Positions 1-64,000 of a stretch of 64,000 bases of DNA are shown piece after piece. The notes beneath the pieces were generated by a model that did no database searches, was not told where the DNA came from, and saw only the letters and a list, made by a program, of their open reading frames with translations. How positions within the stretch are numbered: the stretch's first letter is position 1; every line of letters begins with the position of its first letter. The translations under genes and the position numbers were made by a program. The stretch lies in assembly GCA_020248985.1 (NCBI GenBank), contig JADCGL010000020.1, positions 196,227-260,226 on the forward strand. The letters are read 5' to 3'. Origin of the DNA: Telmatospirillum sp. (GTDB taxonomy: Bacteria; Pseudomonadota; Alphaproteobacteria; CACIAM-22H2).

Positions 1-1
1 G

Positions 2-886
2 CTCGGGCCCGATGTCGCCGCGATCATGCTGACGAACCCCAACACCTGCGGCCTGTTCGAAAACGACATCCGCAAGATCGCCGATCTCATCCATGCGGCT
101 GGCGGCTATTTCTACTGCGACGGTGCCAACTACAACGCCATCGCGGGCCGCGTGCGCCCGGCCGATCTCGGCGTCGATGCGATGCACATCAATCTGCACA
201 AGACCTTTTCGACACCGCATGGCGGCGGCGGTCCGGGCTCGGGCCCCGTGGTGCTGTCGGCCCTGCTCGCGCCTTACGCGCCGCTGCCCTACGTCGTGCA
301 CGGCGCGAATGGTTTCGCGCTTGTCGAAACCGCGACGGGTGCGGCAAAGCCCTTCGGCCGTCTTAAGGCCTTCAACGGCCAGATGGGCATGTTCGTGCGT
401 GCGCTTGCCTACATGCTGAGCCACGGCGCCGACGGTATTCGCCAAGCCTCGACCGATGCCGTGCTGAACGCCAACTACATCCTCGCCCGCCTGCGCGACG
501 TGATGAGCCCGGCCTTCGACGGTGGCCCGTGCATGCACGAAGCCTTGTTCGACGATACGTTCCTAAAGGATACCGGCATTTCGACGCTCGATTTCGCCAA
601 GGCGATGATCGACGAGGGCTACCACCCGATGACGATGTATTTCCCGCTCGTCGTGCATGGGGCGATGCTGGTGGAGCCGACCGAATCCGAGAGCAAGGAG
701 TCGCTCGACGCATTCATCGACACGCTGCGCTACCTTGCGATCGAGGCGCGCAAGCCGGGGGCCGCCGTCTGGTTCCAGGCCGCACCGCGCCTGACGCCGC
801 GCCGCCGTCTCGACGAGACGCGCGCGGCGCGCGCACCGGTGCTGCGCTGGAAGCCGCCCGTCAAAACGGCGCAAGCGGCGGAGTAA
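2..886 (+). CDS. gcvPB: Glycine dehydrogenase (decarboxylating) subunit 2, 3' part
   Basis: C-terminal part of the PLP-dependent P-protein of the glycine cleavage system (two-subunit form). The frame is open from the first bases of the window, so the true start lies upstream. The PLP-lysine region is visible as H-I-N-L-H-K-T-F followed by a glycine-rich H-G-G-G-G-P-G stretch around residues 65-80 of the visible part, which is the signature of this family. The protein decarboxylates glycine and passes the aminomethyl group to the lipoylated H-protein. The tail after about residue 250 is basic and proline-rich, as is common for subunit 2. The rest of the gcv genes are presumably upstream, outside the window. 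The identification is firm; only the 5' truncation limits it. Confidence 0.95.
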   Translation, partial: LGPDVAAIMLTNPNTCGLFENDIRKIADLIHAAGGYFYCDGANYNAIAGRVRPADLGVDAMHINLHKTFSTPHGGGGPGSGPVVLSALLAPYAPLPYVVHGANGFALVETATGAAKPFGRLKAFNGQMGMFVRALAYMLSHGADGIRQASTDAVLNANYILARLRDVMSPAFDGGPCMHEALFDDTFLKDTGISTLDFAKAMIDEGYHPMTMYFPLVVHGAMLVEPTESESKESLDAFIDTLRYLAIEARKPGAAVWFQAAPRLTPRRRLDETRAARAPVLRWKPPVKTAQAAE

Positions 887-914
887 GGCGCCGAAAAAGC
901 GCCCTATCTACAGG

Positions 915-951
915 CAAGTATCGGAAAACAAGCCTGTTTTCCCGTGACTTG
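915..951. other. Imperfect hairpin after gcvPB
   Basis: Between gcvPB and the next small gene, GGAAAACA (923-930) and TGTTTTCC (935-942) form a perfect 8-bp stem with a 4-nt loop. Outer arms CAAGT (915-919) and ACTTG (947-951) can extend it across a short internal loop. There is no clear T-run on either strand, so it could be a weak terminator, an RNA-processing or stability element, or an operator for the small downstream gene. Confidence 0.4.
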
Positions 952-1008
952 TGCAGTGCAAACGCGGATAGTCCAGCGGTAACGGGAAACCGATGGCCGG
1001 GGGACGAA

Positions 1009-1191
1009 ATGAATCGCGAGCAGGAAGTCCGTTTGCAGGAAGGCCTGCGCGAGGCCGACGGCAATGTCGGCTTGGCATCGCAGATCGAGCGCTTGATTGC
1101 GGCGATCGACGTGTGCCGGGCCTGCCAGTCGCGCGCGCAGGGGCGTCGCTGCGCCGGTTGCACGCTTAATGCAACCGGCGAGGCCGCCTAA
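1009..1191 (+). CDS. Small CxxC...CxxC protein of unknown function
   Basis: A 60-residue protein that I do not recognise. An ATG follows a G-rich stretch that can act as ribosome binding site about 6 bases upstream. The N-terminal half is acidic or amphipathic (M-N-R-E-Q-E-V-R-L-Q-E), and the C-terminal third has two C-x-x-C pairs separated by a basic linker (C-R-A-C ... C-A-G-C), the layout of a small zinc ribbon or metal-binding knuckle. It lies 122 bp after gcvPB on the same strand, beyond a hairpin, and converges on the chemoreceptor gene 4 bp away. It could be a small regulatory or adaptor protein. Because it is short, the call rests on the start context and the paired cysteines. Confidence 0.5.
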   Translation: MNREQEVRLQEGLREADGNVGLASQIERLIAAIDVCRACQSRAQGRRCAGCTLNATGEAA

Positions 1192-1195
1192 GTTT

Positions 1196-3187
1196 TTAGA
1201 GCACCTTGAGCCCGATATGCTTGCGGGCAAACCAATCGACATAAGCCTGTTCGACCGGTTCGAACTCCACATGGAGCTTGTCGGCCTCGGTTTCGCGCAC
1301 GACGAAGCGCAAAGCCGACGATAGGCCCTCCAAGCGCATCGTACCCTGGCCGCCGACGCGAATCTTAGCGTCCGTTCGCAGGCACGCGCCGTGTTCGGAG
1401 GAATCGACCAGGGTTGCTTCGATTCGTTTGCCGGACCCGTCGGAAACTTCGACCCCCGCCGCTATCGCATAGCGCGGGTACCCGCGACGGTCGGCTTCGA
1501 TGGTCGAAGTGCGCACGACGCGCACGAGCGTATCGCGCAGGCTTGCGATCTCGTCCGTGACCGAAGCGACGGCCGCGCGCACGTCGGCGGCACTGGTTTC
1601 GACCGAACCCGCCTGCGCGCTCACGCGGGCGATTTTTGCGGCGACTTCGCGCGAGGCTTCGGCCGTTTGCCCGACATTGCGCGCGATCTCCTGGGTGGCG
1701 GCACCCTGTTCTTCCATCGCGGCGGCGATCGCGTTGGCGACTTCGTCGACCTCGCGGATGCGTTCGCCGATTTCCATCACCGCGGCGACGGCATCTTTGG
1801 TGGCGGCCTGGATTTCGCCGACCTGACGGTCGATGTCTTCGGTCGAGCGGCCGGTCTGGTTGGCGAGGTTCTTGACCTCCGAGGCCACCACGGCGAAACC
1901 TTTGCCCGCGTCGCCTGCGCGCGCGGCTTCGATCGTCGCGTTGAGGGCGAGCAGATTGGTCTGCCCCGCGATCTGGCCGATCAGCTTCGTCACTTCCGAA
2001 ATTTTTGCGACCGCATCCGAGAGCGACTGGATCGTCGCCCGCGCATTGTCACCGCTGGCGACGGCCTGCTTGGTGACGCTCGATGCGCGTGCGATCTGCG
2101 CCGAGATCTCGCCGATCGATGCGGTGAGTTCCTCGGCCGCGGACGATACGGTCTGCACGTTCACGAGCGCCTGTTCGGAGGCCGCGGCAACGGCCTGCGA
2201 GTCGCTCGACACTTCCTGGGCCAGGCGCGTCATGCCGTCGGCAGCCGAGTCGGCCGCACGCGTGTTGCGTGAAATCGTTTCGACGGCGGCGCCCGTTTCG
2301 CGTTCGACCGTCTCAGCCATGCCGCGCATCGCGGCCTTCTTGGCGGCTTCCGCTTCGGCGCGTGCCACGCTTTGCTGTGACTTGAGGCGTTCGTTTTCGA
2401 GCGCGTTGTCTTTGAAGACCTGGACGGCCTTGGCCATCTCGCCGATCTCGTCGGCGCGTCCGCGTGCCGGAATTTCGAGCGTGGTGTCGCCGTCCGCAAG
2501 GGCGCGCATGGCCCCGGTCATCGTGCGGATCGGGCGGATCATGCCGAGAATGACGCCGCCCACGCCGACGATCGCGACGAGCATCACGAACCCGGAGACA
2601 AGCCACAAGACCAGCATGAAGCGGCCTTCCTGGGCGGCCGCATAGGCTTCGGTCGTCTCGTTCATCTTTTCGGTCGCCGAGACCGCGGCGTCGATGCCGG
2701 CGCGATGGCGCGCATAGGCTGCCTGCAGGTCGCTATAGACTGTCTGCGCGCGCTGCCGATCATCGGCCTCAAGGGCGGGAACCAGCTGCTCGTCGATGAT
2801 TTTCCAGAACTCCAGACCCGGCTGGTGCGCATCGACCGTCAGTTTGCGGCGTACATCTGCCTCGATGTCGGTGGTCGGATCGCGCCAAAAGGCCTGGCGC
2901 GTGTCGTAGTCCGACTTGAGCTTGGTCAGCGCTTGCTTGTGCGCAGCGACTTCGCTGCCCGGCTGCATTGCGAGTGTCGCTTCGAGATAGGCTTCAAGCA
3001 CATAGGCAGGCGGGGGCAGGATGTCGGCAACGAGGTCTTTGCCGAGCACGATGCGCTCGTAGACCGGACCGCCGACCTTGAGTTTGCGCAAAGCCGTATC
3101 GCTCGTCAGCACCGTTGCGGCAAAACCGACGATGACCAGGAAACCAAGAATGTTCGCCAGCGTCGCCAACTTGAGTTTCACGCCCAT
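1196..3187 (-). CDS. Methyl-accepting chemotaxis protein with C-terminal PilZ domain
   Basis: A 663-residue transmembrane chemoreceptor. Order of parts: TM1 at about 8-28; a periplasmic helical sensor region of about 160 residues; TM2 at about 190-216; a HAMP domain to about 270; a long cytoplasmic coiled coil with the conserved signalling tip ([13 protein letters not shown]) that contacts CheA/CheW; then from about residue 560 a PilZ domain. The PilZ domain carries both c-di-GMP-binding signatures, R-G-Y-P-R at 568-572 (RxxxR) and D-S-S-E-H-G at 595-600 (DxSxxG). This suggests that receptor output is modulated by c-di-GMP. It is monocistronic: convergent with the small upstream gene and separated from the atp operon by a terminator. 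The ligand cannot be read from the sequence. Confidence 0.92.
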
Positions 3188-3251
3188 TTTTAAGGTATCC
3201 TTCGTCTGTGTCGCGCGCAGATCACAAAAACTGATCGTTTAAACTTGTTTT

Positions 3252-3280
3252 ACTTTACATACTTATCGGGTTCTTTGCAA
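3252..3280 (-). promoter_or_regulatory. Putative promoter of the chemoreceptor gene
   Basis: Read on the minus strand, TTGCAA (3280-3275) is separated by 17 bases from TAAAGT (3257-3252), about 65 bases before the chemoreceptor ATG. Each box matches the sigma-70 consensus at four of six positions. The stretch is clearly richer in A and T than the flanking genes. Confidence 0.4.
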
Positions 3281-3321
3281 TCGTTCCGGTTTTGAGCCGC
3301 AAGATGCGGTTCTCCGGGCGC

Positions 3322-3367
3322 CTATAAAGAAAAACCCCGCCCGGCCGGATTGCGGCGGGGCGGGGTT
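3322..3367 (-). terminator. Intrinsic terminator of the atp F0 operon
   Basis: AACCCCGCCC (3333-3342) pairs perfectly with GGGCGGGGTT (3358-3367) around a 15-base loop. On the minus strand the hairpin is followed by TTTTCTTTATAGG, a T-rich tract. It lies about 30 bp after the atpF stop, so it ends the atpI-B-E-F'-F transcript and insulates the chemoreceptor gene. Confidence 0.85.
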
Positions 3368-3395
3368 CTTCGACGGCCCGAACGGCCGAAATGCT

Positions 3396-3884
3396 TCAGT
3401 TCAGGCGCGTCGGCAAGGCCTGGATGGCTTGGCCCGCGATCGCGTCCTGGCGGCCCGCATCGAGGTGCGTCGCGAGCAGCTTGGAAGTTGCCGCGATCGC
3501 AAGATCGACCGCAGCACTGCGAACGTCGGACGTTGCCTGCGCCTCGGCCTGGGCGATGCGCTCGAGGGCGAGCGTTTCGCGGCGCTTTAGCGAGGTCGCA
3601 AGGTCGGCCTCGGCCTTGGCGGCAAGGCGGGCGGCTTCTTCCTTGGCGGCCGTCACGATCGCGTCGGCTTGCGCCATCGCGTCGCGATGCTTGGCCTGGT
3701 ACTCGGCCAACAGCTTCTCGGCCTGGGCGCGCAGATTGGCGGCTTCCTCGAGGTCTTTGCGGATGCGCTCGGCGCGCGCATCGAGCCCACCGAGCAGCGC
3801 CGACTTGACCGGACCCCAAGCGAGATAGAACAGGGTCAGGATCGCCAGCGTGATCCAGAGATATTCGTTTTGCAGAATGGCCAT
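3396..3884 (-). CDS. atpF: F0F1 ATP synthase subunit b
   Basis: A 162-residue peripheral-stalk subunit of the ATP synthase. One N-terminal membrane helix (about residues 8-26) is followed by a long charged amphipathic helix rich in Ala, Glu, Lys and Arg (about 35-135), which forms the right-handed coiled coil with b' and holds F1 through the delta subunit. It is the last gene of the F0 operon and follows its paralogue b' by 9 bp. The F1 genes are not nearby, the split arrangement usual in alphaproteobacteria. Start choice: ATG with the hydrophobic segment immediately after it. Confidence 0.93.
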   Translation of the reverse strand: MAILQNEYLWITLAILTLFYLAWGPVKSALLGGLDARAERIRKDLEEAANLRAQAEKLLAEYQAKHRDAMAQADAIVTAAKEEAARLAAKAEADLATSLKRRETLALERIAQAEAQATSDVRSAAVDLAIAATSKLLATHLDAGRQDAIAGQAIQALPTRLN

Positions 3885-3893
3885 GGCTTTTCC

Positions 3894-4376
3894 TTAGGCG
3901 CGCGAAGCGGCGGCTGCGGCTTTGGCGTCGGCTTCGCTCACGGCAAGGCCGCCGATCTTGCGGGCAACGTCGACGGCGATTTCGGCCGCCAACGCTTCGA
4001 CGTTCGACAAGGCGGTCGTGCGCGCGGCCGCGATCGTGCTTTCGGCCGACTTGATCTTGACGCTCAAGGCCGCGTTGAGTTCGGCCGACTTGGCGGCGGC
4101 TTGCTTGGCGAGGGCCGCCTCGGTTTCGAGGCGCACGGCCTGGGCCTTGGCGCGGCTTTCGGCGAGCGCTTTTTCGTAGGCCGCGATCATCGCGTCGCTG
4201 TCGCCCTTGAGGGCGGCGGCGCGGTTTAGATCGCCCTCGATCTGCTTCTCGCGGCCTTCGATCGCCGCACCGAGCTTCGGCAGCACGCTGCGCGACAGCA
4301 CGCGGTAGAACACCGCGAAAATCACGATCAGCCAGAAAATCTGGCTGGCGAACCAGGTGGGATCGAATTGCGGCAT
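3894..4376 (-). CDS. atpG: F0F1 ATP synthase subunit b'
   Basis: A 160-residue b-type peripheral-stalk subunit, the b' member of the heterodimeric stalk found in alphaproteobacteria and photosynthetic bacteria. It has the typical N-terminus with an F-D-P-T-W-F motif, a single transmembrane helix at about residues 10-30, and then an alanine- and charge-rich helix to the C-terminus. The b' identity rests on the F-D-x-x-x-F start and its position directly before b. A strong hairpin lies between it and atpE. The gene is variously named atpG, atpF2 or atpX. Confidence 0.9.
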   Translation of the reverse strand: MPQFDPTWFASQIFWLIVIFAVFYRVLSRSVLPKLGAAIEGREKQIEGDLNRAAALKGDSDAMIAAYEKALAESRAKAQAVRLETEAALAKQAAAKSAELNAALSVKIKSAESTIAAARTTALSNVEALAAEIAVDVARKIGGLAVSEADAKAAAAASRA

Positions 4377-4385
4377 CGGCAGCCC

Positions 4386-4435
4386 CGGGACGGAAATAAA
4401 GAAGGGCCGGGAAGGCCGCGTGCGGCCCTCCCGGC
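4386..4435 (-). terminator. Hairpin between atpE and atpF' (attenuator or 3' stabiliser of atpE)
   Basis: GCCGGGAAGGCCGC (4406-4419) and GCGGCCCTCCCGGC (4422-4435) form a 14-bp stem with one mismatch and a very short loop. On the minus strand it is followed by TTCTTTATTTCC, a T-rich tract. The structure is shaped like an intrinsic terminator but sits inside the operon, immediately after the gene for the most abundant subunit (the c-ring). That suits partial termination or 3' protection of an atpE-rich mRNA. Confidence 0.65.
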
Positions 4436-4446
4436 GGGAACGCTTG

Positions 4447-4671
4447 TTAGGAGACGAAGATCAAGATCGCGATGACGAACGCGAGCAGCGCGATGAATTC
4501 CGTCACGGCGAAGCCGATGTACGCGAACACCTGCACATTGTCCTTGGCGGCCGGGTTGCGGGCGACCGCGGCGATCAGGCTGGCCCACACCGAGCCCACG
4601 CCGATGCCCGCACCGATCATGCCGATCGCGGCGAGGCCCATGCCGATGAGTTTTGCTGCTGCTGGTTCCAT
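4447..4671 (-). CDS. atpE: F0F1 ATP synthase subunit c
   Basis: A 74-residue proteolipid, the usual length. It has two transmembrane helices joined by a polar loop with R-N-P. The first helix contains the glycine repeat G-A-G-I-G-V-G that packs the c-ring. The second carries the proton-binding glutamate in F-A-V-T-E-F-I-A-L (about residue 58). The protein forms the rotating proton-conducting ring. It is flanked by atpB upstream and by a hairpin downstream that may raise its expression relative to b' and b. Confidence 0.97.
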   Translation of the reverse strand: MEPAAAKLIGMGLAAIGMIGAGIGVGSVWASLIAAVARNPAAKDNVQVFAYIGFAVTEFIALLAFVIAILIFVS

Positions 4672-4766
4672 CGTCCTATTTCCTTCTTTTCTACGAGTTT
4701 ACTGGTCGCTCGCCGCTTTCCGTCCGCCGGTCCACTTTTTTCGGGGCAGGCGGAAGGCGACCGCGC

Positions 4767-5510
4767 TCAGTGCAGGTGGATCGCGTCGTTCAGATAGATG
4801 CACGACAGGATCGTGAAGATGTAGGCCTGCAGCGCCGCCACGAAAAACTCGAGGGCGGAAATGCCGACCAGAACCGAAAAGGGCACCACGCCCGGGATCA
4901 CGAAAAACGCGCCGAGGCTGATCACGAAGCCCGCGAAGATCTTCATGATGATGTGGCCGACCGTCATGTTGGCGAACAGACGCACCGACAGCGAGATCGG
5001 CCGCGCCATGTACGAAATCACTTCGATCGGGATCAGAATGGGGGCGGTGGCAAGCGGGGCGCCCGACGGGAAAAACAGGTGGAAGAAATGCGTGCCGTGG
5101 CGCGCGAAACCAATGCCCGTGATGACCAGGAAGATGATCAGCGCCATCGTGAAGGTGACGACGATGTGGCTCGTGAAGGTGAACGAGCCCGGGATCATGC
5201 CGGCCAAGTTGCCGAACAGCACGAAGCAGAACAGCGTGAAGAAGAAGGGGAAGTATTTTTTGCCCTCGTCGCCGACATTCTCGCGCACCATGCCCGCGAT
5301 GAATTCGTACATGAGCTCGCCCATCGACTGCAGGCGGCCCGGCACGAGACGCGCGCCGTTGGCCGAGGCCAGCAGGAACACGGCGGCGGCACCGGCGGCC
5401 AGCGTCATCCACAAGGCCGAGTTTGTGTAGGCGAGATTGAGGCCCGCCACTTCGAGCTGCACAAGCGGCTTGATCTGGAACTGGTCAAGGGGGCTGGACA
5501 CGGGGTGCAA
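4767..5510 (-). CDS. atpB: F0F1 ATP synthase subunit a
   Basis: A 247-residue polytopic membrane protein forming the proton half-channels of F0. The essential arginine is in the conserved S-V-R-L-F-A-N-M motif (about residue 170), in the helix that faces the c-ring. Several hydrophobic helices span the whole length. A 95-bp gap separates it from atpE. It is the second gene of the operon, 43 bp after atpI. Confidence 0.96.
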   Translation of the reverse strand: MHPVSSPLDQFQIKPLVQLEVAGLNLAYTNSALWMTLAAGAAAVFLLASANGARLVPGRLQSMGELMYEFIAGMVRENVGDEGKKYFPFFFTLFCFVLFGNLAGMIPGSFTFTSHIVVTFTMALIIFLVITGIGFARHGTHFFHLFFPSGAPLATAPILIPIEVISYMARPISLSVRLFANMTVGHIIMKIFAGFVISLGAFFVIPGVVPFSVLVGISALEFFVAALQAYIFTILSCIYLNDAIHLH

Positions 5511-5553
5511 ATCTCCGAAAACGGCGTTGCAGCAAAAAAATCGGGCCGAAACT

Positions 5554-5904
5554 CTAGACGGGCGGACCGGGCTTTGCGGCCTGGTCGTCCGCCACTTTTT
5601 TCTGGGCGGCGGTTGCCACCCGGATCACGTTGCGCATGCCGGCAGCAGCCCCCAGCATGAAAAACGCGAGCGTCAGCCAGGGACTTGTCGAAAGCCACCG
5701 GTCGAGCACGTAGCCCATCCCGGTGCCGACCGCCAAGGTCGCCAGCAATTCGACCGAGATGCGAAAGCCAAGACCCAACTGGCCGGTCTTGGCACCTGCA
5801 GCCGCAGCCGAACGCGTTGCCGCTTTTGTCCGGCGTTGCTGCACGGCCGCAACCTTGGCCGTGAAGGCCTCAAGCTCGCGGTTCCGATCTTCGGAATCGG
5901 CCAT
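5554..5904 (-). CDS. atpI: AtpI/AtpZ-family ATP synthase assembly protein
   Basis: A 116-residue small membrane protein and first gene of the F0 operon. The charged N-terminal third (E-D-R-N-R-E-L-E) is followed by a hydrophobic hairpin of two helices with the motif G-x-G-x-G-Y-x-L-D, typical of the AtpZ/AtpI group linked to c-ring assembly and Mg2+ handling. I chose the ATG at 5904 rather than the longer frame to 5979: a GGAG ribosome binding site precedes it by about 10 bases, and the upstream extension overlaps the probable promoter and transcription start. Confidence 0.85.
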   Translation of the reverse strand: MADSEDRNRELEAFTAKVAAVQQRRTKAATRSAAAAGAKTGQLGLGFRISVELLATLAVGTGMGYVLDRWLSTSPWLTLAFFMLGAAAGMRNVIRVATAAQKKVADDQAAKPGPPV

Positions 5905-5975
5905 GCTCGAAGCTCCGGTGAAAGCGGCGCAAAAGAAGCGGAAATCCGCGTCTTTCCACCCGTCTGACGGCGCGG

Positions 5976-6004
5976 ACAATAGGGATGGGGGGTGCGGCTG
6001 TCAA
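5976..6004 (-). promoter_or_regulatory. Promoter of the atp F0 operon
   Basis: On the minus strand TTGACA (6004-5999, perfect -35) is separated by exactly 17 bases from TATTGT (5981-5976), about 70 bases upstream of the atpI start. This implies that the ATP synthase operon starts its own transcript although smc, upstream, runs in the same direction. Confidence 0.75.
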
Positions 6005-6056
6005 GCGCCTTTAGCGAACGCCAAGTGCTTGATCCGCCATTGGAAAAAAGGCTGCG

Positions 6057-9000
6057 TCAGGCGGTCGCCCGCAGCCTTTCCGCACTGCGAAGATCGACCG
6101 AGACGAGGGTCGAGATGCCGCGCTCGGCCATCGTCACGCCGAACAGCCTGTCCATTTTCGACATGGTCAAGCGGTGGTGGGTTACGACGATGAAGCGCAC
6201 GCCGCTCGAGCGGCCGATTTCGTCGAGGAGCTTGCAGAAGCGGTCGACGTTCGCGTCGTCGAGCGGGGCGTCGACTTCGTCCATCACGCAGATCGGCGCG
6301 GGGTTGGTGAGGAACACCGCAAACAGCAGCGCCAATGCCGTCATCGCCTGTTCGCCGCCCGAGAGCAGCGTGAGCGACTGCAGCTTCTTGCCCGGCGGCG
6401 AGGCCATCACGTCGAGCCCGGCTTCGAGCGGATCGTCGTTGACCTGGCCGTCGGCCCCCATCACGGGGCTCAAGGTCAGGTGCGCGCGGCCGCCGCCGAA
6501 CAGGCGCTGGAACAGATCCTGGAAATGGCCATCGACCTTCGTGAAGGCTTCGCGCAGGCGTTCGCGCGCTTCCTTGTTGAGGCTGCCGATCCCCTGGCGC
6601 AGCTTGCCGATCGCCTGCACCAGATCGTCCTTCTCGTTGGTCATGCCGGCGATCTGCGCTTCGACCTCTTCGGCCTCCTGCTCGGCGCGCAGATTGACGG
6701 GGCCCATATTGTCGCGCTCTTTGACGAGCCGATCGAGGCGCCGCTCGATGTCGGCGATCGCGGGCAGATCTTCGTCAGCTTCGACCATGCCGGCGGCGAG
6801 CGTTTCTTCGGGCGCGCAATCGAGCCGCTCGCGGATTGTGAGCGCGAGTTGCTCTTGGGCCTGCGCCTGCTGTTCGCTGTGCGCTTGGCCGCGCACGCGG
6901 TCTTCGCGCGCTTCGACGAGTGCTGCTTCGACAGCCTTGAGCGCGCGTTCGGCATCGCGCACGGCCGTTTCCGCGGCGGCGAGCTGGTCGGCGGCGTTGC
7001 GGCGCAGCTGCGCCATTTCCTGCGTCTTGTCGGCAAGGCTCGCGCGGTCGGCGGCGATCTTGGCGGGCCGCTCGGCAAGGTCGAGGCGCTCGCTTTCGGC
7101 AAGTTCGTGGCGCTCGACCAACGTCGCAATCTGGCGCTGGGCCGAGTCCGCACGGCTCTCCCACGCTTGCTGCTCGTTGCCGATGCTCAAGCGCCGGCGC
7201 GCGCGATTTTCGCGTTCGCGCGCCAAGCGCTGGGAGGCGGCCTCGCGCTCGGCCAAAAGCTGGCGCGCTTGGCTCAATGCCTGGCGGTCTTCGGCAAGCT
7301 GGGCACGCGCTTGGGCGGGATCGGGGATCGCATCGAAACGCTCTTGCGCATTGCTGCGCCGCGCGTCGAGCTCTTGGCGGTCCGCCAGAATGCGCGCGAT
7401 TTCGGCACCGAGCAGACCAAGTTTGGTCGACTCGGCTTCGGTCTCGCGCGTGAGGCGCGCGATGTCGCCGCGTGCGGCTTCGATCGCATTGCCGGCGACA
7501 CGCGTTTGCTGGCGCGCTTGCTGGTCGGCCGCCTCGGCCGTTTTGGTGGCGGCTTGTGCGGCCGCATAACGCGTGCGCGCACCGGTCGAGATTTCGCGCG
7601 CGCGGGCGCATTCGTCTTCGAGTACGGCGAGGCGATTGCGCATCGTCAGCAATTCGGCGGCCTGCGAGGGCGCGCCTGCCGCTTGCACAAACCCGTCCCA
7701 ACGCCACAGCGCACCTTCTTTGGTCACAAGGCGCTGGCCTTGCGCCAATTGGGCGGCAAGTGCGGCACCTTCGGCTTCGTTTGCCACGACGCCGATCTGC
7801 GACAGGCGGCGCGCCAATGCGGCGGGTGCCTCGACATACGATGCAAGTGCCACCGCACCCACGGGCAGCGGCGGCGGATTGCTCGCGATATCGAGCACGC
7901 GCCATTGGCGGGGTGCCGCCGCATCGAGGCCAGCCGACAGGTCGTCGCCAAGGCCCGTACCGAGGGCCGTTTCGAAGCCGGGCGCAACTTTTAGCGCGTC
8001 CATGACGGGTGCAAAGGGCCCGGCATTCTTCGTGATTGCACCGACCGCGCGCGAAATACCTTGGCGCTCGCCGTCGAGCTTCGAGAATGTCTGGTCGGCA
8101 TCGCGCAGCGCCTCGCGTGCAGCGAACTCTTCCTCTTGTGCGGCGCGGCGCGCTCCCTCGGCGTCTTCGGCGGCCGACATGGCGGCCGCCAAGTGCGCCT
8201 CGGCCTCGGCCAAACGCGCATCGAACGCGCTGCGCTTTTCGTCCGATCCGGCAAGCTGCGCTTCGAGCTTGGCTTTGTCCGCTTCTTGGGCGGCCAAACG
8301 CTCGGCCAGGCGTGCGAGGCGCGACTGCGCATCGCCGATTTCGCGCTGCAAGGCTGCCCGCTCGCTCTCGGCCTTGGCGACGGCTTCGGTCGCGCGCGCA
8401 AGCGCTGCGTCGCGCGTTTCGACCGTGTCGCGCTGGCTGGCGATCTCGTCGCCGAGAGCCGCCGCTTCGCCGTCGGCGCGCGTATCGGCTTCGGCCAATT
8501 CGCCAAGCTCGGATTCCAGGCGCGTGCGCGCATTCTGTGTGTCGGCGAGCAGGTTTTCTTCGCGCTGTTTGTCGCGTGCGAGCTGTTCGAGCAGCACGTC
8601 GAGCTGGGCGATCTGTGCCAGCGTGCGGCGCTCTTCGTCGGCAAGCTGTTCGCCCGCCACTTCAAGGCGCGTGAGCGCGGCAGCGGCTTCCTGCTCGTGC
8701 TGGCGCAAGTCGGGCAACGTTGCCTGCGCTTCGGCGAGCACGGTCGAGGCGGCGGCCGCACGCGTCGTGATGTCGATCACCAAGGCTTCGGCAGCGGCGA
8801 GTTTCTCGGCTGCCGCTTGGCTGTCGGCGATCTGCTGCTGCCAACGCAGATGGAACAAAATCGCCTCGGCGCGGCGCACGAGGTCGCTCATGTTGCGATA
8901 GCGCGCGGCTTGGCGCGCCTGTTTCTTGAGGCCTTCGAGCTGCACGCCGAGCGTGGTCAGCACGTCGTCGAGGCGGGCGAGATTCTGCTCGGCGGCTTTG

Positions 9001-9551
9001 AGCTTCAGTTCGGCCTCGTGGCGGCGCGAATGCAGGCCCGTAATACCGGCCGCTTCTTCGAGGATCTGGCGCCGTTCGGTGGGCTTGGCCTGGATGATCG
9101 CACCGATGCGCCCTTGGCTCACCAGCGACGGCGAATGGGCGCCCGAGCCCACATCCTGGAAGAAAAGCTGCACGTCGCGCGCGCGCACTTCGCGCCCGCC
9201 GATGCGGTAGGCCGAGCCCTTTTCGCGTTCGATGCGGCGCACGATGTCGAAATCGGCCATGTCGTTGTAGGCGGCCGGCGCCTTGTGAAGCGGATTTTCG
9301 ACGAGCAGCGACACTTCGGCGACGTTGCGCGCGGGCCGGCTCGACGTGCCCGCGAAGATCACGTCGTCCATTTCGCCGCCGCGCAGCGCCTTGACGCGGT
9401 TTTCGCCCATCACCCAGCGCAGCGCTTCGACGAGGTTCGACTTGCCGCAGCCATTGGGGCCGACAATGCCGGTCAGCCCCGGTTCGATCGCGAACTCCGT
9501 CGGTTCGACGAACGATTTGAAGCCGGACAGGCGAAGCTTGACGAACTGCAT
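6057..9551 (-). CDS. smc: Chromosome segregation protein SMC
   Basis: A 1,164-residue condensin subunit, full length for the family. The N-terminal ATPase half has Walker A G-P-N-G-C-G-K-S at 31-38. A long coiled coil is interrupted near residues 510-640 by the glycine-containing hinge. The C-terminal half has the ABC signature L-S-G-G-E-Q followed by Walker B (I-C-V-M-D-E-V-D-A-P-L-D). The protein dimerises at the hinge and compacts origin-proximal DNA with ScpA and ScpB. The start ATG lies 24 bp after the dsbA-like gene, so the two are probably co-transcribed. Confidence 0.97.
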   Translation of the reverse strand: MQFVKLRLSGFKSFVEPTEFAIEPGLTGIVGPNGCGKSNLVEALRWVMGENRVKALRGGEMDDVIFAGTSSRPARNVAEVSLLVENPLHKAPAAYNDMADFDIVRRIEREKGSAYRIGGREVRARDVQLFFQDVGSGAHSPSLVSQGRIGAIIQAKPTERRQILEEAAGITGLHSRRHEAELKLKAAEQNLARLDDVLTTLGVQLEGLKKQARQAARYRNMSDLVRRAEAILFHLRWQQQIADSQAAAEKLAAAEALVIDITTRAAAASTVLAEAQATLPDLRQHEQEAAAALTRLEVAGEQLADEERRTLAQIAQLDVLLEQLARDKQREENLLADTQNARTRLESELGELAEADTRADGEAAALGDEIASQRDTVETRDAALARATEAVAKAESERAALQREIGDAQSRLARLAERLAAQEADKAKLEAQLAGSDEKRSAFDARLAEAEAHLAAAMSAAEDAEGARRAAQEEEFAAREALRDADQTFSKLDGERQGISRAVGAITKNAGPFAPVMDALKVAPGFETALGTGLGDDLSAGLDAAAPRQWRVLDIASNPPPLPVGAVALASYVEAPAALARRLSQIGVVANEAEGAALAAQLAQGQRLVTKEGALWRWDGFVQAAGAPSQAAELLTMRNRLAVLEDECARAREISTGARTRYAAAQAATKTAEAADQQARQQTRVAGNAIEAARGDIARLTRETEAESTKLGLLGAEIARILADRQELDARRSNAQERFDAIPDPAQARAQLAEDRQALSQARQLLAEREAASQRLARERENRARRRLSIGNEQQAWESRADSAQRQIATLVERHELAESERLDLAERPAKIAADRASLADKTQEMAQLRRNAADQLAAAETAVRDAERALKAVEAALVEAREDRVRGQAHSEQQAQAQEQLALTIRERLDCAPEETLAAGMVEADEDLPAIADIERRLDRLVKERDNMGPVNLRAEQEAEEVEAQIAGMTNEKDDLVQAIGKLRQGIGSLNKEARERLREAFTKVDGHFQDLFQRLFGGGRAHLTLSPVMGADGQVNDDPLEAGLDVMASPPGKKLQSLTLLSGGEQAMTALALLFAVFLTNPAPICVMDEVDAPLDDANVDRFCKLLDEIGRSSGVRFIVVTHHRLTMSKMDRLFGVTMAERGISTLVSVDLRSAERLRATA

Positions 9552-9575
9552 CGACGATACTCCTTGCGGGTAGGC

Positions 9576-10193
9576 TTACTTGACGAGCGGTGCGAGAATT
9601 CGCTCGAGCTCTTCGAAAGTGGGGGCGCCGCGCTGGACCTGGCCGTTCACGACCAGGGTCGGCGTGGCTTGCACGCGATGCTCGCGCTCGCCGGTCATGG
9701 CTTGCGTCAGCACGGCGTTCTGGATCTCGACATTGGCAAGGCACGCGTCGATGGCGGGCTCGCTCATGCCGCCGGTGCGCGCGAGGCGCCGCAAAGCGGT
9801 CATGGCCTGCTCGGCCGAGCCGCGCGTCCAATTCGCCTGCTCGGCGAAGAACACGTCGAGATAGGTGAAATACCGCTCCGGGCCGCTGCAGCGCGCGATC
9901 ATCGCGGCATTGAGGGCGAGCCGGTCGAGCGGGAAATCGCGGAACACGAAGCGGACCTTGCCGGTCTCGACGTATTTTTCCTTGAGGCGCGGCAGCACGT
10001 CGGCATGGAAGCGCGCGCAATGGGGGCACGTGATCGAGGCGTATTCGATGATCGTGACCGGCGCGTTGGCCGCCCCCACGACAAAATCGAGCCCCTCGGC
10101 GCGCGGGCTCTGCTGGGCCTGGGCGGGCGCCGAAACGAAAGCCGCAAAAGCGGCGAAAAAGGCGAAGATTGTCGAGATATGCTGGTTTTTCAC
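9576..10193 (-). CDS. DsbA-family thiol:disulfide oxidoreductase (secreted)
   Basis: A periplasmic thioredoxin-fold protein of about 205 residues. The redox motif is C-P-H-C in S-I-T-C-P-H-C-A-R-F; the cis-proline loop is V-Q-A-T-P-T-L-V-V-N. A signal peptide (K-N-Q-H start, hydrophobic F-A-F-F-A-A-F-A-A-F core, A-Q-A cleavage site) begins at a GTG at 10193 preceded by GGTGGA, so I prefer that start. An in-frame ATG nine codons upstream (10220) is the alternative. The family resembles BdbD/DsbA-like oxidases that form disulfides in exported proteins. It sits between DciA and smc, a conserved alphaproteobacterial order. Confidence 0.88.
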   Translation of the reverse strand: MKNQHISTIFAFFAAFAAFVSAPAQAQQSPRAEGLDFVVGAANAPVTIIEYASITCPHCARFHADVLPRLKEKYVETGKVRFVFRDFPLDRLALNAAMIARCSGPERYFTYLDVFFAEQANWTRGSAEQAMTALRRLARTGGMSEPAIDACLANVEIQNAVLTQAMTGEREHRVQATPTLVVNGQVQRGAPTFEELERILAPLVK

Positions 10194-10280
10194 GGTTCCA
10201 CCCACAAGATGTTGTGACACTAACGACTCGAAGTACGACTCCTCAAGGCCTGAATCCCGATGGGGATAACTCGGCCTATA

Positions 10281-10784
10281 TCACCGGGAAATCTGGGCTT
10301 TTCCGCGGCGTTTGCCCGCAAGACCAGCGCCCAGCCGGGCAAGGGCCGCCTGCAGCTCAGGTGTGGCGACCGACTCGACGGCAGCGGCAATGCTTGATTT
10401 CTGAGCATCCGAAAGCGGCATGGGGGCTGCCATCGACGAAATTGTGCGCTCGGGCATGGGCCCTTGGACAAAACGCAGCCTTTCGACCGCTTTGAAGCCC
10501 GCAAATCGATTGATGCGCTCGAGCAGCAACGGTGCCAGATGTTGTAATTCCATCGCTGCCCCGCCGGAAACGCGGATCGTCAGCGTGCCGGCCGAGGGCG
10601 GTACCGCAACGCCTTTGGGCGGGCGCGGCGGGGTCGAAAGTTTTTCGGGCAGGCAGCTACCGGCGAGGGCTGGACCCACGATCTCGCCCCATTCGGCCAC
10701 GATCGTGGCAAAGGCGGGCCCGCGCCGCTTCAGCGCTTCTTTTGTGACTTTGGGAACTTGGGCGGCGATTGCCTTGAGTGCCAT
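10281..10784 (-). CDS. DciA/DUF721-family protein
   Basis: A 167-residue protein with an N-terminal DUF721 (DciA) domain: an early K-R-R-G-P-A-F-A-x-I-V-A-E-W-x-x-I-V-G-P segment and a K-L-S-x-P...L-T-I-R-V-S-G-G-A-A-M-E-L-Q-H core, which is the conserved fold. DciA proteins load or assist the replicative helicase DnaB in bacteria that lack DnaC. The C-terminal 50 residues are alanine-rich with a basic end. I start at the ATG at 10784, which leaves 57 bp to the divergent mutY. It is followed by the dsbA-like gene and smc on the same strand. Confidence 0.8.
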   Translation of the reverse strand: MALKAIAAQVPKVTKEALKRRGPAFATIVAEWGEIVGPALAGSCLPEKLSTPPRPPKGVAVPPSAGTLTIRVSGGAAMELQHLAPLLLERINRFAGFKAVERLRFVQGPMPERTISSMAAPMPLSDAQKSSIAAAVESVATPELQAALARLGAGLAGKRRGKAQISR

Positions 10785-10841
10785 GGAGCGCAGTCTAAAC
10801 TGTGCCTGTCCCGACTCCAACGCCGGAAGATTCAGCAATAC

Positions 10842-11900
10842 ATGAACGCGCTCGCCGCCGCCCTGCTGGCTTGGTACGACCGCCACCGGCGCACGATGCC
10901 GTGGCGCGCTTTGCCGGGTGCCAAGCCAGATCCCTATCGCGTCTGGCTTGCCGAAATCATGCTGCAGCAGACAACGGTCGCCACGGTCGGGCCGTATTTC
11001 CAGAAATTCGTAAAAGCTTGGCCCGATGTCGGCGCGTTGGCGGCGGCCCCGCGCGAAACAGTGCTCGAGGCCTGGGCAGGGCTTGGCTATTACGCACGCG
11101 CGCGCAATCTGCATGCGTGCGCGCAATATGTGGCGAACACACTTGGCGGCGTTTTTCCAGATACCGAGGAAGGTTTGCTCGAATTGCCGGGCGTGGGGCC
11201 CTACACGGCCGCAGCCATCGCGGCGATCGCTTTCGACCGCCCGGCGGTGGTTCTCGACGGCAATGTCGAACGCGTTTTTGCGCGCATGTTTTCGGTGGCG
11301 ACACCATTGCCCAAAGCAAAGACCGAATTGCGTGCGCATGTCGCCGACGCCGTTCCGCCCGAGCGACCCGGCGATTTTGCGCAAGCGACGATGGATTTGG
11401 GCGCGACGATTTGCGCACCGCGCAAGCCGAGTTGCCTCTTATGCCCGCTCAAGCTTGCGTGTTTGGCGCATCGCGCGGGCGAAGCTGAACGCTATCCGGT
11501 CAAAACGCCGAAACCCAAACGCCCGACGCGGCGCACGATCGCGTTTGTGCTGACCGACCGCAGCGGGGCCGTGTGGCTGCGCCGTCGCCCGGATCGCGGA
11601 TTGCTCGGCGGCATGATGGAAGTGCCGTCGACCGAATGGCGGGTCGGCTCTGCGAGCGACGCGGCGGCGCGCAAAGCAGCCCCGGCCTCAGCGGCGTGGC
11701 ACGCATTGCCGGGCAAAGTGCGGCACGGATTCACGCATTTCGAACTCGAGGCGGTCGTGTGGCGCGCGCGCGTACGGCGCAGCGACGTTGCCGGTGGGCA
11801 GTGGGTTGCGGCCGAAGCCTTGGCCGATCAGGCGCTGCCGACCGTGATGCGCAAACTGATCGCGCACGGTCTGCAGAAGGACGCCGTCAAGAAGCCTTGA
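10842..11900 (+). CDS. mutY: A/G-specific adenine glycosylase
   Basis: A 352-residue DNA repair enzyme that removes adenine mispaired with 8-oxoguanine. The catalytic Glu is in L-A-E-I-M-L-Q-Q-T-T, the helix-hairpin-helix in E-L-P-G-V-G-P-Y-T-A, and the catalytic Asp in V-V-L-D-G-N-V-E-R-V. The [4Fe-4S] cluster ligands have the C-x6-C-x2-C-x5-C spacing (C-A-P-R-K-P-S-C-L-L-C-P...C). A C-terminal NUDIX-like domain from about residue 230 recognises 8-oxoG. The ATG at 10842 was chosen because the protein aligns from M-N-A-L. Divergent from dciA. Confidence 0.96.
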   Translation: MNALAAALLAWYDRHRRTMPWRALPGAKPDPYRVWLAEIMLQQTTVATVGPYFQKFVKAWPDVGALAAAPRETVLEAWAGLGYYARARNLHACAQYVANTLGGVFPDTEEGLLELPGVGPYTAAAIAAIAFDRPAVVLDGNVERVFARMFSVATPLPKAKTELRAHVADAVPPERPGDFAQATMDLGATICAPRKPSCLLCPLKLACLAHRAGEAERYPVKTPKPKRPTRRTIAFVLTDRSGAVWLRRRPDRGLLGGMMEVPSTEWRVGSASDAAARKAAPASAAWHALPGKVRHGFTHFELEAVVWRARVRRSDVAGGQWVAAEALADQALPTVMRKLIAHGLQKDAVKKP

Positions 11901-12801
11901 GGCACGCGGCCAAATCGTCGGCGAGTTTGGTCAAGATGGCGGCGTAAGCGTCTTTGCCCTGCGCGATCCCGACGCCGACATAATCGATCGTCGCCACGCG
12001 CGCCGATGTCCCTTCGACGATCGTCGCAACCAAGCTCGGCTCGAATTGCGGTTCGGCGAACACGCAGATTGCTTGCGCGCGGCGCACGCGTTCGCGGATG
12101 CGCTGCAGGCGCTGCGCACCCGGCCGACGTTCGGGGCTGACCGTGATCGAACCTGCAGGGGTGAGTCCATAACGTGTTTCGAAATACTGCAAGGCGTCGT
12201 GGAACACGATGAAGGGCTTGCCGGCAACCGGGCGCAAGGTCGCGTCGAGCGCGCGGTCGAGCGTTTCGAGATTGGCCGTCACGCGGGCGGCATTGGCGCG
12301 ATAACGCGGCGCGTTGGCGGGATCGATCTCGGCCAAGGCGGCGGCCGTTGCACCCGCAAGCACGATCGCGTTGCGCGGATCGAGAAACAGATGCCCGTCG
12401 TTGCGCGTGTCGTCGTGCGCATGGCCGTGCGCATGCGCATGGCCCTCCCACGGGCCGCCTTCGCGCGCGGCCAGCAGCACCGTGCCGGGCAGATCGGCCC
12501 ACAGGATCTGGCGCGTCTTGGGGCCAAGGGCGCGCAGTGCCCGCGCCATCTGCCCTTCGAAAGCGGGGCCCACCCACACCACCAGGTCGGCCGCTTCGAG
12601 GAGGCGCGCATCGCCCGGGCGCAGCGCATAGACATGCGGCGACGCGCCCCCTTTTACGACCGTGTCGGGCACGCCCACGCCGTCCATCACCCCAGCCACG
12701 ATCGACTGGATCGCCGGAAAACTTGCGACCACGCGTGGCTGGGCCCCAAGCGGGGTCGCCAAAAGACAAAGCGTTGCCGTCAGGATCGGGAGAAGTCGCA
12801 T
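11887..12801 (-). CDS. znuA: High-affinity zinc ABC transporter, periplasmic binding protein
   Basis: A cluster A-I metal-binding protein of about 304 residues with a signal peptide (hydrophobic L-L-P-I-L-T-A-T-L-C-L-L, cleavage near G-A-Q). Metal-binding features are the first His in G-A-S-P-H-V-Y, a His/Asp-rich loop at roughly 120-140 with alternating H-A-H residues typical of zinc-specific ZnuA, the second His in V-F-H-D-A-L-Q-Y-F, and a C-terminal Asp (A-T-I-D-Y-V-G). The start at 12801 gives a proper signal peptide. Transcribed divergently from zur-znuCB across the Zur-type operator; its 3' end overlaps the mutY 3' end by 14 bp. Confidence 0.94.
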   Translation of the reverse strand: MRLLPILTATLCLLATPLGAQPRVVASFPAIQSIVAGVMDGVGVPDTVVKGGASPHVYALRPGDARLLEAADLVVWVGPAFEGQMARALRALGPKTRQILWADLPGTVLLAAREGGPWEGHAHAHGHAHDDTRNDGHLFLDPRNAIVLAGATAAALAEIDPANAPRYRANAARVTANLETLDRALDATLRPVAGKPFIVFHDALQYFETRYGLTPAGSITVSPERRPGAQRLQRIRERVRRAQAICVFAEPQFEPSLVATIVEGTSARVATIDYVGVGIAQGKDAYAAILTKLADDLAACLKAS

Positions 12802-12814
12802 AGACCCTCTTGAT

Positions 12815-12851
12815 TGAAATAGTATAACATCCACATCGGTTATAATATAAC
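12815..12851. promoter_or_regulatory. Zur-type operator between znuA and zur
   Basis: The 56-bp znuA-zur gap is AT-rich and holds GTTATAATATAAC (12839-12851), a perfect palindrome of 6-bp arms around a central A, which matches the core of alphaproteobacterial Zur boxes. A second, half-like site (AGTATAACAT, 12821-12830) lies next to it on the znuA side. TATAAT (12841-12846), a perfect -10 for zur, sits inside the palindrome. TATACT (12826-12821, minus) can serve as -10 for znuA. Binding of Zn-loaded Zur would block both promoters. Confidence 0.8.
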
Positions 12852-12857
12852 AGCGTT

Positions 12858-13328
12858 ATGAAACGCAATGCCGCTCAGCACGACCATCGCAAATGCGTGC
12901 ACACCGCCCTTTCCACGGCCGAAGCCGTGTGCAAAGCGCGCGGCGAAAAGCTCACGCCCGTGCGCAAGCGCGTGCTCGAACTCGTATGGGCGAGCCACCG
13001 GCCGGTCGGCGCCTATGCGCTGCTCGACAGCTTGCGCGCCGACGGGCGCTCGGCGGCCCCGCCCACCGTCTATCGGGCACTCGAGTTTCTGCTCGCCCAA
13101 GGCTTGGTGCATCGCGTGGAATCGCTGAACGCGTATTTGGGCTGCGCGCATCCGGCGGCGGACCATGCCGCGCAGTTCCTGATCTGCCGCCAATGTGGGA
13201 CGGCGGCCGAGCTCGAAGAAACCGACATTGCGAGCGCGATCGACCGCCATGCCAAGCGGGCGGGCTTCACGGTCGAGCGGCGAACGGTCGAAGCGATGGG
13301 CCTGTGCGCTGCGTGCCAGACCGCGTGA
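12858..13328 (+). CDS. zur: Zinc uptake regulator, Fur family
   Basis: A 156-residue Fur-family repressor. The winged helix (L-T-P-V-R-K-R-V-L-E-L...P-P-T-V-Y-R-A-L-E-F-L) is followed by the dimerisation and metal domain with H-P-A-A-D-H-A-A-Q-F and two C-x-x-C pairs (C-R-Q-C and C-A-A-C) for the structural zinc. Its position as first gene of znu genes and next to the palindromic operator identifies it as Zur rather than Fur. It probably represses itself and znuA/CB when zinc is plentiful. The stop overlaps the znuC start. Confidence 0.93.
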   Translation: MKRNAAQHDHRKCVHTALSTAEAVCKARGEKLTPVRKRVLELVWASHRPVGAYALLDSLRADGRSAAPPTVYRALEFLLAQGLVHRVESLNAYLGCAHPAADHAAQFLICRQCGTAAELEETDIASAIDRHAKRAGFTVERRTVEAMGLCAACQTA

Positions 13329-14074
13329 CCACACTCATCGAAGCGCGCGGCCTGGCCAAATCCTTCGACACGCGCGCCGTGTTGTCGGACGTCGCGATTG
13401 CCGTGGCGCAAGGCGAGATCGTCACGCTGATCGGCCCCAACGGGGCGGGCAAAACCGTGCTCTTGCGCATTCTACTCGGGCTCGAGGCGGCGGATGCAGG
13501 AACGGTCGAACGCAAACCGGGCCTCACGATCGGCTACATGCCGCAGAAGATCGAGATCGACGCCAATCTGCCGCTGAGTGTGGCGCGTTTTGTGGGCTTG
13601 GCCGGAAGCTACACAAAACCCCAGATCGCCGAGATGCTGGCCGAGACCGGCATCGCCGCACGGCTTGAGGCGCCGATTCAAGCCTTGTCGGGCGGCGAGT
13701 TCCAGCGTGCGTTGTTGGCGCGTGCACTGCTGCGCCAGCCGCAGCTTCTTGTGCTCGACGAACCGGCCCAAGGTGTGGACGTAACGGGCCAGGAGGCGCT
13801 CTACGATCTCTTGGCGCGCGTTGTTGCCCGGCATGGTTGCGGCGTGCTTCTGGTGAGCCACGATCTGCATCTCGTGATGGCGCGCGCCGACCGCGTGGTG
13901 TGCCTGAACGGCCATGTGTGCTGTACCGGCAAACCCGCCGCCCTCGGCAACGATCCGGCTTTTGCGGCACTTTTCGGCGCACGCGGGGCGGCAAGCGTTG
14001 CCGTCTATCGCCACAATCACGATCACGAACATGCAGTGTGCGCAGATCCGGCACACGACCACCGCCATGGATGA
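13325..14074 (+). CDS. znuC: Zinc ABC transporter, ATP-binding protein
   Basis: A 249-residue ABC ATPase. Walker A is G-P-N-G-A-G-K-T, the signature L-S-G-G-E-F-Q-R, Walker B L-L-V-L-D-E-P-A-Q-G-V-D, and the H-loop V-S-H-D. The C-terminus is histidine-rich (H-N-H-D-H-E-H ... H-D-H-R-H), a feature of zinc transporters. The start is a GTG that shares GTGA with the zur stop, so translation is coupled. It powers uptake of zinc delivered by ZnuA through ZnuB. Confidence 0.94.
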   Translation: MTTLIEARGLAKSFDTRAVLSDVAIAVAQGEIVTLIGPNGAGKTVLLRILLGLEAADAGTVERKPGLTIGYMPQKIEIDANLPLSVARFVGLAGSYTKPQIAEMLAETGIAARLEAPIQALSGGEFQRALLARALLRQPQLLVLDEPAQGVDVTGQEALYDLLARVVARHGCGVLLVSHDLHLVMARADRVVCLNGHVCCTGKPAALGNDPAFAALFGARGAASVAVYRHNHDHEHAVCADPAHDHRHG

Positions 14075-14837
14075 TTTCGTGTGGCGCGCCTTGGCGGCGG
14101 GGCTGGGACTGGCCGCGATCGCGGGCCCGCTCGGCAGTTTCGTTTTGTGGCGGCGCATGGCGTTTTTTGGCGATGCGCTCGCGCATTCGGCCTTGCTCGG
14201 TGTGGCGCTTGGATTTCTTCTGCATGTCGACGTCAATCTCGGCATGGTCGCGATGTGCGTTGCGTTCGCGCTCGCGCTGACGGGGCTTCTCGCGCGTTCG
14301 CGTTTGGCGCCCGACACGCTTTTGTCGATTTCGGCATTCACGGCGTTGTCTGCCGGGCTCGTGGTGCTGTCGTTTCTCGACACCGTGCGCGTCGATCTGA
14401 TCGGCTATCTGTTCGGCGATTTGCTGGCCGTGTCGACAAGCGATCTCGTTTGGATCTGGGGCGGGGCGTTGGTGGCGCTCGGCGGGCTTGCCGCACTGTG
14501 GCGCCCGCTCTTGGCGACGACGGTGCATGCCGATCTTGCGGCCGTCGAAGGCACGCGCGTGGGCCACGTGCGGCTTTGCTTCGTGCTGCTGCTGGCCCTC
14601 GTGGTGGCCGTTGCCGCCAAGATCGTCGGCGCCTTGCTCGTGACGGCGTTGCTGATCGTGCCGGCCGCCGCCGCGCGGCGTTTTGCGCGCAGTCCCGAGC
14701 AAATGGCGATCGGTGCTGCTGCCATCGGCGCTTTGTCCGTCACGGGCGGACTTGTCGCTTCGCTGTTGCTCGATACGCCGTCGGGCCCGTCGATCGTGTT
14801 GACGGCGAGCCTACTCTTTGCGCTGAGCTTGCTTTAA
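14067..14837 (+). CDS. znuB: Zinc ABC transporter, permease
   Basis: A 256-residue integral membrane protein with eight or nine hydrophobic helices and the ABC-3 family loops (F-F-G-D-A-L-A-H-S-A-L-L-G-V-A near the N-terminus). It forms the zinc channel with ZnuC. The ATG lies inside the znuC 3' end (8-bp overlap), so the three genes zur-znuC-znuB are translationally linked. Its last 27 bp overlap the convergent ctaA gene. Confidence 0.93.
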   Translation: MDDFVWRALAAGLGLAAIAGPLGSFVLWRRMAFFGDALAHSALLGVALGFLLHVDVNLGMVAMCVAFALALTGLLARSRLAPDTLLSISAFTALSAGLVVLSFLDTVRVDLIGYLFGDLLAVSTSDLVWIWGGALVALGGLAALWRPLLATTVHADLAAVEGTRVGHVRLCFVLLLALVVAVAAKIVGALLVTALLIVPAAAARRFARSPEQMAIGAAAIGALSVTGGLVASLLLDTPSGPSIVLTASLLFALSLL

Positions 14838-15863
14838 GCCTGCCGCGTGTACCGTCACAGCGACGGCCGTCAACAGCACAACCGAGCCTGCCTGATGGGC
14901 GGCGGCCAAGGGGATCGGCACCCAGAGCAGAAGCGTTGCAATGCCGAGCGCGACTTGGGCGGCACCTGCAAGCGCCATCGCGATTGCCGCGCGCGGCACC
15001 GCTTGGAACAGCCGCCAGGCGAGCAGGCTCACCGCCACAAGGCTCGCTATGCCGAGCCAGCGATGGTTGAATTGCACAGCCGCATGGTTCTCGAACAGGT
15101 TTTTCCAGAAGGGCGCTATGTCGCCGTAGCCGACGGGCACGAAGGCGCCGTCCATCAGCGGGAAGGTGTTGTAGGCAAGGCCCGCATCGAGACCGGCCAC
15201 GAAGGCACCCGCCATCGCGGTCGTGAAGACGAGGGCCAGCACTGCCAATCCTGCAGCCGTACCCCGGCTCGGGCCCATGCGAATCCCGAGTGCTGTCCAC
15301 AGCAAACCCAAATACAAAGCAAGCGCCAAACTCAAATGGGCGGCGAGGCGATATTGGCTTACCGCCAACATGTCGGGCTTGAGGCCGCTCGAGACCATCC
15401 ACCAGCCGATCAAACCTTGCAGGCCGCCGAGGCAGAACAGCGCGAAGAGCTTGACCGCCCGGCGGCCGCGCAGTTGGCCGCGCAGCACGAACCAGAAAAA
15501 CGGCACGGCGAACACGATCCCAATCAGGCGGCCCCAGAAACGGTGGAACCACTCCCAGAAATAGATCGTCTTGAACGCCTCGAGACTCATGCCGGCATTC
15601 ATGAGCCGGTATTGGTCGATCTGGCGGTATTTCTCGAACTCGGCCAGCCATGCCGCTTCGCTGAGCGGGGGCAAGACGCCCGAGACCGGGCGCCACTCGA
15701 CGATCGACAGGCCCGATTCGGTCAAGCGCGTGATGCCGCCGATCACGACCATCGCAAAGATCATGGCGCAGCACACGAACAGCCAGGTCGCGATTGCGCG
15801 GTCGGCGGTTTGTGCATGCGCGTGCGGCAGGGCGGCAGGGGCTGGGGCGGCGATATCGACCAT
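14811..15863 (-). CDS. ctaA: Heme A synthase (COX15/CtaA family, type 2)
   Basis: A protein of about 350 residues with eight membrane helices. Conserved signatures are G-G-I-T-R-L-T-x-S-G-L-S-I-V-E-W at the first loop, W-E-W-F-H-R-F-W-G-R-L-I-G with its heme-ligand His, and a second four-helix half with F-N-H-R-W-L-G. It oxidises heme O to heme A for aa3-type cytochrome oxidase. I chose ATG at 15863; a GTG ten codons upstream is possible. Convergent with and overlapping znuB. No cytochrome oxidase genes are in the window. Confidence 0.95.
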   Translation of the reverse strand: MVDIAAPAPAALPHAHAQTADRAIATWLFVCCAMIFAMVVIGGITRLTESGLSIVEWRPVSGVLPPLSEAAWLAEFEKYRQIDQYRLMNAGMSLEAFKTIYFWEWFHRFWGRLIGIVFAVPFFWFVLRGQLRGRRAVKLFALFCLGGLQGLIGWWMVSSGLKPDMLAVSQYRLAAHLSLALALYLGLLWTALGIRMGPSRGTAAGLAVLALVFTTAMAGAFVAGLDAGLAYNTFPLMDGAFVPVGYGDIAPFWKNLFENHAAVQFNHRWLGIASLVAVSLLAWRLFQAVPRAAIAMALAGAAQVALGIATLLLWVPIPLAAAHQAGSVVLLTAVAVTVHAAGLKQAQRKE

Positions 15864-15970
15864 GGCAGGGACATAGACCCAAAAGCGTGGCACCGCCAGT
15901 GTGTCCGGACTTGACTTTTACAGTCCCGTCGCGAGAAACGTACGCACACAAACAAAGCCTCCCGAGGCCC

Positions 15971-16471
15971 ATGAAAACAGCCGCGCGCCGCCTTGCCGTT
16001 GCCAAATCGCCTGCACCGCCCGTCGCCGGTGCGCCGCTGCGTTTGGAATCGGACTATGTGCTCGAGCAGCATATCGGCCATTTGCTGCGGCGCTCGCACC
16101 AGCGCCACGTCGCGAATTTCGAAAAGGGTCTGGGCGCGCTCGACCTCACGCCGACGCAGTTCGCGGCCCTCGCCAAAATCGGCGAGCGCGGCGAAGTGTC
16201 GCAGAACCTGCTCGGCCGCCAGACCGCGATGGATCCGGCGACGATCCAGGGCGTCATCCAGCGTTTGATGGCGCGCAACTTGATCGAGCGGCGCGCCGAT
16301 CCGTCCGACCGGCGCGCGACGTTGCTGCGCTTGACCCCGGCCGGTCTCGCCCTCACCCAAAACGCGATCGTGAAGGTCGAGGCGGTTTCGCAAACCACGC
16401 TTGCGCCGCTCGATGCGCGCGAGCGTGCGGCCCTCGCGCTGCTGCTGCAGAAACTTTCCGGCCTTGCCTAA
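15971..16471 (+). CDS. MarR-family transcriptional regulator
   Basis: A 166-residue winged-helix regulator. After a basic, proline-rich N-terminus of about 35 residues come the MarR core helices (L-L-R-R-S-H-Q-R-H, L-T-P-T-Q-F-A-A-L), the recognition helix region (M-D-P-A-T-I-Q-G-V-I-Q-R-L) and the wing (R-R-A-D-P-S-D-R-R-A-T-L-L-R-L-T). The D-x-R-x-R wing motif is intact. Divergent from ctaA, and 30 bp upstream of the ferredoxin-NADP reductase gene on the same strand, which may be its target. Ligand unknown. Confidence 0.87.
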   Translation: MKTAARRLAVAKSPAPPVAGAPLRLESDYVLEQHIGHLLRRSHQRHVANFEKGLGALDLTPTQFAALAKIGERGEVSQNLLGRQTAMDPATIQGVIQRLMARNLIERRADPSDRRATLLRLTPAGLALTQNAIVKVEAVSQTTLAPLDARERAALALLLQKLSGLA

Positions 16472-16501
16472 CCGACGTATTTCCAGGGGCGCAAAAACAC
16501 G

Positions 16502-17275
16502 ATGAGTGCTTTTTTCGATGCTGAAGTTCTGAGCGTCCACCATTGGACCGAACGGCTCTTCTCCTTCACCACGCGGCGCGAACCGACCTTCCGCTTTTTG
16601 AACGGACAGTTCGTCATGATAGGCCTGCCGATCGGCGGCAAGCCTTTGATGCGCGCCTATTCTGTGGTCAGCGCCAACTACGAAGAACATCTCGAATTTT
16701 TGAGCATCAAGGTGCCGGACGGCCCGCTCACGCAGCATCTGTGCAAGATCGTACCCGGCGATAAAATCCTGGTCGGCCGCAAATGCACGGGCACGCTGGT
16801 GATCGACAATCTGGTGGCCGGGCGCAATCTGTATCTCGTGGGCACGGGCACGGGCTTGGCGCCCTTCATGAGCATCATCCGCGATCCGGCCACGTACGAA
16901 AAATTCGAGCGCGTGGTGCTGCTGCATGGCTGCCGCGAAGTGGCCGAGCTTGCCTATGCCGATCTGATTGAAAAGGAGTTGCCGCAGCACGAGCTGATCG
17001 GCGAACTCGTGTCGCAGCAGCTGCTCTATTACCCGACCGTCACGCGCGAGGGGTTCCGCAACCAGGGTCGCGTGACCGACTTGATCGCTGCGGGCAAAAT
17101 CGAGCGCGATTTGGGCCTGCCGACCCTTGATGCCGCGCACGACCGCGCGATGATCTGCGGCAGCCCGTCGCTGCTGGCGGATTTCGTGGCGATCCTGCAG
17201 GCGCGCGGTTTCGTCGAAGGCAACTCGGCCAATGCCGCAACCTATGTGGTCGAGCGCGCCTTCGTCGAAAAGTGA
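16502..17275 (+). CDS. fpr: Ferredoxin--NADP+ reductase
   Basis: A 257-residue FAD enzyme of the bacterial Fpr group. The FAD motif R-A-Y-S-V-V-S is at about residues 50-56, the NADP-binding loop G-T-G-T-G-L-A-P-F at about 112-120, and the conserved M-I-C-G-S-P-x-L at about 218. The C-terminal residues A-F-V-E-K match the subclass I Fpr ending. It exchanges electrons between NADPH and ferredoxin or flavodoxin, often in oxidative stress or nitrogen metabolism. A MarR regulator precedes it. Confidence 0.94.
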   Translation: MSAFFDAEVLSVHHWTERLFSFTTRREPTFRFLNGQFVMIGLPIGGKPLMRAYSVVSANYEEHLEFLSIKVPDGPLTQHLCKIVPGDKILVGRKCTGTLVIDNLVAGRNLYLVGTGTGLAPFMSIIRDPATYEKFERVVLLHGCREVAELAYADLIEKELPQHELIGELVSQQLLYYPTVTREGFRNQGRVTDLIAAGKIERDLGLPTLDAAHDRAMICGSPSLLADFVAILQARGFVEGNSANAATYVVERAFVEK

Positions 17276-17282
17276 CGTGCTG

Positions 17283-17546
17283 CTAGTGCAGCGTGGCCAG
17301 ATGCGCGTTGAGTCGGAATTCGGCCGGCCGGATCAGCGTGCAGTGCGCCACGCGGACCTTGAACAGGCGCCCGTCGAGGTTCTTCTCCCAGAAATCGAGA
17401 AATTTCTGAAGGATCGGAAATTTCGGCGCGAGATCCAGATCCTGCCAAATGTAGGTCTGCAGCACCGAGGGATGGTCCGGCATGCGATAGAGGATTTCGG
17501 CAGTGGTAAGCCGGTAGTCTTCGAGTTGACGCGCAAAATCCGACAT
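17283..17546 (-). CDS. usg: Usg family protein
   Basis: An 87-residue protein matching the alphaproteobacterial Usg family: L-T-T-A-E-I-L-Y-R-M-P-D-H-P-S-V-L-Q, then W-Q-D-L-D-L-A-P-K-F-P and F-L-x-F-W-E. Usg is classically found next to trpF in related bacteria, but its biochemical role is unknown. Here it is alone, 7 bp from the convergent fpr stop and divergent from groES. Expected family length; start ATG with GGAGG nearby on the minus strand. Confidence 0.85.
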   Translation of the reverse strand: MSDFARQLEDYRLTTAEILYRMPDHPSVLQTYIWQDLDLAPKFPILQKFLDFWEKNLDGRLFKVRVAHCTLIRPAEFRLNAHLATLH

Positions 17547-17676
17547 GATCTAACGCCTCCTGTTCGATGGCCCAAGGACTCTGCAGGCCATGCAACAAGT
17601 GTGCGACTGTAATAATCCATTTTCAATATATAAATCAGAGCTTTAGCAGCATGCAGGGGCGAGTGCTGCCACCCCC

Positions 17677-17705
17677 TTGACGGCGCCTTTGGCTTTCCCT
17701 ATTTG
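17677..17705 (+). promoter_or_regulatory. Promoter of groESL
   Basis: TTGACG (17677-17682) followed after 17 bases by TATTTG (17700-17705). The predicted start of transcription falls at about 17712, inside the CIRCE element, so HrcA bound to CIRCE would block initiation directly. Confidence 0.65.
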
Positions 17706-17707
17706 CT

Positions 17708-17734
17708 TTGGCACTCGCACCGAGCGAGTGCCAA
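17708..17734. promoter_or_regulatory. CIRCE element (HrcA operator)
   Basis: TTGGCACTC (17708-17716), nine bases, GAGTGCCAA (17726-17734): a perfect 9-bp inverted repeat with the 9-base spacer of CIRCE. Compared with the consensus TTAGCACTC it has a symmetrical A-to-G change in both arms, so dyad symmetry is kept. It lies 18 bp upstream of the groES start and predicts HrcA repression of the chaperonin operon. Confidence 0.93.
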
Positions 17735-17752
17735 TTCAGGGAGAACGAACCG

Positions 17753-18070
17753 ATGAAATTCAAACCCCTTCATGATCGCGTGGTCGTGCGCCGCGTCGAG
17801 GAAGAATCGAAGACCGCTGGCGGCATCATCATCCCCGATACGGCCAAGGAAAAGCCGATGCAGGGCGAAGTGCTGGCCGTCGGCCCGGGTGCCCGCAACG
17901 ACAAGGGCGAACTCATCGCCATGTCGGTCAAGGCGGGCGACCGCATCCTGTTCGGCAAGTGGTCGGGCACGGAAGTGAAGATCGACGGGCAGGACCTGTT
18001 GATCATGAAAGAAAGCGACATCCTGGGCACGCTCGACGGCGTTGCCGCGCCGGCCAAGAAGGCCGCTTGA
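17753..18070 (+). CDS. groES: Co-chaperonin GroES
   Basis: A 105-residue GroES. It begins [14 protein letters not shown], has the mobile loop region [12 protein letters not shown] (about 20-33) and the [14 protein letters not shown] segment. It caps GroEL. The ATG at 17753 fits the family N-terminus; the reading frame is open further upstream through the CIRCE element but that is regulatory DNA. First gene of the heat-shock operon; groEL starts 27 bp after it. Confidence 0.98.
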
Positions 18071-19729
<1,659 letters not shown>

Positions 19730-19757
19730 GTCCAGCCTCACGTTTCCGAATGTCTGC

Positions 19758-19792
19758 GGGGCGGAGGGGCAACCTTCCGCCCCGTCTCTTTC
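19758..19792 (+). terminator. Intrinsic terminator of groESL
   Basis: GGGGCGGAGGG (19758-19768) pairs with CCTTCCGCCCC (19773-19783) as an 11-bp stem with one G-U pair and a GCAA loop, followed by GTCTCTTTCT. It starts 28 bp after the groEL stop. Confidence 0.85.
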
Positions 19793-19805
19793 TCGGGGAA
19801 CAACG

Positions 19806-20318
19806 ATGATTCGTTTGCGGCCCGCGACGCCGGCCGACGTCGAGATTCTGGAACGGTGGGACGCCGCACCGCATGTCGTCGCTTCCGATCCCGACGAAGA
19901 CGACTGGGACAGGGACCGCGAGATACGCGCCGCGCCCGACTGGCGCGAACAGCTGATCGCGACGCTGCATGGCCGACCCATCGGATGCGTCCAGATCATC
20001 GATCCTGCCCGCGAGGAACACCGCTACTGGGGCGATTGTGCCGCCGATCTGGCGGCCGTCGACATCTGGATCGGCGAAGCGGACTGTCTTGGCAAAGGCT
20101 ACGGCACCGAGATGATGCGCCAGGCGCTTGCGCGCTGCTTTGCCGATGTGCGCGTCGCCGCCGTCGTTATCGATCCGCTGGCCGACAATGTCCGCGCCCA
20201 CAGGTTCTACGAACGCTTGGGTTTTCGCTTCGTCGAGCGTCGCCGGTTCGGCGCGCACGATTGCCCCGTCTACCGGCTCGGGCGGGGCGACTGGTCCCTT
20301 GCACGCGCCGGATCCTGA
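19806..20318 (+). CDS. GNAT acetyltransferase, AAC(6')-like
   Basis: A 170-residue GNAT-fold protein. The acetyl-CoA loop is seen as G-K-G-Y-G-T-E-M-M (Q/R-x-x-G-x-G/A type) at about residues 99-106, followed by a V-V-I-D-P-L-A-D-N-V-R-A-H-R-F-Y-E-R-L-G-F segment. The layout, with an early D-x-D-W acidic stretch and a D-I-W-I-G-E loop, resembles aminoglycoside 6'-N-acetyltransferases of the AAC(6')-Ib group and their chromosomal relatives. The substrate cannot be read from the sequence and resistance is only a possibility. It follows the groESL terminator. Confidence 0.75.
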   Translation: MIRLRPATPADVEILERWDAAPHVVASDPDEDDWDRDREIRAAPDWREQLIATLHGRPIGCVQIIDPAREEHRYWGDCAADLAAVDIWIGEADCLGKGYGTEMMRQALARCFADVRVAAVVIDPLADNVRAHRFYERLGFRFVERRRFGAHDCPVYRLGRGDWSLARAGS

Positions 20319-20389
20319 AGTCGGCGCCCGCGTCGTCCGAGCGCCCGTTTTTCTTGCGCAGTGTGCCCTTCGTCTCTAATAGTAGACGT

Positions 20390-20959
20390 ATGGGCCTGAA
20401 AATAGACAACACCGGCGCCGAACTCGCCGCACGCATCAAGCTCGAGCGCCAGGCGCGCGACTGGTCGCTCGCCGATCTTGCCGCGTGCTCGGGTGTGGCC
20501 AAAGCCACGATCAGCAAGATCGAGCGCGAAGCGGCAAGCCCGACGGCCGCCATTCTGGTGCGCCTTGCGAGCGCTTTCGATCTCACGCTGGCGGGTCTGC
20601 TGCTGCGCGCCGAGGGCGGGGGCGATCTTCTGTCGCGGGCGGCCGACCAGCCGATCTGGCGCGATCCCAAAAGCGGCTATGTGCGCCGCCAAGTTTTTGC
20701 GCGGGCCCACCATCCGGTCGAACTCGTGTCGGTCGAATTGCCGCCGGGTGCGCATATCGTGCTGCCGGCCGCCTCCTATGCGCGCATTCGCCAGATCGTG
20801 TGGGTGCAGGCCGGCACGCTCGTGCTGCAGGCGGCAGGCGGCAAACGCCAAACCCTGCAGGCGGGCGATTGCCTCGGGTTCGGGCCACCCGCGCAAACGC
20901 GCTTTGCCAACGAAACCGCCAAACCGTGCCGCTATGTTGTGGCACTCGCACGAAGCTGA
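20390..20959 (+). CDS. XRE-family regulator with C-terminal cupin domain
   Basis: A 189-residue protein. The N-terminal helix-turn-helix at about 12-66 contains W-S-L-A-D-L-A...G-V-A-K-A-T-I-S-K-I-E-R-E-A-A-S-P-T. The C-terminal cupin at about 105-185 contains V-S-V-E-L-P-P-G-A, V-W-V-Q-A-G-T-L and L-Q-A-G-D-C-L. This architecture is common for repressors that sense small metabolites. It lies 6 bp before a GNAT gene and probably forms a two-gene operon with it. Confidence 0.85.
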   Translation: MGLKIDNTGAELAARIKLERQARDWSLADLAACSGVAKATISKIEREAASPTAAILVRLASAFDLTLAGLLLRAEGGGDLLSRAADQPIWRDPKSGYVRRQVFARAHHPVELVSVELPPGAHIVLPAASYARIRQIVWVQAGTLVLQAAGGKRQTLQAGDCLGFGPPAQTRFANETAKPCRYVVALARS

Positions 20960-20965
20960 GCGTCG

Positions 20966-21496
20966 ATGCCGGATTTCGCCATTCGCCCGCTTGGGCCCGA
21001 CCCCGCCACGCACGCGATGCTGTGCGAGCTGCTGGTCGAAACCGTAGCCCATGGCGGCTCGGTCGGATTCATGCATCCGCTGGCGCCAATCTATGCGGCG
21101 GCGTTCTGGGACGGCGCACTTGGCGCCGCCGCGCGCGGGGGCCGGATCGTGTTGGGCGCTTGGGTGGACGACCGCATCGTCGGCACGGTTTCGCTGATCC
21201 TCGATCTGCCGCCGAACCAGCCGCACCGCGCCGAAATCGCCAAAATGATGACACGCGTGGCCTGGCGCGGTCGCGGCGTTGCGCGCGCCTTGCTGGAAAC
21301 GGCCGAAGCACTGGCGATCGAACGTGGGCGCACGCTGCTCGTCCTCGACACGGCCAGCGAGGAAGGGGCGGCGGGCCTCTACGAAAAATGCGGGTACAAC
21401 TGTGCGGGTGAGATTCCCGATTTCGCGCTGAAGCCGCGCGGCGGCCTCACCGGCACCAAGCTCTACTGGAAGCGGATCGGCTCGGCCGCTCGGTAG
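20966..21496 (+). CDS. GNAT family N-acetyltransferase
   Basis: A 176-residue acetyltransferase. The acetyl-CoA pocket is visible as V-A-W-R-G-R-G-V-A-R-A-L-L (about residues 95-107), preceded by a beta-4 strand (A-E-I-A-K-M-M-T) and followed by L-V-L-D-T...A-G-L-Y-E-K-C-G-Y. Probably co-transcribed with the XRE-cupin regulator 6 bp upstream. Substrate unknown. The last 34 bp overlap the convergent TerB-like gene. Confidence 0.83.
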   Translation: MPDFAIRPLGPDPATHAMLCELLVETVAHGGSVGFMHPLAPIYAAAFWDGALGAAARGGRIVLGAWVDDRIVGTVSLILDLPPNQPHRAEIAKMMTRVAWRGRGVARALLETAEALAIERGRTLLVLDTASEEGAAGLYEKCGYNCAGEIPDFALKPRGGLTGTKLYWKRIGSAAR

Positions 21497-21885
21497 CGCG
21501 CCTGCGTGGCGCGCTCGAGGCAGGCGGCCTCGAGTCGCCCGAGGCCGAGAGCGGTGCGCATCTGGCTCAGCACGCGCGTTTCCTGCCAATTCGCGTCGCC
21601 GTCGATCGCGGCCATCTCGCAGGCCAGCAGATAGGCGGTCTCGCCCGTGCCCCCGCGCAGGCTCTGGCCGATGCGCGCGAGCGCCTTCTCCATGCCGTTC
21701 TCGACCTGCAGCATCACGGCACATTCGCGCGCCACGTCCGGCAGCGTGTCGATGTCGAACCCGCGGAAGATCGGCCAGGTACGGCAGACATTGCCCATGT
21801 GCTTGAGCTCGGAGTCCGGCATGTCGCCGTCGGCGGCGGCGACGATCACCATCGCGTGGATCAAGGCGGTTTGCAGTGCGAGCAT
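21463..21885 (-). CDS. TerB-like protein
   Basis: A protein of about 140 residues, all helical, with the tellurite-resistance TerB-type motif A-A-A-D-G-D-M-P-D-S-E-L (about 16-27) near the N-terminus and a second A-A-I-D-G-D-A-N-W-Q-E-T segment later. These acidic loops match the metal-binding EF-hand-like loops of TerB-fold proteins. Start at the ATG 21885, which follows GAGAAGGAA. A longer in-frame start at 21960 is possible but its extra residues look non-conserved. The function of stand-alone TerB-like proteins is not settled. Confidence 0.65.
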   Translation of the reverse strand: MLALQTALIHAMVIVAAADGDMPDSELKHMGNVCRTWPIFRGFDIDTLPDVARECAVMLQVENGMEKALARIGQSLRGGTGETAYLLACEMAAIDGDANWQETRVLSQMRTALGLGRLEAACLERATQARYRAAEPIRFQ

Positions 21886-22009
21886 CCGAGCGTGTTCCTT
21901 CTCTTGCTGCCGATCAAATGGGGCTGGGCGGGCGGGTTTGCAAGCCGTCCGCAGCAGCATAACAGGTGTGGACGCCTACCACGCCTAGGCGCTAGCGTCC
22001 CCCTCGATC

Positions 22010-22981
22010 ATGCGCGCCATTCTCGACGTCATCTTGCCGGTTTTTGCGATCATTCTGACGGGCTATCTTGCCGGGCGCATCAAGCTGCTGGGCCCCGACA
22101 GTTCTGAAGCGCTCAACAAATTCTGCTATTGGTTCGCACTGCCGCCGGTGCTGTTCCTGGGCCCGGCGCGCGTCCCGCTCGACCAGGTCTTCAATCTGCC
22201 TTTCATCGCCACTTTCATGGGCGGCGTCGGCATCACCTGGGCGATTGCGCTCGTCGTCGGAGTCGTCGCGTTTCGCGACCGGCCAGCCGTGACGGCCCTC
22301 GCCTTGTTGAGCGGCACCTTCTCGAATGCGGGCTATATGGGCATTCCGCTGTTCCTGGCCGCGTTCGGGCCGCAAGGCGTGCTGCCGGCCGTGATCGCGA
22401 CGGTGAGCTACACGGTGCTGTTGGTGGGGGCGACGGTGGTGATCGTCGAAGCGGATCTCTCGGGCCGCGGCAATATCGCGACGGCCGCCGTCAATGTGCT
22501 GAAGGGGCTCGCCAAGAGCCCACTTGTCGTGGCCCCGCTGCTCGGGCTCGCGTGGAATCTGGGCGGCGTGCCGTTGCCCAAACCCATTACGAATTTCGGC
22601 GAGCTGTTGGGTGCGGCGGCAGGACCAGCCGCTTTGTTCGCGATCGGCCTCTTCTTGTCGACGCGCTCGCTCGGCACGCTGGTCGGCGGCAAGAAACTCG
22701 CCGAGGTGGGTTGGCTCGTTTATGTGAAACTCATCGTGCAGCCGTTGGCCACCTGGTGGCTTGCGGGCATTTTCGGGCTTGATGCCTATTGGCGCGGCGC
22801 GGCCGTAATTCTCGCTGCCTTGCCGACGGCGGCTTTGTGCTTCGTACTGGCCCAGCAATACAAACAATTCGTCGAGCGCGCGTCGGCGACGATCCTGATC
22901 TCGACCGTGCTATCGCCGATCGTGCTGTCGATTCTGATGATCCTGTTCGAAGGGATCAGGCCGGCGGCAATTCCGGGCTGA
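22010..22981 (+). CDS. AEC-family transporter
   Basis: A 323-residue membrane protein of the auxin efflux carrier family, with about ten hydrophobic helices in two five-helix halves. Typical motifs are F-C-Y-W-F-A-L-P-P-V-L-F near residues 40-52 and G-T-F-S-N-A-G-Y-M-G-I-P-L at about 102-114; C-F-V-L-A-Q-Q-Y lies in the second half. Such permeases export or import small organic acids; the substrate is unknown. Single gene, convergent with and overlapping the DinG-like gene by 26 bp. Confidence 0.88.
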   Translation: MRAILDVILPVFAIILTGYLAGRIKLLGPDSSEALNKFCYWFALPPVLFLGPARVPLDQVFNLPFIATFMGGVGITWAIALVVGVVAFRDRPAVTALALLSGTFSNAGYMGIPLFLAAFGPQGVLPAVIATVSYTVLLVGATVVIVEADLSGRGNIATAAVNVLKGLAKSPLVVAPLLGLAWNLGGVPLPKPITNFGELLGAAAGPAALFAIGLFLSTRSLGTLVGGKKLAEVGWLVYVKLIVQPLATWWLAGIFGLDAYWRGAAVILAALPTAALCFVLAQQYKQFVERASATILISTVLSPIVLSILMILFEGIRPAAIPG

Positions 22982-25790
22982 GGAATGCGGCCGTTTTCGC
23001 GATCGCCTCGGCCAAGCCCACGCGTTCGATCGTAACGCCCTCCGGAAAGGCTTTGGCGAGGCGCGAGGGAAAACGCGAATCGAGCAGCACGAACACGCCC
23101 GTGTCGTCGGCGCGCCGCACCAAGCGTCCGAACGCCTGTTTGAGGCGCAAGCGCACCAGTCGGTCGTCGTAGGCCGCCTTGCCGAAATGCGCACGGCGCG
23201 CCTTGTGCAGAATGTCGGGCCGCGGCCATGGGACGCGGTCGAACACGATCAGACGCAAGGAGCGGCCTGGCACGTCCACGCCGTCGCGCACGGCATCGGT
23301 GCCGAGCAAGCACGAATCTTCTTCGGCGCGGAAAATGTCGATCAGCGTCGAGACGTCGAGCCGGTCCACATGTTGCGCATAAAGCGGATAGCCCGCGCGC
23401 TCGAGCGAAGCACCGATGCGCGCATGCACGGCACGCAAACGCCCGATCGCCGTGAACAGCCCGAGCCCGCCGCCTTTGGCCGCGAGGAAAAACGCGCGAT
23501 AGGCGGCCGCGATACGGTCGGGCGAATCGCGGTCGATGTCGGTCACGACGAAGACGCGCGTCTGTTTGGGATAGTCGAACGGCGAGGCGACCTGGGCGCG
23601 CGTCCAGTCCGGCATGTGCGCGGCCCCCGTGCGCGCGGCGGCTGCCAACCAATCGGTTTCGACGTCGCCGGTCGAATCCGTAAGCGTGGCCGAGGTCACG
23701 AGCGCGCCGTGCGCCGGGCGCAACACGGCGGCGGCAAACGGCACGGTCGGATCGATCCAGCGCCGATGCAAACCCACATCCGCCTCGCGCCCGTCGCTGC
23801 GCTCGAGTGCGAGCCAATCGACGAATTCGGGCGGGCGTTCGGCGGCAAGCGCTTTGAGCATTGCGCGCCAGCCCGCAAGTTCGTTGGTCGCGCGTCTGGC
23901 AATGCCGCGCGCCACGGCCTCGATGCGCGAACGTGTGGCGGTGTCGAGCTCTTCGGCTTCGTCGTCGAGGCGCGCCACGAGCCGTTTGGCAAGTTCGAGC
24001 ATCGGCTCGGCAATGCGCGCAAGCGCTGCTTCAAGCCGATCGGCTGTTTCGATCACGTCGTCGAGGGCCGGTTGCACGTCGGCTTCAATCGAATAGCCGT
24101 CGGGCTGGTCGGACGCGCGCGCCAGAACCTGGCGGCGCACGGCGGCAAGGAACGCTTCGCTGGGGCCTTGCGTTTGGCCCGAGGCGATGCGCTGCAGCCA
24201 GCCTTCGCCTGGCAAGGCGCGGGCAGCGGCCATCGCGCGGTCGAGCAAAGCTTCGCCGCCGTCGATGTCGGCCACGAGTTCGCCTGCGCGCGCTTTGAGG
24301 CCGCGCGAGCGGCTGCGTCCGCCTTCGGCCCCGACGATCCAGCGCCGCAGCTCGGCCGTTTCCTGGCCCGTGAGCGCACCGCCGAACGCCGAATCGGCCG
24401 CGTCGAACACGTGATGGCCTTCGTCGAACACGTAGCGCGTGGGCACGTTCGACTGTGCTGAGCCCGCCGCAAGATCGACGGTCGCAGCACCTAAGGCCGC
24501 TTGCATCATCACGAGTGCGTGGTTGGCGATCACGATCTGCGCGCGGCGTGCGCGCCGCACCGACTTTTCGATGGGGCAGCGCATGTAATGCGGGCAGGCG
24601 GCGTAGATGCATTCGCCGCGCCGGTCGGCAAGGCCGCGCGTGCGCGCTTTGCCCACGAGATCGGGCAGCCAACCCGGAAAATCGCCGCCGACCATGTCGC
24701 CGTCGCGGCTCACGGCCGCCCAGCGGGCCATGAGGCCAAGTGCCACGGCGTCCTGCGGGCGCGTGGACACGGCGCGCACCGCTTCTTCGAGATTGAGCAG
24801 GCACAGATAATTCTCGCGGCCCTTGCGGATCACGACTTTGCGCGCTTTCTCGATCGGCTCGTCGTGCAGCCGGTCGAGCTCGCGGTCGATCTGGTGCTGC
24901 AGATTCTTCGTGTAGGTCGAGATCCAGACCGCACCGCCGTTTTTCTCGGCCCACAAAGTGGCGGGGGCAAGATAGCCGAGCGTTTTGCCCACGCCTGTAC
25001 CCGCTTCGGCCACCACGAGGCGCGGATTGTCGGGTGCGTCGCGCGGTGCAAACGCGGCCGAGGCGGCCGAGGCGTAGTCGGCCTGTTCGGGCCGCGCTTC
25101 GCTGTCGGTCCCGAGCATTTCGGCCAAGCGCCTGCGCGCGTCGTTGGGCTCGACGGGCAACGAGCCCGGCGGCGGCTCGGGTGCTTGTTCGCTCCATTCC
25201 TCGATGCGCCGCCACGCTTCGAGCCCCTGCACCGAACGGTCGGACTCGAACGCGTTGGGGCTGTCGCCGAGGGCGGCCAGCACCGCACTGCCCCAGCGCC
25301 AGCCGCCGCGCGCCATGGCGCGGGCGGCGTTCACCGTATCGGCATTGCGCGCAACCAACGGCTCGGCGAGTTCGCCAAGCAGGCGGCCGACGATCTGGTG
25401 CAGGCTCGTGGCTTCGGCGGCGAGCCCGTGTGGGACCGCAAGGCCCAGCGCATGCGCAAGGCCGCGGATCGTCGGCAGACAGAACGTCGCGGGGCGCACG
25501 AAGGCGAACAGCTCAAGCGCGTCGTAGCAGGCGAGCCGGTCGAGGCCGAGGCGGCGTGCGGTTGCAGGCCCGTGCACGACGATGGGGGCTTCGGCTAACG
25601 CGTGGCTTGCCGCATCGGCAAGCCGCAACTCGACAATTTCGCCCTCGGGCGACAGCAATGCGGCGTGCGCCACGCCTGCAGCAAGTGCGCTTGCGGCCGG
25701 AACGGCGACGATGCTGCTGCGCGGATTGCCGCCGCGGAACGGGACAACGCTCGGACCGGCGGCGGGCGGGAGAGGGGGCGAATCGCGCAT
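22956..25790 (-). CDS. ATP-dependent helicase of the DinG/XPD type
   Basis: A superfamily 2 helicase of about 944 residues. An N-terminal region of about 230 residues (low conservation) precedes Walker A (A-E-A-G-T-G-V-G-K-T) near residue 265. A four-cysteine [4Fe-4S] domain follows, with C in E-N-Y-L-C-L-L and C-I-Y-A-A-C-P-H-Y-M-R-C. The DEAH-like box is V-F-D-E-G-H-H, and the C-terminal helicase motifs include L-L-G-T-D-A-V-R-D-G-V-D-V-P-G and Q-A-F-G-R-L-V-R-R. The Fe-S ligands and D-E-G-H identify the XPD/DinG group, acting in R-loop or G-quadruplex removal and repair. Start at 25790 chosen because the upstream extension is non-conserved and overlaps the divergent lysK promoter region. 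Confidence 0.9.
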   Translation of the reverse strand: MRDSPPLPPAAGPSVVPFRGGNPRSSIVAVPAASALAAGVAHAALLSPEGEIVELRLADAASHALAEAPIVVHGPATARRLGLDRLACYDALELFAFVRPATFCLPTIRGLAHALGLAVPHGLAAEATSLHQIVGRLLGELAEPLVARNADTVNAARAMARGGWRWGSAVLAALGDSPNAFESDRSVQGLEAWRRIEEWSEQAPEPPPGSLPVEPNDARRRLAEMLGTDSEARPEQADYASAASAAFAPRDAPDNPRLVVAEAGTGVGKTLGYLAPATLWAEKNGGAVWISTYTKNLQHQIDRELDRLHDEPIEKARKVVIRKGRENYLCLLNLEEAVRAVSTRPQDAVALGLMARWAAVSRDGDMVGGDFPGWLPDLVGKARTRGLADRRGECIYAACPHYMRCPIEKSVRRARRAQIVIANHALVMMQAALGAATVDLAAGSAQSNVPTRYVFDEGHHVFDAADSAFGGALTGQETAELRRWIVGAEGGRSRSRGLKARAGELVADIDGGEALLDRAMAAARALPGEGWLQRIASGQTQGPSEAFLAAVRRQVLARASDQPDGYSIEADVQPALDDVIETADRLEAALARIAEPMLELAKRLVARLDDEAEELDTATRSRIEAVARGIARRATNELAGWRAMLKALAAERPPEFVDWLALERSDGREADVGLHRRWIDPTVPFAAAVLRPAHGALVTSATLTDSTGDVETDWLAAAARTGAAHMPDWTRAQVASPFDYPKQTRVFVVTDIDRDSPDRIAAAYRAFFLAAKGGGLGLFTAIGRLRAVHARIGASLERAGYPLYAQHVDRLDVSTLIDIFRAEEDSCLLGTDAVRDGVDVPGRSLRLIVFDRVPWPRPDILHKARRAHFGKAAYDDRLVRLRLKQAFGRLVRRADDTGVFVLLDSRFPSRLAKAFPEGVTIERVGLAEAIAKTAAFLSPELPPA

Positions 25791-25890
25791 CGCATCAATA
25801 TAGGCGGTAGGGGACGTTGACGCGACCGGCCCTGGCACCTTAGTTTCGCGCTCCCTTTTTGCACATTCCCGACAGGTACGTGTTGCGCCC

Positions 25891-27492
25891 ATGACCGATG
25901 TTTTTGTCCGCCCGTCCCGCGACGATGCCTTCAAGGGCCGCGCTTGGCCGTTCGAAGAGGCCAAGAAGATTCTGGCGCGCCTGGGCGACAAACCCGCGCC
26001 CAAAGGCTACGTCCTGTTCGAGACCGGCTACGGCCCGTCGGGCCTGCCGCATATCGGCACGTTCGGCGAAGTCGCGCGCACGACAATGGTGCGCCGTGCG
26101 TTCGAAATGCTGTCGGACGTGCCGACCAAGCTGTTTGCGTTCAGCGACGACATGGACGGTCTGCGCAAGGTGCCCGACAACGTGCCGAATGCCGCGATGC
26201 TGTCCGAACATATCGGCAAGCCTTTGACGTCGGTGCCCGATCCGTTCGGCAAGTTCGAGAGTTTCGGCGCCCACAACAACGCGATGCTGCGCTCGTTCCT
26301 CGATCGCTTCGGCTTCGAATACGAATTCAAATCGTCGACAGAGATGTACCGCGCGGGCGCTTTCGACGACACGCTGCGCGCGGTCTTGCGCAACTATGCG
26401 GCGATCATGGCGATCATGCTGCCGAGCTTGCGCGAAGAGCGCCGCCAGACCTATTCGCCTTTCATGCCGGTTTGCAAGCGCACGGGCCGCGTTCTGCAAG
26501 TGCCCACGCTCGAGACGAACGCCGAGGCAGGCACCATCGTCTATCGCGACGAGGGCGGCAGCTTGGTCGAAACGCCGGTCACGGGCGGGGCGTGCAAGCT
26601 GCAATGGAAGATCGACTGGGCCATGCGCTGGACGGCACTGGGCGTCGACTACGAAATGTCGGGCAAGGATCTGATCGATTCGGTCAAGTTCTCGTCGAAG
26701 GTCGCACGCGCCATCGGCGGCAAGCCGCCCGAAGGTTTCACCTACGAGCTGTTCCTCGACGAAAACGGCGAGAAGATCTCGAAGTCGCGCGGCAACGGCC
26801 TCACGATCGAAGAATGGCTCACTTACGGGCCGCCCGAAAGCCTGTCGCTATTCATGTACCAGCAACCCAAGGCCGCCAAGCGCCTGCATTTCGACGTGAT
26901 CCCGCGCCATGTCGACGACTATCTGACATTCGTCGAGCGCCTGCCGACACAGACGACGCAGCAAGCTCTCGACAACCCGGCCTTCCATATCCATGGCGGC
27001 AAGCCGCCGGCGGCCGAGCCCAACGGTCTGCCGTTCAACATCCTGCTCAATCTTGCCGGTGTCGCGAATTCGCAGGACAAAGACGTACTTTGGGGCTTCA
27101 TCTCGCGCTATGCGCCCAAGGCCAATCCGCAAGCCAACCCGATGCTCGACCGGCTGGTCGGGCATGCGATCGCGTATTTCCGAGACTATGTGCTGCCGAC
27201 GCGCAAATACAGGCTCGCCTCCGACATGGAGCGTGCTGCCTTGCAAGATCTTTGCGAGACGGTCGACAGATTGCCGCGCGATGCGAGCGCGTCGGCAATC
27301 CAAGACGAAGTGTTCGCCGTCGGCAAGCGCCACGCGTTTGCCGATCTCAAATCCTGGTTCCAGGCCTGCTACGAGATTCTTTTTGGGGCCGCCCAAGGGC
27401 CGCGCCTGGGCTCGTTCATTGCCCTCTACGGAATCGACGAGACGATTGCCCTGATCAAACGCGCCGTTGCGGGCGAGCTCGCCAAGAGTTGA
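25891..27492 (+). CDS. lysK: Class I lysyl-tRNA synthetase
   Basis: A 533-residue archaeal-type class I LysRS. HIGH signature as L-P-H-I-G-T-F at about 49-55 and K-I-S-K-S at about 291-295. It has the class I LysRS features (D-D-M-D-G-L-R-K-V after the first strand; C-terminal helical anticodon cage). Alphaproteobacteria often carry this class I enzyme instead of the class II LysS. No class II gene is in the window. Divergent from the DinG-like helicase; its stop is 10 bp from the convergent S24 regulator stop. Confidence 0.95.
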
Positions 27493-27502
27493 CGCAAAAG
27501 TC

Positions 27503-28141
27503 CTATTGGCTGACCCACAGAATGCGGTGGCAGAACACGACTTCGGTCACGTCGAGCACGCGTTCGCCATGCGCCGCGTTGAGCGAGGTTAGCTCGAGCT
27601 TGCGTTGGCCTTTGCGAATCAGCTGCTTGGCCATAACTTCGCCGGCCGTTGTCTTGACCACTACGCGGTCGCCGCGGCGCAGCGAGGCCTGCGGCGAAAC
27701 AACGATCGTGTCGCCGTCGCGATAGACGGGTTCCATGCTGTCGCCTGCCACCATCAACGCATAGGCATGCGTGTCGGCAAGTTCGGGGAACAGCAATTCG
27801 TCCCAGCCCGAACCTGTCGGGAATCCGGCATCGTCGAAAAAGCCTTTTTCACCTGCTTGCGCATAGCCAATTACCGGCACGCGGCGCATTGCACCCGCGA
27901 CGCTCGGTACCGTGCCGATATAGGCGACGAACTCCGACATCGTGGCGCCTGTCGCCTCTAGAATCTTGGCGATGCTCTCAGTCGAGGGCCAGCGCGGACG
28001 GCCGTCGCGCGAAATGCGCTTCGACTTATTGAATGTTGTGGGATCGAGCCCAGCGCGGCGCGCGAGACCCGAGGGGGAGAAGCCGTGATCGCTCGCAAGC
28101 TGATCGATGGCCTGCCAAACATCTGCATGTCGGAGAATCAT
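27503..28141 (-). CDS. S24/LexA-like self-cleaving transcriptional repressor
   Basis: A protein of about 212 residues. The N-terminal helix-turn-helix at about 8-60 contains S-P-S-G-L-A-R-R-A-G-L-D-P-T-T-F-N-K-S-K-R. The C-terminal S24 peptidase domain has the A-G cleavage site in Y-A-Q-A-G-E-K-G, the catalytic Ser in V-A-G-D-S-M-E-P-V, and the catalytic Lys in V-V-V-K-T-T. I start at 28141: a perfect TATAAT lies about 70 bases upstream, and the 50-codon in-frame extension to 28291 is AT-rich and would cover that promoter. It may be a conserved host regulator or the repressor of the adjacent phage cassette, since it is divergent from it; it has host-like GC. Confidence 0.85.
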   Translation of the reverse strand: MILRHADVWQAIDQLASDHGFSPSGLARRAGLDPTTFNKSKRISRDGRPRWPSTESIAKILEATGATMSEFVAYIGTVPSVAGAMRRVPVIGYAQAGEKGFFDDAGFPTGSGWDELLFPELADTHAYALMVAGDSMEPVYRDGDTIVVSPQASLRRGDRVVVKTTAGEVMAKQLIRKGQRKLELTSLNAAHGERVLDVTEVVFCHRILWVSQ

Positions 28142-28210
28142 GTGAGAATTTTTGCTCAAAACGCCACGATTTGCATTAGGTACCTTTTCAAAAAATTTTG
28201 CGGTGAGGTA

Positions 28211-28216
28211 ATTATA
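28211..28216 (-). promoter_or_regulatory. Putative -10 box of the S24 repressor promoter
   Basis: A perfect TATAAT on the minus strand (28216-28211) in an AT-rich gap. No good -35 is found at 17 bases, but the box would give a leader of about 60 bases before the ATG at 28141, which supports that start. Confidence 0.45.
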
Positions 28217-28231
28217 CAGTTTTTCTGCATC

Positions 28232-28260
28232 TTGAATGCTTAAAAAAAGAAGTTTATTGT
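28232..28260 (+). promoter_or_regulatory. Putative promoter of the papain-like phage gene
   Basis: TTGAAT (28232-28237) and TATTGT (28255-28260) are separated by 17 bases, ending 29 bases before the ATG at 28290. Each box is four of six to consensus. It lies back to back with the S24 repressor promoter, which would suit a divergent regulatory switch. Confidence 0.4.
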
Positions 28261-28289
28261 TTGTTCCTATTTTTTGGATTGCTCGAGAC

Positions 28290-28730
28290 ATGCGTGTTGA
28301 TCACCGAGCTTTGAACGGCTTTTGTACCGGTCCTCGGCTGGGATCCGGCGGCGGCCGAGCGATCGTGGTTTTTCGCGATGCGACCGAGATTCGTTGGTTG
28401 CGCTTTTTGAAGCGTGGATTTCGCCATTGCGCCGTCTTGGTCGAAGTCGAGTGCGGTTGGATTTTGTGTGATGCTTTGTCTCATAGAACCCTTTTAAAAT
28501 GTATATTTGATGCGAGTTCACGGGAGATCGTGGAGCGCCTTGGCGCGGCCGGGCTACATGCCATCGAGGTTCGGGTGCAAATGCCGCGAGCGCGGATAGC
28601 GCCGATCCTGCCGTTCACTTGCGTTGAAGTGGTCAAGCGGGTTTTGGGGATTCACGCATGGGGTATCTTCACGCCGTGGCAGCTTTACCGGCATTTGATT
28701 CGAGATCAAAAGTTTATAATTGACAATTAG
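28290..28730 (+). CDS. Phage-associated papain-like (permuted NlpC/P60-type) protein, putative
   Basis: A 146-residue protein. I see R-G-F-R-H-C-A-V-L-V at 42-51, W57 and D61 in W-I-L-C-D-A-L-S-H-R-T, and F-T-C-V-E-V-V-K-R-V-L-G-I at 109-121. A conserved-looking His (46) first and Cys (111) later, the Cys at the start of a helix, is the order of circularly permuted NlpC/P60 (YiiX/LRAT-like) hydrolases. This is inference from motif order. The C-terminal T-P-W-Q-L-Y-R-H-L also looks functional. An upstream ATG (28236) would add a basic-hydrophobic N-terminus. It could be the lysis peptidase of the cassette, or a morphogenesis protein. The stop codon lies inside the late promoter. Confidence 0.6.
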   Translation: MRVDHRALNGFCTGPRLGSGGGRAIVVFRDATEIRWLRFLKRGFRHCAVLVEVECGWILCDALSHRTLLKCIFDASSREIVERLGAAGLHAIEVRVQMPRARIAPILPFTCVEVVKRVLGIHAWGIFTPWQLYRHLIRDQKFIIDN

Positions 28731-28748
28731 CCTATATCAGAATATTAA
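28720..28748 (+). promoter_or_regulatory. Strong promoter of the phage structural operon
   Basis: TTGACA (28720-28725, perfect -35), 17 bases, TATTAA (28743-28748). The predicted start is about 28755. It precedes the small gene and portal by about 100 bp and is the best sigma-70-type promoter in the cassette, so the host RNA polymerase can transcribe it without a phage polymerase. Confidence 0.7.
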
Positions 28749-28755
28749 CTCTATA

Positions 28756-28789
28756 CCGCTCCTGTGAGCGGTCGCTTCGGGCGCGAAGC
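28756..28789 (+). promoter_or_regulatory. Two tandem perfect hairpins at the 5' end of the late transcript
   Basis: CCGCTC-N4-GAGCGG (28756-28771) and GCTTCG-N4-CGAAGC (28774-28789) are two 6-bp inverted repeats only 2 bases apart, immediately after the predicted transcription start. They could act as a 5' mRNA stabiliser or, as DNA palindromes, as repressor operators. Confidence 0.55.
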
Positions 28790-28855
28790 TTGCCGAAATG
28801 GCGGGTACAGGCGTTGCGGAGACTGAATTCTGAGACCGTGAAAGGAGGACGTTCG

Positions 28856-29071
28856 ATGGGTGGTTTTTTCTCGGCGCCGTCGCCGCCGCCGCTGCCGTCG
28901 CAACCGCCGTTGCCGGAGCCGGTTGATACCGAAAAGGAGGCGCGCGAGGCGCGCATTAAGGCATTGATTCGCCGCCGCCGCGGTCGGGCGGGGCTCACGG
29001 TTGCCGGCGCCCCTGGCGTTTTGACCGCTGCCGCCAATCCCGGCAGCCTCGGCACGAAGTTGGGGGAATGA
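28856..29071 (+). CDS. Small proline-rich phage protein upstream of portal
   Basis: A 71-residue protein: M-G-G-F-F-S-A-P followed by a proline tract (P-S-P-P-P-L-P-S-Q-P-P-L-P), then an acidic/basic helix with R-R-R-R-G-R-A-G and a glycine-rich tail. Preceded by a strong AAAGGAGG at about 8 bases. Small genes of this look precede the portal in several T7-like prophages of alphaproteobacteria; function unknown. The stop is 3 bp before the portal ATG. It could bind DNA through its arginine cluster, but that is a guess. Confidence 0.7.
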   Translation: MGGFFSAPSPPPLPSQPPLPEPVDTEKEAREARIKALIRRRRGRAGLTVAGAPGVLTAAANPGSLGTKLGE

Positions 29072-29074
29072 GAC

Positions 29075-30655
29075 ATGGCCCCCGAAATCCCGATGGCGAT
29101 TGCGCTGCCGAATCCGATTCCGGCTGCGACGCTCGATGCAAGCGATCTGATCGCGCGCTATCGACGGGCCAAGCAGCAGCGCGGCGCGTGGGATGCGACG
29201 TGGCAGGACTGCTACGATTTCGCACTTCCGCAGCGCACGCCGTTTTCGGCTGGTGATCGACGCGGCGAACGGCTGTTTGACGGCACGGCCGCCGATGCTG
29301 CCGAGCAACTCGCGGCATCTCTGATGTCGCAGCTCGTCCCGCCTTGGTCGCGATGGTTCGGTCTGCAGCCGGGTACGCAGGTGCCGGAGATGCAGCGCGC
29401 GGACGTAGGTGACGTTCTCGAGAATGCAGCCGCCGTGCTGCAAGGCCATTTCGACCGCTCGAACTTCGCCATGGAAATCCACCAATGCTTTCTCGATCTC
29501 GTCGTGGCGGGTACGGCCGTGCTGCAGTTCGAAGAAGCGCCGGTAGGATCCGATGCGGCCTTCCGCTTCATGGCCGTGCCTATCGCGCAAATCGCGCTAG
29601 ACGAAACCGCCGACGGCGCGTTCGACATCGTGTTCCGCGCAAGCGAAATGCGTTTCGACCGACTGCGCGCGCGATATCCCAAGGCGCAGTTGCCCGACGG
29701 CCTCGCCGCCGGCGGCAAAGAGATGGCCGAAAGGCGCCACAGCGTGATCGAGGCGACGATCCAGGAAGCCGCGGGGTCTCGCTACATCGCTATGCTCGAA
29801 GCGTCCCCCGACGCTGCGGCTCCCGTCGTGCTCGCCGAGGGGCGCTTTGCGCAGTCGCCGTTCCTGTGCTTCCGCTGGCTCAAAGCGCCGGGCGAAGTCT
29901 ACGGGCGTTCGCCGATCATGAAGGCGCTGCCCGACATCAAAACGGCGAACAAAGTGGTCGAGCTCGTGCTCAAAAACGCATCGATTGCGGTTACGGGCAT
30001 CTGGCAGGCCGACGACGACGGCGTGCTCAATCCCGCAAACGTCAAACTCACGCCCGGCACAATCATTCCCAAAGCCGTCGGCTCGGCCGGTTTGACACCG
30101 CTCGAAGCGCCCGGCCGATTCGACGTGTCGAATCTCGTGCTCGAAGATCTGCGCAGCCGCATCAGACATGCGCTGCTCGCCGACCGACTCGGGCAGGTCG
30201 ATGCGCCGAAAATGACGGCCACCGAAGTGATGGAACGGGCGGCCGAAATGTCGCGTGTGCTGGGGGCGACCTACGGGCGTCTGCAGACCGAACTGCTCAC
30301 GCCGCTTGTGGCGCGCGCGTTGGCGATCCTGCGGCGGCGCGGCGAAATTCCGCCGGCCCTCGTCGACGGCAAGCTCGTCGAGCTCCAATACAAGTCTCCG
30401 CTCGCTCGCGTCCAAGCGCAGGACGACGTGCGCAACGCGATGCTGTGGGTGCAACAGGCGGCGGCCTTGGGGCCCGAAGGCCAAGCGGTGATCGACGGTG
30501 CCGCCGCCGCACGTTGGATGGCGCGCGCACTTTCCGTCCCCGCCGACCTCGTGCGCCCGCCGCAGCCTGAACCGGCGCCGACGCAGAACGCGCAAGACTT
30601 GCTGCTCCAGGCGCTGGGCCAACCGACTTCCGCGCAATTGACCCCGAACCAATAG
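29075..30655 (+). CDS. Phage portal (T7-like head-tail connector) protein
   Basis: A 526-residue portal of the T7 gp8 type. It has the N-terminal W-Q-D-C-Y-D-F-A-L-P region and L-F-D-G-T-A-A-D-A-A-E-Q-L-A-A-S-L-M-S-Q-L-V-P-P-W-S-R-W-F, which is characteristic of podoviral connectors. A central wing and stem region follows, with a V-Y-G-R-S-P-I-M-K-A-L-P-D-I-K-T-A-N segment and a helical C-terminal part (M-T-A-T-E-V-M-E-R-A-A-E). Twelve copies would form the DNA entry ring. Intact and of expected length. Confidence 0.92.
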   Translation: MAPEIPMAIALPNPIPAATLDASDLIARYRRAKQQRGAWDATWQDCYDFALPQRTPFSAGDRRGERLFDGTAADAAEQLAASLMSQLVPPWSRWFGLQPGTQVPEMQRADVGDVLENAAAVLQGHFDRSNFAMEIHQCFLDLVVAGTAVLQFEEAPVGSDAAFRFMAVPIAQIALDETADGAFDIVFRASEMRFDRLRARYPKAQLPDGLAAGGKEMAERRHSVIEATIQEAAGSRYIAMLEASPDAAAPVVLAEGRFAQSPFLCFRWLKAPGEVYGRSPIMKALPDIKTANKVVELVLKNASIAVTGIWQADDDGVLNPANVKLTPGTIIPKAVGSAGLTPLEAPGRFDVSNLVLEDLRSRIRHALLADRLGQVDAPKMTATEVMERAAEMSRVLGATYGRLQTELLTPLVARALAILRRRGEIPPALVDGKLVELQYKSPLARVQAQDDVRNAMLWVQQAAALGPEGQAVIDGAAAARWMARALSVPADLVRPPQPEPAPTQNAQDLLLQALGQPTSAQLTPNQ

Positions 30656-30668
30656 AAAGGAACGAACG

Positions 30669-31457
30669 ATGAGTGCGAATCTTCTGACGCTCGAAAGCGC
30701 TGGGGCAGCGTCGGCTCTCCCCACAGCTGCGCAAGCTGGCACGCAAGCCGCCCCTGTTGCCGCAGCAGCGGACAGCGAGCGTCCGGGCTATCTGCCCGAA
30801 AAGTTCTGGGATCCCGAAGGCAAAAAAGTGCGCCTTGACGTGATGTCGAAATCCTACGGCGAACTCGAGCGCAAGCTTTCGAGCATGATGCCGGGGCCGC
30901 AAGCGCCGGATTTCGACAAGGCCTTGCGCAAAGCGCTCGGCGTGCCCGAAGCGCCGGACGCCTACCGTATCGAACTCAAGGACGATCTCTTGCAAGTCGA
31001 CCCTGAGGTCAACAAGCGCCTGCATGCGGCCGGATTCTCGCCGGCCCAGGCCCAGCTCGTCTACGATCTGGCGATCGAGCGCATGGTGCCGCTCGTGCGC
31101 GAATACGCCGAGGTCTACCGCAGCGAAATGACGCAGACCAAGCTCATCGAAGAATTTGGCGGCGACACGGCCTGGTCGACGCTTGCTCCTCAGCTTGCAA
31201 GCTGGGGCCAGGCGAATCTGCCGTCGTCGGTCTATGATGCACTTGCGGCAACGCCCGAGGGCGTACGCGCACTTCACAAACTCATGAACTCGGGCGAGCC
31301 CAATCTGCGCGGGGCGACGGCGGCGGCAAGTGGCCCGGCCGACGAGGCGGAGCTGCGCAAGCTGATGGCCGACAAGCGCTACTGGCGCGATCACGATCCC
31401 GAACTCGTGCGGATCGTCTCGGAGGGCTTCAAGCGCCTTTATCCCGACCGAGACTGA
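30669..31457 (+). CDS. Capsid assembly scaffolding protein (putative)
   Basis: A 262-residue, mostly helical and acidic protein between portal and capsid genes, the position of T7 gp9 scaffold. It has a low-complexity alanine-rich N-terminus (about 1-38), a Y-L-P-E-K-F-W-D-P-E-G-K-K-V motif at about 41-54 (seen in the scaffold-like proteins of other tailed phages), and a helical C-terminal half ending in a basic R-L-Y-P-D-R. RBS AAAGGA. The call depends on position plus the F-W-D-P motif. Confidence 0.75.
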   Translation: MSANLLTLESAGAASALPTAAQAGTQAAPVAAAADSERPGYLPEKFWDPEGKKVRLDVMSKSYGELERKLSSMMPGPQAPDFDKALRKALGVPEAPDAYRIELKDDLLQVDPEVNKRLHAAGFSPAQAQLVYDLAIERMVPLVREYAEVYRSEMTQTKLIEEFGGDTAWSTLAPQLASWGQANLPSSVYDALAATPEGVRALHKLMNSGEPNLRGATAAASGPADEAELRKLMADKRYWRDHDPELVRIVSEGFKRLYPDRD

Positions 31458-31757
31458 AGTCGGTCAAAAGGATCTTGACAAATTCCTTTTAAGGTAGTAT
31501 TTACTTAGATACTTCGCCCGAAGCAGGCTGCCGCATTCGCCACCGCCTTTCCGGATAACGAAGTCTCCCCCTTTCTTCCCGCCGTCGGGACAACCGGCCG
31601 GCCAGGCAAGCCTCTCAAGGCAGCCCGGATCGGCCGGCCCTCCGGCATCCAGCGCCGTCACCGCGATTGCCCGGGTCACAAGTGCCGCCGATCGGCGTGC
31701 AATGCGGCAACCCTCAATTGTTTTTGTTCGAACCCCAAACGCGACAGAGAGGCAACT
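31458..31757 (+). promoter_or_regulatory. 300-bp untranslated region upstream of the capsid gene
   Basis: No plausible gene on either strand. It begins with an AT-rich island holding TTGACA (31475-31480) and possible -10 boxes (TAGTAT at 31495, spacer 14; or TATTTA at 31498, spacer 17). A GC-rich stretch follows with two copies of GGCCGGCC (31596-31603 and 31632-31639) that can pair across 28 bases, then AT-richer DNA before the capsid start. It could give a separate strong capsid transcript with a structured leader. Confidence 0.5.
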
Positions 31758-32570
31758 ATGCCCGACATCGACAAATCCTTCGTCAAACAATACGAGAGCG
31801 AAGTCCATCTCTCGTATCAACGCCTTGGCTCGAAGTTGCGCCCCACGGTCCGCTCGAAGAAGGCGGTCCAGGGTGCGTCCACCGTGTTCCAGAAAATGGG
31901 CCGGGGCGCGGCCTCGACTAAGGCCCGCCATGCGGCGGTGCCGGTGATGAACGTCGAACATTCGACCGTCGAAGTGTTCCTCAAGGACTACTACGCCGGC
32001 GAATGGCTCGACGCGCTTGACGAAATCAAGACGGCCGGCGATGAGCGATCGGCGGTGGTTAACTCGGGCGCCTACGCGCTCGGGCGCAAGACCGACGAAC
32101 TCATCATCGAAGCCCTCAACGGCTCGACGAACCTCGCCGGCCTCAGCACCGATGGCCTGACCAAAGCCAAGATCCTGGCTGCGTTCGAGAAGCTCGGCGG
32201 GCAGGACGTGCCCGACGACGGCGAGCGCTACGCCGTGATCGGCTGGAAGCAGTGGTCGGAACTGCTCGAAATCGACGAGTTCGCGAACGCCGACTATGTC
32301 GGCGACGAGGAACTCCCTTGGCGAGGCACGCAAGCCAAGAAATGGCTCGGCACGTTGTGGATGCCGCATTCGGGACTCACGTCCGTCTCGGGCGTGCGCC
32401 TGTGCCACTGGTACCACAAAACGGCCGTCGGCCACGCCGCCGGTTGCGAGGTCAAAAGCGATCTCACGTGGCACGGCGACCGCGCATCGTACTTCATCAG
32501 CAACATGATGAGCCAGGGGGCCGGCATCATCGATGCCGCCGGCGTTGTGACCCTGCGCTGCAAGGAGTGA
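31758..32570 (+). CDS. Major capsid protein
   Basis: A 270-residue HK97-fold-type major capsid protein. It resembles the Phage_capsid_2 group: N-terminal S-F-V-K-Q-Y-E-S-E-V-H-L-S-Y-Q-R-L-G-S-K-L-R-P, a central Y-A-V-I-G-W-K-Q-W-S-E-L-L segment, and a C-terminal Y-F-I-S-N-M-M-S-Q-G-A-G-I-I-D strand. Start ATG with an AGAGAGGC ribosome binding site. It sits between scaffold and tail genes, as in T7. Intact, with host-like composition. Confidence 0.88.
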   Translation: MPDIDKSFVKQYESEVHLSYQRLGSKLRPTVRSKKAVQGASTVFQKMGRGAASTKARHAAVPVMNVEHSTVEVFLKDYYAGEWLDALDEIKTAGDERSAVVNSGAYALGRKTDELIIEALNGSTNLAGLSTDGLTKAKILAAFEKLGGQDVPDDGERYAVIGWKQWSELLEIDEFANADYVGDEELPWRGTQAKKWLGTLWMPHSGLTSVSGVRLCHWYHKTAVGHAAGCEVKSDLTWHGDRASYFISNMMSQGAGIIDAAGVVTLRCKE

Positions 32571-32580
32571 GGAGCAAGCC

Positions 32581-32850
32581 ATGGCTTTCGAAGTCAAGAA
32601 CCTGTCGGTCCTCGCCTACGCCAACGGCTTTACGCTGTGGCACTACACCACGTCCGATGCGGCGGCGGCAGTCGACAATGTCGGCTACTTCAACGCCGCC
32701 AGCGACATGCTGCATGTCGGCGACATGATGCTGGCCAACGTCGCCACGGCCGGGTCGCCGCAGAACGGCGTCTTTGCCGTTGTATCCGTCGCCAACGGCG
32801 TCGTGGATCTCGCCAACATGACGGTGTTCGACACGTCGAACACCGACTGA
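32581..32850 (+). CDS. Small phage structural protein, possible head decoration
   Basis: An 89-residue protein directly after the capsid gene (10-bp gap). It is hydrophobic/polar beta-type (L-W-H-Y-T-T-S-D-A, M-L-H-V-G-D-M-M-L-A-N-V) with no cysteines. Proteins of this size and position often decorate or stabilise the capsid. I recognise no specific family; function inferred from position. RBS GGAG upstream. Confidence 0.65.
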   Translation: MAFEVKNLSVLAYANGFTLWHYTTSDAAAAVDNVGYFNAASDMLHVGDMMLANVATAGSPQNGVFAVVSVANGVVDLANMTVFDTSNTD

Positions 32851-32921
32851 GCCACTGGGACTGGCGGCGGGCGCCCCTCAGATTCGCCCGTCGCCTCCCT
32901 GTCCTGCATTCGGAGGTAACA

Positions 32922-33491
32922 ATGGCTCTCTCGCAGATTGCTTTGTGCTCGCGTGCGCTCATCAAGCTGGGCGCCCAGCCGATCGCATCGTTCGCCGAAG
33001 GGACGGTCGAATCGCAGGTCGCCGCTGCGCTTTTCCCGTCGGTGCGCGACGGTCTCATCTCGGCCCATCCGTGGAGTTTCGCCAGCGCCCAGACGACGCT
33101 GCCGCGCCTGGCGAGAGATCCCGTCGCCGACCATCGTTTTGCGTACCAGCTACCGCCGGATTTCCTGCGTGCGTTGTCCGTAGGTCAGGGTGCGCGCGGG
33201 CGTGGAACGGCCTATCGAATCGTCGAGTCGGCATTGCACACCGACAGCGATGGCGTGGTGCTGTCCTACATTTTCCGGCCAGACGAGTCCGCCTTTCCGC
33301 CGTTCTTCGACGCAGCCTTGATCGCGGCCCTGGCGGCCGAGTTCTGCCTGCCGGTCACCGAAAGCACGAGCCGGGCCGAACTGCTCTATCGGCTTTCCGA
33401 AAACGAATTCCGCCGCGCGCGCCTGATCGACGCGCAGCAAGAGACGCCGCAGAGCTTGGACGACTTCTCGCTGGTGGAGGTGCGCCGATGA
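32922..33491 (+). CDS. Tail tubular protein A-like (T7 gp11-type)
   Basis: A 189-residue protein with the motif set of podoviral gp11 adaptor proteins: N-terminal C-S-R-A-L-I-K-L-G-A-Q-P-I, V-R-D-G-L-I-S-A-H-P-W-S-F-A (the conserved H-P-W), then Y-Q-L-P-P-D-F-L-R and C-terminal A-A-L-A-A-E-F-C-L. It forms the ring under the portal that opens the tail. Start chosen at 32922, nine bases after GGAGG. Its stop overlaps the next start (ATGA). Confidence 0.88.
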   Translation: MALSQIALCSRALIKLGAQPIASFAEGTVESQVAAALFPSVRDGLISAHPWSFASAQTTLPRLARDPVADHRFAYQLPPDFLRALSVGQGARGRGTAYRIVESALHTDSDGVVLSYIFRPDESAFPPFFDAALIAALAAEFCLPVTESTSRAELLYRLSENEFRRARLIDAQQETPQSLDDFSLVEVRR

Positions 33492-35395
33492 GCGTTGCGC
33501 GCCTCACCAAGACCAGTTTCGCGTCGGGTGAAATCGGCCCGTCGATGCTGGGCCGCATCGATCTGCGCGCCTACGAAAACGGCGCGCGGCGCTTGCGCAA
33601 CGTCGTGGTGCTGCCCTCGGGCGGCATCAAGCGGCGCCCGGGTCTTGCGCGCATCGCGGGCCTGCCGGGGCAAGCGCGCTTGATCGCGTTCGAGTTCAAC
33701 ACCGAGCAGGCCTATCTGCTGGCACTATGCGGCGGCCAGATGCTCGTGTTCCGCGACGGCGTGCAGATCGCGAATTTCGCAACACCCTGGAGTGCCGCAC
33801 AGCTCAAACAAGTCAACTGGACCCAGAGTGCCGATACGCTGCTTGTCGTGCACCCCGACGTGCCGCCGCAGCGCATCACGCGCACGTCGCACACGAGCTG
33901 GACGATCGCGCAATGGACGTTCTTCGAAGAGAAGGGCGTAGTCCAGCAGCCCTACCACAAATTCGCCGCCGACGCGGCGACGCTCACTCCGAGTGCGACG
34001 ACCGGCACCATCACGCTCAGCGCCTCGCTCGACGTGTTCGTGGCCGGCCATGTCGGCCAGCGAATCCGCATCGTCAAGAAGGAAGCGACGATCACGGCGG
34101 TCGCGGGCCCGCGTTCGGCAACCGCGATATTGGCAGCCGGCAACGCGCTGCCCGACACCAACGCCTCAACCGACTGGGAAGAACAAGCGCTCAGCGCCCT
34201 GCGCGGCTGGCCGATCTGCGTGACGTTTCACCAGGATCGTCTGGTGATTGGCGGTTCGCGCGATCTGCCCAACCGGCTGTGGCTGTCGAAATCGGGCGAT
34301 CTGTTCAATTTCGATCTCGGTACTGCGCTCGACGACGAGGCGATCGAGTTCGCGCTGCTGTCCGATCAGGTCAACGCGATTCGCCACGTCTTTTCGGGGC
34401 GCCATCTGCAGGTCTTCACATCGGGAGCCGAATGGATGGTGACGGGCGATCCGCTGACGCCCGAAAACGTTCAGCTCAACCGCCAGACCCGCATCGGCAG
34501 CCCAAGCGACCGCTCGGTGCGGCCGCGCGACGTTGACGGGGCGACGCTGTTCGTGGGCCGGGGTGGGCGCGACCTGCGTGAGTTTCTGTTCGCCGACTCG
34601 GAACAGGCCTACCAGGCGACGGATCTTGCTTTGCTTGCCCAGCATTTGGTGCTCGATCCGGTAGCGCTCGACTACGATCCCGACGACCGGCTTGTCCATG
34701 TGGTCAATGCCGACGGGTCGATGGCGACGGTCACGATCTACCGTGCCGAACAGGTCACGGCTTGGACGCGCCAGACGACGACGGGCGCCTTCCGCAGCCT
34801 CGTGGTCGTCTCGAATGCGACCTATCTTGCGGTCGAACGCGCTGGGCAGTGGTCGATCGAGTGTTTCGATCCGACCTACTCGACCGATGCGGCAGTCAAA
34901 TTGGCACCCGCACCGGCAGCGGCGACTTGGCAAGGGCTCGACCATCTCAACGGCATCGAGGTGCAGATCCTCGCCGACGGCGTGCCGATCGGCATCGCAG
35001 TGCCGTCGGGCGGGCAGATTGCTGCGCGCGGCGGCCGCACAAACGTCGAAATCGGCATCGGCTTTGTCGGCGAGATCGAGCCGCTGCCGCCGGCCTCCCC
35101 CGGCAGCGCCAATATGCCGCGCAGCGTGCGGCTGATCGAGGTGACCTTCAAGCTGCTCGAGACGCGCCAGCTGCGCGTCGATACCGGCAGCGGTTTCATC
35201 GACGTGCCGTTTCGCGGCCTCGGCGATACGTTCGCCCTCGACAAAGCGCCGCCGCCCTTTTCGGGCGACAAGCGGATTCGGGCGCTGGGCTGGAAGCGCG
35301 CCAGCATTGATCCGCTTTGGCGCATTGAACTCCCGGCACCGCTGCCCTTCACCCTGCTTTCCGCAACCCAAGAAATGAAAGTGAACGACCGATGA
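33488..35395 (+). CDS. Tail tubular protein B-like nozzle protein (T7 gp12-type)
   Basis: A 635-residue beta-rich tail protein with family hallmarks: F-A-S-G-E-I-G-P-S-M-L-G-R-I-D-L near the N-terminus, A-R-R-L-R-N-V-V-V-L-P-S-G-G-I-K-R-R-P-G, and a D-L-P-N-R-L-W-L-S-K-S-G-D-L-F-N-F blade segment. It forms the nozzle of a short tail. Begins in an ATGA overlap with the gp11-like gene. Shorter than T7 gp12 but typical of small podoviruses. Confidence 0.87.
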   Translation: MSVARLTKTSFASGEIGPSMLGRIDLRAYENGARRLRNVVVLPSGGIKRRPGLARIAGLPGQARLIAFEFNTEQAYLLALCGGQMLVFRDGVQIANFATPWSAAQLKQVNWTQSADTLLVVHPDVPPQRITRTSHTSWTIAQWTFFEEKGVVQQPYHKFAADAATLTPSATTGTITLSASLDVFVAGHVGQRIRIVKKEATITAVAGPRSATAILAAGNALPDTNASTDWEEQALSALRGWPICVTFHQDRLVIGGSRDLPNRLWLSKSGDLFNFDLGTALDDEAIEFALLSDQVNAIRHVFSGRHLQVFTSGAEWMVTGDPLTPENVQLNRQTRIGSPSDRSVRPRDVDGATLFVGRGGRDLREFLFADSEQAYQATDLALLAQHLVLDPVALDYDPDDRLVHVVNADGSMATVTIYRAEQVTAWTRQTTTGAFRSLVVVSNATYLAVERAGQWSIECFDPTYSTDAAVKLAPAPAAATWQGLDHLNGIEVQILADGVPIGIAVPSGGQIAARGGRTNVEIGIGFVGEIEPLPPASPGSANMPRSVRLIEVTFKLLETRQLRVDTGSGFIDVPFRGLGDTFALDKAPPPFSGDKRIRALGWKRASIDPLWRIELPAPLPFTLLSATQEMKVNDR

Positions 35396-35871
35396 GTGGA
35401 ATCGAACCCCTCACCGCCATTGCGCTCGGCCAAACGGCTTTCGGCGCTCTTCAGGGAATCGGCAGTGCGAGTGCTGCGCGCGCGCAAACGGACGCTCAAG
35501 TCCAGTCCGTGGCGGCCAACGCCGTGCGCCAGCGGCAGATGCTGCAACTGCAGCAGGAGGCCGACACGCGCAAGCGGCGTAATCTCCTCGAGCGCACCGC
35601 CGCGCGCGCGCGTGTGTCTTTCGGCGCCCGCGGCTTGTCGGATGCCGACGGCTCGGCAGGCGCGCTGCTGTCCGGCATCGAAAACGAATTTGAAGTCGAG
35701 CAGGCCGCCCGCGACCGCGTTTATGGACTGCAGATGGCGGGCATCGACCAGGGCATTGCGGACTCGTTGGTGCGCATCGAACACGCGCGCAGCCGCAACC
35801 TCCTCGATCAGCAGAGCGACATCCAGCGTCGCGTGGGCAGCTTGTTGAGATGGGGCCTCAAACCGCGATGA
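35392..35871 (+). CDS. Internal virion protein-like (T7 gp14 position)
   Basis: A 159-residue helical protein. A small hydrophobic N-terminal segment (L-T-A-I-A-L-G-Q-T-A-F-G-A-L-Q-G-I-G) is followed by a charged Gln/Arg/Glu-rich helix, then the glycine-containing G-A-R-G-L-S-D-A-D-G-S-A-G-A. This is the layout of small internal virion proteins that form the outer-membrane pore in T7-like phages. The start overlaps the previous stop (ATGA). No gp15- or gp16-like partner exists. Confidence 0.7.
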   Translation: MSGIEPLTAIALGQTAFGALQGIGSASAARAQTDAQVQSVAANAVRQRQMLQLQQEADTRKRRNLLERTAARARVSFGARGLSDADGSAGALLSGIENEFEVEQAARDRVYGLQMAGIDQGIADSLVRIEHARSRNLLDQQSDIQRRVGSLLRWGLKPR

Positions 35872-35906
35872 CCTTCGCGCCTCTTTTTCCCGAAAAGGAC
35901 AGATCC

Positions 35907-37865
35907 ATGACCGAGCATCTAAAGATCTCTGCCAAGATCCCGCGCAAGCGCTACGTTGCCAACGGCTCACAGACCGTTTTCAGCTTCGACTTCGTGCTGT
36001 TCCAGCCGAGCGAATTGTTGGTAGCCGTCGATGGTGTGTTGATCGCCTCGGGTGTTGCCGTGTCGCTGCTGGCAGACGGTACGGGGACCGCCACCTTCGC
36101 TTTCGCACCGGCGGTCGGTGCTATAGTCGTGCTCCAGCGTCATGTGACGATCAGGCGCGAAACCGACTTCCAGGAAGGTGGCGAGCTGCGCGCCAAAACG
36201 CTCAACGACGAGTTCGACTTCCAGACGGCAGCCCTGCAGCAGGTCGAGGCAGCGGCGGCACGCGCACTGCAGCTGCCCATCGACGATGCCGACAATGCTG
36301 CAACCGTTCTACCGATGGCTGCCGTGCGCGCAACGAAGGTGCTTGCATTCGACGCGAACGGAGACCCGGTTCTGTCGAGCCAAACCTTGGCGCAGATCGA
36401 AGGCGGTGCGACCGCCGCTGCGGAGTTGGCCACCAGCGCCGCATCCAGTGCTACCGCCGCTGCAAGCGCTGCGATTGCCGCGCAGAATTTGGCGACCAAT
36501 GCGGCGAATTCTGCGACGTCGGCAGCAGCGAGTGCCGCTTCTGTTGCCCTGCCGTTGTCGCTCGCCAGTGGCGGCACGGGTGCGACGATGGCTGCGGCTG
36601 CGCGCACGAATCTCGGGCTTGGCAGCGCCGCGACGTTGAACGCGGGCAGTGCCCCAAACCAGTTGCCGCAGCTCGATAGCCTTGGGCGTCTCCCGGCCGT
36701 TGACGGCTCGCTGCTGACGAATATCGCTGGCGCCTCAACACAGGTGACGGCCGGCGAGGTCCTAGCGATACGTGATCTGATCTATCAGGACATATTCAAC
36801 CAGCGCGGCGGCGGCAGCGACCGTTGGTATCGGGTCGATACCGATGCCATTGCCCCCGTCCGCATCAGCCCGCGCATCGGATTCGCCCTCGCAGCGCTCG
36901 CCAACGGCGCTTCTGGAGCCGCTCAAGTGCGGAGCGGACGTGTCGCGGGTTTTTCCGGGCTCGCCGTCGGCCAACCGATTTTTGCAAGTGCCGTAGCGGG
37001 CGCCGTAACCCAAATAGCTCCGATGTTGCCTGCGTCTGGCACTCAGAACGCGACGCGCCTCGTCGGCATTGCCGCAAGTGCCACCGAAATCGATTTTGAT
37101 CCTGACGACGACACAGTATTCGTGGCGCGCAATTCGGAACTAGCCAGTGGGGCGTTTATTTCTGTTCAGCATTGGGTAGATGCCGGTGCTGCTGAGCGAC
37201 TGGCGCTGGCTTATCTCTCTGGCTCCTTAGCTCAGGCCACTGGTACATTTGGCTTGGCTACTGTTTCGAATCGCTCGATAAACGGCGAGCATGGACAGAG
37301 TCTCGGATTTCAATTTAGCGCCACAACAACCGGCTCACTATTAAGCACTAGAATCAGTGTCTTTAGCGTGACGACATCAGGCTCGTGGGAGGCGAGGCTT
37401 TACTCCAATAGCGTGGGGAGACCTGCTACGCAAATAGGCGCATCGAGCGGCGTAGTGTCGATCAATGCTGCTGGTGACGTTACATTTACGTTTGCGATAC
37501 CTCCGTTGATCGTCACGGGTACAGTCTACTGGCTCGTCATTACGCCGATTTCTGGGTCTCCGGATATCGCGTCAGCGACCGTGGCGGATCAAATCGGTTA
37601 CGGTTCGGGCCGCTCAAACGCAATTGTAGCATTAGCCGACAACAGTATCGGCCTTTTGGAAGATTGGAAGATCGAGATTATTCAGATTGGAGGCGCCATT
37701 CGAAATGAACCCGAGCCACTGTTTCCAGAGCTGCGTTTTATGACCGCTACAGACAAAGTGACTTGCCGTTTCGACGACGGCACTACCTCAAGCGCAGATA
37801 CACGAACTACTTTTTTCAACCGTACCAGTATGACACGCGATCTCGTCGTCGAGGTGATCCTGTGA
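35907..37865 (+). CDS. Tail fibre protein
   Basis: A 652-residue fibre. The N-terminal 150 residues have the T7 gp17-like attachment domain (Y-V-A-N-G-S-Q-T-V-F-S-F-D-F, D-G-V-L-I-A-S-G, E-L-R-A-K-T-L-N-D-E-F-D-F-Q-T). An alanine-rich collagen-like or coiled-coil shaft follows (about 160-240), then L-P-L-S-L-A-S-G-G-T-G-A-T (a common tail-fibre hinge), then a beta-rich C-terminal receptor region. Start at 35907 with AAAAGGA; an upstream ATG at 35868 overlapping the previous stop is an alternative. Codon and base composition turn AT-rich from about 37130, suggesting exchange of the tip. Confidence 0.85.
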   Translation: MTEHLKISAKIPRKRYVANGSQTVFSFDFVLFQPSELLVAVDGVLIASGVAVSLLADGTGTATFAFAPAVGAIVVLQRHVTIRRETDFQEGGELRAKTLNDEFDFQTAALQQVEAAAARALQLPIDDADNAATVLPMAAVRATKVLAFDANGDPVLSSQTLAQIEGGATAAAELATSAASSATAAASAAIAAQNLATNAANSATSAAASAASVALPLSLASGGTGATMAAAARTNLGLGSAATLNAGSAPNQLPQLDSLGRLPAVDGSLLTNIAGASTQVTAGEVLAIRDLIYQDIFNQRGGGSDRWYRVDTDAIAPVRISPRIGFALAALANGASGAAQVRSGRVAGFSGLAVGQPIFASAVAGAVTQIAPMLPASGTQNATRLVGIAASATEIDFDPDDDTVFVARNSELASGAFISVQHWVDAGAAERLALAYLSGSLAQATGTFGLATVSNRSINGEHGQSLGFQFSATTTGSLLSTRISVFSVTTSGSWEARLYSNSVGRPATQIGASSGVVSINAAGDVTFTFAIPPLIVTGTVYWLVITPISGSPDIASATVADQIGYGSGRSNAIVALADNSIGLLEDWKIEIIQIGGAIRNEPEPLFPELRFMTATDKVTCRFDDGTTSSADTRTTFFNRTSMTRDLVVEVIL

Positions 37866-39427
37866 AGTTGTCTACTGGAAAAAGAAATGCGGCCAAATGC
37901 TGTACGCATAAAAAGCCGGCAGCGGCCAATCCCCCGCCGGTTGCGAGTTCGATCCCGGATTTCCCGCGTTTCGTAGCAGATTGGAACTCGCTTCAGCGTC
38001 AGAGCACTCCTGCGTTGCATGTGCGCATCGCGATCTGGCTGCAGACCCAGTGTCGGTCCGGCGGGCAGGGTGCGGTGCTGCTCGCGTTCCGCTCGAGCGG
38101 AAAATCGACGTTGATGGGTCTGTTCTGCGCCTGGCTCTTGGCCAAGGACGCCAATCTGCGCGTGCTTGTGCTGGCGGCCGAGCATGCGCTCGCGCGCAAG
38201 ATGGTACGCAACGTAAAGCGCATCATCGAGCGTCATCCGGCGACCGTCGGCCTCAAACCGGTCAAGACCGAGCAATGGGCGTCCGACCAGTTCGTTGTCG
38301 CGCGCACGGCCGAGCTGCGGGATCCATCGATGCTGGCCAAGGGCCTGTCGGGCAACATCACGGGCACGCGCGCCGACGTGGTGATCTGCGACGACGTCGA
38401 AGTGCCCAATACCTGCGACAGCGTCGCCAAGCGCGAGGATTTGCGCGAGCGCCTCGGCGAGCTCGACTACATTCTCGTCCCTGGCGGGCTGCAGCTCTAT
38501 ATCGGAACGCCGCACACCTACTATTCGATCTACGCCGAACAGCTGCGCGAGGAAACTGGCGAGACAGTGCCGTTCCTCGATGGCTTCGCACGCCTCAAAA
38601 TTCCGCTGCTCGACGAAAGCGGTGCAAGCGTGTGGCCCGAGCGCTTCGACGCCGCGCGCATCGAGGCGGTACGCAAGCGAACGGGACCGCGCAAATTCCA
38701 AGCGCAGATGATGCTGGAACCTGTCGCCGAAACCGCTAGCCGCCTCGATCCCGACCGTTTGATCGTCTACGACGAGCCGCTACACTATTCCGAAGGCAAT
38801 AACGCGGCGATCGTGGCGATCGGCGAGCGGCGCATGCTGTCGGCCACGTGCTGGTGGGATCCGGCCTATGGCAGTCCGACCGGCGACAGGTCGGTCGTGG
38901 CCGTCGTTTTCACCGACGCGCAAGGACACTACTGGCTGCACGAAATCCGCTATCTCGAATCGCCGCGCGAAGAGCTGGGGAAGCTTGACGAGGCGAGCCA
39001 TTTTTGCCGCCAAGTTGCGGCATTTGCGGCGCGCAACCGCGTGCCCTTGGTGACGATCGAGCAGAACGGCGTCGGCCATTTTCTGCCCTCGATCCTGCGG
39101 CGCGAACTGGCTGAGGCAGGGCTCGCCTGCGGCGTCCTTGCGGCGGCGTCCACGCGCGTCAAAGTGCTGCGCATTCTCGACGCGTTCGATGCGCGCCTGG
39201 CGGCGGGCGTGCTGCACGCGCATCGCGACGTGTGGAAAACGCCCTTCATCGTCGAAATGCGCGAATGGCGTCCGGTCGGCGGTGCGCGCGACGACGGGCT
39301 CGATGCGGTCGCCGGCTGCCTGCTGGCCGAACCCGTACGCGTCGAGCCCATCGAGCGTCCGACCGCCAAGCGCAGCTGGCGGGCGGGCGGCCAAGCCCAT
39401 CGCGCCAAGACCGACTTCTCCGTTTGA
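37862..39427 (+). CDS. Terminase large subunit (T7 gp19-like)
   Basis: A 521-residue packaging motor. The ATPase half has a deviant Walker A in A-F-R-S-S-G-K-S-T at about 63-71 and Walker B V-V-I-C-D-D-V-E. The nuclease half has the conserved D in W-W-D-P-A-Y-G and later acidic residues. The W-P-E-R-F-D link region and I-E-Q-N-G-V-G-H-F are typical. Start is a GTG sharing GTGA with the tail-fibre stop. A recognisable small terminase is not adjacent. Confidence 0.9.
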   Translation: MKLSTGKRNAAKCCTHKKPAAANPPPVASSIPDFPRFVADWNSLQRQSTPALHVRIAIWLQTQCRSGGQGAVLLAFRSSGKSTLMGLFCAWLLAKDANLRVLVLAAEHALARKMVRNVKRIIERHPATVGLKPVKTEQWASDQFVVARTAELRDPSMLAKGLSGNITGTRADVVICDDVEVPNTCDSVAKREDLRERLGELDYILVPGGLQLYIGTPHTYYSIYAEQLREETGETVPFLDGFARLKIPLLDESGASVWPERFDAARIEAVRKRTGPRKFQAQMMLEPVAETASRLDPDRLIVYDEPLHYSEGNNAAIVAIGERRMLSATCWWDPAYGSPTGDRSVVAVVFTDAQGHYWLHEIRYLESPREELGKLDEASHFCRQVAAFAARNRVPLVTIEQNGVGHFLPSILRRELAEAGLACGVLAAASTRVKVLRILDAFDARLAAGVLHAHRDVWKTPFIVEMREWRPVGGARDDGLDAVAGCLLAEPVRVEPIERPTAKRSWRAGGQAHRAKTDFSV

Positions 39428-39456
39428 CCCCATCCTTTCGCGGGAGACGACTTGCC

Positions 39457-39765
39457 ATGGATCTATCGAATCTCGAACCCGGCCTTGCGCTACTGGCGGC
39501 TTCCGATGCTTCGTCATTCGGCGCCATTGCGTGGCTGTTCTGGAAGCAGCGCGAACAACATGAACGCGCACTTGCCAAGGCGCACGAAATCAATCTGCGC
39601 GAAACGCGCGATCTTGCCGCACGTCTTGCCGACTTCAAGCTCGAGATCGCGCGCAACTACGCGTCCATCGCCTATCTCAAAGACGTCGAAAACCGTTTGA
39701 CTGCACATCTCTTGCGCATCGAAGCCAAGCTCGACGCTAGCCCCATTGCAGATGCAAGGAGCTAG
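39457..39765 (+). CDS. Small phage membrane protein with coiled coil
   Basis: A 102-residue protein with one predicted membrane segment near the N-terminus (L-A-L-L-A-A-S-D-A-S-S-F-G-A-I-A-W-L-F-W) and a long charged helix after it (H-E-R-A-L-A-K...L-R-E-T-R-D-L-A-A-R-L). The shape resembles an i-spanin or holin-accessory protein of a lysis module; no family recognised. RBS GGGAG about 13 bases upstream. It stands between terminase and holin. Confidence 0.6.
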   Translation: MDLSNLEPGLALLAASDASSFGAIAWLFWKQREQHERALAKAHEINLRETRDLAARLADFKLEIARNYASIAYLKDVENRLTAHLLRIEAKLDASPIADARS

Positions 39766-39775
39766 GAGACCGACC

Positions 39776-40321
39776 ATGATTCCAGCCATTCTTGCACAAG
39801 TGGGTTTGCCCGCTCTGATCCGGCTTGTGGGCGGCGCACTTTCGCGTATCGACAATCCTGTCGCCAAAACCGCGTCGGGCGCTTTGTCCGACGTCGTCCA
39901 AGCGATCGACGCGGCCAAACTCGATCCGGCGCAGATCGCCGAGGCCAACCGCCATCTCGAAACATTGGCTAAGCTCGATAGCGATGATTATCGCGAAACG
40001 ATCCGCGAGGTGAACGCGACGATCCGTACTGAGTCGGCGTCCGAAGACCCATATGTGCGCCGCATGCGGCCGACCTTCGGCTATGTGATGGCCGCGACCT
40101 GGGCCGCACAGATGTCGGCGGTCGCTTGGATCGTGGTTGCAGCTCCGCGCGAGGCAGCGCCGGTGATCGAAGCGCTGGGGGCGTTGTCGCTGATGTGGTC
40201 GGTCGGCCTGTCGGTGCTGGGCGTCTATGTCTACAAGCGCTCGGCCGACAAGGCGCTCGGGGCAGGGCATGCGCCCGAAAGCCTGATCGAGAAGCTTCAA
40301 TCCGTCGTCAATCGGCGCTAG
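39776..40321 (+). CDS. Three-helix holin (GTA/phage holin type)
   Basis: A 181-residue protein. An N-terminal hydrophobic helix (about 1-20), a long charged middle region, and two C-terminal membrane helices (about 100-121 and 128-150) are separated by a short loop with P-R-E-A-A-P. The R-R-M-R-P-T-F-G-Y-V-M-A-A-T-W motif before helix 2 resembles the 'holin of 3TMs, for gene-transfer release' family, which includes gene-transfer-agent holins. Start at 39776 after CTAGGAG. Last gene of the cassette; the host DUF952 gene begins 9 bp later. Confidence 0.75.
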   Translation: MIPAILAQVGLPALIRLVGGALSRIDNPVAKTASGALSDVVQAIDAAKLDPAQIAEANRHLETLAKLDSDDYRETIREVNATIRTESASEDPYVRRMRPTFGYVMAATWAAQMSAVAWIVVAAPREAAPVIEALGALSLMWSVGLSVLGVYVYKRSADKALGAGHAPESLIEKLQSVVNRR

Positions 40322-40330
40322 TAAGGGACC

Positions 40331-40678
40331 ATGAATACGCCGATCTACCATATGTGCAAAAGCGAGGAGTGGCGGGCGGCTTTGGCCGCAGGCCGCTATC
40401 TCGGCTCGTCGCAAGACCAAGCCGACGGCTTCATCCATTTCTCCGACCGGCGCCAGATCGTCGTCAGTGCGGCCAAGCACCGCGCGGGCCAGGACGATCT
40501 GGTGCTGATCGAGGTCGATGCCGACGCGCTGGGCCCCGCCCTCAAATGGGAAACTTCGCGCGGCGGCGCCTTGTTCCCACATCTCTACGGGCCGCTTGAT
40601 CCTGCCAAGGTTGCGCGTACGGCACCGCTGCGGCTCGATGGAAGCGGCCGGCACGTCTTCCCGTGGGATCTCGCATGA
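40331..40678 (+). CDS. DUF952 domain protein
   Basis: A 115-residue small protein of the DUF952 family: I-Y-H-M-C-K-S-E-E-W near the N-terminus, D-Q-A-D-G-F-I-H-F-S at about 33-42, and L-F-P-H-L-Y-G-P-L at about 84-92. Its fold resembles an ADP-ribosyl-transferase-like or glutathione-related fold but no activity is established. It pairs with pyrD in many alphaproteobacteria; here the pyrD ATG overlaps its stop. RBS AAGGGA right after the holin stop. Confidence 0.88.
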   Translation: MNTPIYHMCKSEEWRAALAAGRYLGSSQDQADGFIHFSDRRQIVVSAAKHRAGQDDLVLIEVDADALGPALKWETSRGGALFPHLYGPLDPAKVARTAPLRLDGSGRHVFPWDLA

Positions 40679-41724
40679 GCTGGTACGATCTCGTTCGGCC
40701 GTTCGTGAACCAAGTCGATCCGGAAGCAGCACACGGCTACGCGATCGCGGCCCTGCGCAACGGCCTGGTGCCGCGCCCGGCGGTCGTCGCCGACCCTGTT
40801 TTGCGAGTCGATCTATGGGGCCGGTCGTTTCCCTCGCCGATTGGGCTTGCCGCCGGTTTCGACAAGGACGCCGAAGTACCCGATGCGATGCTCGATCAAG
40901 GTTTCGGCTTCGTCGAAATCGGTTCGGTTACGCCGCGCCCGCAGCCGGGTAATCCCAAAAAGCGCCTTTTTCGTCTCACGCAAGACGAGGCGGTCATCAA
41001 TCGCTTGGGCTTCAACAGCCGCGGCCTTGCCGTAGCCAAAGCCAATCTCGAGCGTCGGCAAAGGCGCGGCATCGTCGGCGTCAATCTCGGCAAGAACAAG
41101 GAGACGGTCGAGGCTGGCGACGACTATGTCGCGGGTGCGCAAGCGCTCGCACCCTTTGCGGATTACCTCGTGTGCAACGTGTCTTCGCCCAACACGCCGG
41201 GCTTGCGCGCCTTGCAGAGCCGCGAAGCGCTCGATGCACTCGTGGTGCGCGTGCAGACCGCACTCGCCGAGAGCAAATCGGCGATCCCGCTGCTGTTCAA
41301 GATCGCCCCGGACCTCGCCGACGCGGACCTCGAGGATGTGGTGCGCGTCGCACTCGACCGCAAACTTGGCGGCCTGATCGTCGGCAATACGACCCTGTCG
41401 CGGCCCGCTTCGCTTGGCGATGCGCAAAAGAACGAAGCGGGCGGCCTGTCGGGGCGGCCCTTGATGGCGCTCTCGACCGAGATCTTGGCCAAGACCTACC
41501 GTCTTGCTGGCGGGGCCGTGACGCTCGTGGGGACGGGTGGCGTTTTCGATGCGGCCGATGCTTACGCAAAAATCCGCGCCGGTGCCACGCTTGTGCAGCT
41601 CTATTCAGCGATGGTCTATCGCGGCCCCGGCGTGGCTGCCGCGATCGCCGCCGATCTTGCGGCATTGCTGCGCCGCGACGGCTTTGCAAGCGTGGCCGAA
41701 GCGGTCGGTGCGGATCGGCGTTGA
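40675..41724 (+). CDS. pyrD: Dihydroorotate dehydrogenase (quinone), class 2
   Basis: A 349-residue membrane-associated FMN enzyme of pyrimidine synthesis. The N-terminal hydrophobic/amphipathic region (about 1-35) contains the quinone site. Then A-A-G-F-D-K-D-A, the catalytic Ser in N-V-S-S-P-N-T-P-G-L, the FMN Lys in L-F-K-I-A-P-D-L, and the C-terminal G-V-F-D-A-A-D-A-Y-A-K-I-R-A-G-A. Start at ATG 40675, overlapping the DUF952 stop. The operon continues to the EAL protein. Confidence 0.96.
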   Translation: MSWYDLVRPFVNQVDPEAAHGYAIAALRNGLVPRPAVVADPVLRVDLWGRSFPSPIGLAAGFDKDAEVPDAMLDQGFGFVEIGSVTPRPQPGNPKKRLFRLTQDEAVINRLGFNSRGLAVAKANLERRQRRGIVGVNLGKNKETVEAGDDYVAGAQALAPFADYLVCNVSSPNTPGLRALQSREALDALVVRVQTALAESKSAIPLLFKIAPDLADADLEDVVRVALDRKLGGLIVGNTTLSRPASLGDAQKNEAGGLSGRPLMALSTEILAKTYRLAGGAVTLVGTGGVFDAADAYAKIRAGATLVQLYSAMVYRGPGVAAAIAADLAALLRRDGFASVAEAVGADRR

Positions 41725-41755
41725 CCGGCGGCTTGCGAAAGGGGATACCAACGTT

Positions 41756-42871
41756 ATGTCGCCGATGACGCTGATTCTGCCCGCGATCGCCTATCTCGTG
41801 CTGTCCGCTGCCTTGGGCCTAACGCTCGGCCCGGCCATGGGCTTGGCGGCGTTCGGGGCTGCTGCAGGCGTGCACGGGCTGTGGCTCGCCGCGCGCGCGA
41901 CCGAAACCGCCGACGAAGGCAAACGCGCTTTGGCCCAGATCCGCCGCGAGCTTGCGGCCGCGCGCGAGGAAGCGCGCGGCATTCTCGAGGCGATCGAAAG
42001 TGCGGCGCGCACGCGCCCTGATCTCGGCCATGTGATGACGGAAGTGCGCGTGCTGCAGGGCCTCGTCGAGAAGCTTTCGGGCCAGCCTGTGCCCAAGCAA
42101 GGCGTTGCCGTGTCCGCACCGTCTTTTGCCGATGCGCAAATCCTCGACATCGTGCGCGACGCGCTGCGCGAAAACCGCGTCGAGCTTTATGTGCAGCCGA
42201 TCGTCGATCTGCCGCAGCGTCGTCGCCGCCATTTCGAATGTTTCTCGCGCATGCGCGCACCCGACGGCACGCTGATCGGCCCCGACCGCTATCTGCCGCT
42301 CGCCGAAAGTGCGGGCCTCGTCTCGGCGATCGACAACATGCTGCTGTTCCGCTGCGTGCAGCTCGTGCGCCGCATGCAGGGGACGAGCACGGATGTGGGC
42401 GTGTTCGTGAACATCTCCGAACACACGCTGGCCGACACGCGCTTCTTCTCGGAGTTCGTGAGCTTCATGGCGCAGAATGCCGAGCTTGCGCACAATCTCG
42501 TGTTCGAACTCGCCGAGAGCCACACGCGCCGCCTGACCGAAACGCAGTGGGCCGAGCTCGACCGGCTCGGCAGCATCGGCTTCCGTTTCTCGATGGACCA
42601 GGTCACCGACATCGACGTCGAATCCTACACGCTCGCCAAACGCAATTTCCGCTTCGTCAAAATCGAGGCGCGCAAGCTTCTCGATTTCGCCAACAGCGCG
42701 CGCGGTTCGGCCTTCGCGCGCATCCGGGCGGCGATGATGGACGCCAAGCTCGCCTTGATCGTCGAGAAGATCGAAGCCGAGCCGTTGCTGGTCGAGATCC
42801 TCGATCTCGAGGTCGACTACGGCCAAGGTTTTCTGTTCGGCGAGCCGCGCCCGCTCAAGGAAGCCAAGTGA
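41756..42871 (+). CDS. Membrane protein with degenerate EAL domain
   Basis: A 371-residue protein. One or two hydrophobic segments at the N-terminus (about 5-45) are followed by a short coiled coil, then an EAL-type domain from about 125. The phosphodiesterase signature is degenerate: E-C-F-S-R in place of E-A-L-x-R, and M-D-Q-V-T-D in place of D-D-F-G-T-G, while N in V-N-I-S and the later E in F-E-L-A-E-S remain. It may bind c-di-GMP or a partner protein without hydrolysing it. Separated by 31 bp from pyrD; the stop overlaps the HAD gene start. Confidence 0.85.
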   Translation: MSPMTLILPAIAYLVLSAALGLTLGPAMGLAAFGAAAGVHGLWLAARATETADEGKRALAQIRRELAAAREEARGILEAIESAARTRPDLGHVMTEVRVLQGLVEKLSGQPVPKQGVAVSAPSFADAQILDIVRDALRENRVELYVQPIVDLPQRRRRHFECFSRMRAPDGTLIGPDRYLPLAESAGLVSAIDNMLLFRCVQLVRRMQGTSTDVGVFVNISEHTLADTRFFSEFVSFMAQNAELAHNLVFELAESHTRRLTETQWAELDRLGSIGFRFSMDQVTDIDVESYTLAKRNFRFVKIEARKLLDFANSARGSAFARIRAAMMDAKLALIVEKIEAEPLLVEILDLEVDYGQGFLFGEPRPLKEAK

Positions 42872-43728
42872 CGCAAGCGCTCGACGGCATCGGCGCAGTT
42901 GCGCAGCAATACGACGTGTTTTTGTTCGACATGTGGGGCTGCCTGCATGACGGCATTCGCGCTTTTCCGGGCGTGGCCGACCTGCTCGCCAAATTGCGTC
43001 AGCGGGGCAAGCGCAGCATCGTGATCTCGAACGCGCCGCGCCTTGTGGCGTCGCTGCGCGTGCAGATGCCGAGTTTCGGCCTCGATCCCGCCGCGTTCGA
43101 CGGCATCGTCACGTCGGGCGAAGATTCGTGGCAGGCATTGGTCGCGGACACGCACAAGCTCGGGCGCCGCTTTTTGCATGTCGGCTCGGCGCTCAATTTG
43201 GGCGACCCTGCCGCCATCGGTCTCGAAATTGTCGCCGATATCGACGACGCCGATTTCATCTTGGCGACCGGACCCGCCGGCGACGGCACGCTCGACATGC
43301 ACTCGTTCGGCGCGATGCTGGCCAAAGCACGCAAGTGCGATCTCGCTTTGCTGTGCGCGAACCCGGATCTCGAAGTGCTGCGCGGCGAACAGCGCTTCTT
43401 GTGCGCGGGCACGCTTGCCCAAGCCTACGAAGCCATCGGCGGACGCACGATCTATCACGGCAAGCCGCATGCGGGCGTCTATCGCCGTGCGATGGGTTTG
43501 GCCGGCGACGTGGCCCCGTCGCGCGTGCTCGCACTCGGCGATGCGATGCGCACCGACGTCGCCGGTGCGCGCGCCTTCGGCTTCGACCAGGTCTTTATCT
43601 CGGGCGGCATCCATGCCGAAGGGCTGCAAGCTCCGATTGGAACTTTGCCGACAGCCGGTGCGATGGCAGAATTGTCCAAGAGCTTCGGATTTGCGCCGAC
43701 TTACGTACTGGCCGAGCTGCGCTGGTAG
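42868..43728 (+). CDS. HAD-superfamily phosphatase, subfamily IIA
   Basis: A 286-residue hydrolase. Motif I is D-M-W-G-C-L-H-D-G (D-x-W-G, the variant of the alphaproteobacterial HAD-IIA group, with the nucleophile Asp retained and Trp replacing the usual second Asp). Motif II is in V-I-S-N-A-P-R; the conserved Lys is in H-G-K-P-H-A-G-V-Y; motif III/IV is G-D-A-M-R-T-D-V-A-G-A. GTG start in a GTGA overlap with the preceding gene. Probable small-molecule phosphatase; substrate unknown. Confidence 0.85.
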   Translation: MTQALDGIGAVAQQYDVFLFDMWGCLHDGIRAFPGVADLLAKLRQRGKRSIVISNAPRLVASLRVQMPSFGLDPAAFDGIVTSGEDSWQALVADTHKLGRRFLHVGSALNLGDPAAIGLEIVADIDDADFILATGPAGDGTLDMHSFGAMLAKARKCDLALLCANPDLEVLRGEQRFLCAGTLAQAYEAIGGRTIYHGKPHAGVYRRAMGLAGDVAPSRVLALGDAMRTDVAGARAFGFDQVFISGGIHAEGLQAPIGTLPTAGAMAELSKSFGFAPTYVLAELRW

Positions 43729-43903
43729 GAAATTCGGATTCGGCCACCCAAAAGCCATTTTGCCGAGTTTTCCCCAGGGCTGTGCATAACGCCCCTTTGT
43801 CGATCCGAATCAGCCCCCTAGAGCGCGTAGTTCCGATTCAGGAACTCGTGCGACTTTGTGCCCGATGCGGGGCCAAGTTACAGTTCTATCAAGGGAGTAG
43901 CCG

Positions 43904-46054
43904 ATGGCCGAGTTTGCACGCCCCACGATCGCGGATTGGGAAAAACTGGCGCGCGCCGAGCTGAAAGGTGCGGGGCCCGAGACGCTTGCCTGGACCACGC
44001 CCGAAGGCATTGTCGTCAAACCGCTTTACACGAAAGACGACCTTGCAGCCCTTCCGCATTTGGACGGCATGCCCGGGATTGCACCGTATGTGCGGGGTCC
44101 GCGCGCCACGATGTATGCGAACCGCCCGTGGACGATCCGCCAATATGCCGGCTTCTCGACGGCGGAAGAATCGAACGCCTTCTACCGCAAAGCGCTGGCC
44201 GGCGGTCAGGCGGGCCTGTCGGTCGCTTTCGACCTCGCCACGCATCGCGGCTACGACAGTGACCATCCGCGCGTGACGGGCGATGTCGGCAAAGCCGGTG
44301 TCGCGATCGACTCAGTCGAAGACATGAAAATCCTGTTCGACGGCATCCCGCTCGACAAAATGTCGGTGTCGATGACGATGAATGGTGCCGTACTGCCCGT
44401 GCTCGCTGCTTTCGTCGTGGCGGGCGAAGAGCAGGGCGTGTCGGCCGACAAATTGTCGGGCACCATCCAGAACGACATTCTCAAAGAATTCATGGTGCGG
44501 AACACCTACATCTATCCGCCTGCACCCAGCATGCGCATCGTGGCCGACATCATCGCCCATACCGCGCGCCACATGCCCAAATTCAATTCGATCTCGATCA
44601 GCGGCTACCACATGCAGGAAGCCGGGGCGACGTGCGTGCAGGAACTCGCCTTCACGCTCGCCGACGGCCTCGAATATGTGCGCGCGGCTTTGTCGCAAGG
44701 GCTCGATGTCGATGCATTTGCGCCGCGCCTGTCGTTCTTCTTCGCGATCGGCATGAACTTCTTCATGGAGATCGCCAAGTTGCGTGCGGCCCGCCTGCTG
44801 TGGGCCGAACTCATGCAGCCTTTCGGCCCCAAAAAGGCCGACAGTCTCGCGCTGCGCACGCATTGCCAGACCTCCGGCGTGTCGCTGACCGAGCAAGACC
44901 CTTACAACAACGTGGTGCGCACCGCGTTCGAGGCGATGGCGGCAGCCCTCGGCGGCACGCAGTCGCTGCACACCAATTCGTTCGACGAAGCGCTGGCCCT
45001 GCCCACGCCGTTTTCCTCGCGCATCGCGCGCAATACGCAGCTCATCCTCCAGGAAGAGACCGGCATCGCCAACGTCGTCGATCCTTTGGCGGGCAGCTAC
45101 TATCTCGAGCATCTGACCGCCTCGATGGCGGACGAAGCGCGCAAACTGATCGGCGAGGTCGAAGCGCTCGGCGGCATGACCAAAGCCGTCGAGAGCGGCA
45201 TGCCGAAATTGCGCATCGAAGAGGCTGCCGCGCGCCGCCAGGCGCGCATCGACCGCGGCGAAGAGGTCGTGGTCGGCGTCAACAAATACAAGCTCGCCGA
45301 ACAGGAACCGATCGAGATTCGCGACATCGACAATACGGCCGTGCGCGAATCCCAGATCGCGCGCCTCAAAGCCGTGCGCGCCAAGCGCGATGCCGCAGCC
45401 GTCGAAAAGTCGCTCGCGGCCTTGGGAGAGGCCGCCAAGTCCGGCAAGGGCAATCTAATGGCGCTTGCGATTGACGCCATGCGCGCGCGCGCCACGGTCG
45501 GCGAAGTCTCCGACGCGCTCGAGAAAGTCTACACACGCCATCGCGCCACGATCCGCTCGGTCACCGGAATCTACGGCTCGGCCTACGACGGCGATGCGGG
45601 CTTTGCGCGCATCAAGGACGAAGTCGCGAATTTCGCGAAAGCCGAAGGACGGCGCCCGCGCATGCTCGTCGTGAAGCTCGGCCAGGACGGCCACGATCGC
45701 GGTGCCAAAGTGATTGCCACGGCCTTCGCCGATATCGGCTTCGACGTCGACGTGGGGCCGCTGTTCCAGACACCGGAAGAGGCCGCACGCCAAGCGATCG
45801 AAAACGACGTGCATGTGGTCGGCGTTTCTTCGCAGGCGGCGGGCCACAAAACGCTCGTACCCGCCCTCATCAACGCCCTCAAGGCGGCGCGCGCCGAGGA
45901 CATCATCGTGGTGTGCGGCGGTGTCATCCCGCCTCAGGATTACCAAGCCCTTCTCGATGCCGGCGTTGCCGCCATCTACGGCCCCGGCACCAACATTCCC
46001 CATGCTGCGGCAGAGGTCATCGGCCTCGTGCGGCGGCGCAAGAAAGCGGCGTAA
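43904..46054 (+). CDS. scpA: Methylmalonyl-CoA mutase
   Basis: A 716-residue single-polypeptide B12 enzyme that converts methylmalonyl-CoA to succinyl-CoA. The N-terminal TIM-barrel part has the CoA-channel motif [23 protein letters not shown]. The C-terminal cobalamin domain has the base-off D-G-H-D-R-G ligand motif (about residues 597-602) and [12 protein letters not shown]. The 175-bp gap upstream has a short inverted repeat GTTCC-N6-GGAAC (43830-43845) of unclear use. It precedes the giant coiled-coil gene by 6 bp but is functionally separate. Confidence 0.97.
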
Positions 46055-46060
46055 ATCGAC

Positions 46061-49000
46061 ATGAGCGACGACACTCAAGGCGGCCAACCGGGCAGCGGCC
46101 CGCGCCGCTTGCGCAGCCTCGAAGCCCCGACGGCCGAGGCGGTTCGCCCGGCCAACGATCTGGGCGCACCCGTCTACGAACCGCTGCCGCCGGCCGGCAA
46201 GCGCAGCTTTGCGGCCGCAACCGCGATCAGTGCGGCGTGGCTCGGGCTTGTCGCGTGGTACGCGCTGTCGCAAGTGGGGCTGGGTGCGTTCGAAATCATG
46301 CTGCCGCACGAGCTTGGCGCGTTCTTCGGCGGCGCTGCAATGCCGCTGCTGGTACTTTGGTTCGCGGTTTCGTATCTCGCGCGCGGGCGCGATCTCCTGC
46401 GCCATTCGCGCGCCCTCGAAGTGCGCTTGGCTGAGCTTGCCTATCCGGCCGAGCGTGCGGAAGCCAAACTGCGCACGATCGGCGACTCTTTGCGCGAGCA
46501 AGCGCTCGCCCTTGCCGACGCCTCGGACCAGGCCACGCGCCGCTTGATGGAAGCGCGCCAGGGCCTGTCCTCGCAGGCGGGCGAACTCACGACCGTGTCG
46601 GACCAGGCGGCAATGCGCGCCATGCAGGTGATGGCGGGCTTGCGCCGCCATGCCGACGGGCTCGAGCGCGTGACGGCGTTGCTGACGAGCCGCGTGCAGA
46701 TCGTCGAATCGGCCGTGCGCGAACAGGCCGACGCGTTGGCCGGCGCGTCCGACCGCGCTTTGTCGCAGTCGCGCGAAATCAACGCGACCTTGCGTGAGCA
46801 GATCGAAACCTTGGCCGCGACCAACGAGCGCACTTCGGCCAATGCAGGCGCAATTCGCGAATCGCTGCGCGAACAGTCGCAGGATCTGGCCGAGACGACC
46901 GAACGCGCACGCGCGCGTGCGGCCGAAATCCGCGCGGTGCTGGCGGACCAAGGCAGTGCGCTCACGGAATCGACCGAAGCCGCACTTAACCGCGCCCGCG
47001 AAGTGGGCGAATTGCTGCGCCGCCAGTCCGACGCGTTCGGCGATGCCGCCGAAATGGCCGAGGGCCGCGCGAGCACCGCCTCGGTCGAAATGGGTGCTGC
47101 GCGCCGCTCGGCCGAAGCCGCCAGCGACCATTTGGCCGACGCCGCCGAAAAACTCGTCACGATCGCGCGCGAGCTTGCCAAGCAGAGCGACGCCGCCCAG
47201 AACTCGCTGCGCGCCCAGACCGCCACTTTGGCGGAAGCGGCCGGCGATGCGCAGTCGCGCGTCGACACGGCCGGCGAAACCATCCGCGCGCGCACGACGG
47301 AAGTTGCCAGTGCCGCGATCCGAATGAACGAGGTTGCAACGAACCTTGCGGCCGAAACGCGCAACATGCAGGCGGCGATCGAGCGCATGACCGTGCGCAC
47401 CGAAGCCACGAGCGAATCCGTGCGCCGCCAGGGCCACGAGCTTGCGACGGCAGCCGACCAGGCGGTCGCGCGCGTGCGTGCGGCGGGCGAGACGTTCCAG
47501 TCGCAATCGCGCGAGCTTGCCGATGCGGCAGCGCAAGCGTTGGCGCGCATGGGCGGGGCGAGTGCGGGCTTTGCCGAGTCCGCGCGCGACATGGCCCAGC
47601 GCCTGCAGGATGCCGAAGCAAAAACTGCAGCGATCGGGCAAGACATCCGCCGCCACGGCAGCGAGCTCGTCGAGGCCGTGGATGCCGCCGGGCGCAGCGC
47701 GGCCGAAACAGGCGCCAAACTCGCGCGCGAAACCGAGACGATTCTGCGCGCGGCAGGCGCGCTGTCGGCCGAAGCGCTGGCAACCGAGGCCGCGTTGCAG
47801 GCCGAGACACGCCAAGTGGCCGAGGCCGCAATACGCGCCAAGGCGAGTGTGGATTCCGCCGGCATTGCGCTCAAGACGCGCGCTGAAGATCTCGATGCGG
47901 CCGCCCGCCGCACGGCCGAATCGCAGGTCGCCCTCGACGGGCTTGCGATGCGCGCACAAGAATCGCTCGACCGCGTTGCCGCGCGCGTCGATGCGTCCGG
48001 CGAAGTCGCGCGTCGCCGCGCCGAAGAGCTGCTCGTTGCAGCCGAGCAGGCGGCCCAGCGTGTGCGCGCGACCGGCGAAGGCGTGCGTGTGCAGACCCAA
48101 GATCTCACGCATTCGGCAGAATTGGCGCTCGCGCGCGCCGAGGAGCTCGGCGCTACGCTCAAGCGCCGTGCCGACGAAATCGACGGCACGTCGGAGCGCA
48201 CGACCCAGCGCCTCGACCAGCTTGCCGATCATGTGCGCGACCAAACGCAAGTGCTTGCCGAGGCGGCCGGCGACGCCGCCCAGAAGCTCACGCTTTCCGG
48301 CGAACAGGTGCGCCTCAAGACCGAAGCGATCGACGCCACGGCCGACGCCGCCATGGCGCGCCTGGGCGATGCGGGGGCCACGATCGAACGGCGTACGAAG
48401 GAACTCGACGCCGCCGCCCAGCTCGCGGCCCAAAAGCTCGACGACAGCGCCGAGCGACTGCGCGCGCGCACGCTCGAAGGCGAAGCCAACGTCGCCGCTG
48501 CGACCCAGCGCCTCGATACGAGTGCGCAAGCCTTGGTTCAGGATTCGCGCGAGGTCGCCGTCGCACTCGACCGCACGTCGGCGCGTATCGAAGCAACCGG
48601 CGAGGTCGTACGACGCGAAGCGTCCCAACTCGAACTCGGTGCCGAACAGGCGGCCGCGCGCGTGCGCGCCACCGGCGAAAACTTCCGCAGCGAGGCGCAA
48701 AGCATGGTGCGCGCCGCCGAGGCCGGCATGGCCGAGGCCGAGGCCTACGCCGAAACGCTCAAACACCGCGCCGAAGACATCGCATCGACGGCTGCGCGCG
48801 CTGGCGAACGGCTCGAAGCACTGCACGGCGACCTGCGCGCGCAGGCTGGATCGTTGGGGGAAACGGCCGACTCCGTCGCAATCCAGCTCGACCGTGCCGG
48901 CGAAACGCTGCGTCTCAAGACTCTCGCGATCGAAGCGACTGGCGATGCGGCACGCAATCGCATCGGCGAAGCCGCCGAGGATGTGGCGCGCAACGCCAAA

Positions 49001-51994
49001 GATCTCGACGCGACCACCCATCAGACGGCTGCCCGTCTGCGCGATGCGGCCGACCAGCTGCGCGCGCGCGCGCAGGAGGCCGACGCAAATGTCGCCGCCG
49101 CCGCCCAACGACTCGATCTCACGGCAAGCCTGCTTGCCAAGGACGCGGCCGATGTCGCCCAAGCGGTCGACAATGCTGCTGCGCGCATGGAAGCCAGTGG
49201 CGACGTGGCCCGCCGCGAGAACGACCAGCTCGTTCTGGCCGCGGACCAATCGGCGGCACGCATCCGCGCGACGAGCGAGGCGTTCCGGACCGAGACGAAT
49301 GGTCTGGTGCGCGCGGCCGAAACCGGCATTGCGCAGGCCCATCTCTTCGATGAAACGCTGAAGCGCAGCACCGACGAGCTCGGTCTGCTCGCGGCGCGCA
49401 CGGGCACACAGCTCGACGCGCTGCACACAGCCCTCAAGAACCAGACTGTGGAGCTCGGCGACGTTGCGACCGAAAAGGCCGTTGTGCTCGAGCAGGCGGC
49501 CGACTTGCTGCGCGAGCGCACCGCTGCGCTTGGTACCGAAGCCGACCGCACGCGCGGCAGTGTGGACACCGCGCGCGACGAGATCGCGCGCAGCGCCAAA
49601 GATCTCGACGCGACGGCCCACCAGGCGCTGCTGCGCCTTCGCGAAGCCGCCGACCAGTTGCGCCAGCGCACGGCGGAAGCCGAAGCCAACGTCGCCTCGG
49701 CGACGCAGCGCCTCGATGCGACGGCTGTTACGCTGTCGCGCGATGCCGGCGAGACAAGTGCCGCCGTCGACCGCGCCAGCGCGCGCATGGCCGCCAGCGG
49801 CGATGTCGCACGGCGCGAGAACGAACAGCTCGTGCTGGCTGCCGACCAGTCGGCTGCGCGCGTTCGGCATGCGGGCGAGACGTTCCGCAGCGAAACGCAG
49901 GCGCTCGTGCACGCGGCCGAAACCGGCCTCGAGCGTGCCGGCCTGCTTGAAACCGCGATCGCCCAGCGTGCGCTCGAAACCAATGCCGCAGCCGACCGCG
50001 CCTTGGCGCGTCTCGACGAGGCGGGCGACGCGCTGCGCAAGCGCGGCCTGGACGTCGAAGAGACGGCCGGCACGTCTGTCGCCGCGATCGGCACAGCCGG
50101 CAACGCGCTGCGCCGCGAGACCGAAGCGCTGCAGAACGCGGCGGCCGTTTCGAGTGCGCGGATCGACGAAACGGCAGCTTTGCTCGGCCAGCGTTCGACC
50201 GAGCTCGCCTCCATCGCAACGCAGGCAGGCCAGCGCCTCAAGGAATCGTCCGAAAGCCTGCGTGCGCGTACGGCCGAGCTCGAAGGGGCCGCAGACCGTT
50301 CGGCAACGCGCGTGGGGGCAATCGACGCCGGCCTGCGCGACCAAACCTTGCTGCTGCTCAAGACGATGGAACAGGTCTCGGGTCGCGCCAACGACGTCGG
50401 CGCCGTGCTCGAAAGCCAGGTTGCGGCCGTCGCGCGCGCGTCGGACGACGCGATGGCGCGGCTGCGCGCCTCGTCCGATCTGTTCCGCGACCGTGCCGGC
50501 GAAATGCAGACCTTGTCGCAGTCGACGACTGAAAAGGTCGCGGCGACGGGGGCCGAGACCGAACGCCGCCTGCAAGCGCTAGCGACGCAGGCCGTCGAAG
50601 CGGTCGGGCGCCTCGAAGAGGGTGGGGAGACGTTCCGCAACCGCCTCAACGACATGAACCGTGCCGCCGCTGGCGTGGGCGGGCTCATGGCCGAGGCGAG
50701 CGAGAATTTCCGCCGCCACACGGGCGATCTGCAGATCGCGGTCGACCAGGCGACGGCGCGCGTGGCGCAAGTGGGCCAGGCGCTGCGCGAGCGCACGGTC
50801 GATCTGGGCGGGGCGGCCGATGCGGCCGAAGCGCGCCTGTCGATGGTCGCCGAATTGCTGCGCGGCAACGCAAGCGGCCTTGCCGACACGGCCGACCGTT
50901 CGGCGATCAAGCTTGATGCGCTCGGCGAAGCGCTGGTGCGGCGTGCGGCCGAATTGTCGGCAATGTCGGACGGCACGGCAGCGCGCCTCTCGACGGTCGA
51001 TCAGGCCTTGGGCGAACAGCGCGAGACACTCGTGCGCACGCTCGAAACGCTAGGTGCGCGCGCAAGCGAGCTCGGCCAGGTGCTACGCGGCCAGGCCGAT
51101 CATCTCAATGGTGTGGTTTCGGAAGCGGGCGAGCGCCTATCGGAAATCGGCGCGCAGTTCGACCTGCAGGCGCGCGAAGCGGCCGATGCCGCGACGGTCG
51201 CAAGCCAGCGCATCGGCGAAACCGGCCAGTCGCTGCGCCGCCGCTCGGACGAGTTGTCGGCGGCCGCCCAGGAAGGCGGCGTGCGCCTCGAAGCGACGGC
51301 CGAAAGCTTCCGTCGCCGCGCCGAAGAAGTTATGGCGGCCGTGGGCCAAGCGGCCGCGCGCATCGCGTCGGTCGGCGAAAGCTTCGCCCGCCAATCGCGC
51401 GACATGGGGCTTGCGATGGATGCGGCCGAGCGGCGCATAGCGGAAGCCGAGCGCCTGCTGGCGCTGCAGAGCGAGACGCTCGATGTCGCGGCCGGCAAGG
51501 TCACGCGCGAAGCAAGCGAGGCGACCGACGCGTTCCGCCGCCAAGCCGACGATCTGGCTGCCGCCGCTGCCGCCGCCAACGATGCGCAGCGCCAGCTCAC
51601 CTCGAGCGAGTTCGAGGCCAAGCGCGGCCGCTTCCTGCGCGCCTCGCGTCTGGTCGTCGAGGGGCTCAACTCGCTGTCCATCGACCTTGCGCGCACGCTC
51701 GATCCGTCGGTTACGGACCGCGTGCTCAAGGAGTTCTTGGGCGGCGACCGCGGCGTGTTCGTGCGCCGCTTGCTGCGCCTCAATTGGGGCGAAACGGGCC
51801 GCCTCGTGCAGAAGCGCTACGGCGACGACGCGGAGTTCCGACGCTACGTCACAGACTATCTCACGCAGTACGACCGCTTGCTGGCCGATGCGCGCGAGGC
51901 CGATCCCGAAAACGTGCTGGTATCGACCTTCCTGTCGGCGGACGTGGGCAAGCTCTACATGACGCTTGCTTCGATCGTGGGCTGGAAGAAGTAG
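46061..51994 (+). CDS. Giant membrane-anchored coiled-coil protein with 200-residue repeats
   Basis: A 1,977-residue protein. A proline/glycine-rich cytoplasmic N-terminus (about 1-45), two membrane helices (about 48-75 and 87-109), then nearly 1,700 residues of alanine-, glutamate- and arginine-rich coiled coil or apolipoprotein-like helix, and a globular C-terminal region of about 125 residues (from S-S-E-F-E-A-K-R-G-R-F-L-R) ending G-W-K-K. In the middle, residues 647-1446 form four in-register 200-residue repeats. Size, two N-terminal membrane helices and helical repeats recall polar scaffold proteins of alphaproteobacteria such as TipN and the growth-pole-ring protein; that likeness is inferred from architecture only. 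No key catalytic motif seen. Confidence 0.85.
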   Translation: MSDDTQGGQPGSGPRRLRSLEAPTAEAVRPANDLGAPVYEPLPPAGKRSFAAATAISAAWLGLVAWYALSQVGLGAFEIMLPHELGAFFGGAAMPLLVLWFAVSYLARGRDLLRHSRALEVRLAELAYPAERAEAKLRTIGDSLREQALALADASDQATRRLMEARQGLSSQAGELTTVSDQAAMRAMQVMAGLRRHADGLERVTALLTSRVQIVESAVREQADALAGASDRALSQSREINATLREQIETLAATNERTSANAGAIRESLREQSQDLAETTERARARAAEIRAVLADQGSALTESTEAALNRAREVGELLRRQSDAFGDAAEMAEGRASTASVEMGAARRSAEAASDHLADAAEKLVTIARELAKQSDAAQNSLRAQTATLAEAAGDAQSRVDTAGETIRARTTEVASAAIRMNEVATNLAAETRNMQAAIERMTVRTEATSESVRRQGHELATAADQAVARVRAAGETFQSQSRELADAAAQALARMGGASAGFAESARDMAQRLQDAEAKTAAIGQDIRRHGSELVEAVDAAGRSAAETGAKLARETETILRAAGALSAEALATEAALQAETRQVAEAAIRAKASVDSAGIALKTRAEDLDAAARRTAESQVALDGLAMRAQESLDRVAARVDASGEVARRRAEELLVAAEQAAQRVRATGEGVRVQTQDLTHSAELALARAEELGATLKRRADEIDGTSERTTQRLDQLADHVRDQTQVLAEAAGDAAQKLTLSGEQVRLKTEAIDATADAAMARLGDAGATIERRTKELDAAAQLAAQKLDDSAERLRARTLEGEANVAAATQRLDTSAQALVQDSREVAVALDRTSARIEATGEVVRREASQLELGAEQAAARVRATGENFRSEAQSMVRAAEAGMAEAEAYAETLKHRAEDIASTAARAGERLEALHGDLRAQAGSLGETADSVAIQLDRAGETLRLKTLAIEATGDAARNRIGEAAEDVARNAKDLDATTHQTAARLRDAADQLRARAQEADANVAAAAQRLDLTASLLAKDAADVAQAVDNAAARMEASGDVARRENDQLVLAADQSAARIRATSEAFRTETNGLVRAAETGIAQAHLFDETLKRSTDELGLLAARTGTQLDALHTALKNQTVELGDVATEKAVVLEQAADLLRERTAALGTEADRTRGSVDTARDEIARSAKDLDATAHQALLRLREAADQLRQRTAEAEANVASATQRLDATAVTLSRDAGETSAAVDRASARMAASGDVARRENEQLVLAADQSAARVRHAGETFRSETQALVHAAETGLERAGLLETAIAQRALETNAAADRALARLDEAGDALRKRGLDVEETAGTSVAAIGTAGNALRRETEALQNAAAVSSARIDETAALLGQRSTELASIATQAGQRLKESSESLRARTAELEGAADRSATRVGAIDAGLRDQTLLLLKTMEQVSGRANDVGAVLESQVAAVARASDDAMARLRASSDLFRDRAGEMQTLSQSTTEKVAATGAETERRLQALATQAVEAVGRLEEGGETFRNRLNDMNRAAAGVGGLMAEASENFRRHTGDLQIAVDQATARVAQVGQALRERTVDLGGAADAAEARLSMVAELLRGNASGLADTADRSAIKLDALGEALVRRAAELSAMSDGTAARLSTVDQALGEQRETLVRTLETLGARASELGQVLRGQADHLNGVVSEAGERLSEIGAQFDLQAREAADAATVASQRIGETGQSLRRRSDELSAAAQEGGVRLEATAESFRRRAEEVMAAVGQAAARIASVGESFARQSRDMGLAMDAAERRIAEAERLLALQSETLDVAAGKVTREASEATDAFRRQADDLAAAAAAANDAQRQLTSSEFEAKRGRFLRASRLVVEGLNSLSIDLARTLDPSVTDRVLKEFLGGDRGVFVRRLLRLNWGETGRLVQKRYGDDAEFRRYVTDYLTQYDRLLADAREADPENVLVSTFLSADVGKLYMTLASIVGWKK
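47999..50500 (+). repeat. In-frame 600-bp tandem repeats inside the coiled-coil gene
   Basis: The motif G-[DE]-V-[AV]-R-R recurs at 47999, 48599, 49199 and 49799, exactly 600 bp apart, and a fifth degenerate copy starts at 50399. The repeat E/D-A-N-V-A-x-A-x-Q-R-L-D also recurs at 48482, 49082 and 49682. Spacing is free of insertions or deletions. The first three copies match over most of their length; the fourth matches mainly in its first 55 residues. A more distant copy at about 47411 is 588 bp before the first, so the register is lost there. Confidence 0.85.
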
Positions 51995-52528
51995 CTAGAG
52001 AACGCCGTGTAGCTTGGCGAGCGCGTAGGCGGCCAGCGTCGTGCTGTCGTCGATGGTGCCGCTTCGCAGCATCGCTTCGAATTCCGCCAGCTTCCATTCG
52101 TGATGGACCATGTCGAACTCGGTCTTCTCGCGTTGCGGCGATCCTTGAGATAGATCGCGCGCCACGAAGACGTGGAGCCGCTGGGCAACGAAACCGTTGG
52201 CCATCGCGAGCTCGCCGATCTTGTCGAGGCGCCCCGCTTCGAGCCCGGTTTCCTCGCGCAGTTCGCCACGCGCCATCGTCGCCACGTCGGCGTCAGGGGC
52301 GAATTCCCAGGCCCCTTGCGGGATTTCCCAGCGGCGGCGCTGCTGCGTGTAGCGATATTGCTCGACGAGATGAATCGTGCCGGCCCCGAGGGCGATAAGA
52401 CCGACGCCGTCGCTCTTGTCGACCACGCCGTAGATGCCGCGCGAACCGTCGGCGAACGCGACTTCGTCTTCGCGCACCCGCATCCAGCGGTTGGCGTAGA
52501 CCTCGCGCGAGCCGAGCGTGCGGATCAT
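51995..52528 (-). CDS. NUDIX hydrolase, ADP-ribose pyrophosphatase-like
   Basis: A 177-residue NUDIX protein. Catalytic box region: I-P-Q-G-A-W-E-F-A-P...A-R-G-E-L-R-E-E-T-G-L, with the metal-binding E-E of R-E-E-T-G present. The box is slightly unusual: the canonical first Arg of R-E-x-x-E-E is Gly and the upstream Glu is at an uncommon spacing. The N-terminus has strands that fit the ADP-ribose/GDP-mannose pyrophosphatase group (N-R-W-M-R-V-R-E-D-E-V). It follows secA by 13 bp on the same strand and is probably co-transcribed. Confidence 0.8.
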   Translation of the reverse strand: MIRTLGSREVYANRWMRVREDEVAFADGSRGIYGVVDKSDGVGLIALGAGTIHLVEQYRYTQQRRRWEIPQGAWEFAPDADVATMARGELREETGLEAGRLDKIGELAMANGFVAQRLHVFVARDLSQGSPQREKTEFDMVHHEWKLAEFEAMLRSGTIDDSTTLAAYALAKLHGVL

Positions 52529-52541
52529 GGCCTCGCGCGCG

Positions 52542-55253
52542 TCAGACGCGCCCGTGGCAGTGCTTGTATTTCTTGCCTGAGCCGCACGGGCACGACGCGT
52601 TGCGCGCGGTCGCGCCCCAGGTCGCCGGATCGGCCGCATCGACGCGGGCCGCCCGTGCTGCCTTGGTCGGCGAAGGCGGCGTCCCGGGCTCGAAGGCCTG
52701 GCCCGTCGGCGGATGCTGGGCCTGCATCCGCGCGGCATCCGGCTCGTTCGGCAGGAAGTCGCCGGACGGCGGTGCGTCCATGCGGATCTGCACGAAGGCC
52801 AGCAGCAGCGTGATGCGCTCGCGCAGGTCGGCAAGCATCGTTTCGAACAGTTCGAAGGCTTCGCGCTTGTACTCGTTAAGCGGATCGCGCTGGCCGTAGG
52901 CGCGCAGATTGATTCCCTGGCGCAGATGGTCGAGCGTCAGCAGATGCTCTTTCCAGGCATGGTCGAGTTCCTGCAGCAGCAGGCTCTTTTCGACCTGGCG
53001 CATGATGTCGGGGCCGATATTGGCGGTTTTCTCGGCCATCTTGCGCTCGACCGCGTCGGCGATGCGCTCGGAGATTTCCTCCTCCGCAATGCCTTCTTCC
53101 TTGGCCCAGTCCGCGACCGGCAGGTCGAGGCCGAAGATGCGGCGTACTTCCTCGTGCAGCAGGCCCGTATTCCACTGCTCGTGGTAGGCGTTGGACGGGA
53201 TGCAGCGTGTCATCAGCGATTCGAGCGTTTCGCGGCGCATGTCGACGATCTGGTCGGCGACGTCGTCCTGGCGCATGATGTCGCGGCGCTGTTCGTATAC
53301 GACCTTGCGCTGGTCGTTCATCACGTCGTCGTACTTGAGCAGCTGCTTGCGGATTTCGAAGTTGCGCGCTTCGACCTTCTGCTGCGCCTTCTCGAGCGCC
53401 TTGTTGATCCAGCTGTGGACGATTGCTTCGCCTTCCTTGAGGCCGAGCTTCTGCAGCATGCCGTCCATGCGCTCGGAGCCGAAGATGCGCATGAGATCGT
53501 CGTCGAGCGACAGGAAGAATTTGGAGGCCCCCGGGTCGCCCTGGCGCCCCGAGCGGCCGCGCAGCTGGTTGTCGATGCGCCGGCTTTCGTGGCGCTCGGT
53601 GCCGACGACGTAGAGCCCGCCCGCTGCCAGCACAGCCTGGCGTGCGGTTTCGATTTCGGCGCGGATTTCGGCGATGCGCGCCTCGCGCGCAGGACCCTCG
53701 GGCACGTCGCCGAGTTCGAGGCGAATGCGCATGTCGAGATTGCCGCCGAGCTGGATGTCGGTGCCGCGGCCGGCCATGTTGGTCGCGATCGTGACCGCAC
53801 CCGGGCGGCCCGCCTGCGCGATGATCGCGGCTTCCTGCTCGTGGTAGCGCGCATTGAGTACCTGGTGCGGCACTTTGCGCTTCTCCAGTTCGGCCGACAG
53901 GGCTTCGGATTTCTCGATGCTGACCGTGCCGACGAGGACCGGCTGGTTGCGCTTGCGCGCCTCGTCGATGAGATCGACGATGGCCGACGCCTTCTCGCGC
54001 GCGGTGCGGTAGACTTCGTCGTCGGCGTCGATGCGCTTGACCGGCTGGTTGGTCGGGATTTCGACGACTTCGAGCTTGTAGATCTCGCCGAATTCGGCGG
54101 CCTCGGTCATGGCCGTGCCCGTCATGCCCGACAGTTTCGGGTACATGCGGAAATAGTTCTGGAAGGTGATCGAGGCGAGGGTTTGGTTTTCCTGCTGGAC
54201 GCGCACGCCTTCTTTGGCCTCGAGTGCTTGGTGCAGGCCCTCCGAATAGCGCCGTCCTTCCATCATGCGGCCGGTGAATTCGTCGATGATGATGACCTTG
54301 TCGTCCTTGACGATGTAGTCCACGTCGCGCGCAAAAAGCTTGTGCGCGCGCAGCGCCTGGTTGGCGTGGTGGACGAGGCTCACATTCGCGATGTCGTAGA
54401 GCGAGCCGCCCTTAAGCAGGCCGGCTTCGGTCAGAAGCTGTTCGATCTTTTCGGCCCCCGCTTCAGTCAGCGAGACGGCGCGCGCCTTTTCGTCCTTCTC
54501 GAAGTCGCCGGGCACCAGATTGGGCATCAGCTTGTCGACGGCGAGGTAGAGCTCGGACGAATCGTCCGTCGGCCCCGAGATGATGAGCGGGGTGCGCGCT
54601 TCGTCGATCAGGATCGAGTCGACTTCGTCGACGATCGCGAAATTGAACGGGCGCTGGCTCATATGGTCGAGCCGGTACTTCATGTTGTCGCGCAGATAGT
54701 CGAAGCCGAATTCGTTGTTGGTGCCGTAGGTCACGTCGCAGGCGTAGTTTTCGCGCCGTTCGACGTCGGTGAGGCCGTGCACGATGGTGCCCACGCGCAT
54801 GCCCAAAAACCGGTAGACGCGCCCCATCCATTCGGCGTCGCGCTTGGCGAGATAGTCGTTGACCGTGACCACGTGCACGCCGGTTCCCGGCAGCGCGTTC
54901 AGATATCCCGCCAGCGTGGCGACCAGGGTCTTGCCTTCGCCGGTCTTCATTTCGGCGATCATGCCCTTGTGCAGGACCATGCCGCCCAGCAGCTGGACGT
55001 CGAAATGGCGCTGACCCAGCACGCGCTTGGCCGCTTCGCGAACGGTCGCGAACGCATCGACCAGCACGTCGTCGAGCGTCTCGCCCTTGGCCAGGCGGTC
55101 GCGCAGCCACGGCGTGCGCGCGGCAAGGGCCGCATCGTCGAGGGCTTTGAGTTCAGCTTCCTTGGCGTTGATGGCGGCGACCGTTTTGTACATCCCTTTG
55201 AGGATGCGCTCGTTTGACGAGCCGAAAAGCGCGCGGGCGATGGCGCCGAACAT
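52542..55253 (-). CDS. secA: Protein translocase subunit SecA
   Basis: A 903-residue motor ATPase of the Sec pathway. Walker A is M-K-T-G-E-G-K-T (about residues 103-110), D-E-A-D equivalent V-D-E-V-D, then the preprotein cross-linking region, helical scaffold ([12 protein letters not shown]) and the C-terminal zinc motif [13 protein letters not shown] that binds SecB. I start at ATG 55253, where the family N-terminus begins ([10 protein letters not shown]). Divergent from ppiC. The linker before the zinc motif is proline/alanine-rich, as usual. Confidence 0.97.
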
Positions 55254-55321
55254 GCGGAAAGGTCCTTCGCGTGAATGCAATATCGCCGATTGGCGGCCCA
55301 TTCGGGTGTCGAGGCCCAGGA

Positions 55322-55350
55322 CAGATAGGGCGAATGGCGGGGCATGTCAA
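55322..55350 (-). promoter_or_regulatory. Promoter of secA
   Basis: On the minus strand TTGACA (55350-55345, perfect -35), 17 bases, TATCTG (55327-55322), about 70 bases upstream of the secA ATG. Confidence 0.65.
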
Positions 55351-55448
55351 TTGAGCGGCCGGGGCGGCGCTGTTCGCCCGTTCCGGCCTTGTTTCCGCCC
55401 GGATTTTCGTGCCAAAGTGCGCGCGAATTTTGGAAAGGATGTTGTCCG

Positions 55449-56300
55449 ATGCTCCGTTTTTCAGCCCTGGTTTTGGCCTTTTGCGCGTTTGCCGCATCCG
55501 CCGACGTTTCGGCGCAAACCCAAACCCCGCGCCCGGCGGCCGACGATCCGGTCGTTGCCCGTGTCGATGGGCAGGCGATCCGCCGCTCGGAAGTGCTGGC
55601 CTTCCAGCGCGCTTTGCCGCCGCAGTTCCAGCAAGTGCCGATCGAAGCGCTGCTCGAGCCGATCGTCGATCGACTCGTGTCGCAGAAGCTCATTGCCGCC
55701 GAAGGGCGCCGCGCCAATCTGCAGAACGACCCCGAGGTCAAGGCGCGCCTGGCGCAGTTCGAAGAGCGCGTTATGCAGGAAACGGTGCTGAACCGCATGC
55801 TCGAAAGCCGCCTCAACGACGCGGCCCTGCAGGCGCGCTTCGCCGAGTACCAAAAGGAAAATCCCGGCCGCGACGAGATCCGCGCGCGCCATATTCTGGT
55901 CGCCAACGAACAGGCGGCCCAAGGGATCATCACCGAGCTCGGCCGCGGCGGCGACTTTGCGAAGATCGCAAGCGAGCGCTCGGTCGACCCGGCCGGCAAG
56001 CAGTCGGGCGGCGACCTGGGCTTCTTCGGCAAGGACGACATGGTGCCGGAGTTCTGGACGGCCGCGTCCGCGCTGAAGGCGGGCGAGACGACCAAAGCCC
56101 CGGTGCGCAGCCAGTTCGGCTGGCACGTGATCCGCGTCGAAGAACGCCGCGTAGTGCCCGAATCGTTCGACGATCTGCGCGAAAAGCTCGCGAGCGACAT
56201 GTCGCAGGAAATCATGACGGGCTACGTCGAAGGCCTCGTCAAGAAGGCCAAGGTCGAGCGTTTCGGCCTCGACGGCAAGCCGCTGCCCAAAGCGCCCTGA
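55449..56300 (+). CDS. Peptidylprolyl isomerase (parvulin/PpiC type, exported)
   Basis: A 283-residue protein with a signal peptide (hydrophobic F-S-A-L-V-L-A-F-C-A-F-A-A-S-A, cleavage near V-S-A-Q), a SurA/PrsA-like N-terminal helical region, and a parvulin domain at about 130-230 (I-R-A-R-H-I-L-V-A, D-L-G-F-F, V-R-S-Q-F-G-W-H-V-I-R-V). Periplasmic folding chaperone. The first gene after the divergent secA, followed 31 bp later by argJ: a conserved alphaproteobacterial order. Confidence 0.9.
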   Translation: MLRFSALVLAFCAFAASADVSAQTQTPRPAADDPVVARVDGQAIRRSEVLAFQRALPPQFQQVPIEALLEPIVDRLVSQKLIAAEGRRANLQNDPEVKARLAQFEERVMQETVLNRMLESRLNDAALQARFAEYQKENPGRDEIRARHILVANEQAAQGIITELGRGGDFAKIASERSVDPAGKQSGGDLGFFGKDDMVPEFWTAASALKAGETTKAPVRSQFGWHVIRVEERRVVPESFDDLREKLASDMSQEIMTGYVEGLVKKAKVERFGLDGKPLPKAP

Positions 56301-56331
56301 TCCAAAGCACGCAATCGCGAGAGACCGACCG

Positions 56332-57564
56332 ATGGCCCACGCCGTTTCGCCGCTGGCACCCGAAGCATTTCCAGAGATCGGTCCGGTCGCGGGCGTGCGC
56401 TTCGCAACGGCGCTGACGGGCACACGCTACAAAGACCGCAACGATCTGCTGCTCGCTTCGTTCGCACCGGGCACGGCCGTCGCCGGCGTGTTCACGACGA
56501 ACAAAATGCCGGGCGCACCGGTCGATTGGTGCCGCAGGCTGATCGGCAAGGGGCGTGCTGCCGGGCTCGTGGTCAATGCCGGCAATTCGAATGTGTTCAC
56601 CGGCAAGGCCGGTGCGGCCGTGTGTCTGCAAACCGCGAAGGCGGCAGCGCAAGCGCTCGGCTGCAAGCCTGCCGACATTCTGCTCGCTTCGACCGGTGTC
56701 ATCGGCCAAGTGCCGGACGGTGCGAAGATTGCCGGCACGGCCGCGCGTGCGACCGAAAACCTGGGGCAGGCGAGTTTCTTCGACGCTGCCAAAGCGATCA
56801 TGACAACCGACACCTTCCCCAAAGGGGCGGTCGCCAAAGTGCGTATCGGCGGCAAGACCGTCACCGTTGCGGGCATTGCCAAAGGCAGCGGCATGATTGC
56901 ACCCAGCATGGCGACGATGCTGGCTTTCGTTTTTACCGATGCGGCCGTGTCGCCGTCCGTGCTGCGCGCGCTGCTCCAGGACTCGACGCAGAACAGCTTC
57001 AACGCCGTGACGGTCGACAGCGACACGTCGACTTCCGACACGCTGCTCGTGTTCGCAACCGGGGCTGCCGGCAACAAGCCGATCGTGCGCGCGGCGGATC
57101 CGGCGTGCAAGGCGTTTAAGAAGGCCCTCGATGCGGTGTGCCTCGACCTTGCGATCCAGATCGCGAAGGACGGCGAGGGTGCCCAGAAACTGGTCCAGGT
57201 CGACGTGACGGGGGCCGCCAGCGATGCAGCCGCGCGCAACATCGCGATGGCGATCGGCAATTCGCCGCTCGTCAAAACCGCGATCGCAGCGGCTGACGCC
57301 AATTGGGGCCGCATCGTGATGGCGGTCGGCAAAAGCGGCGAGAAGGCCGACCGCGACCGCCTCAAAGTGTCGATCGGCGGCACGACGATCACGCGCAACG
57401 GCGCCCCCGTCGCAGGCTACGACGAAACGCCGGTGACCGCGCATATGCAGGGCCGCGACATTCGTATTGCTGTCGATATCGGCGTCGGGCGCGGCAAGTC
57501 GCGCGTGTGGACCTGCGATCTCACCCACGCCTATATCGACATCAATGGCAGCTACAGAAGCTGA
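56332..57564 (+). CDS. argJ: Bifunctional ornithine acetyltransferase / N-acetylglutamate synthase
   Basis: A 410-residue precursor. The autocleavage site is the conserved K-G-S-G-M-I-A-P-S-M-A-T-M-L, with cleavage before the Thr nucleophile at about residue 191, giving alpha and beta chains. C-terminal N-x-x-Y-I-D-I-N-G-S-Y-R-S matches the family. It recycles acetyl groups in arginine synthesis. Starts with M-A-H-A-V-S-P-L-A-P, 31 bp after ppiC; its last 20 bp overlap the mutT start. Confidence 0.96.
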   Translation: MAHAVSPLAPEAFPEIGPVAGVRFATALTGTRYKDRNDLLLASFAPGTAVAGVFTTNKMPGAPVDWCRRLIGKGRAAGLVVNAGNSNVFTGKAGAAVCLQTAKAAAQALGCKPADILLASTGVIGQVPDGAKIAGTAARATENLGQASFFDAAKAIMTTDTFPKGAVAKVRIGGKTVTVAGIAKGSGMIAPSMATMLAFVFTDAAVSPSVLRALLQDSTQNSFNAVTVDSDTSTSDTLLVFATGAAGNKPIVRAADPACKAFKKALDAVCLDLAIQIAKDGEGAQKLVQVDVTGAASDAAARNIAMAIGNSPLVKTAIAAADANWGRIVMAVGKSGEKADRDRLKVSIGGTTITRNGAPVAGYDETPVTAHMQGRDIRIAVDIGVGRGKSRVWTCDLTHAYIDINGSYRS

Positions 57565-58006
57565 GGGCTGCGACGATCCGCGTCTTTCGGCGTTGCTGGC
57601 GGCACCCGCGCGCGTGCTGCTCGTCGTTGCGGCCGCTTTGATCGACGCCGATGGGCGCGTACTGCTGGCCCGTCGCCCGCCGGGCAAGGCCATGGCGGGT
57701 CTGTGGGAGTTTCCGGGCGGCAAAGTAGCCCCGAACGAAACGCCGGAAGCGGCCCTCATCCGCGAACTCAAAGAGGAGCTCGGGCTCGACCTTGCGCATG
57801 CGTGCCTGGCCCCTTTGACTTTCGCCTCGCACCGCTATCCCGATTTCCATCTGCTGATGCCGCTTTTCGCCGCGCGCAACTGGAAGGGTACGCCTGTACC
57901 CCGCGAGGGCCAGGAACTTGCCTGGGTGCGGCCGCTCAAAATGTCCGACTATCCGATGCCGCCCGCCGACGTGCCGCTCGTGGCAATGCTGCGGGACCTG
58001 CTTTAG
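57545..58006 (+). CDS. mutT: 8-oxo-dGTP diphosphatase, MutT family
   Basis: A 153-residue NUDIX hydrolase with a perfect NUDIX box G-G-K-V-A-P-N-E-T-P-E-A-A-L-I-R-E-L-K-E (GX5EX7REUXEEXGU; the E-L-G-L completes it). It removes 8-oxo-dGTP from the nucleotide pool, complementing MutY encoded elsewhere in the window. The start ATG lies 20 bp inside argJ. Its stop overlaps the convergent methyltransferase stop by 4 bp. An N-terminal extension of about 25 residues is variable. Confidence 0.9.
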   Translation: MAATEAEGCDDPRLSALLAAPARVLLVVAAALIDADGRVLLARRPPGKAMAGLWEFPGGKVAPNETPEAALIRELKEELGLDLAHACLAPLTFASHRYPDFHLLMPLFAARNWKGTPVPREGQELAWVRPLKMSDYPMPPADVPLVAMLRDLL

Positions 58007-58917
58007 CCGTCTTTGCCGACCGCGTCGGCCAGGCGATTGGCGGCCGAGCCCGGGCGCAGCGGCTTCTGCTGCGATTCGTGCGGCGCCCAGGCCGTGAGAT
58101 TGAGGATCTGGAAGGTAGCGGGCATGCGGCCTTCTTCGGCGAACATGTCTTCGTAGATTGCGGCCGCGCGCAGCAGCGTCGAGCGGCGCGTGAAATCCTT
58201 GCGCCGTTCGGCGATCGCGTTGGCTTCGCCCATGCCGCGCAGATCGCGCATCAGATCGAGCGCGTTTTCGTACGACACCGTCAGCGTATCGGCGTCGGCC
58301 ACAGGCAAGGCGAAGCCCGCCCGCTGCAGCAAGGCACCTGCGTCGCGCAGATCGGCGAACGGCGAGACGCGCGGGCCCGCCCCGCCGGTCTCGGCGACTT
58401 CGGCCTCGAGGAGGGCGCGCCGCAACTCGCTCAACGTGTCGCCGCCCAGCATCGCGCACAAAAACAGGCCGTCGGGTTTCAGCGCGTGGCGGATCTGCAG
58501 CAGCGCACCCGGCAGATCGTTGGTCCAATGCAGCGACAGGCAGCTCACGACCAAGTCGAAACTGCCGGGGGCAAACGGCAGGAACTCTTCGTCGGCAACG
58601 CACACCGCACTGTGTACGCCTGGCGTTTCGGTGCAGGCCCGCGCGCGTGCGGCGCGCATCATGCGCGCCGACATATCGCATTGCACGATGGTCTGCGTGC
58701 CGGGCCGCTTGGCGAGGAGGGGGGCAAGAAAGCCGGTGCGCGCGCCCAGATCGAGCACGCGCGGAAAAACGCGGTTGAGATCGTCGAGCCGTTCCGCAAG
58801 CCGCTCGCCCGCTTCGCGGAACAGAAAGTCGTGGTCGGCAAAATGGCGCGCAGCGCGTTCGCGATGGCGGCGAACGATGTGCCGGTCGAAGACCTGCGGA
58901 GGAATCTGGGCGCCCAT
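58003..58917 (-). CDS. SAM-dependent methyltransferase (NDUFAF5/BioC-like)
   Basis: A 304-residue class I methyltransferase. The SAM pocket is V-L-D-L-G-A-R-T-G (motif I, with the unusual R in place of G) near residue 55, and L-V-V-S-C-L-S-L-H-W-T-N-D-L-P-G-A-L as post-motif (about 120-137), which is the BioC/NDUFAF5-type signature. The C-terminal half contains G-G-D-T-L-S-E-L-R and Y-E-N-A-L-D-L-M-R-D-L-R-G-M-G-E-A-N-A, as in the alphaproteobacterial group next to comF. The substrate is unproven: pimeloyl-ACP precursor or respiratory complex protein. Confidence 0.87.
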   Translation of the reverse strand: MGAQIPPQVFDRHIVRRHRERAARHFADHDFLFREAGERLAERLDDLNRVFPRVLDLGARTGFLAPLLAKRPGTQTIVQCDMSARMMRAARARACTETPGVHSAVCVADEEFLPFAPGSFDLVVSCLSLHWTNDLPGALLQIRHALKPDGLFLCAMLGGDTLSELRRALLEAEVAETGGAGPRVSPFADLRDAGALLQRAGFALPVADADTLTVSYENALDLMRDLRGMGEANAIAERRKDFTRRSTLLRAAAIYEDMFAEEGRMPATFQILNLTAWAPHESQQKPLRPGSAANRLADAVGKDG

Positions 58918-59032
58918 GTCCGAATTGGTAGCGCGTTTCCGCGCCGCGCGAAACCGGGCATGCGCGCACCTGCATATTGACTTTGCGGCCGTGCGCGTGC
59001 TGCGATCTTTGGCTTTGAAAATCCTCGACCGC

Positions 59033-59794
59033 ATGCAGGCGCTGTTCGCGCACGGGGCCCGGGCGGCGCTCGATGCGGTCGTGCCGCCGCTGTGCCTCAA
59101 TTGCCAAGCCGTAGTTGCCGAGCCCGGCGCCTTGTGCGCCGCGTGCTGGTCGCAATTCGCCTGGATCGACCGGCCTTATTGCGAGACCTGCGGCTTGCCG
59201 TTCGACTACGACCCAGGGTTCTTGGGGCGTACGGGCTTGGCTTGCGGGGCGTGCCTTTCCGCACCGCCGCCCTTCGGCAAAGCGCGCGCCGTGCTGCGCT
59301 ACGATGCGGCGAGCCGCGGGCTTATTCTTGCCTTCAAAAACGCCGACCGCACGCATGCGGCCCCCGCCTTCGCGCGATGGCTAGCGCGCGCGGGTCGCGA
59401 GGTGCTGGACGGTGCCGATCTGATTGCACCCGTACCGCTGCACTGGACGCGGCTTGCGTTTCGGCGCTTCAACCAGTCCGCCCTGCTCGCCAACGCGCTG
59501 GCCCGCGTTGCCGGCATTGCGAGTGTGCCCGATCTGCTGCGGCGCCAGCGCCGCACGCGCGCACAGGGCCTGCTCGGTCGCGGCGGGCGGCTGCGCAATG
59601 TGCGCCACGCTTTTGCGTTGTCGCCGCGCCATCGTGCCCGCGTACGCGGCAAAATCGTGGTGCTGGTCGACGACGTGCTGACGACGGGGGCGACCCTGGG
59701 CGAGTGTGCCCGCGCCTTGCGTCGCGCCGGGGCGGCCGAAATCCGCACTTTGACCCTTGCGCGCGTCGTGCGGCCCGGCGAGGGCCGGGTCTAG
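59033..59794 (+). CDS. comF: ComF-family protein (amidophosphoribosyltransferase-like)
   Basis: A protein of about 253 residues. An N-terminal zinc-finger-like region with C-L-N-C and C-A-A-C, then C-E-T-C and C-G-A-C, and a C-terminal phosphoribosyltransferase fold with the PRPP loop V-V-L-V-D-D-V-L-T-T-G-A-T. It is homologous to ComF of natural competence; its role outside competence is unknown. I chose ATG 59033 by fit to the family. An earlier ATG at 58916 (GGAGGA at 58898-58903) would add 39 residues and overlap the divergent methyltransferase start. The methyltransferase is divergent and grxC follows. Confidence 0.82.
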   Translation: MQALFAHGARAALDAVVPPLCLNCQAVVAEPGALCAACWSQFAWIDRPYCETCGLPFDYDPGFLGRTGLACGACLSAPPPFGKARAVLRYDAASRGLILAFKNADRTHAAPAFARWLARAGREVLDGADLIAPVPLHWTRLAFRRFNQSALLANALARVAGIASVPDLLRRQRRTRAQGLLGRGGRLRNVRHAFALSPRHRARVRGKIVVLVDDVLTTGATLGECARALRRAGAAEIRTLTLARVVRPGEGRV

Positions 59795-59857
59795 CGGGTG
59801 CGGCCGCAAGGGTGCTAATCTTTGCGGATCGGTTCCCCCCTTTCGCGAGTTCGGGCG

Positions 59858-60118
59858 ATGTCGAAAGTCGAGATATACACGAGTCCTTTCTGCGGTTACT
59901 GCGCGCGCGCGAAAAGCCTTCTCGAGCGCAAAGGCGTTGCCTTCGTCGAATACGACGTGCTGGCCGACACGAGCCTACGCCCCGGCATGGAAGCGCGCGC
60001 CGGCGGTCGCACCTCGGTGCCGCAGATTTTCATCGACGACAAACATGTCGGCGGCTGCGACGATCTCTACGCGCTCGATGCCGCAGGCAAGCTCGATCCG
60101 TTGCTGAAAGCCGCTTAG
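59858..60118 (+). CDS. grxC: Glutaredoxin 3
   Basis: An 86-residue glutaredoxin: Y-T-S-P-F-C-G-Y-C-A-R-A-K with active site C-G-Y-C instead of the commoner C-P-Y-C, then T-S-V-P-Q-I-F-I-D cis-proline and H-V-G-G-C-D-D glutathione site. Reduces disulfides with glutathione. Located 63 bp after comF, same strand, the conserved neighbour order. Confidence 0.95.
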   Translation: MSKVEIYTSPFCGYCARAKSLLERKGVAFVEYDVLADTSLRPGMEARAGGRTSVPQIFIDDKHVGGCDDLYALDAAGKLDPLLKAA

Positions 60119-60121
60119 GGC

Positions 60122-60655
60122 CTAGGTGCGTACGGCCGCGATGCGCTGCACAAGCGCCGGGCGCGGTTTGTCGATGTAGCCGTGCATATAGGCGACGACG
60201 CGCAAATGCGGCGCAAACGCATTGAACAATTCGTTGTCGTTCAGCAGAAAATCCGGGTTGTCGGGCTTTCCGAATTGTCCGTTGCCGTGCGCGAAGGTCT
60301 CGTAGATCAAGGCCCCGCCCGGCGCCACGCTCGCGGCGAGCGCTTCGAACAGCGGTCGGTGCAGATAGTTCGTAACGACCACGCCGGCAAATTGCCGTCC
60401 CGGCAAAGGCCAGGGTTGCCCGCCTTCGAGGTCGGCACGCTGGGCGTCGATGCCGGCAAGCGCGATCAGGGCGCCGATGTCGCGGTCGAGCGCGGTTACG
60501 CGATGGCCGCGCTCGACGAAGAATTTGGCGTGCCGTCCGCCGCCGGCGGCGACATCGAGCACCGTTCCGCTCGCCGGGACCAGCCCCGCATGCGCAACCA
60601 CCCAGGCCGAGGGCTCGGACAGATGCGCGTGGGCGGAACGCGGGGTGTCTTGCAT
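60122..60655 (-). CDS. Class I SAM-dependent methyltransferase (small)
   Basis: A 177-residue methyltransferase. SAM motif V-L-D-V-A-A-G-G-G-R-H at about 32-42, acidic ribose-binding L-D-R-D-I-G-A-L, and post-motif G-G-A-L-I-Y-E-T-F-A-H-G-N-G-Q-F-G-K at about 115-132, which resembles TehB-like and related rescue methyltransferases. Convergent with grxC (3 bp between stops); divergent from the DUF1178 gene. Substrate unknown. Confidence 0.8.
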   Translation of the reverse strand: MQDTPRSAHAHLSEPSAWVVAHAGLVPASGTVLDVAAGGGRHAKFFVERGHRVTALDRDIGALIALAGIDAQRADLEGGQPWPLPGRQFAGVVVTNYLHRPLFEALAASVAPGGALIYETFAHGNGQFGKPDNPDFLLNDNELFNAFAPHLRVVAYMHGYIDKPRPALVQRIAAVRT

Positions 60656-60693
60656 GTCTTGCCTTTGGCGAAGGGGGACCCCACATATAGCGC

Positions 60694-61155
60694 ATGATCC
60701 TGTTCGATCTGCAATGCGCGAAGAAACACGTCTTTGAGAGCTGGTTTAAAGACAGTGCGGCCTACGAGCGCCAGGCAAAACGCGGCCTGGTAACGTGTCC
60801 TTATTGCGGCTCTGCGAAGGTCGAAAAGGCGCTGATGGCGCCGCGCCTTGCGGGCACCAAAAAGAGCCGCAAAAAGACGCCGGAGATTTCGGCGTCGCCG
60901 GTGGCCGTCGCAGCCAATCCGGCAACCGAGAAAGCCGCCGAGTTGCATCGCCAACTGGCGCAGTTGCGCCAGCATATCGAAACGAATTTCGATGCGGTCG
61001 GCGACAAATTCGCCGAAGAGGCCCGCAAGATCCATTACGGCGAAGCGGAGCAGCGTAACATTTATGGCCGCACGACCGCCGAAGAAGCGCAAGAACTCGC
61101 CGAAGAGGGTGTGGAGTTCGCACCCGTCCCCTGGCTGCCCGACAAAAACGCCTGA
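60694..61155 (+). CDS. DUF1178 family protein
   Basis: A 153-residue protein matching the DUF1178 family: M-I-L-F-D-L-Q-C-A-K-K-H-V-F-E-S-W-F-K start, C-P-Y-C zinc-knuckle at about 35-38 and the C-terminal A-E-E-A-Q-E-L-A-E-E-G-V-E-F-A-P-V-P-W. The function is not known; the family is common in proteobacteria. An insertion around residues 55-75 is rich in Lys and Ala. Divergent from the methyltransferase and convergent with ubiG (3 bp between stops). Confidence 0.88.
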   Translation: MILFDLQCAKKHVFESWFKDSAAYERQAKRGLVTCPYCGSAKVEKALMAPRLAGTKKSRKKTPEISASPVAVAANPATEKAAELHRQLAQLRQHIETNFDAVGDKFAEEARKIHYGEAEQRNIYGRTTAEEAQELAEEGVEFAPVPWLPDKNA

Positions 61156-61158
61156 AGC

Positions 61159-61929
61159 TTAAGCTTTGACCGCGAAGGCCATGTAGTTGACGTCGAGGTC
61201 CCGCGAAAGGCGCCACACATCGAGGATCGGGTTGTAGGCCACACCCGTGAGGTGCGTGACTGCAAGGCCGGGCGCGCGCAGTGCTTCGCTCATCTCGCCG
61301 GGGCGTACGAATTTCGACCATTCGTGCGTGCCGCGCGGCAGCCAGCGCAGCACGTATTCCGCACCGACGATCGCCAGCAGAAACGCTTTGGGCGTGCGGT
61401 TTAGTGTGGCCACGACCATCGCACCGCCCGAACGCACCAACGTGCCGCAATTGCCCAAGAATCCAGCGACATCGGCAACATGCTCGACCACTTCGAGTGA
61501 CAGCACGGCGTCGAATTTTTCGCCGGCCGCAACAAGGTTTTCGGCCGTCGTGTGGCGATAGTCGATCGCAAGCCCCATGCGCTCGGCATGGTTCGACGCA
61601 ATGCCGATGTTTTTGGCCGAGGCGTCGATTGCCACAACGTTGGCGCCAAGCCGCGCCATGGGCTCGGCAACGAGCCCGCCGCCGCACCCGATATCGAGCA
61701 GGCGCAAGCCTGCGAGCGGCTTGCCCGACAGCGGATCGCGGCCGAAATGCTGGGCCAGCCGGTCGCGGATATAGGTCAAGCGCACCGGGTTGAATTTGTG
61801 CAGCGGTTTGAATTTGCCGGTGGGGTCCCACCATTCGTCGGCCATTGCCGCAAAACGCGCGATTTCCGCCGGATCGACCGAGCTGCCGGTCGCCGCATCG
61901 GGAGGGACCAGAACCGGGGTTTGGGTCAA
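61159..61929 (-). CDS. ubiG: Ubiquinone biosynthesis O-methyltransferase
   Basis: A 256-residue UbiG. SAM motif L-L-D-I-G-C-G-G-G near residue 70; post-motif [10 protein letters not shown]; and the UbiG-specific [22 protein letters not shown] near residue 30. It O-methylates two intermediates in the ubiquinone ring. No ATG lies at the family N-terminus: a TTG at 61929, nine bases after AAGGAG (61944-61939), is the best start. Divergent from lysC. Confidence 0.92.
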
Positions 61930-62100
61930 ACGCGCGCACTCCTTGAGACGGGCATACGGACGCGTGGGCAACGACTTGCCCTGGGACCCGCAAACCTTTA
62001 GATAAGGCGCAGTCGTGGTCGGGGCAAGAGCGGTTCCGGCGCGCCTTTCCCAAGCCTCTGACGGGAAAGGGCTTTCTTCGAATCGGTTTGGATCTGCGCA

Positions 62101-63321
62101 ATGGCACGTTTGGTTCTCAAATTCGGCGGCACATCGGTTGCAAACATCGAGCGCATCCGCAATGCGGCTGTGCACGTCAAACGCGCGGTCGATGCCGGGC
62201 ACGAGGTCGCCGTCGTCGTCTCTGCGATGTCGGGTGTGACCAACCAGCTGGTCGCCTGGGTCAACGAGATCTCGAAATTCTACGACCCGCGCGAATACGA
62301 CGCGGTCGTGGCCACGGGCGAACAGGTTACGAGCGGTCTCATGGCGCTCACGCTGCAGGAGATGGGCCTCAAGGCGCGCTCGTGGCAGGGTTGGCAGATT
62401 CCGCTGCGTACCGACGCCACACATTCCAAGGCGCGCATCGAAGGCATTGATACGGATGGCCTGTCAGCTGCCCTTGCGGCCGACGAAGTCGCGGTCGTGG
62501 CCGGTTTCCAGGGGGTCGCAGACGGTGCGCGCGTGACCACGCTCGGACGCGGCGGCTCTGATACGTCGGCCGTGGCGTTGGCGGCCGCCCTCAAAGCCGT
62601 GCGCTGCGACATCTACACGGATGTCGACGGTGTCTACACGTGCGATCCGCGCATCGTGCCTAAGGCGCGCAAGCTCGACAAAATCACCTACGAAGAAATG
62701 CTCGAAATGGCCTCGCTCGGCGCCAAGGTGCTGCAGACGCGGTCGGTCGAGCTGGCCATGAACCATCGCGTGCGCGTGCAGGTCCTCTCGAGCTTCGAGG
62801 ACAAGCCCGGCACGCTGGTCGTCGATGAGGAAGAGATCGTGGAAAAGCAAGTCGTGAGCGGGATCGCCTACAGCCGGGACGAGGCGAAAGTCACTTTGAC
62901 CAAAGTCGCCGACCGGCCGGGCGTCGCGGCCGCCATCTTCGGGCCGCTCGCCGATGCGGCCATCAATGTCGACATGATCGTCCAGAACATCTCGGACGAT
63001 CGCAAGGCGACCGACCTCACCTTCACGGTCGGCAAGGCCGATCTCGACCGCTGCGTGAAGCTGCTGGGCGAGCAGAAGGCGAGCCTCGGCTATGCCGAAC
63101 TCAAGCCCGATCCCAACGTCGTCAAAGTGTCGGTCATCGGCGTGGGCATGCGCAGCCATGCGGGCGTGGCACTCGCGATGTTCCGCACGCTTGCCGAGAA
63201 GGGCATCAACATCCAGGTCATCTCGACCTCGGAGATCAAGATCTCCGTGCTGATCGGTGCCGAGTATCTCGAGCTCGCCCTGCGCGCACTCCACACCGCC
63301 TACGGGCTCGACGCCGCATGA
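62101..63321 (+). CDS. lysC: Aspartate kinase
   Basis: A 406-residue aspartokinase: N-terminal K-F-G-G-T-S-V-A kinase motif, G-R-G-G-S-D-T-S phosphate loop, [13 protein letters not shown], and two C-terminal ACT domains (starting about residue 265 and 345, each with R-P-G-V-A-A-A or G-V-G-M-R-S-H) that sense lysine/threonine. First step of the aspartate family pathway. Follows the ubiG divergence; overlaps the next gene by ATGA. Confidence 0.97.
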
Positions 63322-64000
63322 CCCAAGTGCCGCCCGCAGCCGTGATGATCGCAGCAAGGCGCCAACTCGATCGGTTGTGGGCGCGCGGCAATGCGTTCTT
63401 GGGCACGAAAGTGGCCATCATGGGCGGTGCGATGACCTGGGTGTCGGAGCGCAACCTGGTCGCGGCCATTTCGAATGCCGGCGGGTTCGGCGTGCTGGCC
63501 TGCGGCTCGATGCCGCCAGCGTTGCTCGCGGCCGAAATTGCGGCGACCAAAAGGCTGACCGACCGACCCTTCGGCGTCAATCTGATCGTGATGCATCCGC
63601 AGCTGGCCGAACTTGCGCGCGTATGCGTCGCTGCCAAGGTCGGGCATGTGGTGCTTGCGGGCGGCATGCCGACGGCCGAGATCATCAAGATACTCAAAGA
63701 CGGCGGCGCAAAAGTCATTGGCTTTGCGCCCGCTTTGGTCATCGGCAAAAAGCTCGTGCGCTCGGGCATCGACGCCCTCGTGATCGAAGGGATGGAAGCG
63801 GGCGGGCATATCGGTGCCGTCTCCACGGCCGTGCTTGCGCAGGAGATCCTGCCGGCGATCCGCGACGTGCCGGTATTTGTGGCCGGCGGCATCGGGCGCG
63901 GCGAAGCGATTTTGTCGTTCCTCGAAATGGGCGCTGCCGGCGTGCAGCTCGGCACGCGCTTCGTGTGCGCCGACGAGTGCGTGGCGCATCCCGATTTCAA
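63318..64000 (+). CDS. Nitronate monooxygenase-type flavoprotein, 5' part
   Basis: The frame starts in the ATGA shared with the lysC stop and stays open to the end of the window (227 codons seen), so the 3' end is missing. It encodes a TIM-barrel FMN protein of the nitronate monooxygenase / FabK-like group: G-G-A-M-T-W-V near the start, S-N-A-G-G-F-G-V-L-A, and the diagnostic E-G-M-E-A-G-G-H-I-G later, then A-G-G-I-G-R-G. The N-terminal P-P-A-A region is variable. Activity could be on nitronates or enoyl thioesters; motifs alone do not decide. Confidence 0.88.
   Translation, partial: MTQVPPAAVMIAARRQLDRLWARGNAFLGTKVAIMGGAMTWVSERNLVAAISNAGGFGVLACGSMPPALLAAEIAATKRLTDRPFGVNLIVMHPQLAELARVCVAAKVGHVVLAGGMPTAEIIKILKDGGAKVIGFAPALVIGKKLVRSGIDALVIEGMEAGGHIGAVSTAVLAQEILPAIRDVPVFVAGGIGRGEAILSFLEMGAAGVQLGTRFVCADECVAHPDF

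Follow-up and report, generated by a model that had tools for sequence, protein, structure and literature searches.

The Caulobacter gene-transfer agent (GTA) is controlled by a RogA-type HTH-S24 repressor (PMC9632790). RogA is described as an alphaproteobacterial protein of about 213 residues, containing an HTH and an S24 domain (PMC9632790); its traits are the loss of key self-cleavage residues and a GGAA-N4-TTCC operator. FpGTA of Faecalibacterium, reported in 2026, is a proposed podovirus-like GTA that is near-ubiquitous in its genus; its genes form two operons about 125 kb apart, and both its particles and about 9 kb of packaged DNA have been demonstrated (PMC12946183).

The 64,000-nucleotide stretch of Telmatospirillum DNA analysed here (the window) carries a complete podoviral cassette for morphogenesis, packaging and lysis, which is 12 kb in size and located at 28290-40321. 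The order of the locus is lysK, S24 regulator, cassette, DUF952 and pyrD. The portal, scaffold, capsid, tail proteins, fibre, large terminase and holin are all full length, and their order is that of the original prediction. Though it is also found in cassette-free genomes, the S24 regulator (27503-28141) belongs in the description of the cassette. The features are as follows.

27503..28141, minus strand: HTH and S24 LexA/cI-like regulator, 212 residues (PF00717, E 1e-20)
28142..28289, no strand: A+T-rich divergent promoter region between the regulator and the first cassette gene
28290..28730, plus strand: conserved protein of 146 residues, candidate lysin (alignment, structure model, co-occurrence with the cassette)
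28853..29071, plus strand: small protein of 71-72 residues 5' of the portal gene, conserved in relatives; no match in family profile searches
29093..30655, plus strand: portal (head-tail connector) (PF12236, E 9e-136)
30669..31457, plus strand: scaffold, T7 capsid-assembly protein (PF05396, E 2e-14)
31458..31757, plus strand: leader 5' of the capsid gene, with promoter-like hexamers and conserved motifs
31758..32570, plus strand: major capsid protein, 270 residues (PF19821, E 1e-77)
32581..32850, plus strand: small protein 3' of the capsid gene, possibly a decoration protein (phrog_18004, E 5e-17)
32919..33491, plus strand: tail tubular protein A-like (gp11) (phrog_394, E 6e-43)
33494..35395, plus strand: tail tubular protein B-like (gp12) (phrog_376, E 3e-144)
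35392..35871, plus strand: internal virion protein-like (gp14) (weak PF24072; position and conservation)
35907..37865, plus strand: tail fibre with T7-type N-terminus (PF03906, E 0.0017; phrog_1640)
37862..39427, plus strand: large terminase, T7 type (NF033889, 414 bits, cut-off 150)
39457..39765, plus strand: small protein between terminase and holin, 85-96% identical in the nearest relatives
39746..40321, plus strand: holin of the GTA_holin_3TM family (PF11351, 45.6 bits, cut-off 24.8)

The Walker A/B and nuclease motifs of the large terminase are intact and conserved. The tail fibre is conserved at its N-terminus, divergent and low in GC at its C-terminus (GC3 of the gene, 0.58); alignments and dN/dS with relatives showed that the fibre tip is the fast-evolving, exchanged part of the cassette, which by analogy fits a receptor-binding protein. 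The 39457..39765 protein has no family match in the profile search. Its dN/dS is 0.04-0.10 and, judged by eye, it contains an N-terminal hydrophobic segment followed by one charged helix; it may be a lysis accessory. In the capsid leader, TTGACA at 31475 is followed at N17 spacing by a -10-like hexamer, and GGATAACG (31553) and GGGACAACC (31587) are conserved; the leader motif has no clear extension outside the genus, and the Rfam search gave only sub-threshold matches.

Profile searches found no integrase, replication or polymerase genes in the cassette, and no small terminase was recognised. The contig of the window has no integrase, five being located elsewhere in the genome; the window contains no tRNA. 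No att repeats were found, the longest direct repeat between the 2-kb flanks measuring 11 bp, which is also the mean for shuffled sequence. This genome has only one member of the portal family. The locus does not have the polymerase, replication or integration genes of its own that are expected of an active T7-like phage or prophage; its virus-derived head, tail, terminase and lysis genes, unaccompanied by genes for integration or replication, fulfil the GTA (viriform) criterion.

The first gene product is predicted, from sequence and structure modelling alone, to be a permuted NlpC/P60-like cysteine hydrolase; it is a non-classical lysin candidate. Such enzymes are recognised by a papain-like fold in which His and Cys occur in permuted order. 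His46 and Cys111 are invariant in the alignment, and the gene co-occurs with the cassette across genomes. In VIA-align, the structure model (pLDDT 86) matched TseH (6v98) with a Z score of 6.9 and 3kw0 with a Z score of 5.2, the top matches being cysteine hydrolases; Foldseek gave no match below 0.001. In the original prediction, the cassette was intact, podoviral and in T7 order, lacking integrase, polymerases, a recognisable small terminase and att repeats; it had no classical endolysin and was bounded by housekeeping genes on both sides. All these claims held, and we add the lysin candidate and the adjacent S24 regulator (27503-28141).

Eight of the ten other genomes of the genus carry the cassette, and every genus member that has it has it at the same locus. 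A ninth (L027) retains an internal deletion remnant with portal, capsid and terminase fragments. Across nine species, the readable cassette frames are intact, and dN/dS of the core genes is about 0.04-0.2; compared to the window, it is 0.04-0.06 for the capsid, 0.08-0.11 for the portal, 0.13-0.21 for the terminase and 0.10-0.17 for the holin. The dS of the cassette equals that of the flanking housekeeping genes (0.52 for the portal and 0.57 for pyrD, against L016). These observations show a fixed locus, and they meet the GTA criterion of vertical inheritance and purifying selection within the genus; the wider evidence is weaker. One sister genus has a clean empty site (lysK, rep, DUF952, pyrD); since sister genera lack it, the cassette is dispensable. 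Portal searches in the genus found single copies, plus unrelated portals of 27-30% identity in two genomes. The sequence-based checks proposed with the original prediction, namely synteny in close relatives (same locus), dN/dS (far below 1) and a complete prophage elsewhere (none found in the genus), all favour domestication; the check on packaged DNA is an experimental one.

The cassette is far more widespread than a single window could tell. Orthologous, mostly single-copy cassettes are present in about 48 of the 385 alphaproteobacterial genomes sampled, persisting as single copies across tens of families and kept in some genomes of only 1.1-1.6 Mb. Genomes of families f52, f29 and f98 also have the cassette between the regulator and (DUF952-)pyrD, and lysK adjoins the regulator in many named Rhodospirillales. 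Cassette genera in culture are Azospirillum, Magnetospirillum, Skermanella and Terasakiella, with Skermanella aerolata and Terasakiella pusilla among the cultured hosts; the cassette of one Azospirillum (L096) appears truncated. Distances between portals match those between rpoB genes (Mantel r 0.66; 0/999 permutations), and the two single-gene trees have 6 of 18 bipartitions in common. As the case for deep vertical descent depends on trees of single genes, some horizontal exchange is possible.

In the phylogenetic tree, 110 cassettes group with 81 small proviral contigs in one phage-free clade, which has a moderate support of 0.68 (0.92 one node further in). Portal identity to isolated phages does not go beyond about 36%, and the closest 80 viral contigs are all ≤25.4 kb. 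The GTA criterion of phylogenetic distinctness from free viruses is met with moderate support. The RcGTA marker PF13547 is present in 36 genomes of the sample and in 0 of the 48 cassette genomes, including that of the window; this non-overlap is confounded by phylogeny.

The S24 regulator accompanies the cassette in almost every relative, lying next to it in most, and it is also kept in cassette-free sister genera. With 212 residues, it meets the RogA-type criterion (HTH and S24, about 213 residues, alphaproteobacterial); its resemblance to RogA is one of architecture, without direct comparison with CCNA_00080. A PDB sequence search gave no match at 1e-5. The Ala-Gly site and the Ser/Lys dyad are retained, and catalytic residues are present in 66-68 of 70 homologues; the self-cleavage residues are lost in L032 and in the RcGTA genome G210. 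Strong RogA-like regulators occur in 44 of the 48 cassette genomes, compared to 40 of the 301 genomes that carry neither GTA. In 70 of 137 relatives, against 17 expected, GGAA-N4-TTCC-like sites lie immediately upstream of where the regulator starts; the window lacks such a site. Members of the near clade share a conserved TGAGAATTTTTGCTCA, which is at 28143 in the divergent promoter region of the window. We abandoned the view that the S24 gene encodes a repressor specific to the cassette, as the gene occurs without the cassette; for the same reason, its control over the cassette is an inference.

Taken together, the fixed locus, vertical inheritance and selection on the intact cassette make a domesticated, DNA-carrying GTA particle the most likely explanation. 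We consider it likely that the cassette is an anciently domesticated podoviral GTA-like lineage kept by the host; that particles form, are induced and released, package random host DNA and transfer it is in every case an inference. In this view, one podovirus would have been captured by an ancestor of these Alphaproteobacteria and stripped of its integration and replication genes, the rest being retained by the host. The regulator may be relieved in a fraction of cells, through another signal or through RecA-stimulated self-cleavage, which we propose because its Ala-Gly, Ser and Lys residues are intact. Relief would allow transcription of the cassette; portal, scaffold and capsid would form the prohead, the T7-type terminase would package host DNA, and gp11, gp12 and the fibre would build the short tail. 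Following lysis by the holin and the putative cysteine hydrolase, particles would bind kin cells via the fibre, delivering DNA for recombination or repair. On a bolder reading, for and against which the evidence seems to us balanced, this is a further, independently domesticated podoviral GTA family of Alphaproteobacteria that dates back to the divergence of several Rhodospirillales-type families, which is under a RogA-type host repressor and replaces RcGTA in lineages without it.

The cassette could instead be a functionless, decaying remnant of a defective prophage. The missing integration and replication genes, the internal deletion in L027 and the apparent truncation in Azospirillum L096 are consistent with decay; however, frames are intact in nine species of the genus, and single-copy orthologues persist in tens of families. 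With dN/dS far below 1, this reading is largely refuted, and we regard it as very unlikely. A compact selfish element or satellite of 12-18 kb, with its own capsid and tail and spreading with host or helper-phage replication, is also very unlikely. IMG/VR contains many proviral contigs of this type and size, the cassette might fit inside its own capsid, and integrases lie within 20 kb in 2 of 20 relatives (G037 and G220). Nevertheless, the cassette has no integrase, att or replication gene, its locus is fixed, its dS equals that of the flanks, its tree is host-congruent and it is mostly single copy; the criterion for PICI/cfPICI-like phage satellites (integrase, att sites and mobility between loci) is not met.

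Also unlikely is a domesticated particle with a non-transfer role, such as a PBSX-like killing particle or a phage-interference capsid. The variable fibre tip would equally suit a killing particle, but the terminase motifs and the portal are under purifying selection and would be unneeded by an empty one; PBSX, however, does package DNA (discussed in PMC12946183). The GTA reading remains preferred, and the original claim of a domesticated particle or GTA is supported over deletion remnant and satellite by synteny, dN/dS and the lack of a prophage form in the genus.

Only a few independent captures are known to have given rise to GTAs; a podoviral GTA, if true, adds an independent origin. Its capsid and tail geometry would be different, therefore its cargo size would probably differ as well. 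It would also offer a test of whether captured phages repeatedly come under the control of one host repressor family, and it would matter for gene exchange among nitrogen-fixing and magnetotactic bacteria as well as for viral databases, which now list such loci as proviruses. The natural losses and deletion remnants are ready-made comparison strains.

Like the cassette, RcGTA and CcGTA are vertically inherited alphaproteobacterial phage clusters without integrase (PMC9662315, PMC9632790), and the Pfam family matched by the cassette holin takes its name from GTA release. Unlike these siphovirus-derived agents (Rhodogtaviriformidae and relatives), the cassette has a podoviral portal and capsid and a T7-type terminase; the Rhodogtaviriformidae criterion (PF13547 tail TIM-barrel gene and siphoviral cluster) is not met. 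BaGTA of Bartonella (Bartogtaviriformidae) is also alphaproteobacterial, about 14 kb and host-co-evolved (PMC9662315, PMC3610622), but it is tied to a virus-derived replication origin and secretion genes. Its 1.34-kb terminase gene lies beside a 1.86-kb portal gene (PMC3610622), differing in order and sizes from the cassette; sequences were not compared. Among HTVC010P-like or T7-order podophages, Pelagibacter phage EXVC031P, MEP301 and Yersinia YeP5 all have homologous portals, and EXVC031P shares the order of scaffold, capsid, gp11 and gp12 with the cassette; however, these phages are 33-40 kb in size, with portals ≤ about 36% identical, whereas the cassette is 12 kb. Azospirillum lipoferum produces 10-kb random-DNA particles (Boyer 2008, cited in PMC3899980); the cassette was not adopted as their source because they reportedly looked siphovirus-like.

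The open-access literature searched (subscription papers were outside the search) holds no podoviral GTA in Rhodospirillales; as far as that search reaches, a domesticated podoviral GTA is probably of a kind previously unreported in these bacteria. The original claim of a new type is only partly upheld, owing to the podovirus-like FpGTA, which shares with the cassette compact terminase, portal, scaffold, capsid and short-tail genes and the lack of replication genes. We treat the cassette as a separate element, although homology between the two was not compared: FpGTA belongs to Bacillota and is divided into two operons, whereas here tail, fibre, terminase and holin lie together in one 12-kb alphaproteobacterial cassette.

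The cassette and its surroundings contain the following features.

27503-28141 (-): regulator, HTH-S24 LexA/cI-like protein of 212 aa
28290-40321 (+): podoviral head, tail, packaging and lysis cassette
28290-28730 (+): first gene of the cassette, 146 aa
31458-31757: capsid leader

The cassette consists of thirteen genes, all on one strand. In order, they encode a 146-aa conserved protein, one small protein, portal, scaffold, capsid, another small protein, gp11-like protein, gp12-like tail protein, gp14-like protein, tail fibre, T7-type large terminase, one small protein and a GTA_holin_3TM holin. Upstream, the cassette is flanked by the regulator on the opposite strand and then by lysK; downstream, it is followed by DUF952 and pyrD. 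The original prediction held in that housekeeping genes bound the cassette and that integrase and att repeats are absent: no integrase was found on the window's contig, and flank repeats do not exceed chance length. Only one portal copy is present in the 4.3-Mb genome. Upstream of the capsid gene lies a leader of ∼230 bases with a sigma-70-like promoter; it contains two short motifs conserved within the genus, GGATAACG and GGGAYAACC, and has no match in Rfam.

The proposed search for the same cassette between lysK and DUF952-pyrD was run, and it was found in the genus. Eight of the ten other genomes carry an orthologous portal (72-93% identity); the order lysK, regulator, cassette is identical in all carriers, DUF952-pyrD follows wherever the contig extends far enough, and the readable cassette genes are full length. 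In a ninth genome (G011, region L027), the portal is fragmentary: an internal deletion has left the regulator and first gene as well as the terminase end, small protein and holin, and the remnant (8500-9870) joins the portal start, one capsid piece and the terminase end. L030 (CAMDLT010000024.1) is labelled Asaia bogorensis, yet it clusters with the genus of the window; the label is apparently wrong.

The proposed per-gene dN/dS analysis was performed on the main cassette genes by the pairwise Nei-Gojobori method, comparing the window with its three nearest relatives. The ratios are lowest for capsid (0.04–0.06), followed by gp11 (0.06–0.09), portal (0.08–0.11), gp12 (0.09–0.15), holin (0.10–0.17) and terminase (0.13–0.21); those of the flanking lysK and pyrD are 0.03–0.14 and 0.07–0.15, respectively. 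The dS of cassette genes is similar to that of the flanking genes, as expected under shared vertical descent. The fibre is the exception, with dN/dS of ∼0.24 and dS of ∼1.4; its N-terminus is conserved, whereas the tip is low in GC and exchanged.

The terminase has intact Walker and nuclease motifs, from which we infer that selection probably maintains the ability to package DNA. In the first gene, present in 47/48 cassette genomes and six others, His46 and Cys111 are invariant in the alignment. The predicted fold is confident (pLDDT 86); the top two structural matches are both cysteine hydrolases, which we take to be of permuted NlpC/P60 type, and the product is a candidate lysin.

Beyond the genus, the genomes of named species were scanned with the portal profile, which yielded 493 relatives. 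Nearly all of the top 80 are from Rhodospirillales-type bacteria, including Magnetospirillum, Azospirillum, Skermanella, Telmatospirillum, Terasakiella, Caenispirillum and Rhodovibrio; outside the window's genus, portal identity is mostly 54–65%. Most of these relatives carry the portal together with scaffold, regulator and first gene, and many have lysK upstream. Among 385 sampled genomes of the class, ∼48 from many families have a strong portal, mostly single-copy, including genomes of 1.1–1.6 Mb. Most of the twenty cassette regions read are complete or run off the end of the stretch. Gene order is scrambled, with the genes kept, in one 0.9-Mb genome (L264) and permuted in one 1.6-Mb genome (L258). 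Unlike nearly all other genomes checked, L276 (G037 contig C9) has three integrase genes within ∼10 kb of the cassette. The scaffold-capsid gap is a recurrent insertion spot of host-type genes in many genera (L029-L108), exceeding 8 kb in some; the inserts are MCP-like, of ODP-family beta-lactamase fold, GGDEF-EAL-like (by eye) or dienelactone hydrolase-like.

In 21 genomes, portal and rpoB distances are correlated (Mantel r 0.66, reached by 0/999 permutations), and the two trees have 6/18 bipartitions in common, two of them uniting different families. Both observations support mainly vertical inheritance; exchange is not excluded. The cassette is missing from the sister genera of the window's family, and one of them (L324) has a clean empty site: lysK, one ORF, regulator, DUF952, pyrD. 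L262, L267 and L268 belong to other families, yet their cassettes end at pyrD as in the window. Since the cassette occupies this very site in other families, its loss from the sister genera is inferred as the simpler explanation.

Regarding phages, the best isolated match is Pelagibacter phage EXVC031P, with 36% portal identity. In the portal tree, the cassettes and the nearest viral-database contigs form a clade without isolated phages (support 0.68, rising to 0.92 at the next node inward); the 80 nearest such contigs are ≤25.4 kb and share the compact content of the cassette. Outside cellular genomes and IMG/VR, the closest portal (55.6%) is encoded by L028 (MT838907.1), a contig of 5 kb that comes from human faecal samples and is deposited as phage.

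The original prediction had proposed a domesticated particle or gene transfer agent (GTA). There is good support for a domesticated podoviral particle kept under purifying selection. A GTA is the best explanation and a likely one; packaging of host DNA and its transfer are inferred. ComEC is encoded in the genome; it is also present in many non-GTA bacteria. The known alphaproteobacterial GTA families are RcGTA-like and BaGTA-like (PMC9662315), and the open-access literature searched contains no report of the cassette as a GTA. The RcGTA marker PF13547 occurs in 36/385 genomes and never together with the cassette, against an expected overlap of 4.5 genomes (p 0.006, phylogeny uncorrected). A strong regulator match was found in 44/48 cassette genomes, 20/36 RcGTA genomes and 40/301 others.

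In Caulobacter, RogA represses the GTA through gafYZ, whose promoter contains GGAA-N4-TTCC repeats (PMC9632790). Between regulator and cassette, 70/137 relatives have such sites with ≤1 mismatch, versus 17 expected by shuffling (loci not independent); most of the sites are 13–19 bases before the regulator start, and the window has none there. One clade of the genus combines a perfect GGAA-N4-TTCC palindrome with an S24 regulator whose self-cleavage residues are lost wholly (L032) or partly (L033). That the window regulator corresponds to RogA is possible, a lead and not a result. The two proteins are alike in architecture and size; different from Caulobacter RogA, the window regulator retains the self-cleavage residues, which are lacking in the regulator of RcGTA genome G210.

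Follow-up and report, generated by a model that had tools for sequence, protein, structure and literature searches.

TipN of Caulobacter crescentus (~880 aa) combines two membrane helices with a coiled coil and is found at the new pole. GPR, the growth-pole-ring protein of Agrobacterium tumefaciens, is 42% identical to its S. meliloti homologue RgsE, which has two membrane helices and a reported length of 2,089 aa (PMC7327166). When its last 332 residues are removed, GPR still forms polar paired foci but does not restore cell shape, and C-terminal deletions of GPR abolish function while leaving ring formation intact (PMC8262873). Distant homologues of RgsE have already been noted in Rhodospirillales, from which the other Rgs proteins are reported to be absent (PMC7327166).

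Here we analyse a gene in a stretch of 64,000 nucleotides (the window), the product of which is related to RgsE at both termini and carries between them a rod made of 25-residue units. Comparison with relatives points to conservation of the helical phase of this rod, not of its total length.

Gene neighbourhood and protein layout

The first-pass annotation of the window had read positions 46061-51994 as a 1,977-residue membrane coiled coil, and this description holds: the open reading frame is real, encodes two TM helices and a coil, and is conserved in relatives. Its features are as follows.

46061..51994, + strand: coil gene, complete, encoding a membrane-anchored coiled-coil protein of 1,977 aa (from the ORF and conserved gene order)
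46208..46270, + strand: TM helix 1, residues ~50-70 (placed by eye from hydropathy and congener alignment, +/- a few residues)
46319..46378, + strand: TM helix 2, residues ~87-106 (placed by eye from hydropathy and congener alignment)
46403..51595, + strand: coiled coil, residues 115-1845 (~1,730 residues), 69 units of 25 residues
51596..51991, + strand: C-terminal helical domain (C-domain), residues 1846-1977, a hallmark of the family that RgsE also carries

A 48-residue tail precedes the TM helices, and the coil is predicted to be cytoplasmic because basic residues follow TM helix 2 (positive-inside rule). The coil contains a single proline across residues 115-1845. In an AlphaFold2 model of residues 1-320 (monomer, single sequence), residues 93-319 form two near-continuous helices with pLDDT values up to 93, so that for the first 320 residues the predicted state is helical through residue 319 rather than disordered. 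The C-domain is likewise predicted to be helical and to continue from the coil, with a mean pLDDT of 91.6. The gene is single copy, as a profile search returns one C-domain match in the whole genome. In the close relative L021, the coil protein has the same length and is 97% identical, with a dN/dS of 0.046 over the coil; overall, dN/dS is 0.05-0.14 for the coil and 0-0.03 for the C-domain, a sign of strong purifying selection that is tighter still on the C-domain. An antisense ORF (45455-50575, − strand, 1,706 aa) was considered and rejected, since it probably just mirrors the composition of the GC-rich repeat and is no gene.

A methylmalonyl-CoA-mutase-type gene (window 43904-46061) ends 6 bp upstream of the coil gene, which is flanked on its other side by NUDIX and secA genes in convergent orientation. 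The order mutase - coil - secA is conserved: among related loci, 25 have the mutase next to the coil gene and 17 have secA next to it, and this position is therefore ancestral within this part of Rhodospirillales. The adjacency of mutase and coil reaches distant related loci too. In Rhizobiaceae and Sphingomonadales, a small Hpt-domain gene in divergent orientation lies upstream of the coil gene (L048:3102-3470, L050:3661-3954, L039, L041, L042 and the Sphingomonadales loci), and none was seen next to the coil gene in loci of Tagaea, the genus of the window. A phosphorelay link of such Hpt genes to the coil protein is possible.

The rod is built from a 25-residue unit

Self-comparison of the coil gives its strongest offsets at 200, 25, 75, 50, 125, 150, 400, 100 and 175 residues, and because every strong offset is a multiple of 25, the basic repeat unit is 25 residues (75 bp). 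A Viterbi register map places 69 such units with the consensus aGEaLRRQAEELAAAADRAAARLDA, in which unit positions 0, 4, 8, 11, 15, 18 and 22 (counted from 0) form the hydrophobic core. Each unit makes 7 turns at 3.571 residues per turn and equals heptad plus heptad plus hendecad. In line with this, the hydrophobic signal of the coil as a whole is most coherent at 3.57 residues per turn, where its normalised power is 97, compared with a shuffle maximum of 8.6. The same register map locates the interruptions of the pattern.

47078..47197, + strand: phase break of -11 residues, ~residues 340-379
47321..47338, + strand: phase break of -4 residues, ~residues 421-426
47906..47923, + strand: phase break of -4 residues, ~residues 616-621
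47921..51595, + strand: 49 consecutive 25-residue units with no register break, residues 621-1845

The claim of a register kept without a single indel thus stands over residues 621-1845 and fails for the entire coil, because three phase breaks (-11, -4 and -4) lie upstream of residue 621.

The first-pass annotation had also proposed an exact 200-residue register marked by recurring anchor motifs. Four anchors, at 47999, 48599, 49199 and 49799 (residues 647, 847, 1047 and 1247), are in frame and exactly 200 residues apart, reading GEVARRR, GEVVRRE, GDVARRE and GDVARRE in order. The fifth, at 50399, had been called degenerate; it reads GAVLESQ, scores at background level and is not recognisable as a copy. 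Self-identity at offset 200 is 0.285, compared with 0.111 in shuffles, and drops to 0.112 at offset 199 and 0.099 at offset 201. Units at a distance of eight are 0.368 identical, whereas column-permuted units give 0.232 +/- 0.011 (z = 12.7). This signal maps to the following blocks.

47996..48595, + strand: copy 1 of the 200-residue block, residues 646-845 (47% identity with copy 2)
48596..49195, + strand: copy 2 of the 200-residue block, residues 846-1045 (50% identity with copy 3)
49196..49795, + strand: 200-residue block copy 3, residues 1046-1245, an extra copy absent in the 1,779-aa congeners
49796..49945, + strand: incomplete copy 4, residues 1246-1295, consisting of two units with 88% and 56% identity to copy 3

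Beyond residue 1296, identity at offset 200 is near the background of the 25-residue units (~22%), and the copies are therefore confined to residues 646-1245 plus the partial copy. At the DNA level the block copies are 50-60% identical, and the 25-residue units far less so. The 200-residue register consists of an eight-unit block duplicated in tandem; its spacing is the footprint of duplication and not a helical repeat.

Eight full-length congeners, 67-98% identical, align over the coil without gaps save for one block of exactly 200 residues, which separates four proteins of ~1,975 aa (1,977 in the window) from four of 1,779 aa. The expectation that absolute length is conserved among close relatives is contradicted by this block. 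In a tree of the blocks, the copies starting at residues 846 and 1046 of the long lineage are sisters, and the 846 block of the short lineage falls outside them (support 0.96). Because of this branching, copy 3 is more likely a lineage-specific duplication than a segment lost from the short lineage.

Indels in the coil preserve helical phase

Coil indels were surveyed in 19 pairs of relatives from several clades that are 66-90% identical over a total of 22,468 aligned coil residues. The gaps found are of 22, 22 and 54 residues, plus the 200-residue block in two pairs; since the aligner splits the latter (43+157 and 68+132), seven aligner gaps correspond to five pairwise differences after joining. 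All are whole-turn lengths, and no phase-breaking indel occurs within the coil in any of the 19 pairs. The neighbouring genes at the same loci, at 51-84% mean identity, contain 118 internal gaps in 45,160 residues (2.6 per 1,000), a rate that predicts 58.6 indels in the coil, so that the frequency of indels in the coil is roughly a tenth of that in the neighbours. In the N-terminal tails of these coil proteins, 24 gaps fall within 1,106 residues. The contrast is large, and the corresponding Poisson value of 2e-17 is indicative only, because the pairs are not independent. Further pairs add, for a clade with a 29-residue unit, gaps of 29 and 116 (4 x 29), for another clade 44, and for yet another 25 and 29; some deeper pairs show -4 shifts like those inside the window protein. 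The gap survey and the neighbour-gene rate show that the coil tolerates whole-turn indels, that others are rare, and that phase is conserved, not total length. The suggestion that the helical period is under constraint is borne out by these figures, coil indels being both scarce and phase-preserving.

Two other explanations bear on this pattern. Plain tandem-repeat mutation, in which unequal recombination inserts or removes whole units without structural selection on register, would account for the 200-residue block, which is truly tandem-duplicated with one lineage-specific copy. However, about 59 random indels would be expected in the 19 pairs at the neighbour rate and not one phase-breaking indel is seen; recombination should also be rare between block copies of 50-60% DNA identity and units of far lower identity, and dN/dS is low. 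We give this explanation little credence. A molecular ruler was raised at the outset as one example of a constraint on the helical period; the absolute coil length (~257 nm) would then define a distance in the cell, for instance the diameter of a ring or how far the protein reaches from the membrane towards a target. A ruler would agree with congeners at 67-97% identity that carry no coil indel apart from one block, and with four Magnetovibrio-type genomes that keep 1,133 coil residues with no internal gap at 70-75% identity. Yet the congeners differ by 200 residues (~30 nm), sister pairs outside the window genus differ by 22, 44, 54 or 145 coil residues, and the coil spans ~330 to 1,900 residues across the family. 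A coil length fixed by a ruler is contradicted by these differences, and the ruler as an explanation seems rather improbable. The depletion of non-unit indels could itself in part reflect plain continuity of the helix core in a dimer, with no higher-order lateral register.

Relationship to GPR/RgsE and the C-terminal domain

Kinship with the growth-pole-ring protein had been proposed from architecture only; it is now backed by sequence at the C-domain and the membrane hairpin, via RgsE. Specifically, a 2,089-aa CDS of S. meliloti annotated as 'kinesin' shares 38% identity with the C-domain over 115 aa (E 1e-18), and we infer this CDS to be RgsE because species, exact length, PF01442 content and architecture agree. 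Additionally, the N-terminal hairpin and juxtamembrane region align with RgsE over 211 columns (hhalign probability 97, E 9e-11). These matches show that the window protein and RgsE are homologous at both termini.

On the other hand, the apolipoprotein family PF01442, for which RgsE as a positive control scores E 8e-77, has no match in the window protein and none genome-wide at E <= 0.001, and membership of the apolipoprotein family or of GPR sensu stricto was rejected on this ground. The window protein has the N-terminal TM pair, a continuous helix of ~1,700 residues and the conserved C-domain that define the superfamily broadly. Given this difference in apolipoprotein repeats, the window protein is best filed in the broad GPR/RgsE superfamily and outside GPR sensu stricto. 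Its function may have diverged from that of RgsE, as the repeat type differs (25 versus 11/22 residues, and no PF01442). The relationship to RgsE is itself not new; in the limited literature covered, we found no published description of a phase-locked rod of 25-residue units, of clade-specific units or of a class-wide domain profile.

Database names suggest a further identity, an SMC-like or kinesin-like motor: the window protein has a weak NCBIfam SMC match (E 0.0014; 16.5 bits, where the cut-off is 567), and the RgsE record is named 'kinesin'. The SMC match is confined to the coil, however, and Pfam and NCBIfam find no ATPase or motor domain, which makes a motor almost certainly the wrong reading.

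The C-domain (51596-51991) has no Pfam or NCBIfam model. Its profile yields only chance matches among PDB sequences (E > 0.06), its structure retrieves nothing below E 0.2 with Foldseek, and the best VIA-align Z is 6.4, as helical bundles with no relationship would be expected to give, so that no fold was assigned. The profile detects the domain in 109 of the 289 alphaproteobacterial genomes sampled, nearly always in one copy. The open frames bearing it span ~300 to 2,750 aa, and most complete members share the N-terminal membrane hairpin. A scan of the contig collection with a four-row C-domain alignment kept 80 loci, none from Caulobacter; among plasmid records, matches occur in Rhizobiaceae and Sphingomonas only. 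The repeat unit is clade-specific, namely 25 residues in most clades, 29 (L060, L067, L074, L079), 47 (L070), 69 with 11 (L072, L073, L088, L089, L093), and 11/22 in Rhizobiaceae. Every unit length is a sum of heptads and hendecads, and the fitted periods lie within 3.56-3.67 residues per turn.

Several side observations concern individual records. A second, more divergent C-domain copy on a separate frame (G012:C74 and C380, G013:C68, G017:C29, G305:C6) shows that a few genomes carry paralogues of the domain. CP090106.1 (pSymB label, 3.7 Mb) and NZ_CP069303.1 (plasmid unnamed1, 4.6 Mb), the sources of L048 and L049, resemble mislabelled chromosomes; in the former, folP and petA lie beside the RgsE-type gene, the product of which is again named 'kinesin'. 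An alphaproteobacterial member of the family is encoded in L069 (CP051228.1), a record that bears the title Mesoflavibacter sp. isolate ih5, which suggests that this genome is misassigned.

Proposed function of the coil protein

Taken together, the window protein is probably an inner-membrane-anchored cytoplasmic scaffold that represents an orthologous branch of the GPR/RgsE superfamily. The genome encodes MreB (E 4e-152) and PopZ. MreB is the scaffold of lateral elongation and is not known from Rhizobiales. A strict GPR-type organiser, the polar ring of which would direct cell-wall synthesis to one pole, would fit the homology to RgsE at both ends and the shared architecture; against it stand the MreB gene, the reported absence of other Rgs proteins from Rhodospirillales (PMC7327166) and the lack of apolipoprotein-type repeats in the window protein, and such a role appears unlikely. 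Because the genome keeps MreB and PopZ, we consider with moderate confidence that a TipN-like role in polarity or pole organisation is likelier than obligate polar growth. With PopZ encoded, a PopZ/ParA pathway may exist in the host.

We propose that chains of this scaffold would associate laterally in register through the continuous L/A stripe of the coil to form rods or a rope. At 3.7 nm per unit and 30 nm per 200-residue block, these would reach at most ~257 nm when the coil is fully extended. An indel other than a whole number of turns would rotate all downstream sequence out of register and be purged by selection, whereas extra whole units would merely lengthen the rod. The hairpin would tether the rod to the inner membrane at the pole or growth zone, and the C-domain would recruit or position partners. 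That truncated GPR still forms foci but fails in shape suggests a division of labour in which the rod assembles the structure and the C-domain acts as the effector.

More tentatively, GPR/RgsE, the window protein and perhaps TipN might belong to one class-wide family of polar scaffolds, in which hairpin and C-domain are kept, each clade reassembles the rod from an integer-turn unit of its own (25, 29, 47 or 11/22), and phase, not length, is selected for lateral packing into a supramolecular structure. The findings extend the rhizobial polar-growth scaffold to MreB-bearing alphaproteobacteria and bring out a conserved C-domain for which Pfam has no model. The coils of more than 1,000 residues constitute a natural experiment in which only whole-turn indels survive, and the hypothesis of in-register packing is therefore directly testable. 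These comparisons also suggest that the apolipoprotein label of GPR describes a repeat type rather than a shared family function.

Comparison with known systems

Like the arms of SMC proteins, the window protein forms a long coiled coil, but it has neither ATPase head nor hinge. With the repeats of apolipoproteins A-I, A-IV and E and with 11-residue repeat helices it shares a design in which short repeats of a whole number of turns build up long amphipathic helices; distinct from the apolipoprotein repeats, its unit is 25 residues long, has a coiled-coil core and does not match PF01442. Sphingomonad members of the family have TipN-like sizes (764-904 aa). The closest counterparts are RgsE (2,089 aa) and GPR (2,115 aa). 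RgsE has 11/22-residue repeats at 3.655 residues per turn, whereas the window protein has 25-residue repeats at 3.571; RgsE carries a Pro-rich linker before the C-domain that the window protein lacks; and the RgsE type lies beside an Hpt gene, whereas the window gene lies beside mutase and secA genes. All the same, the window protein resembles both in its two N-terminal TM helices, its very long helix, predicted to be cytoplasmic, and a homologous C-domain.
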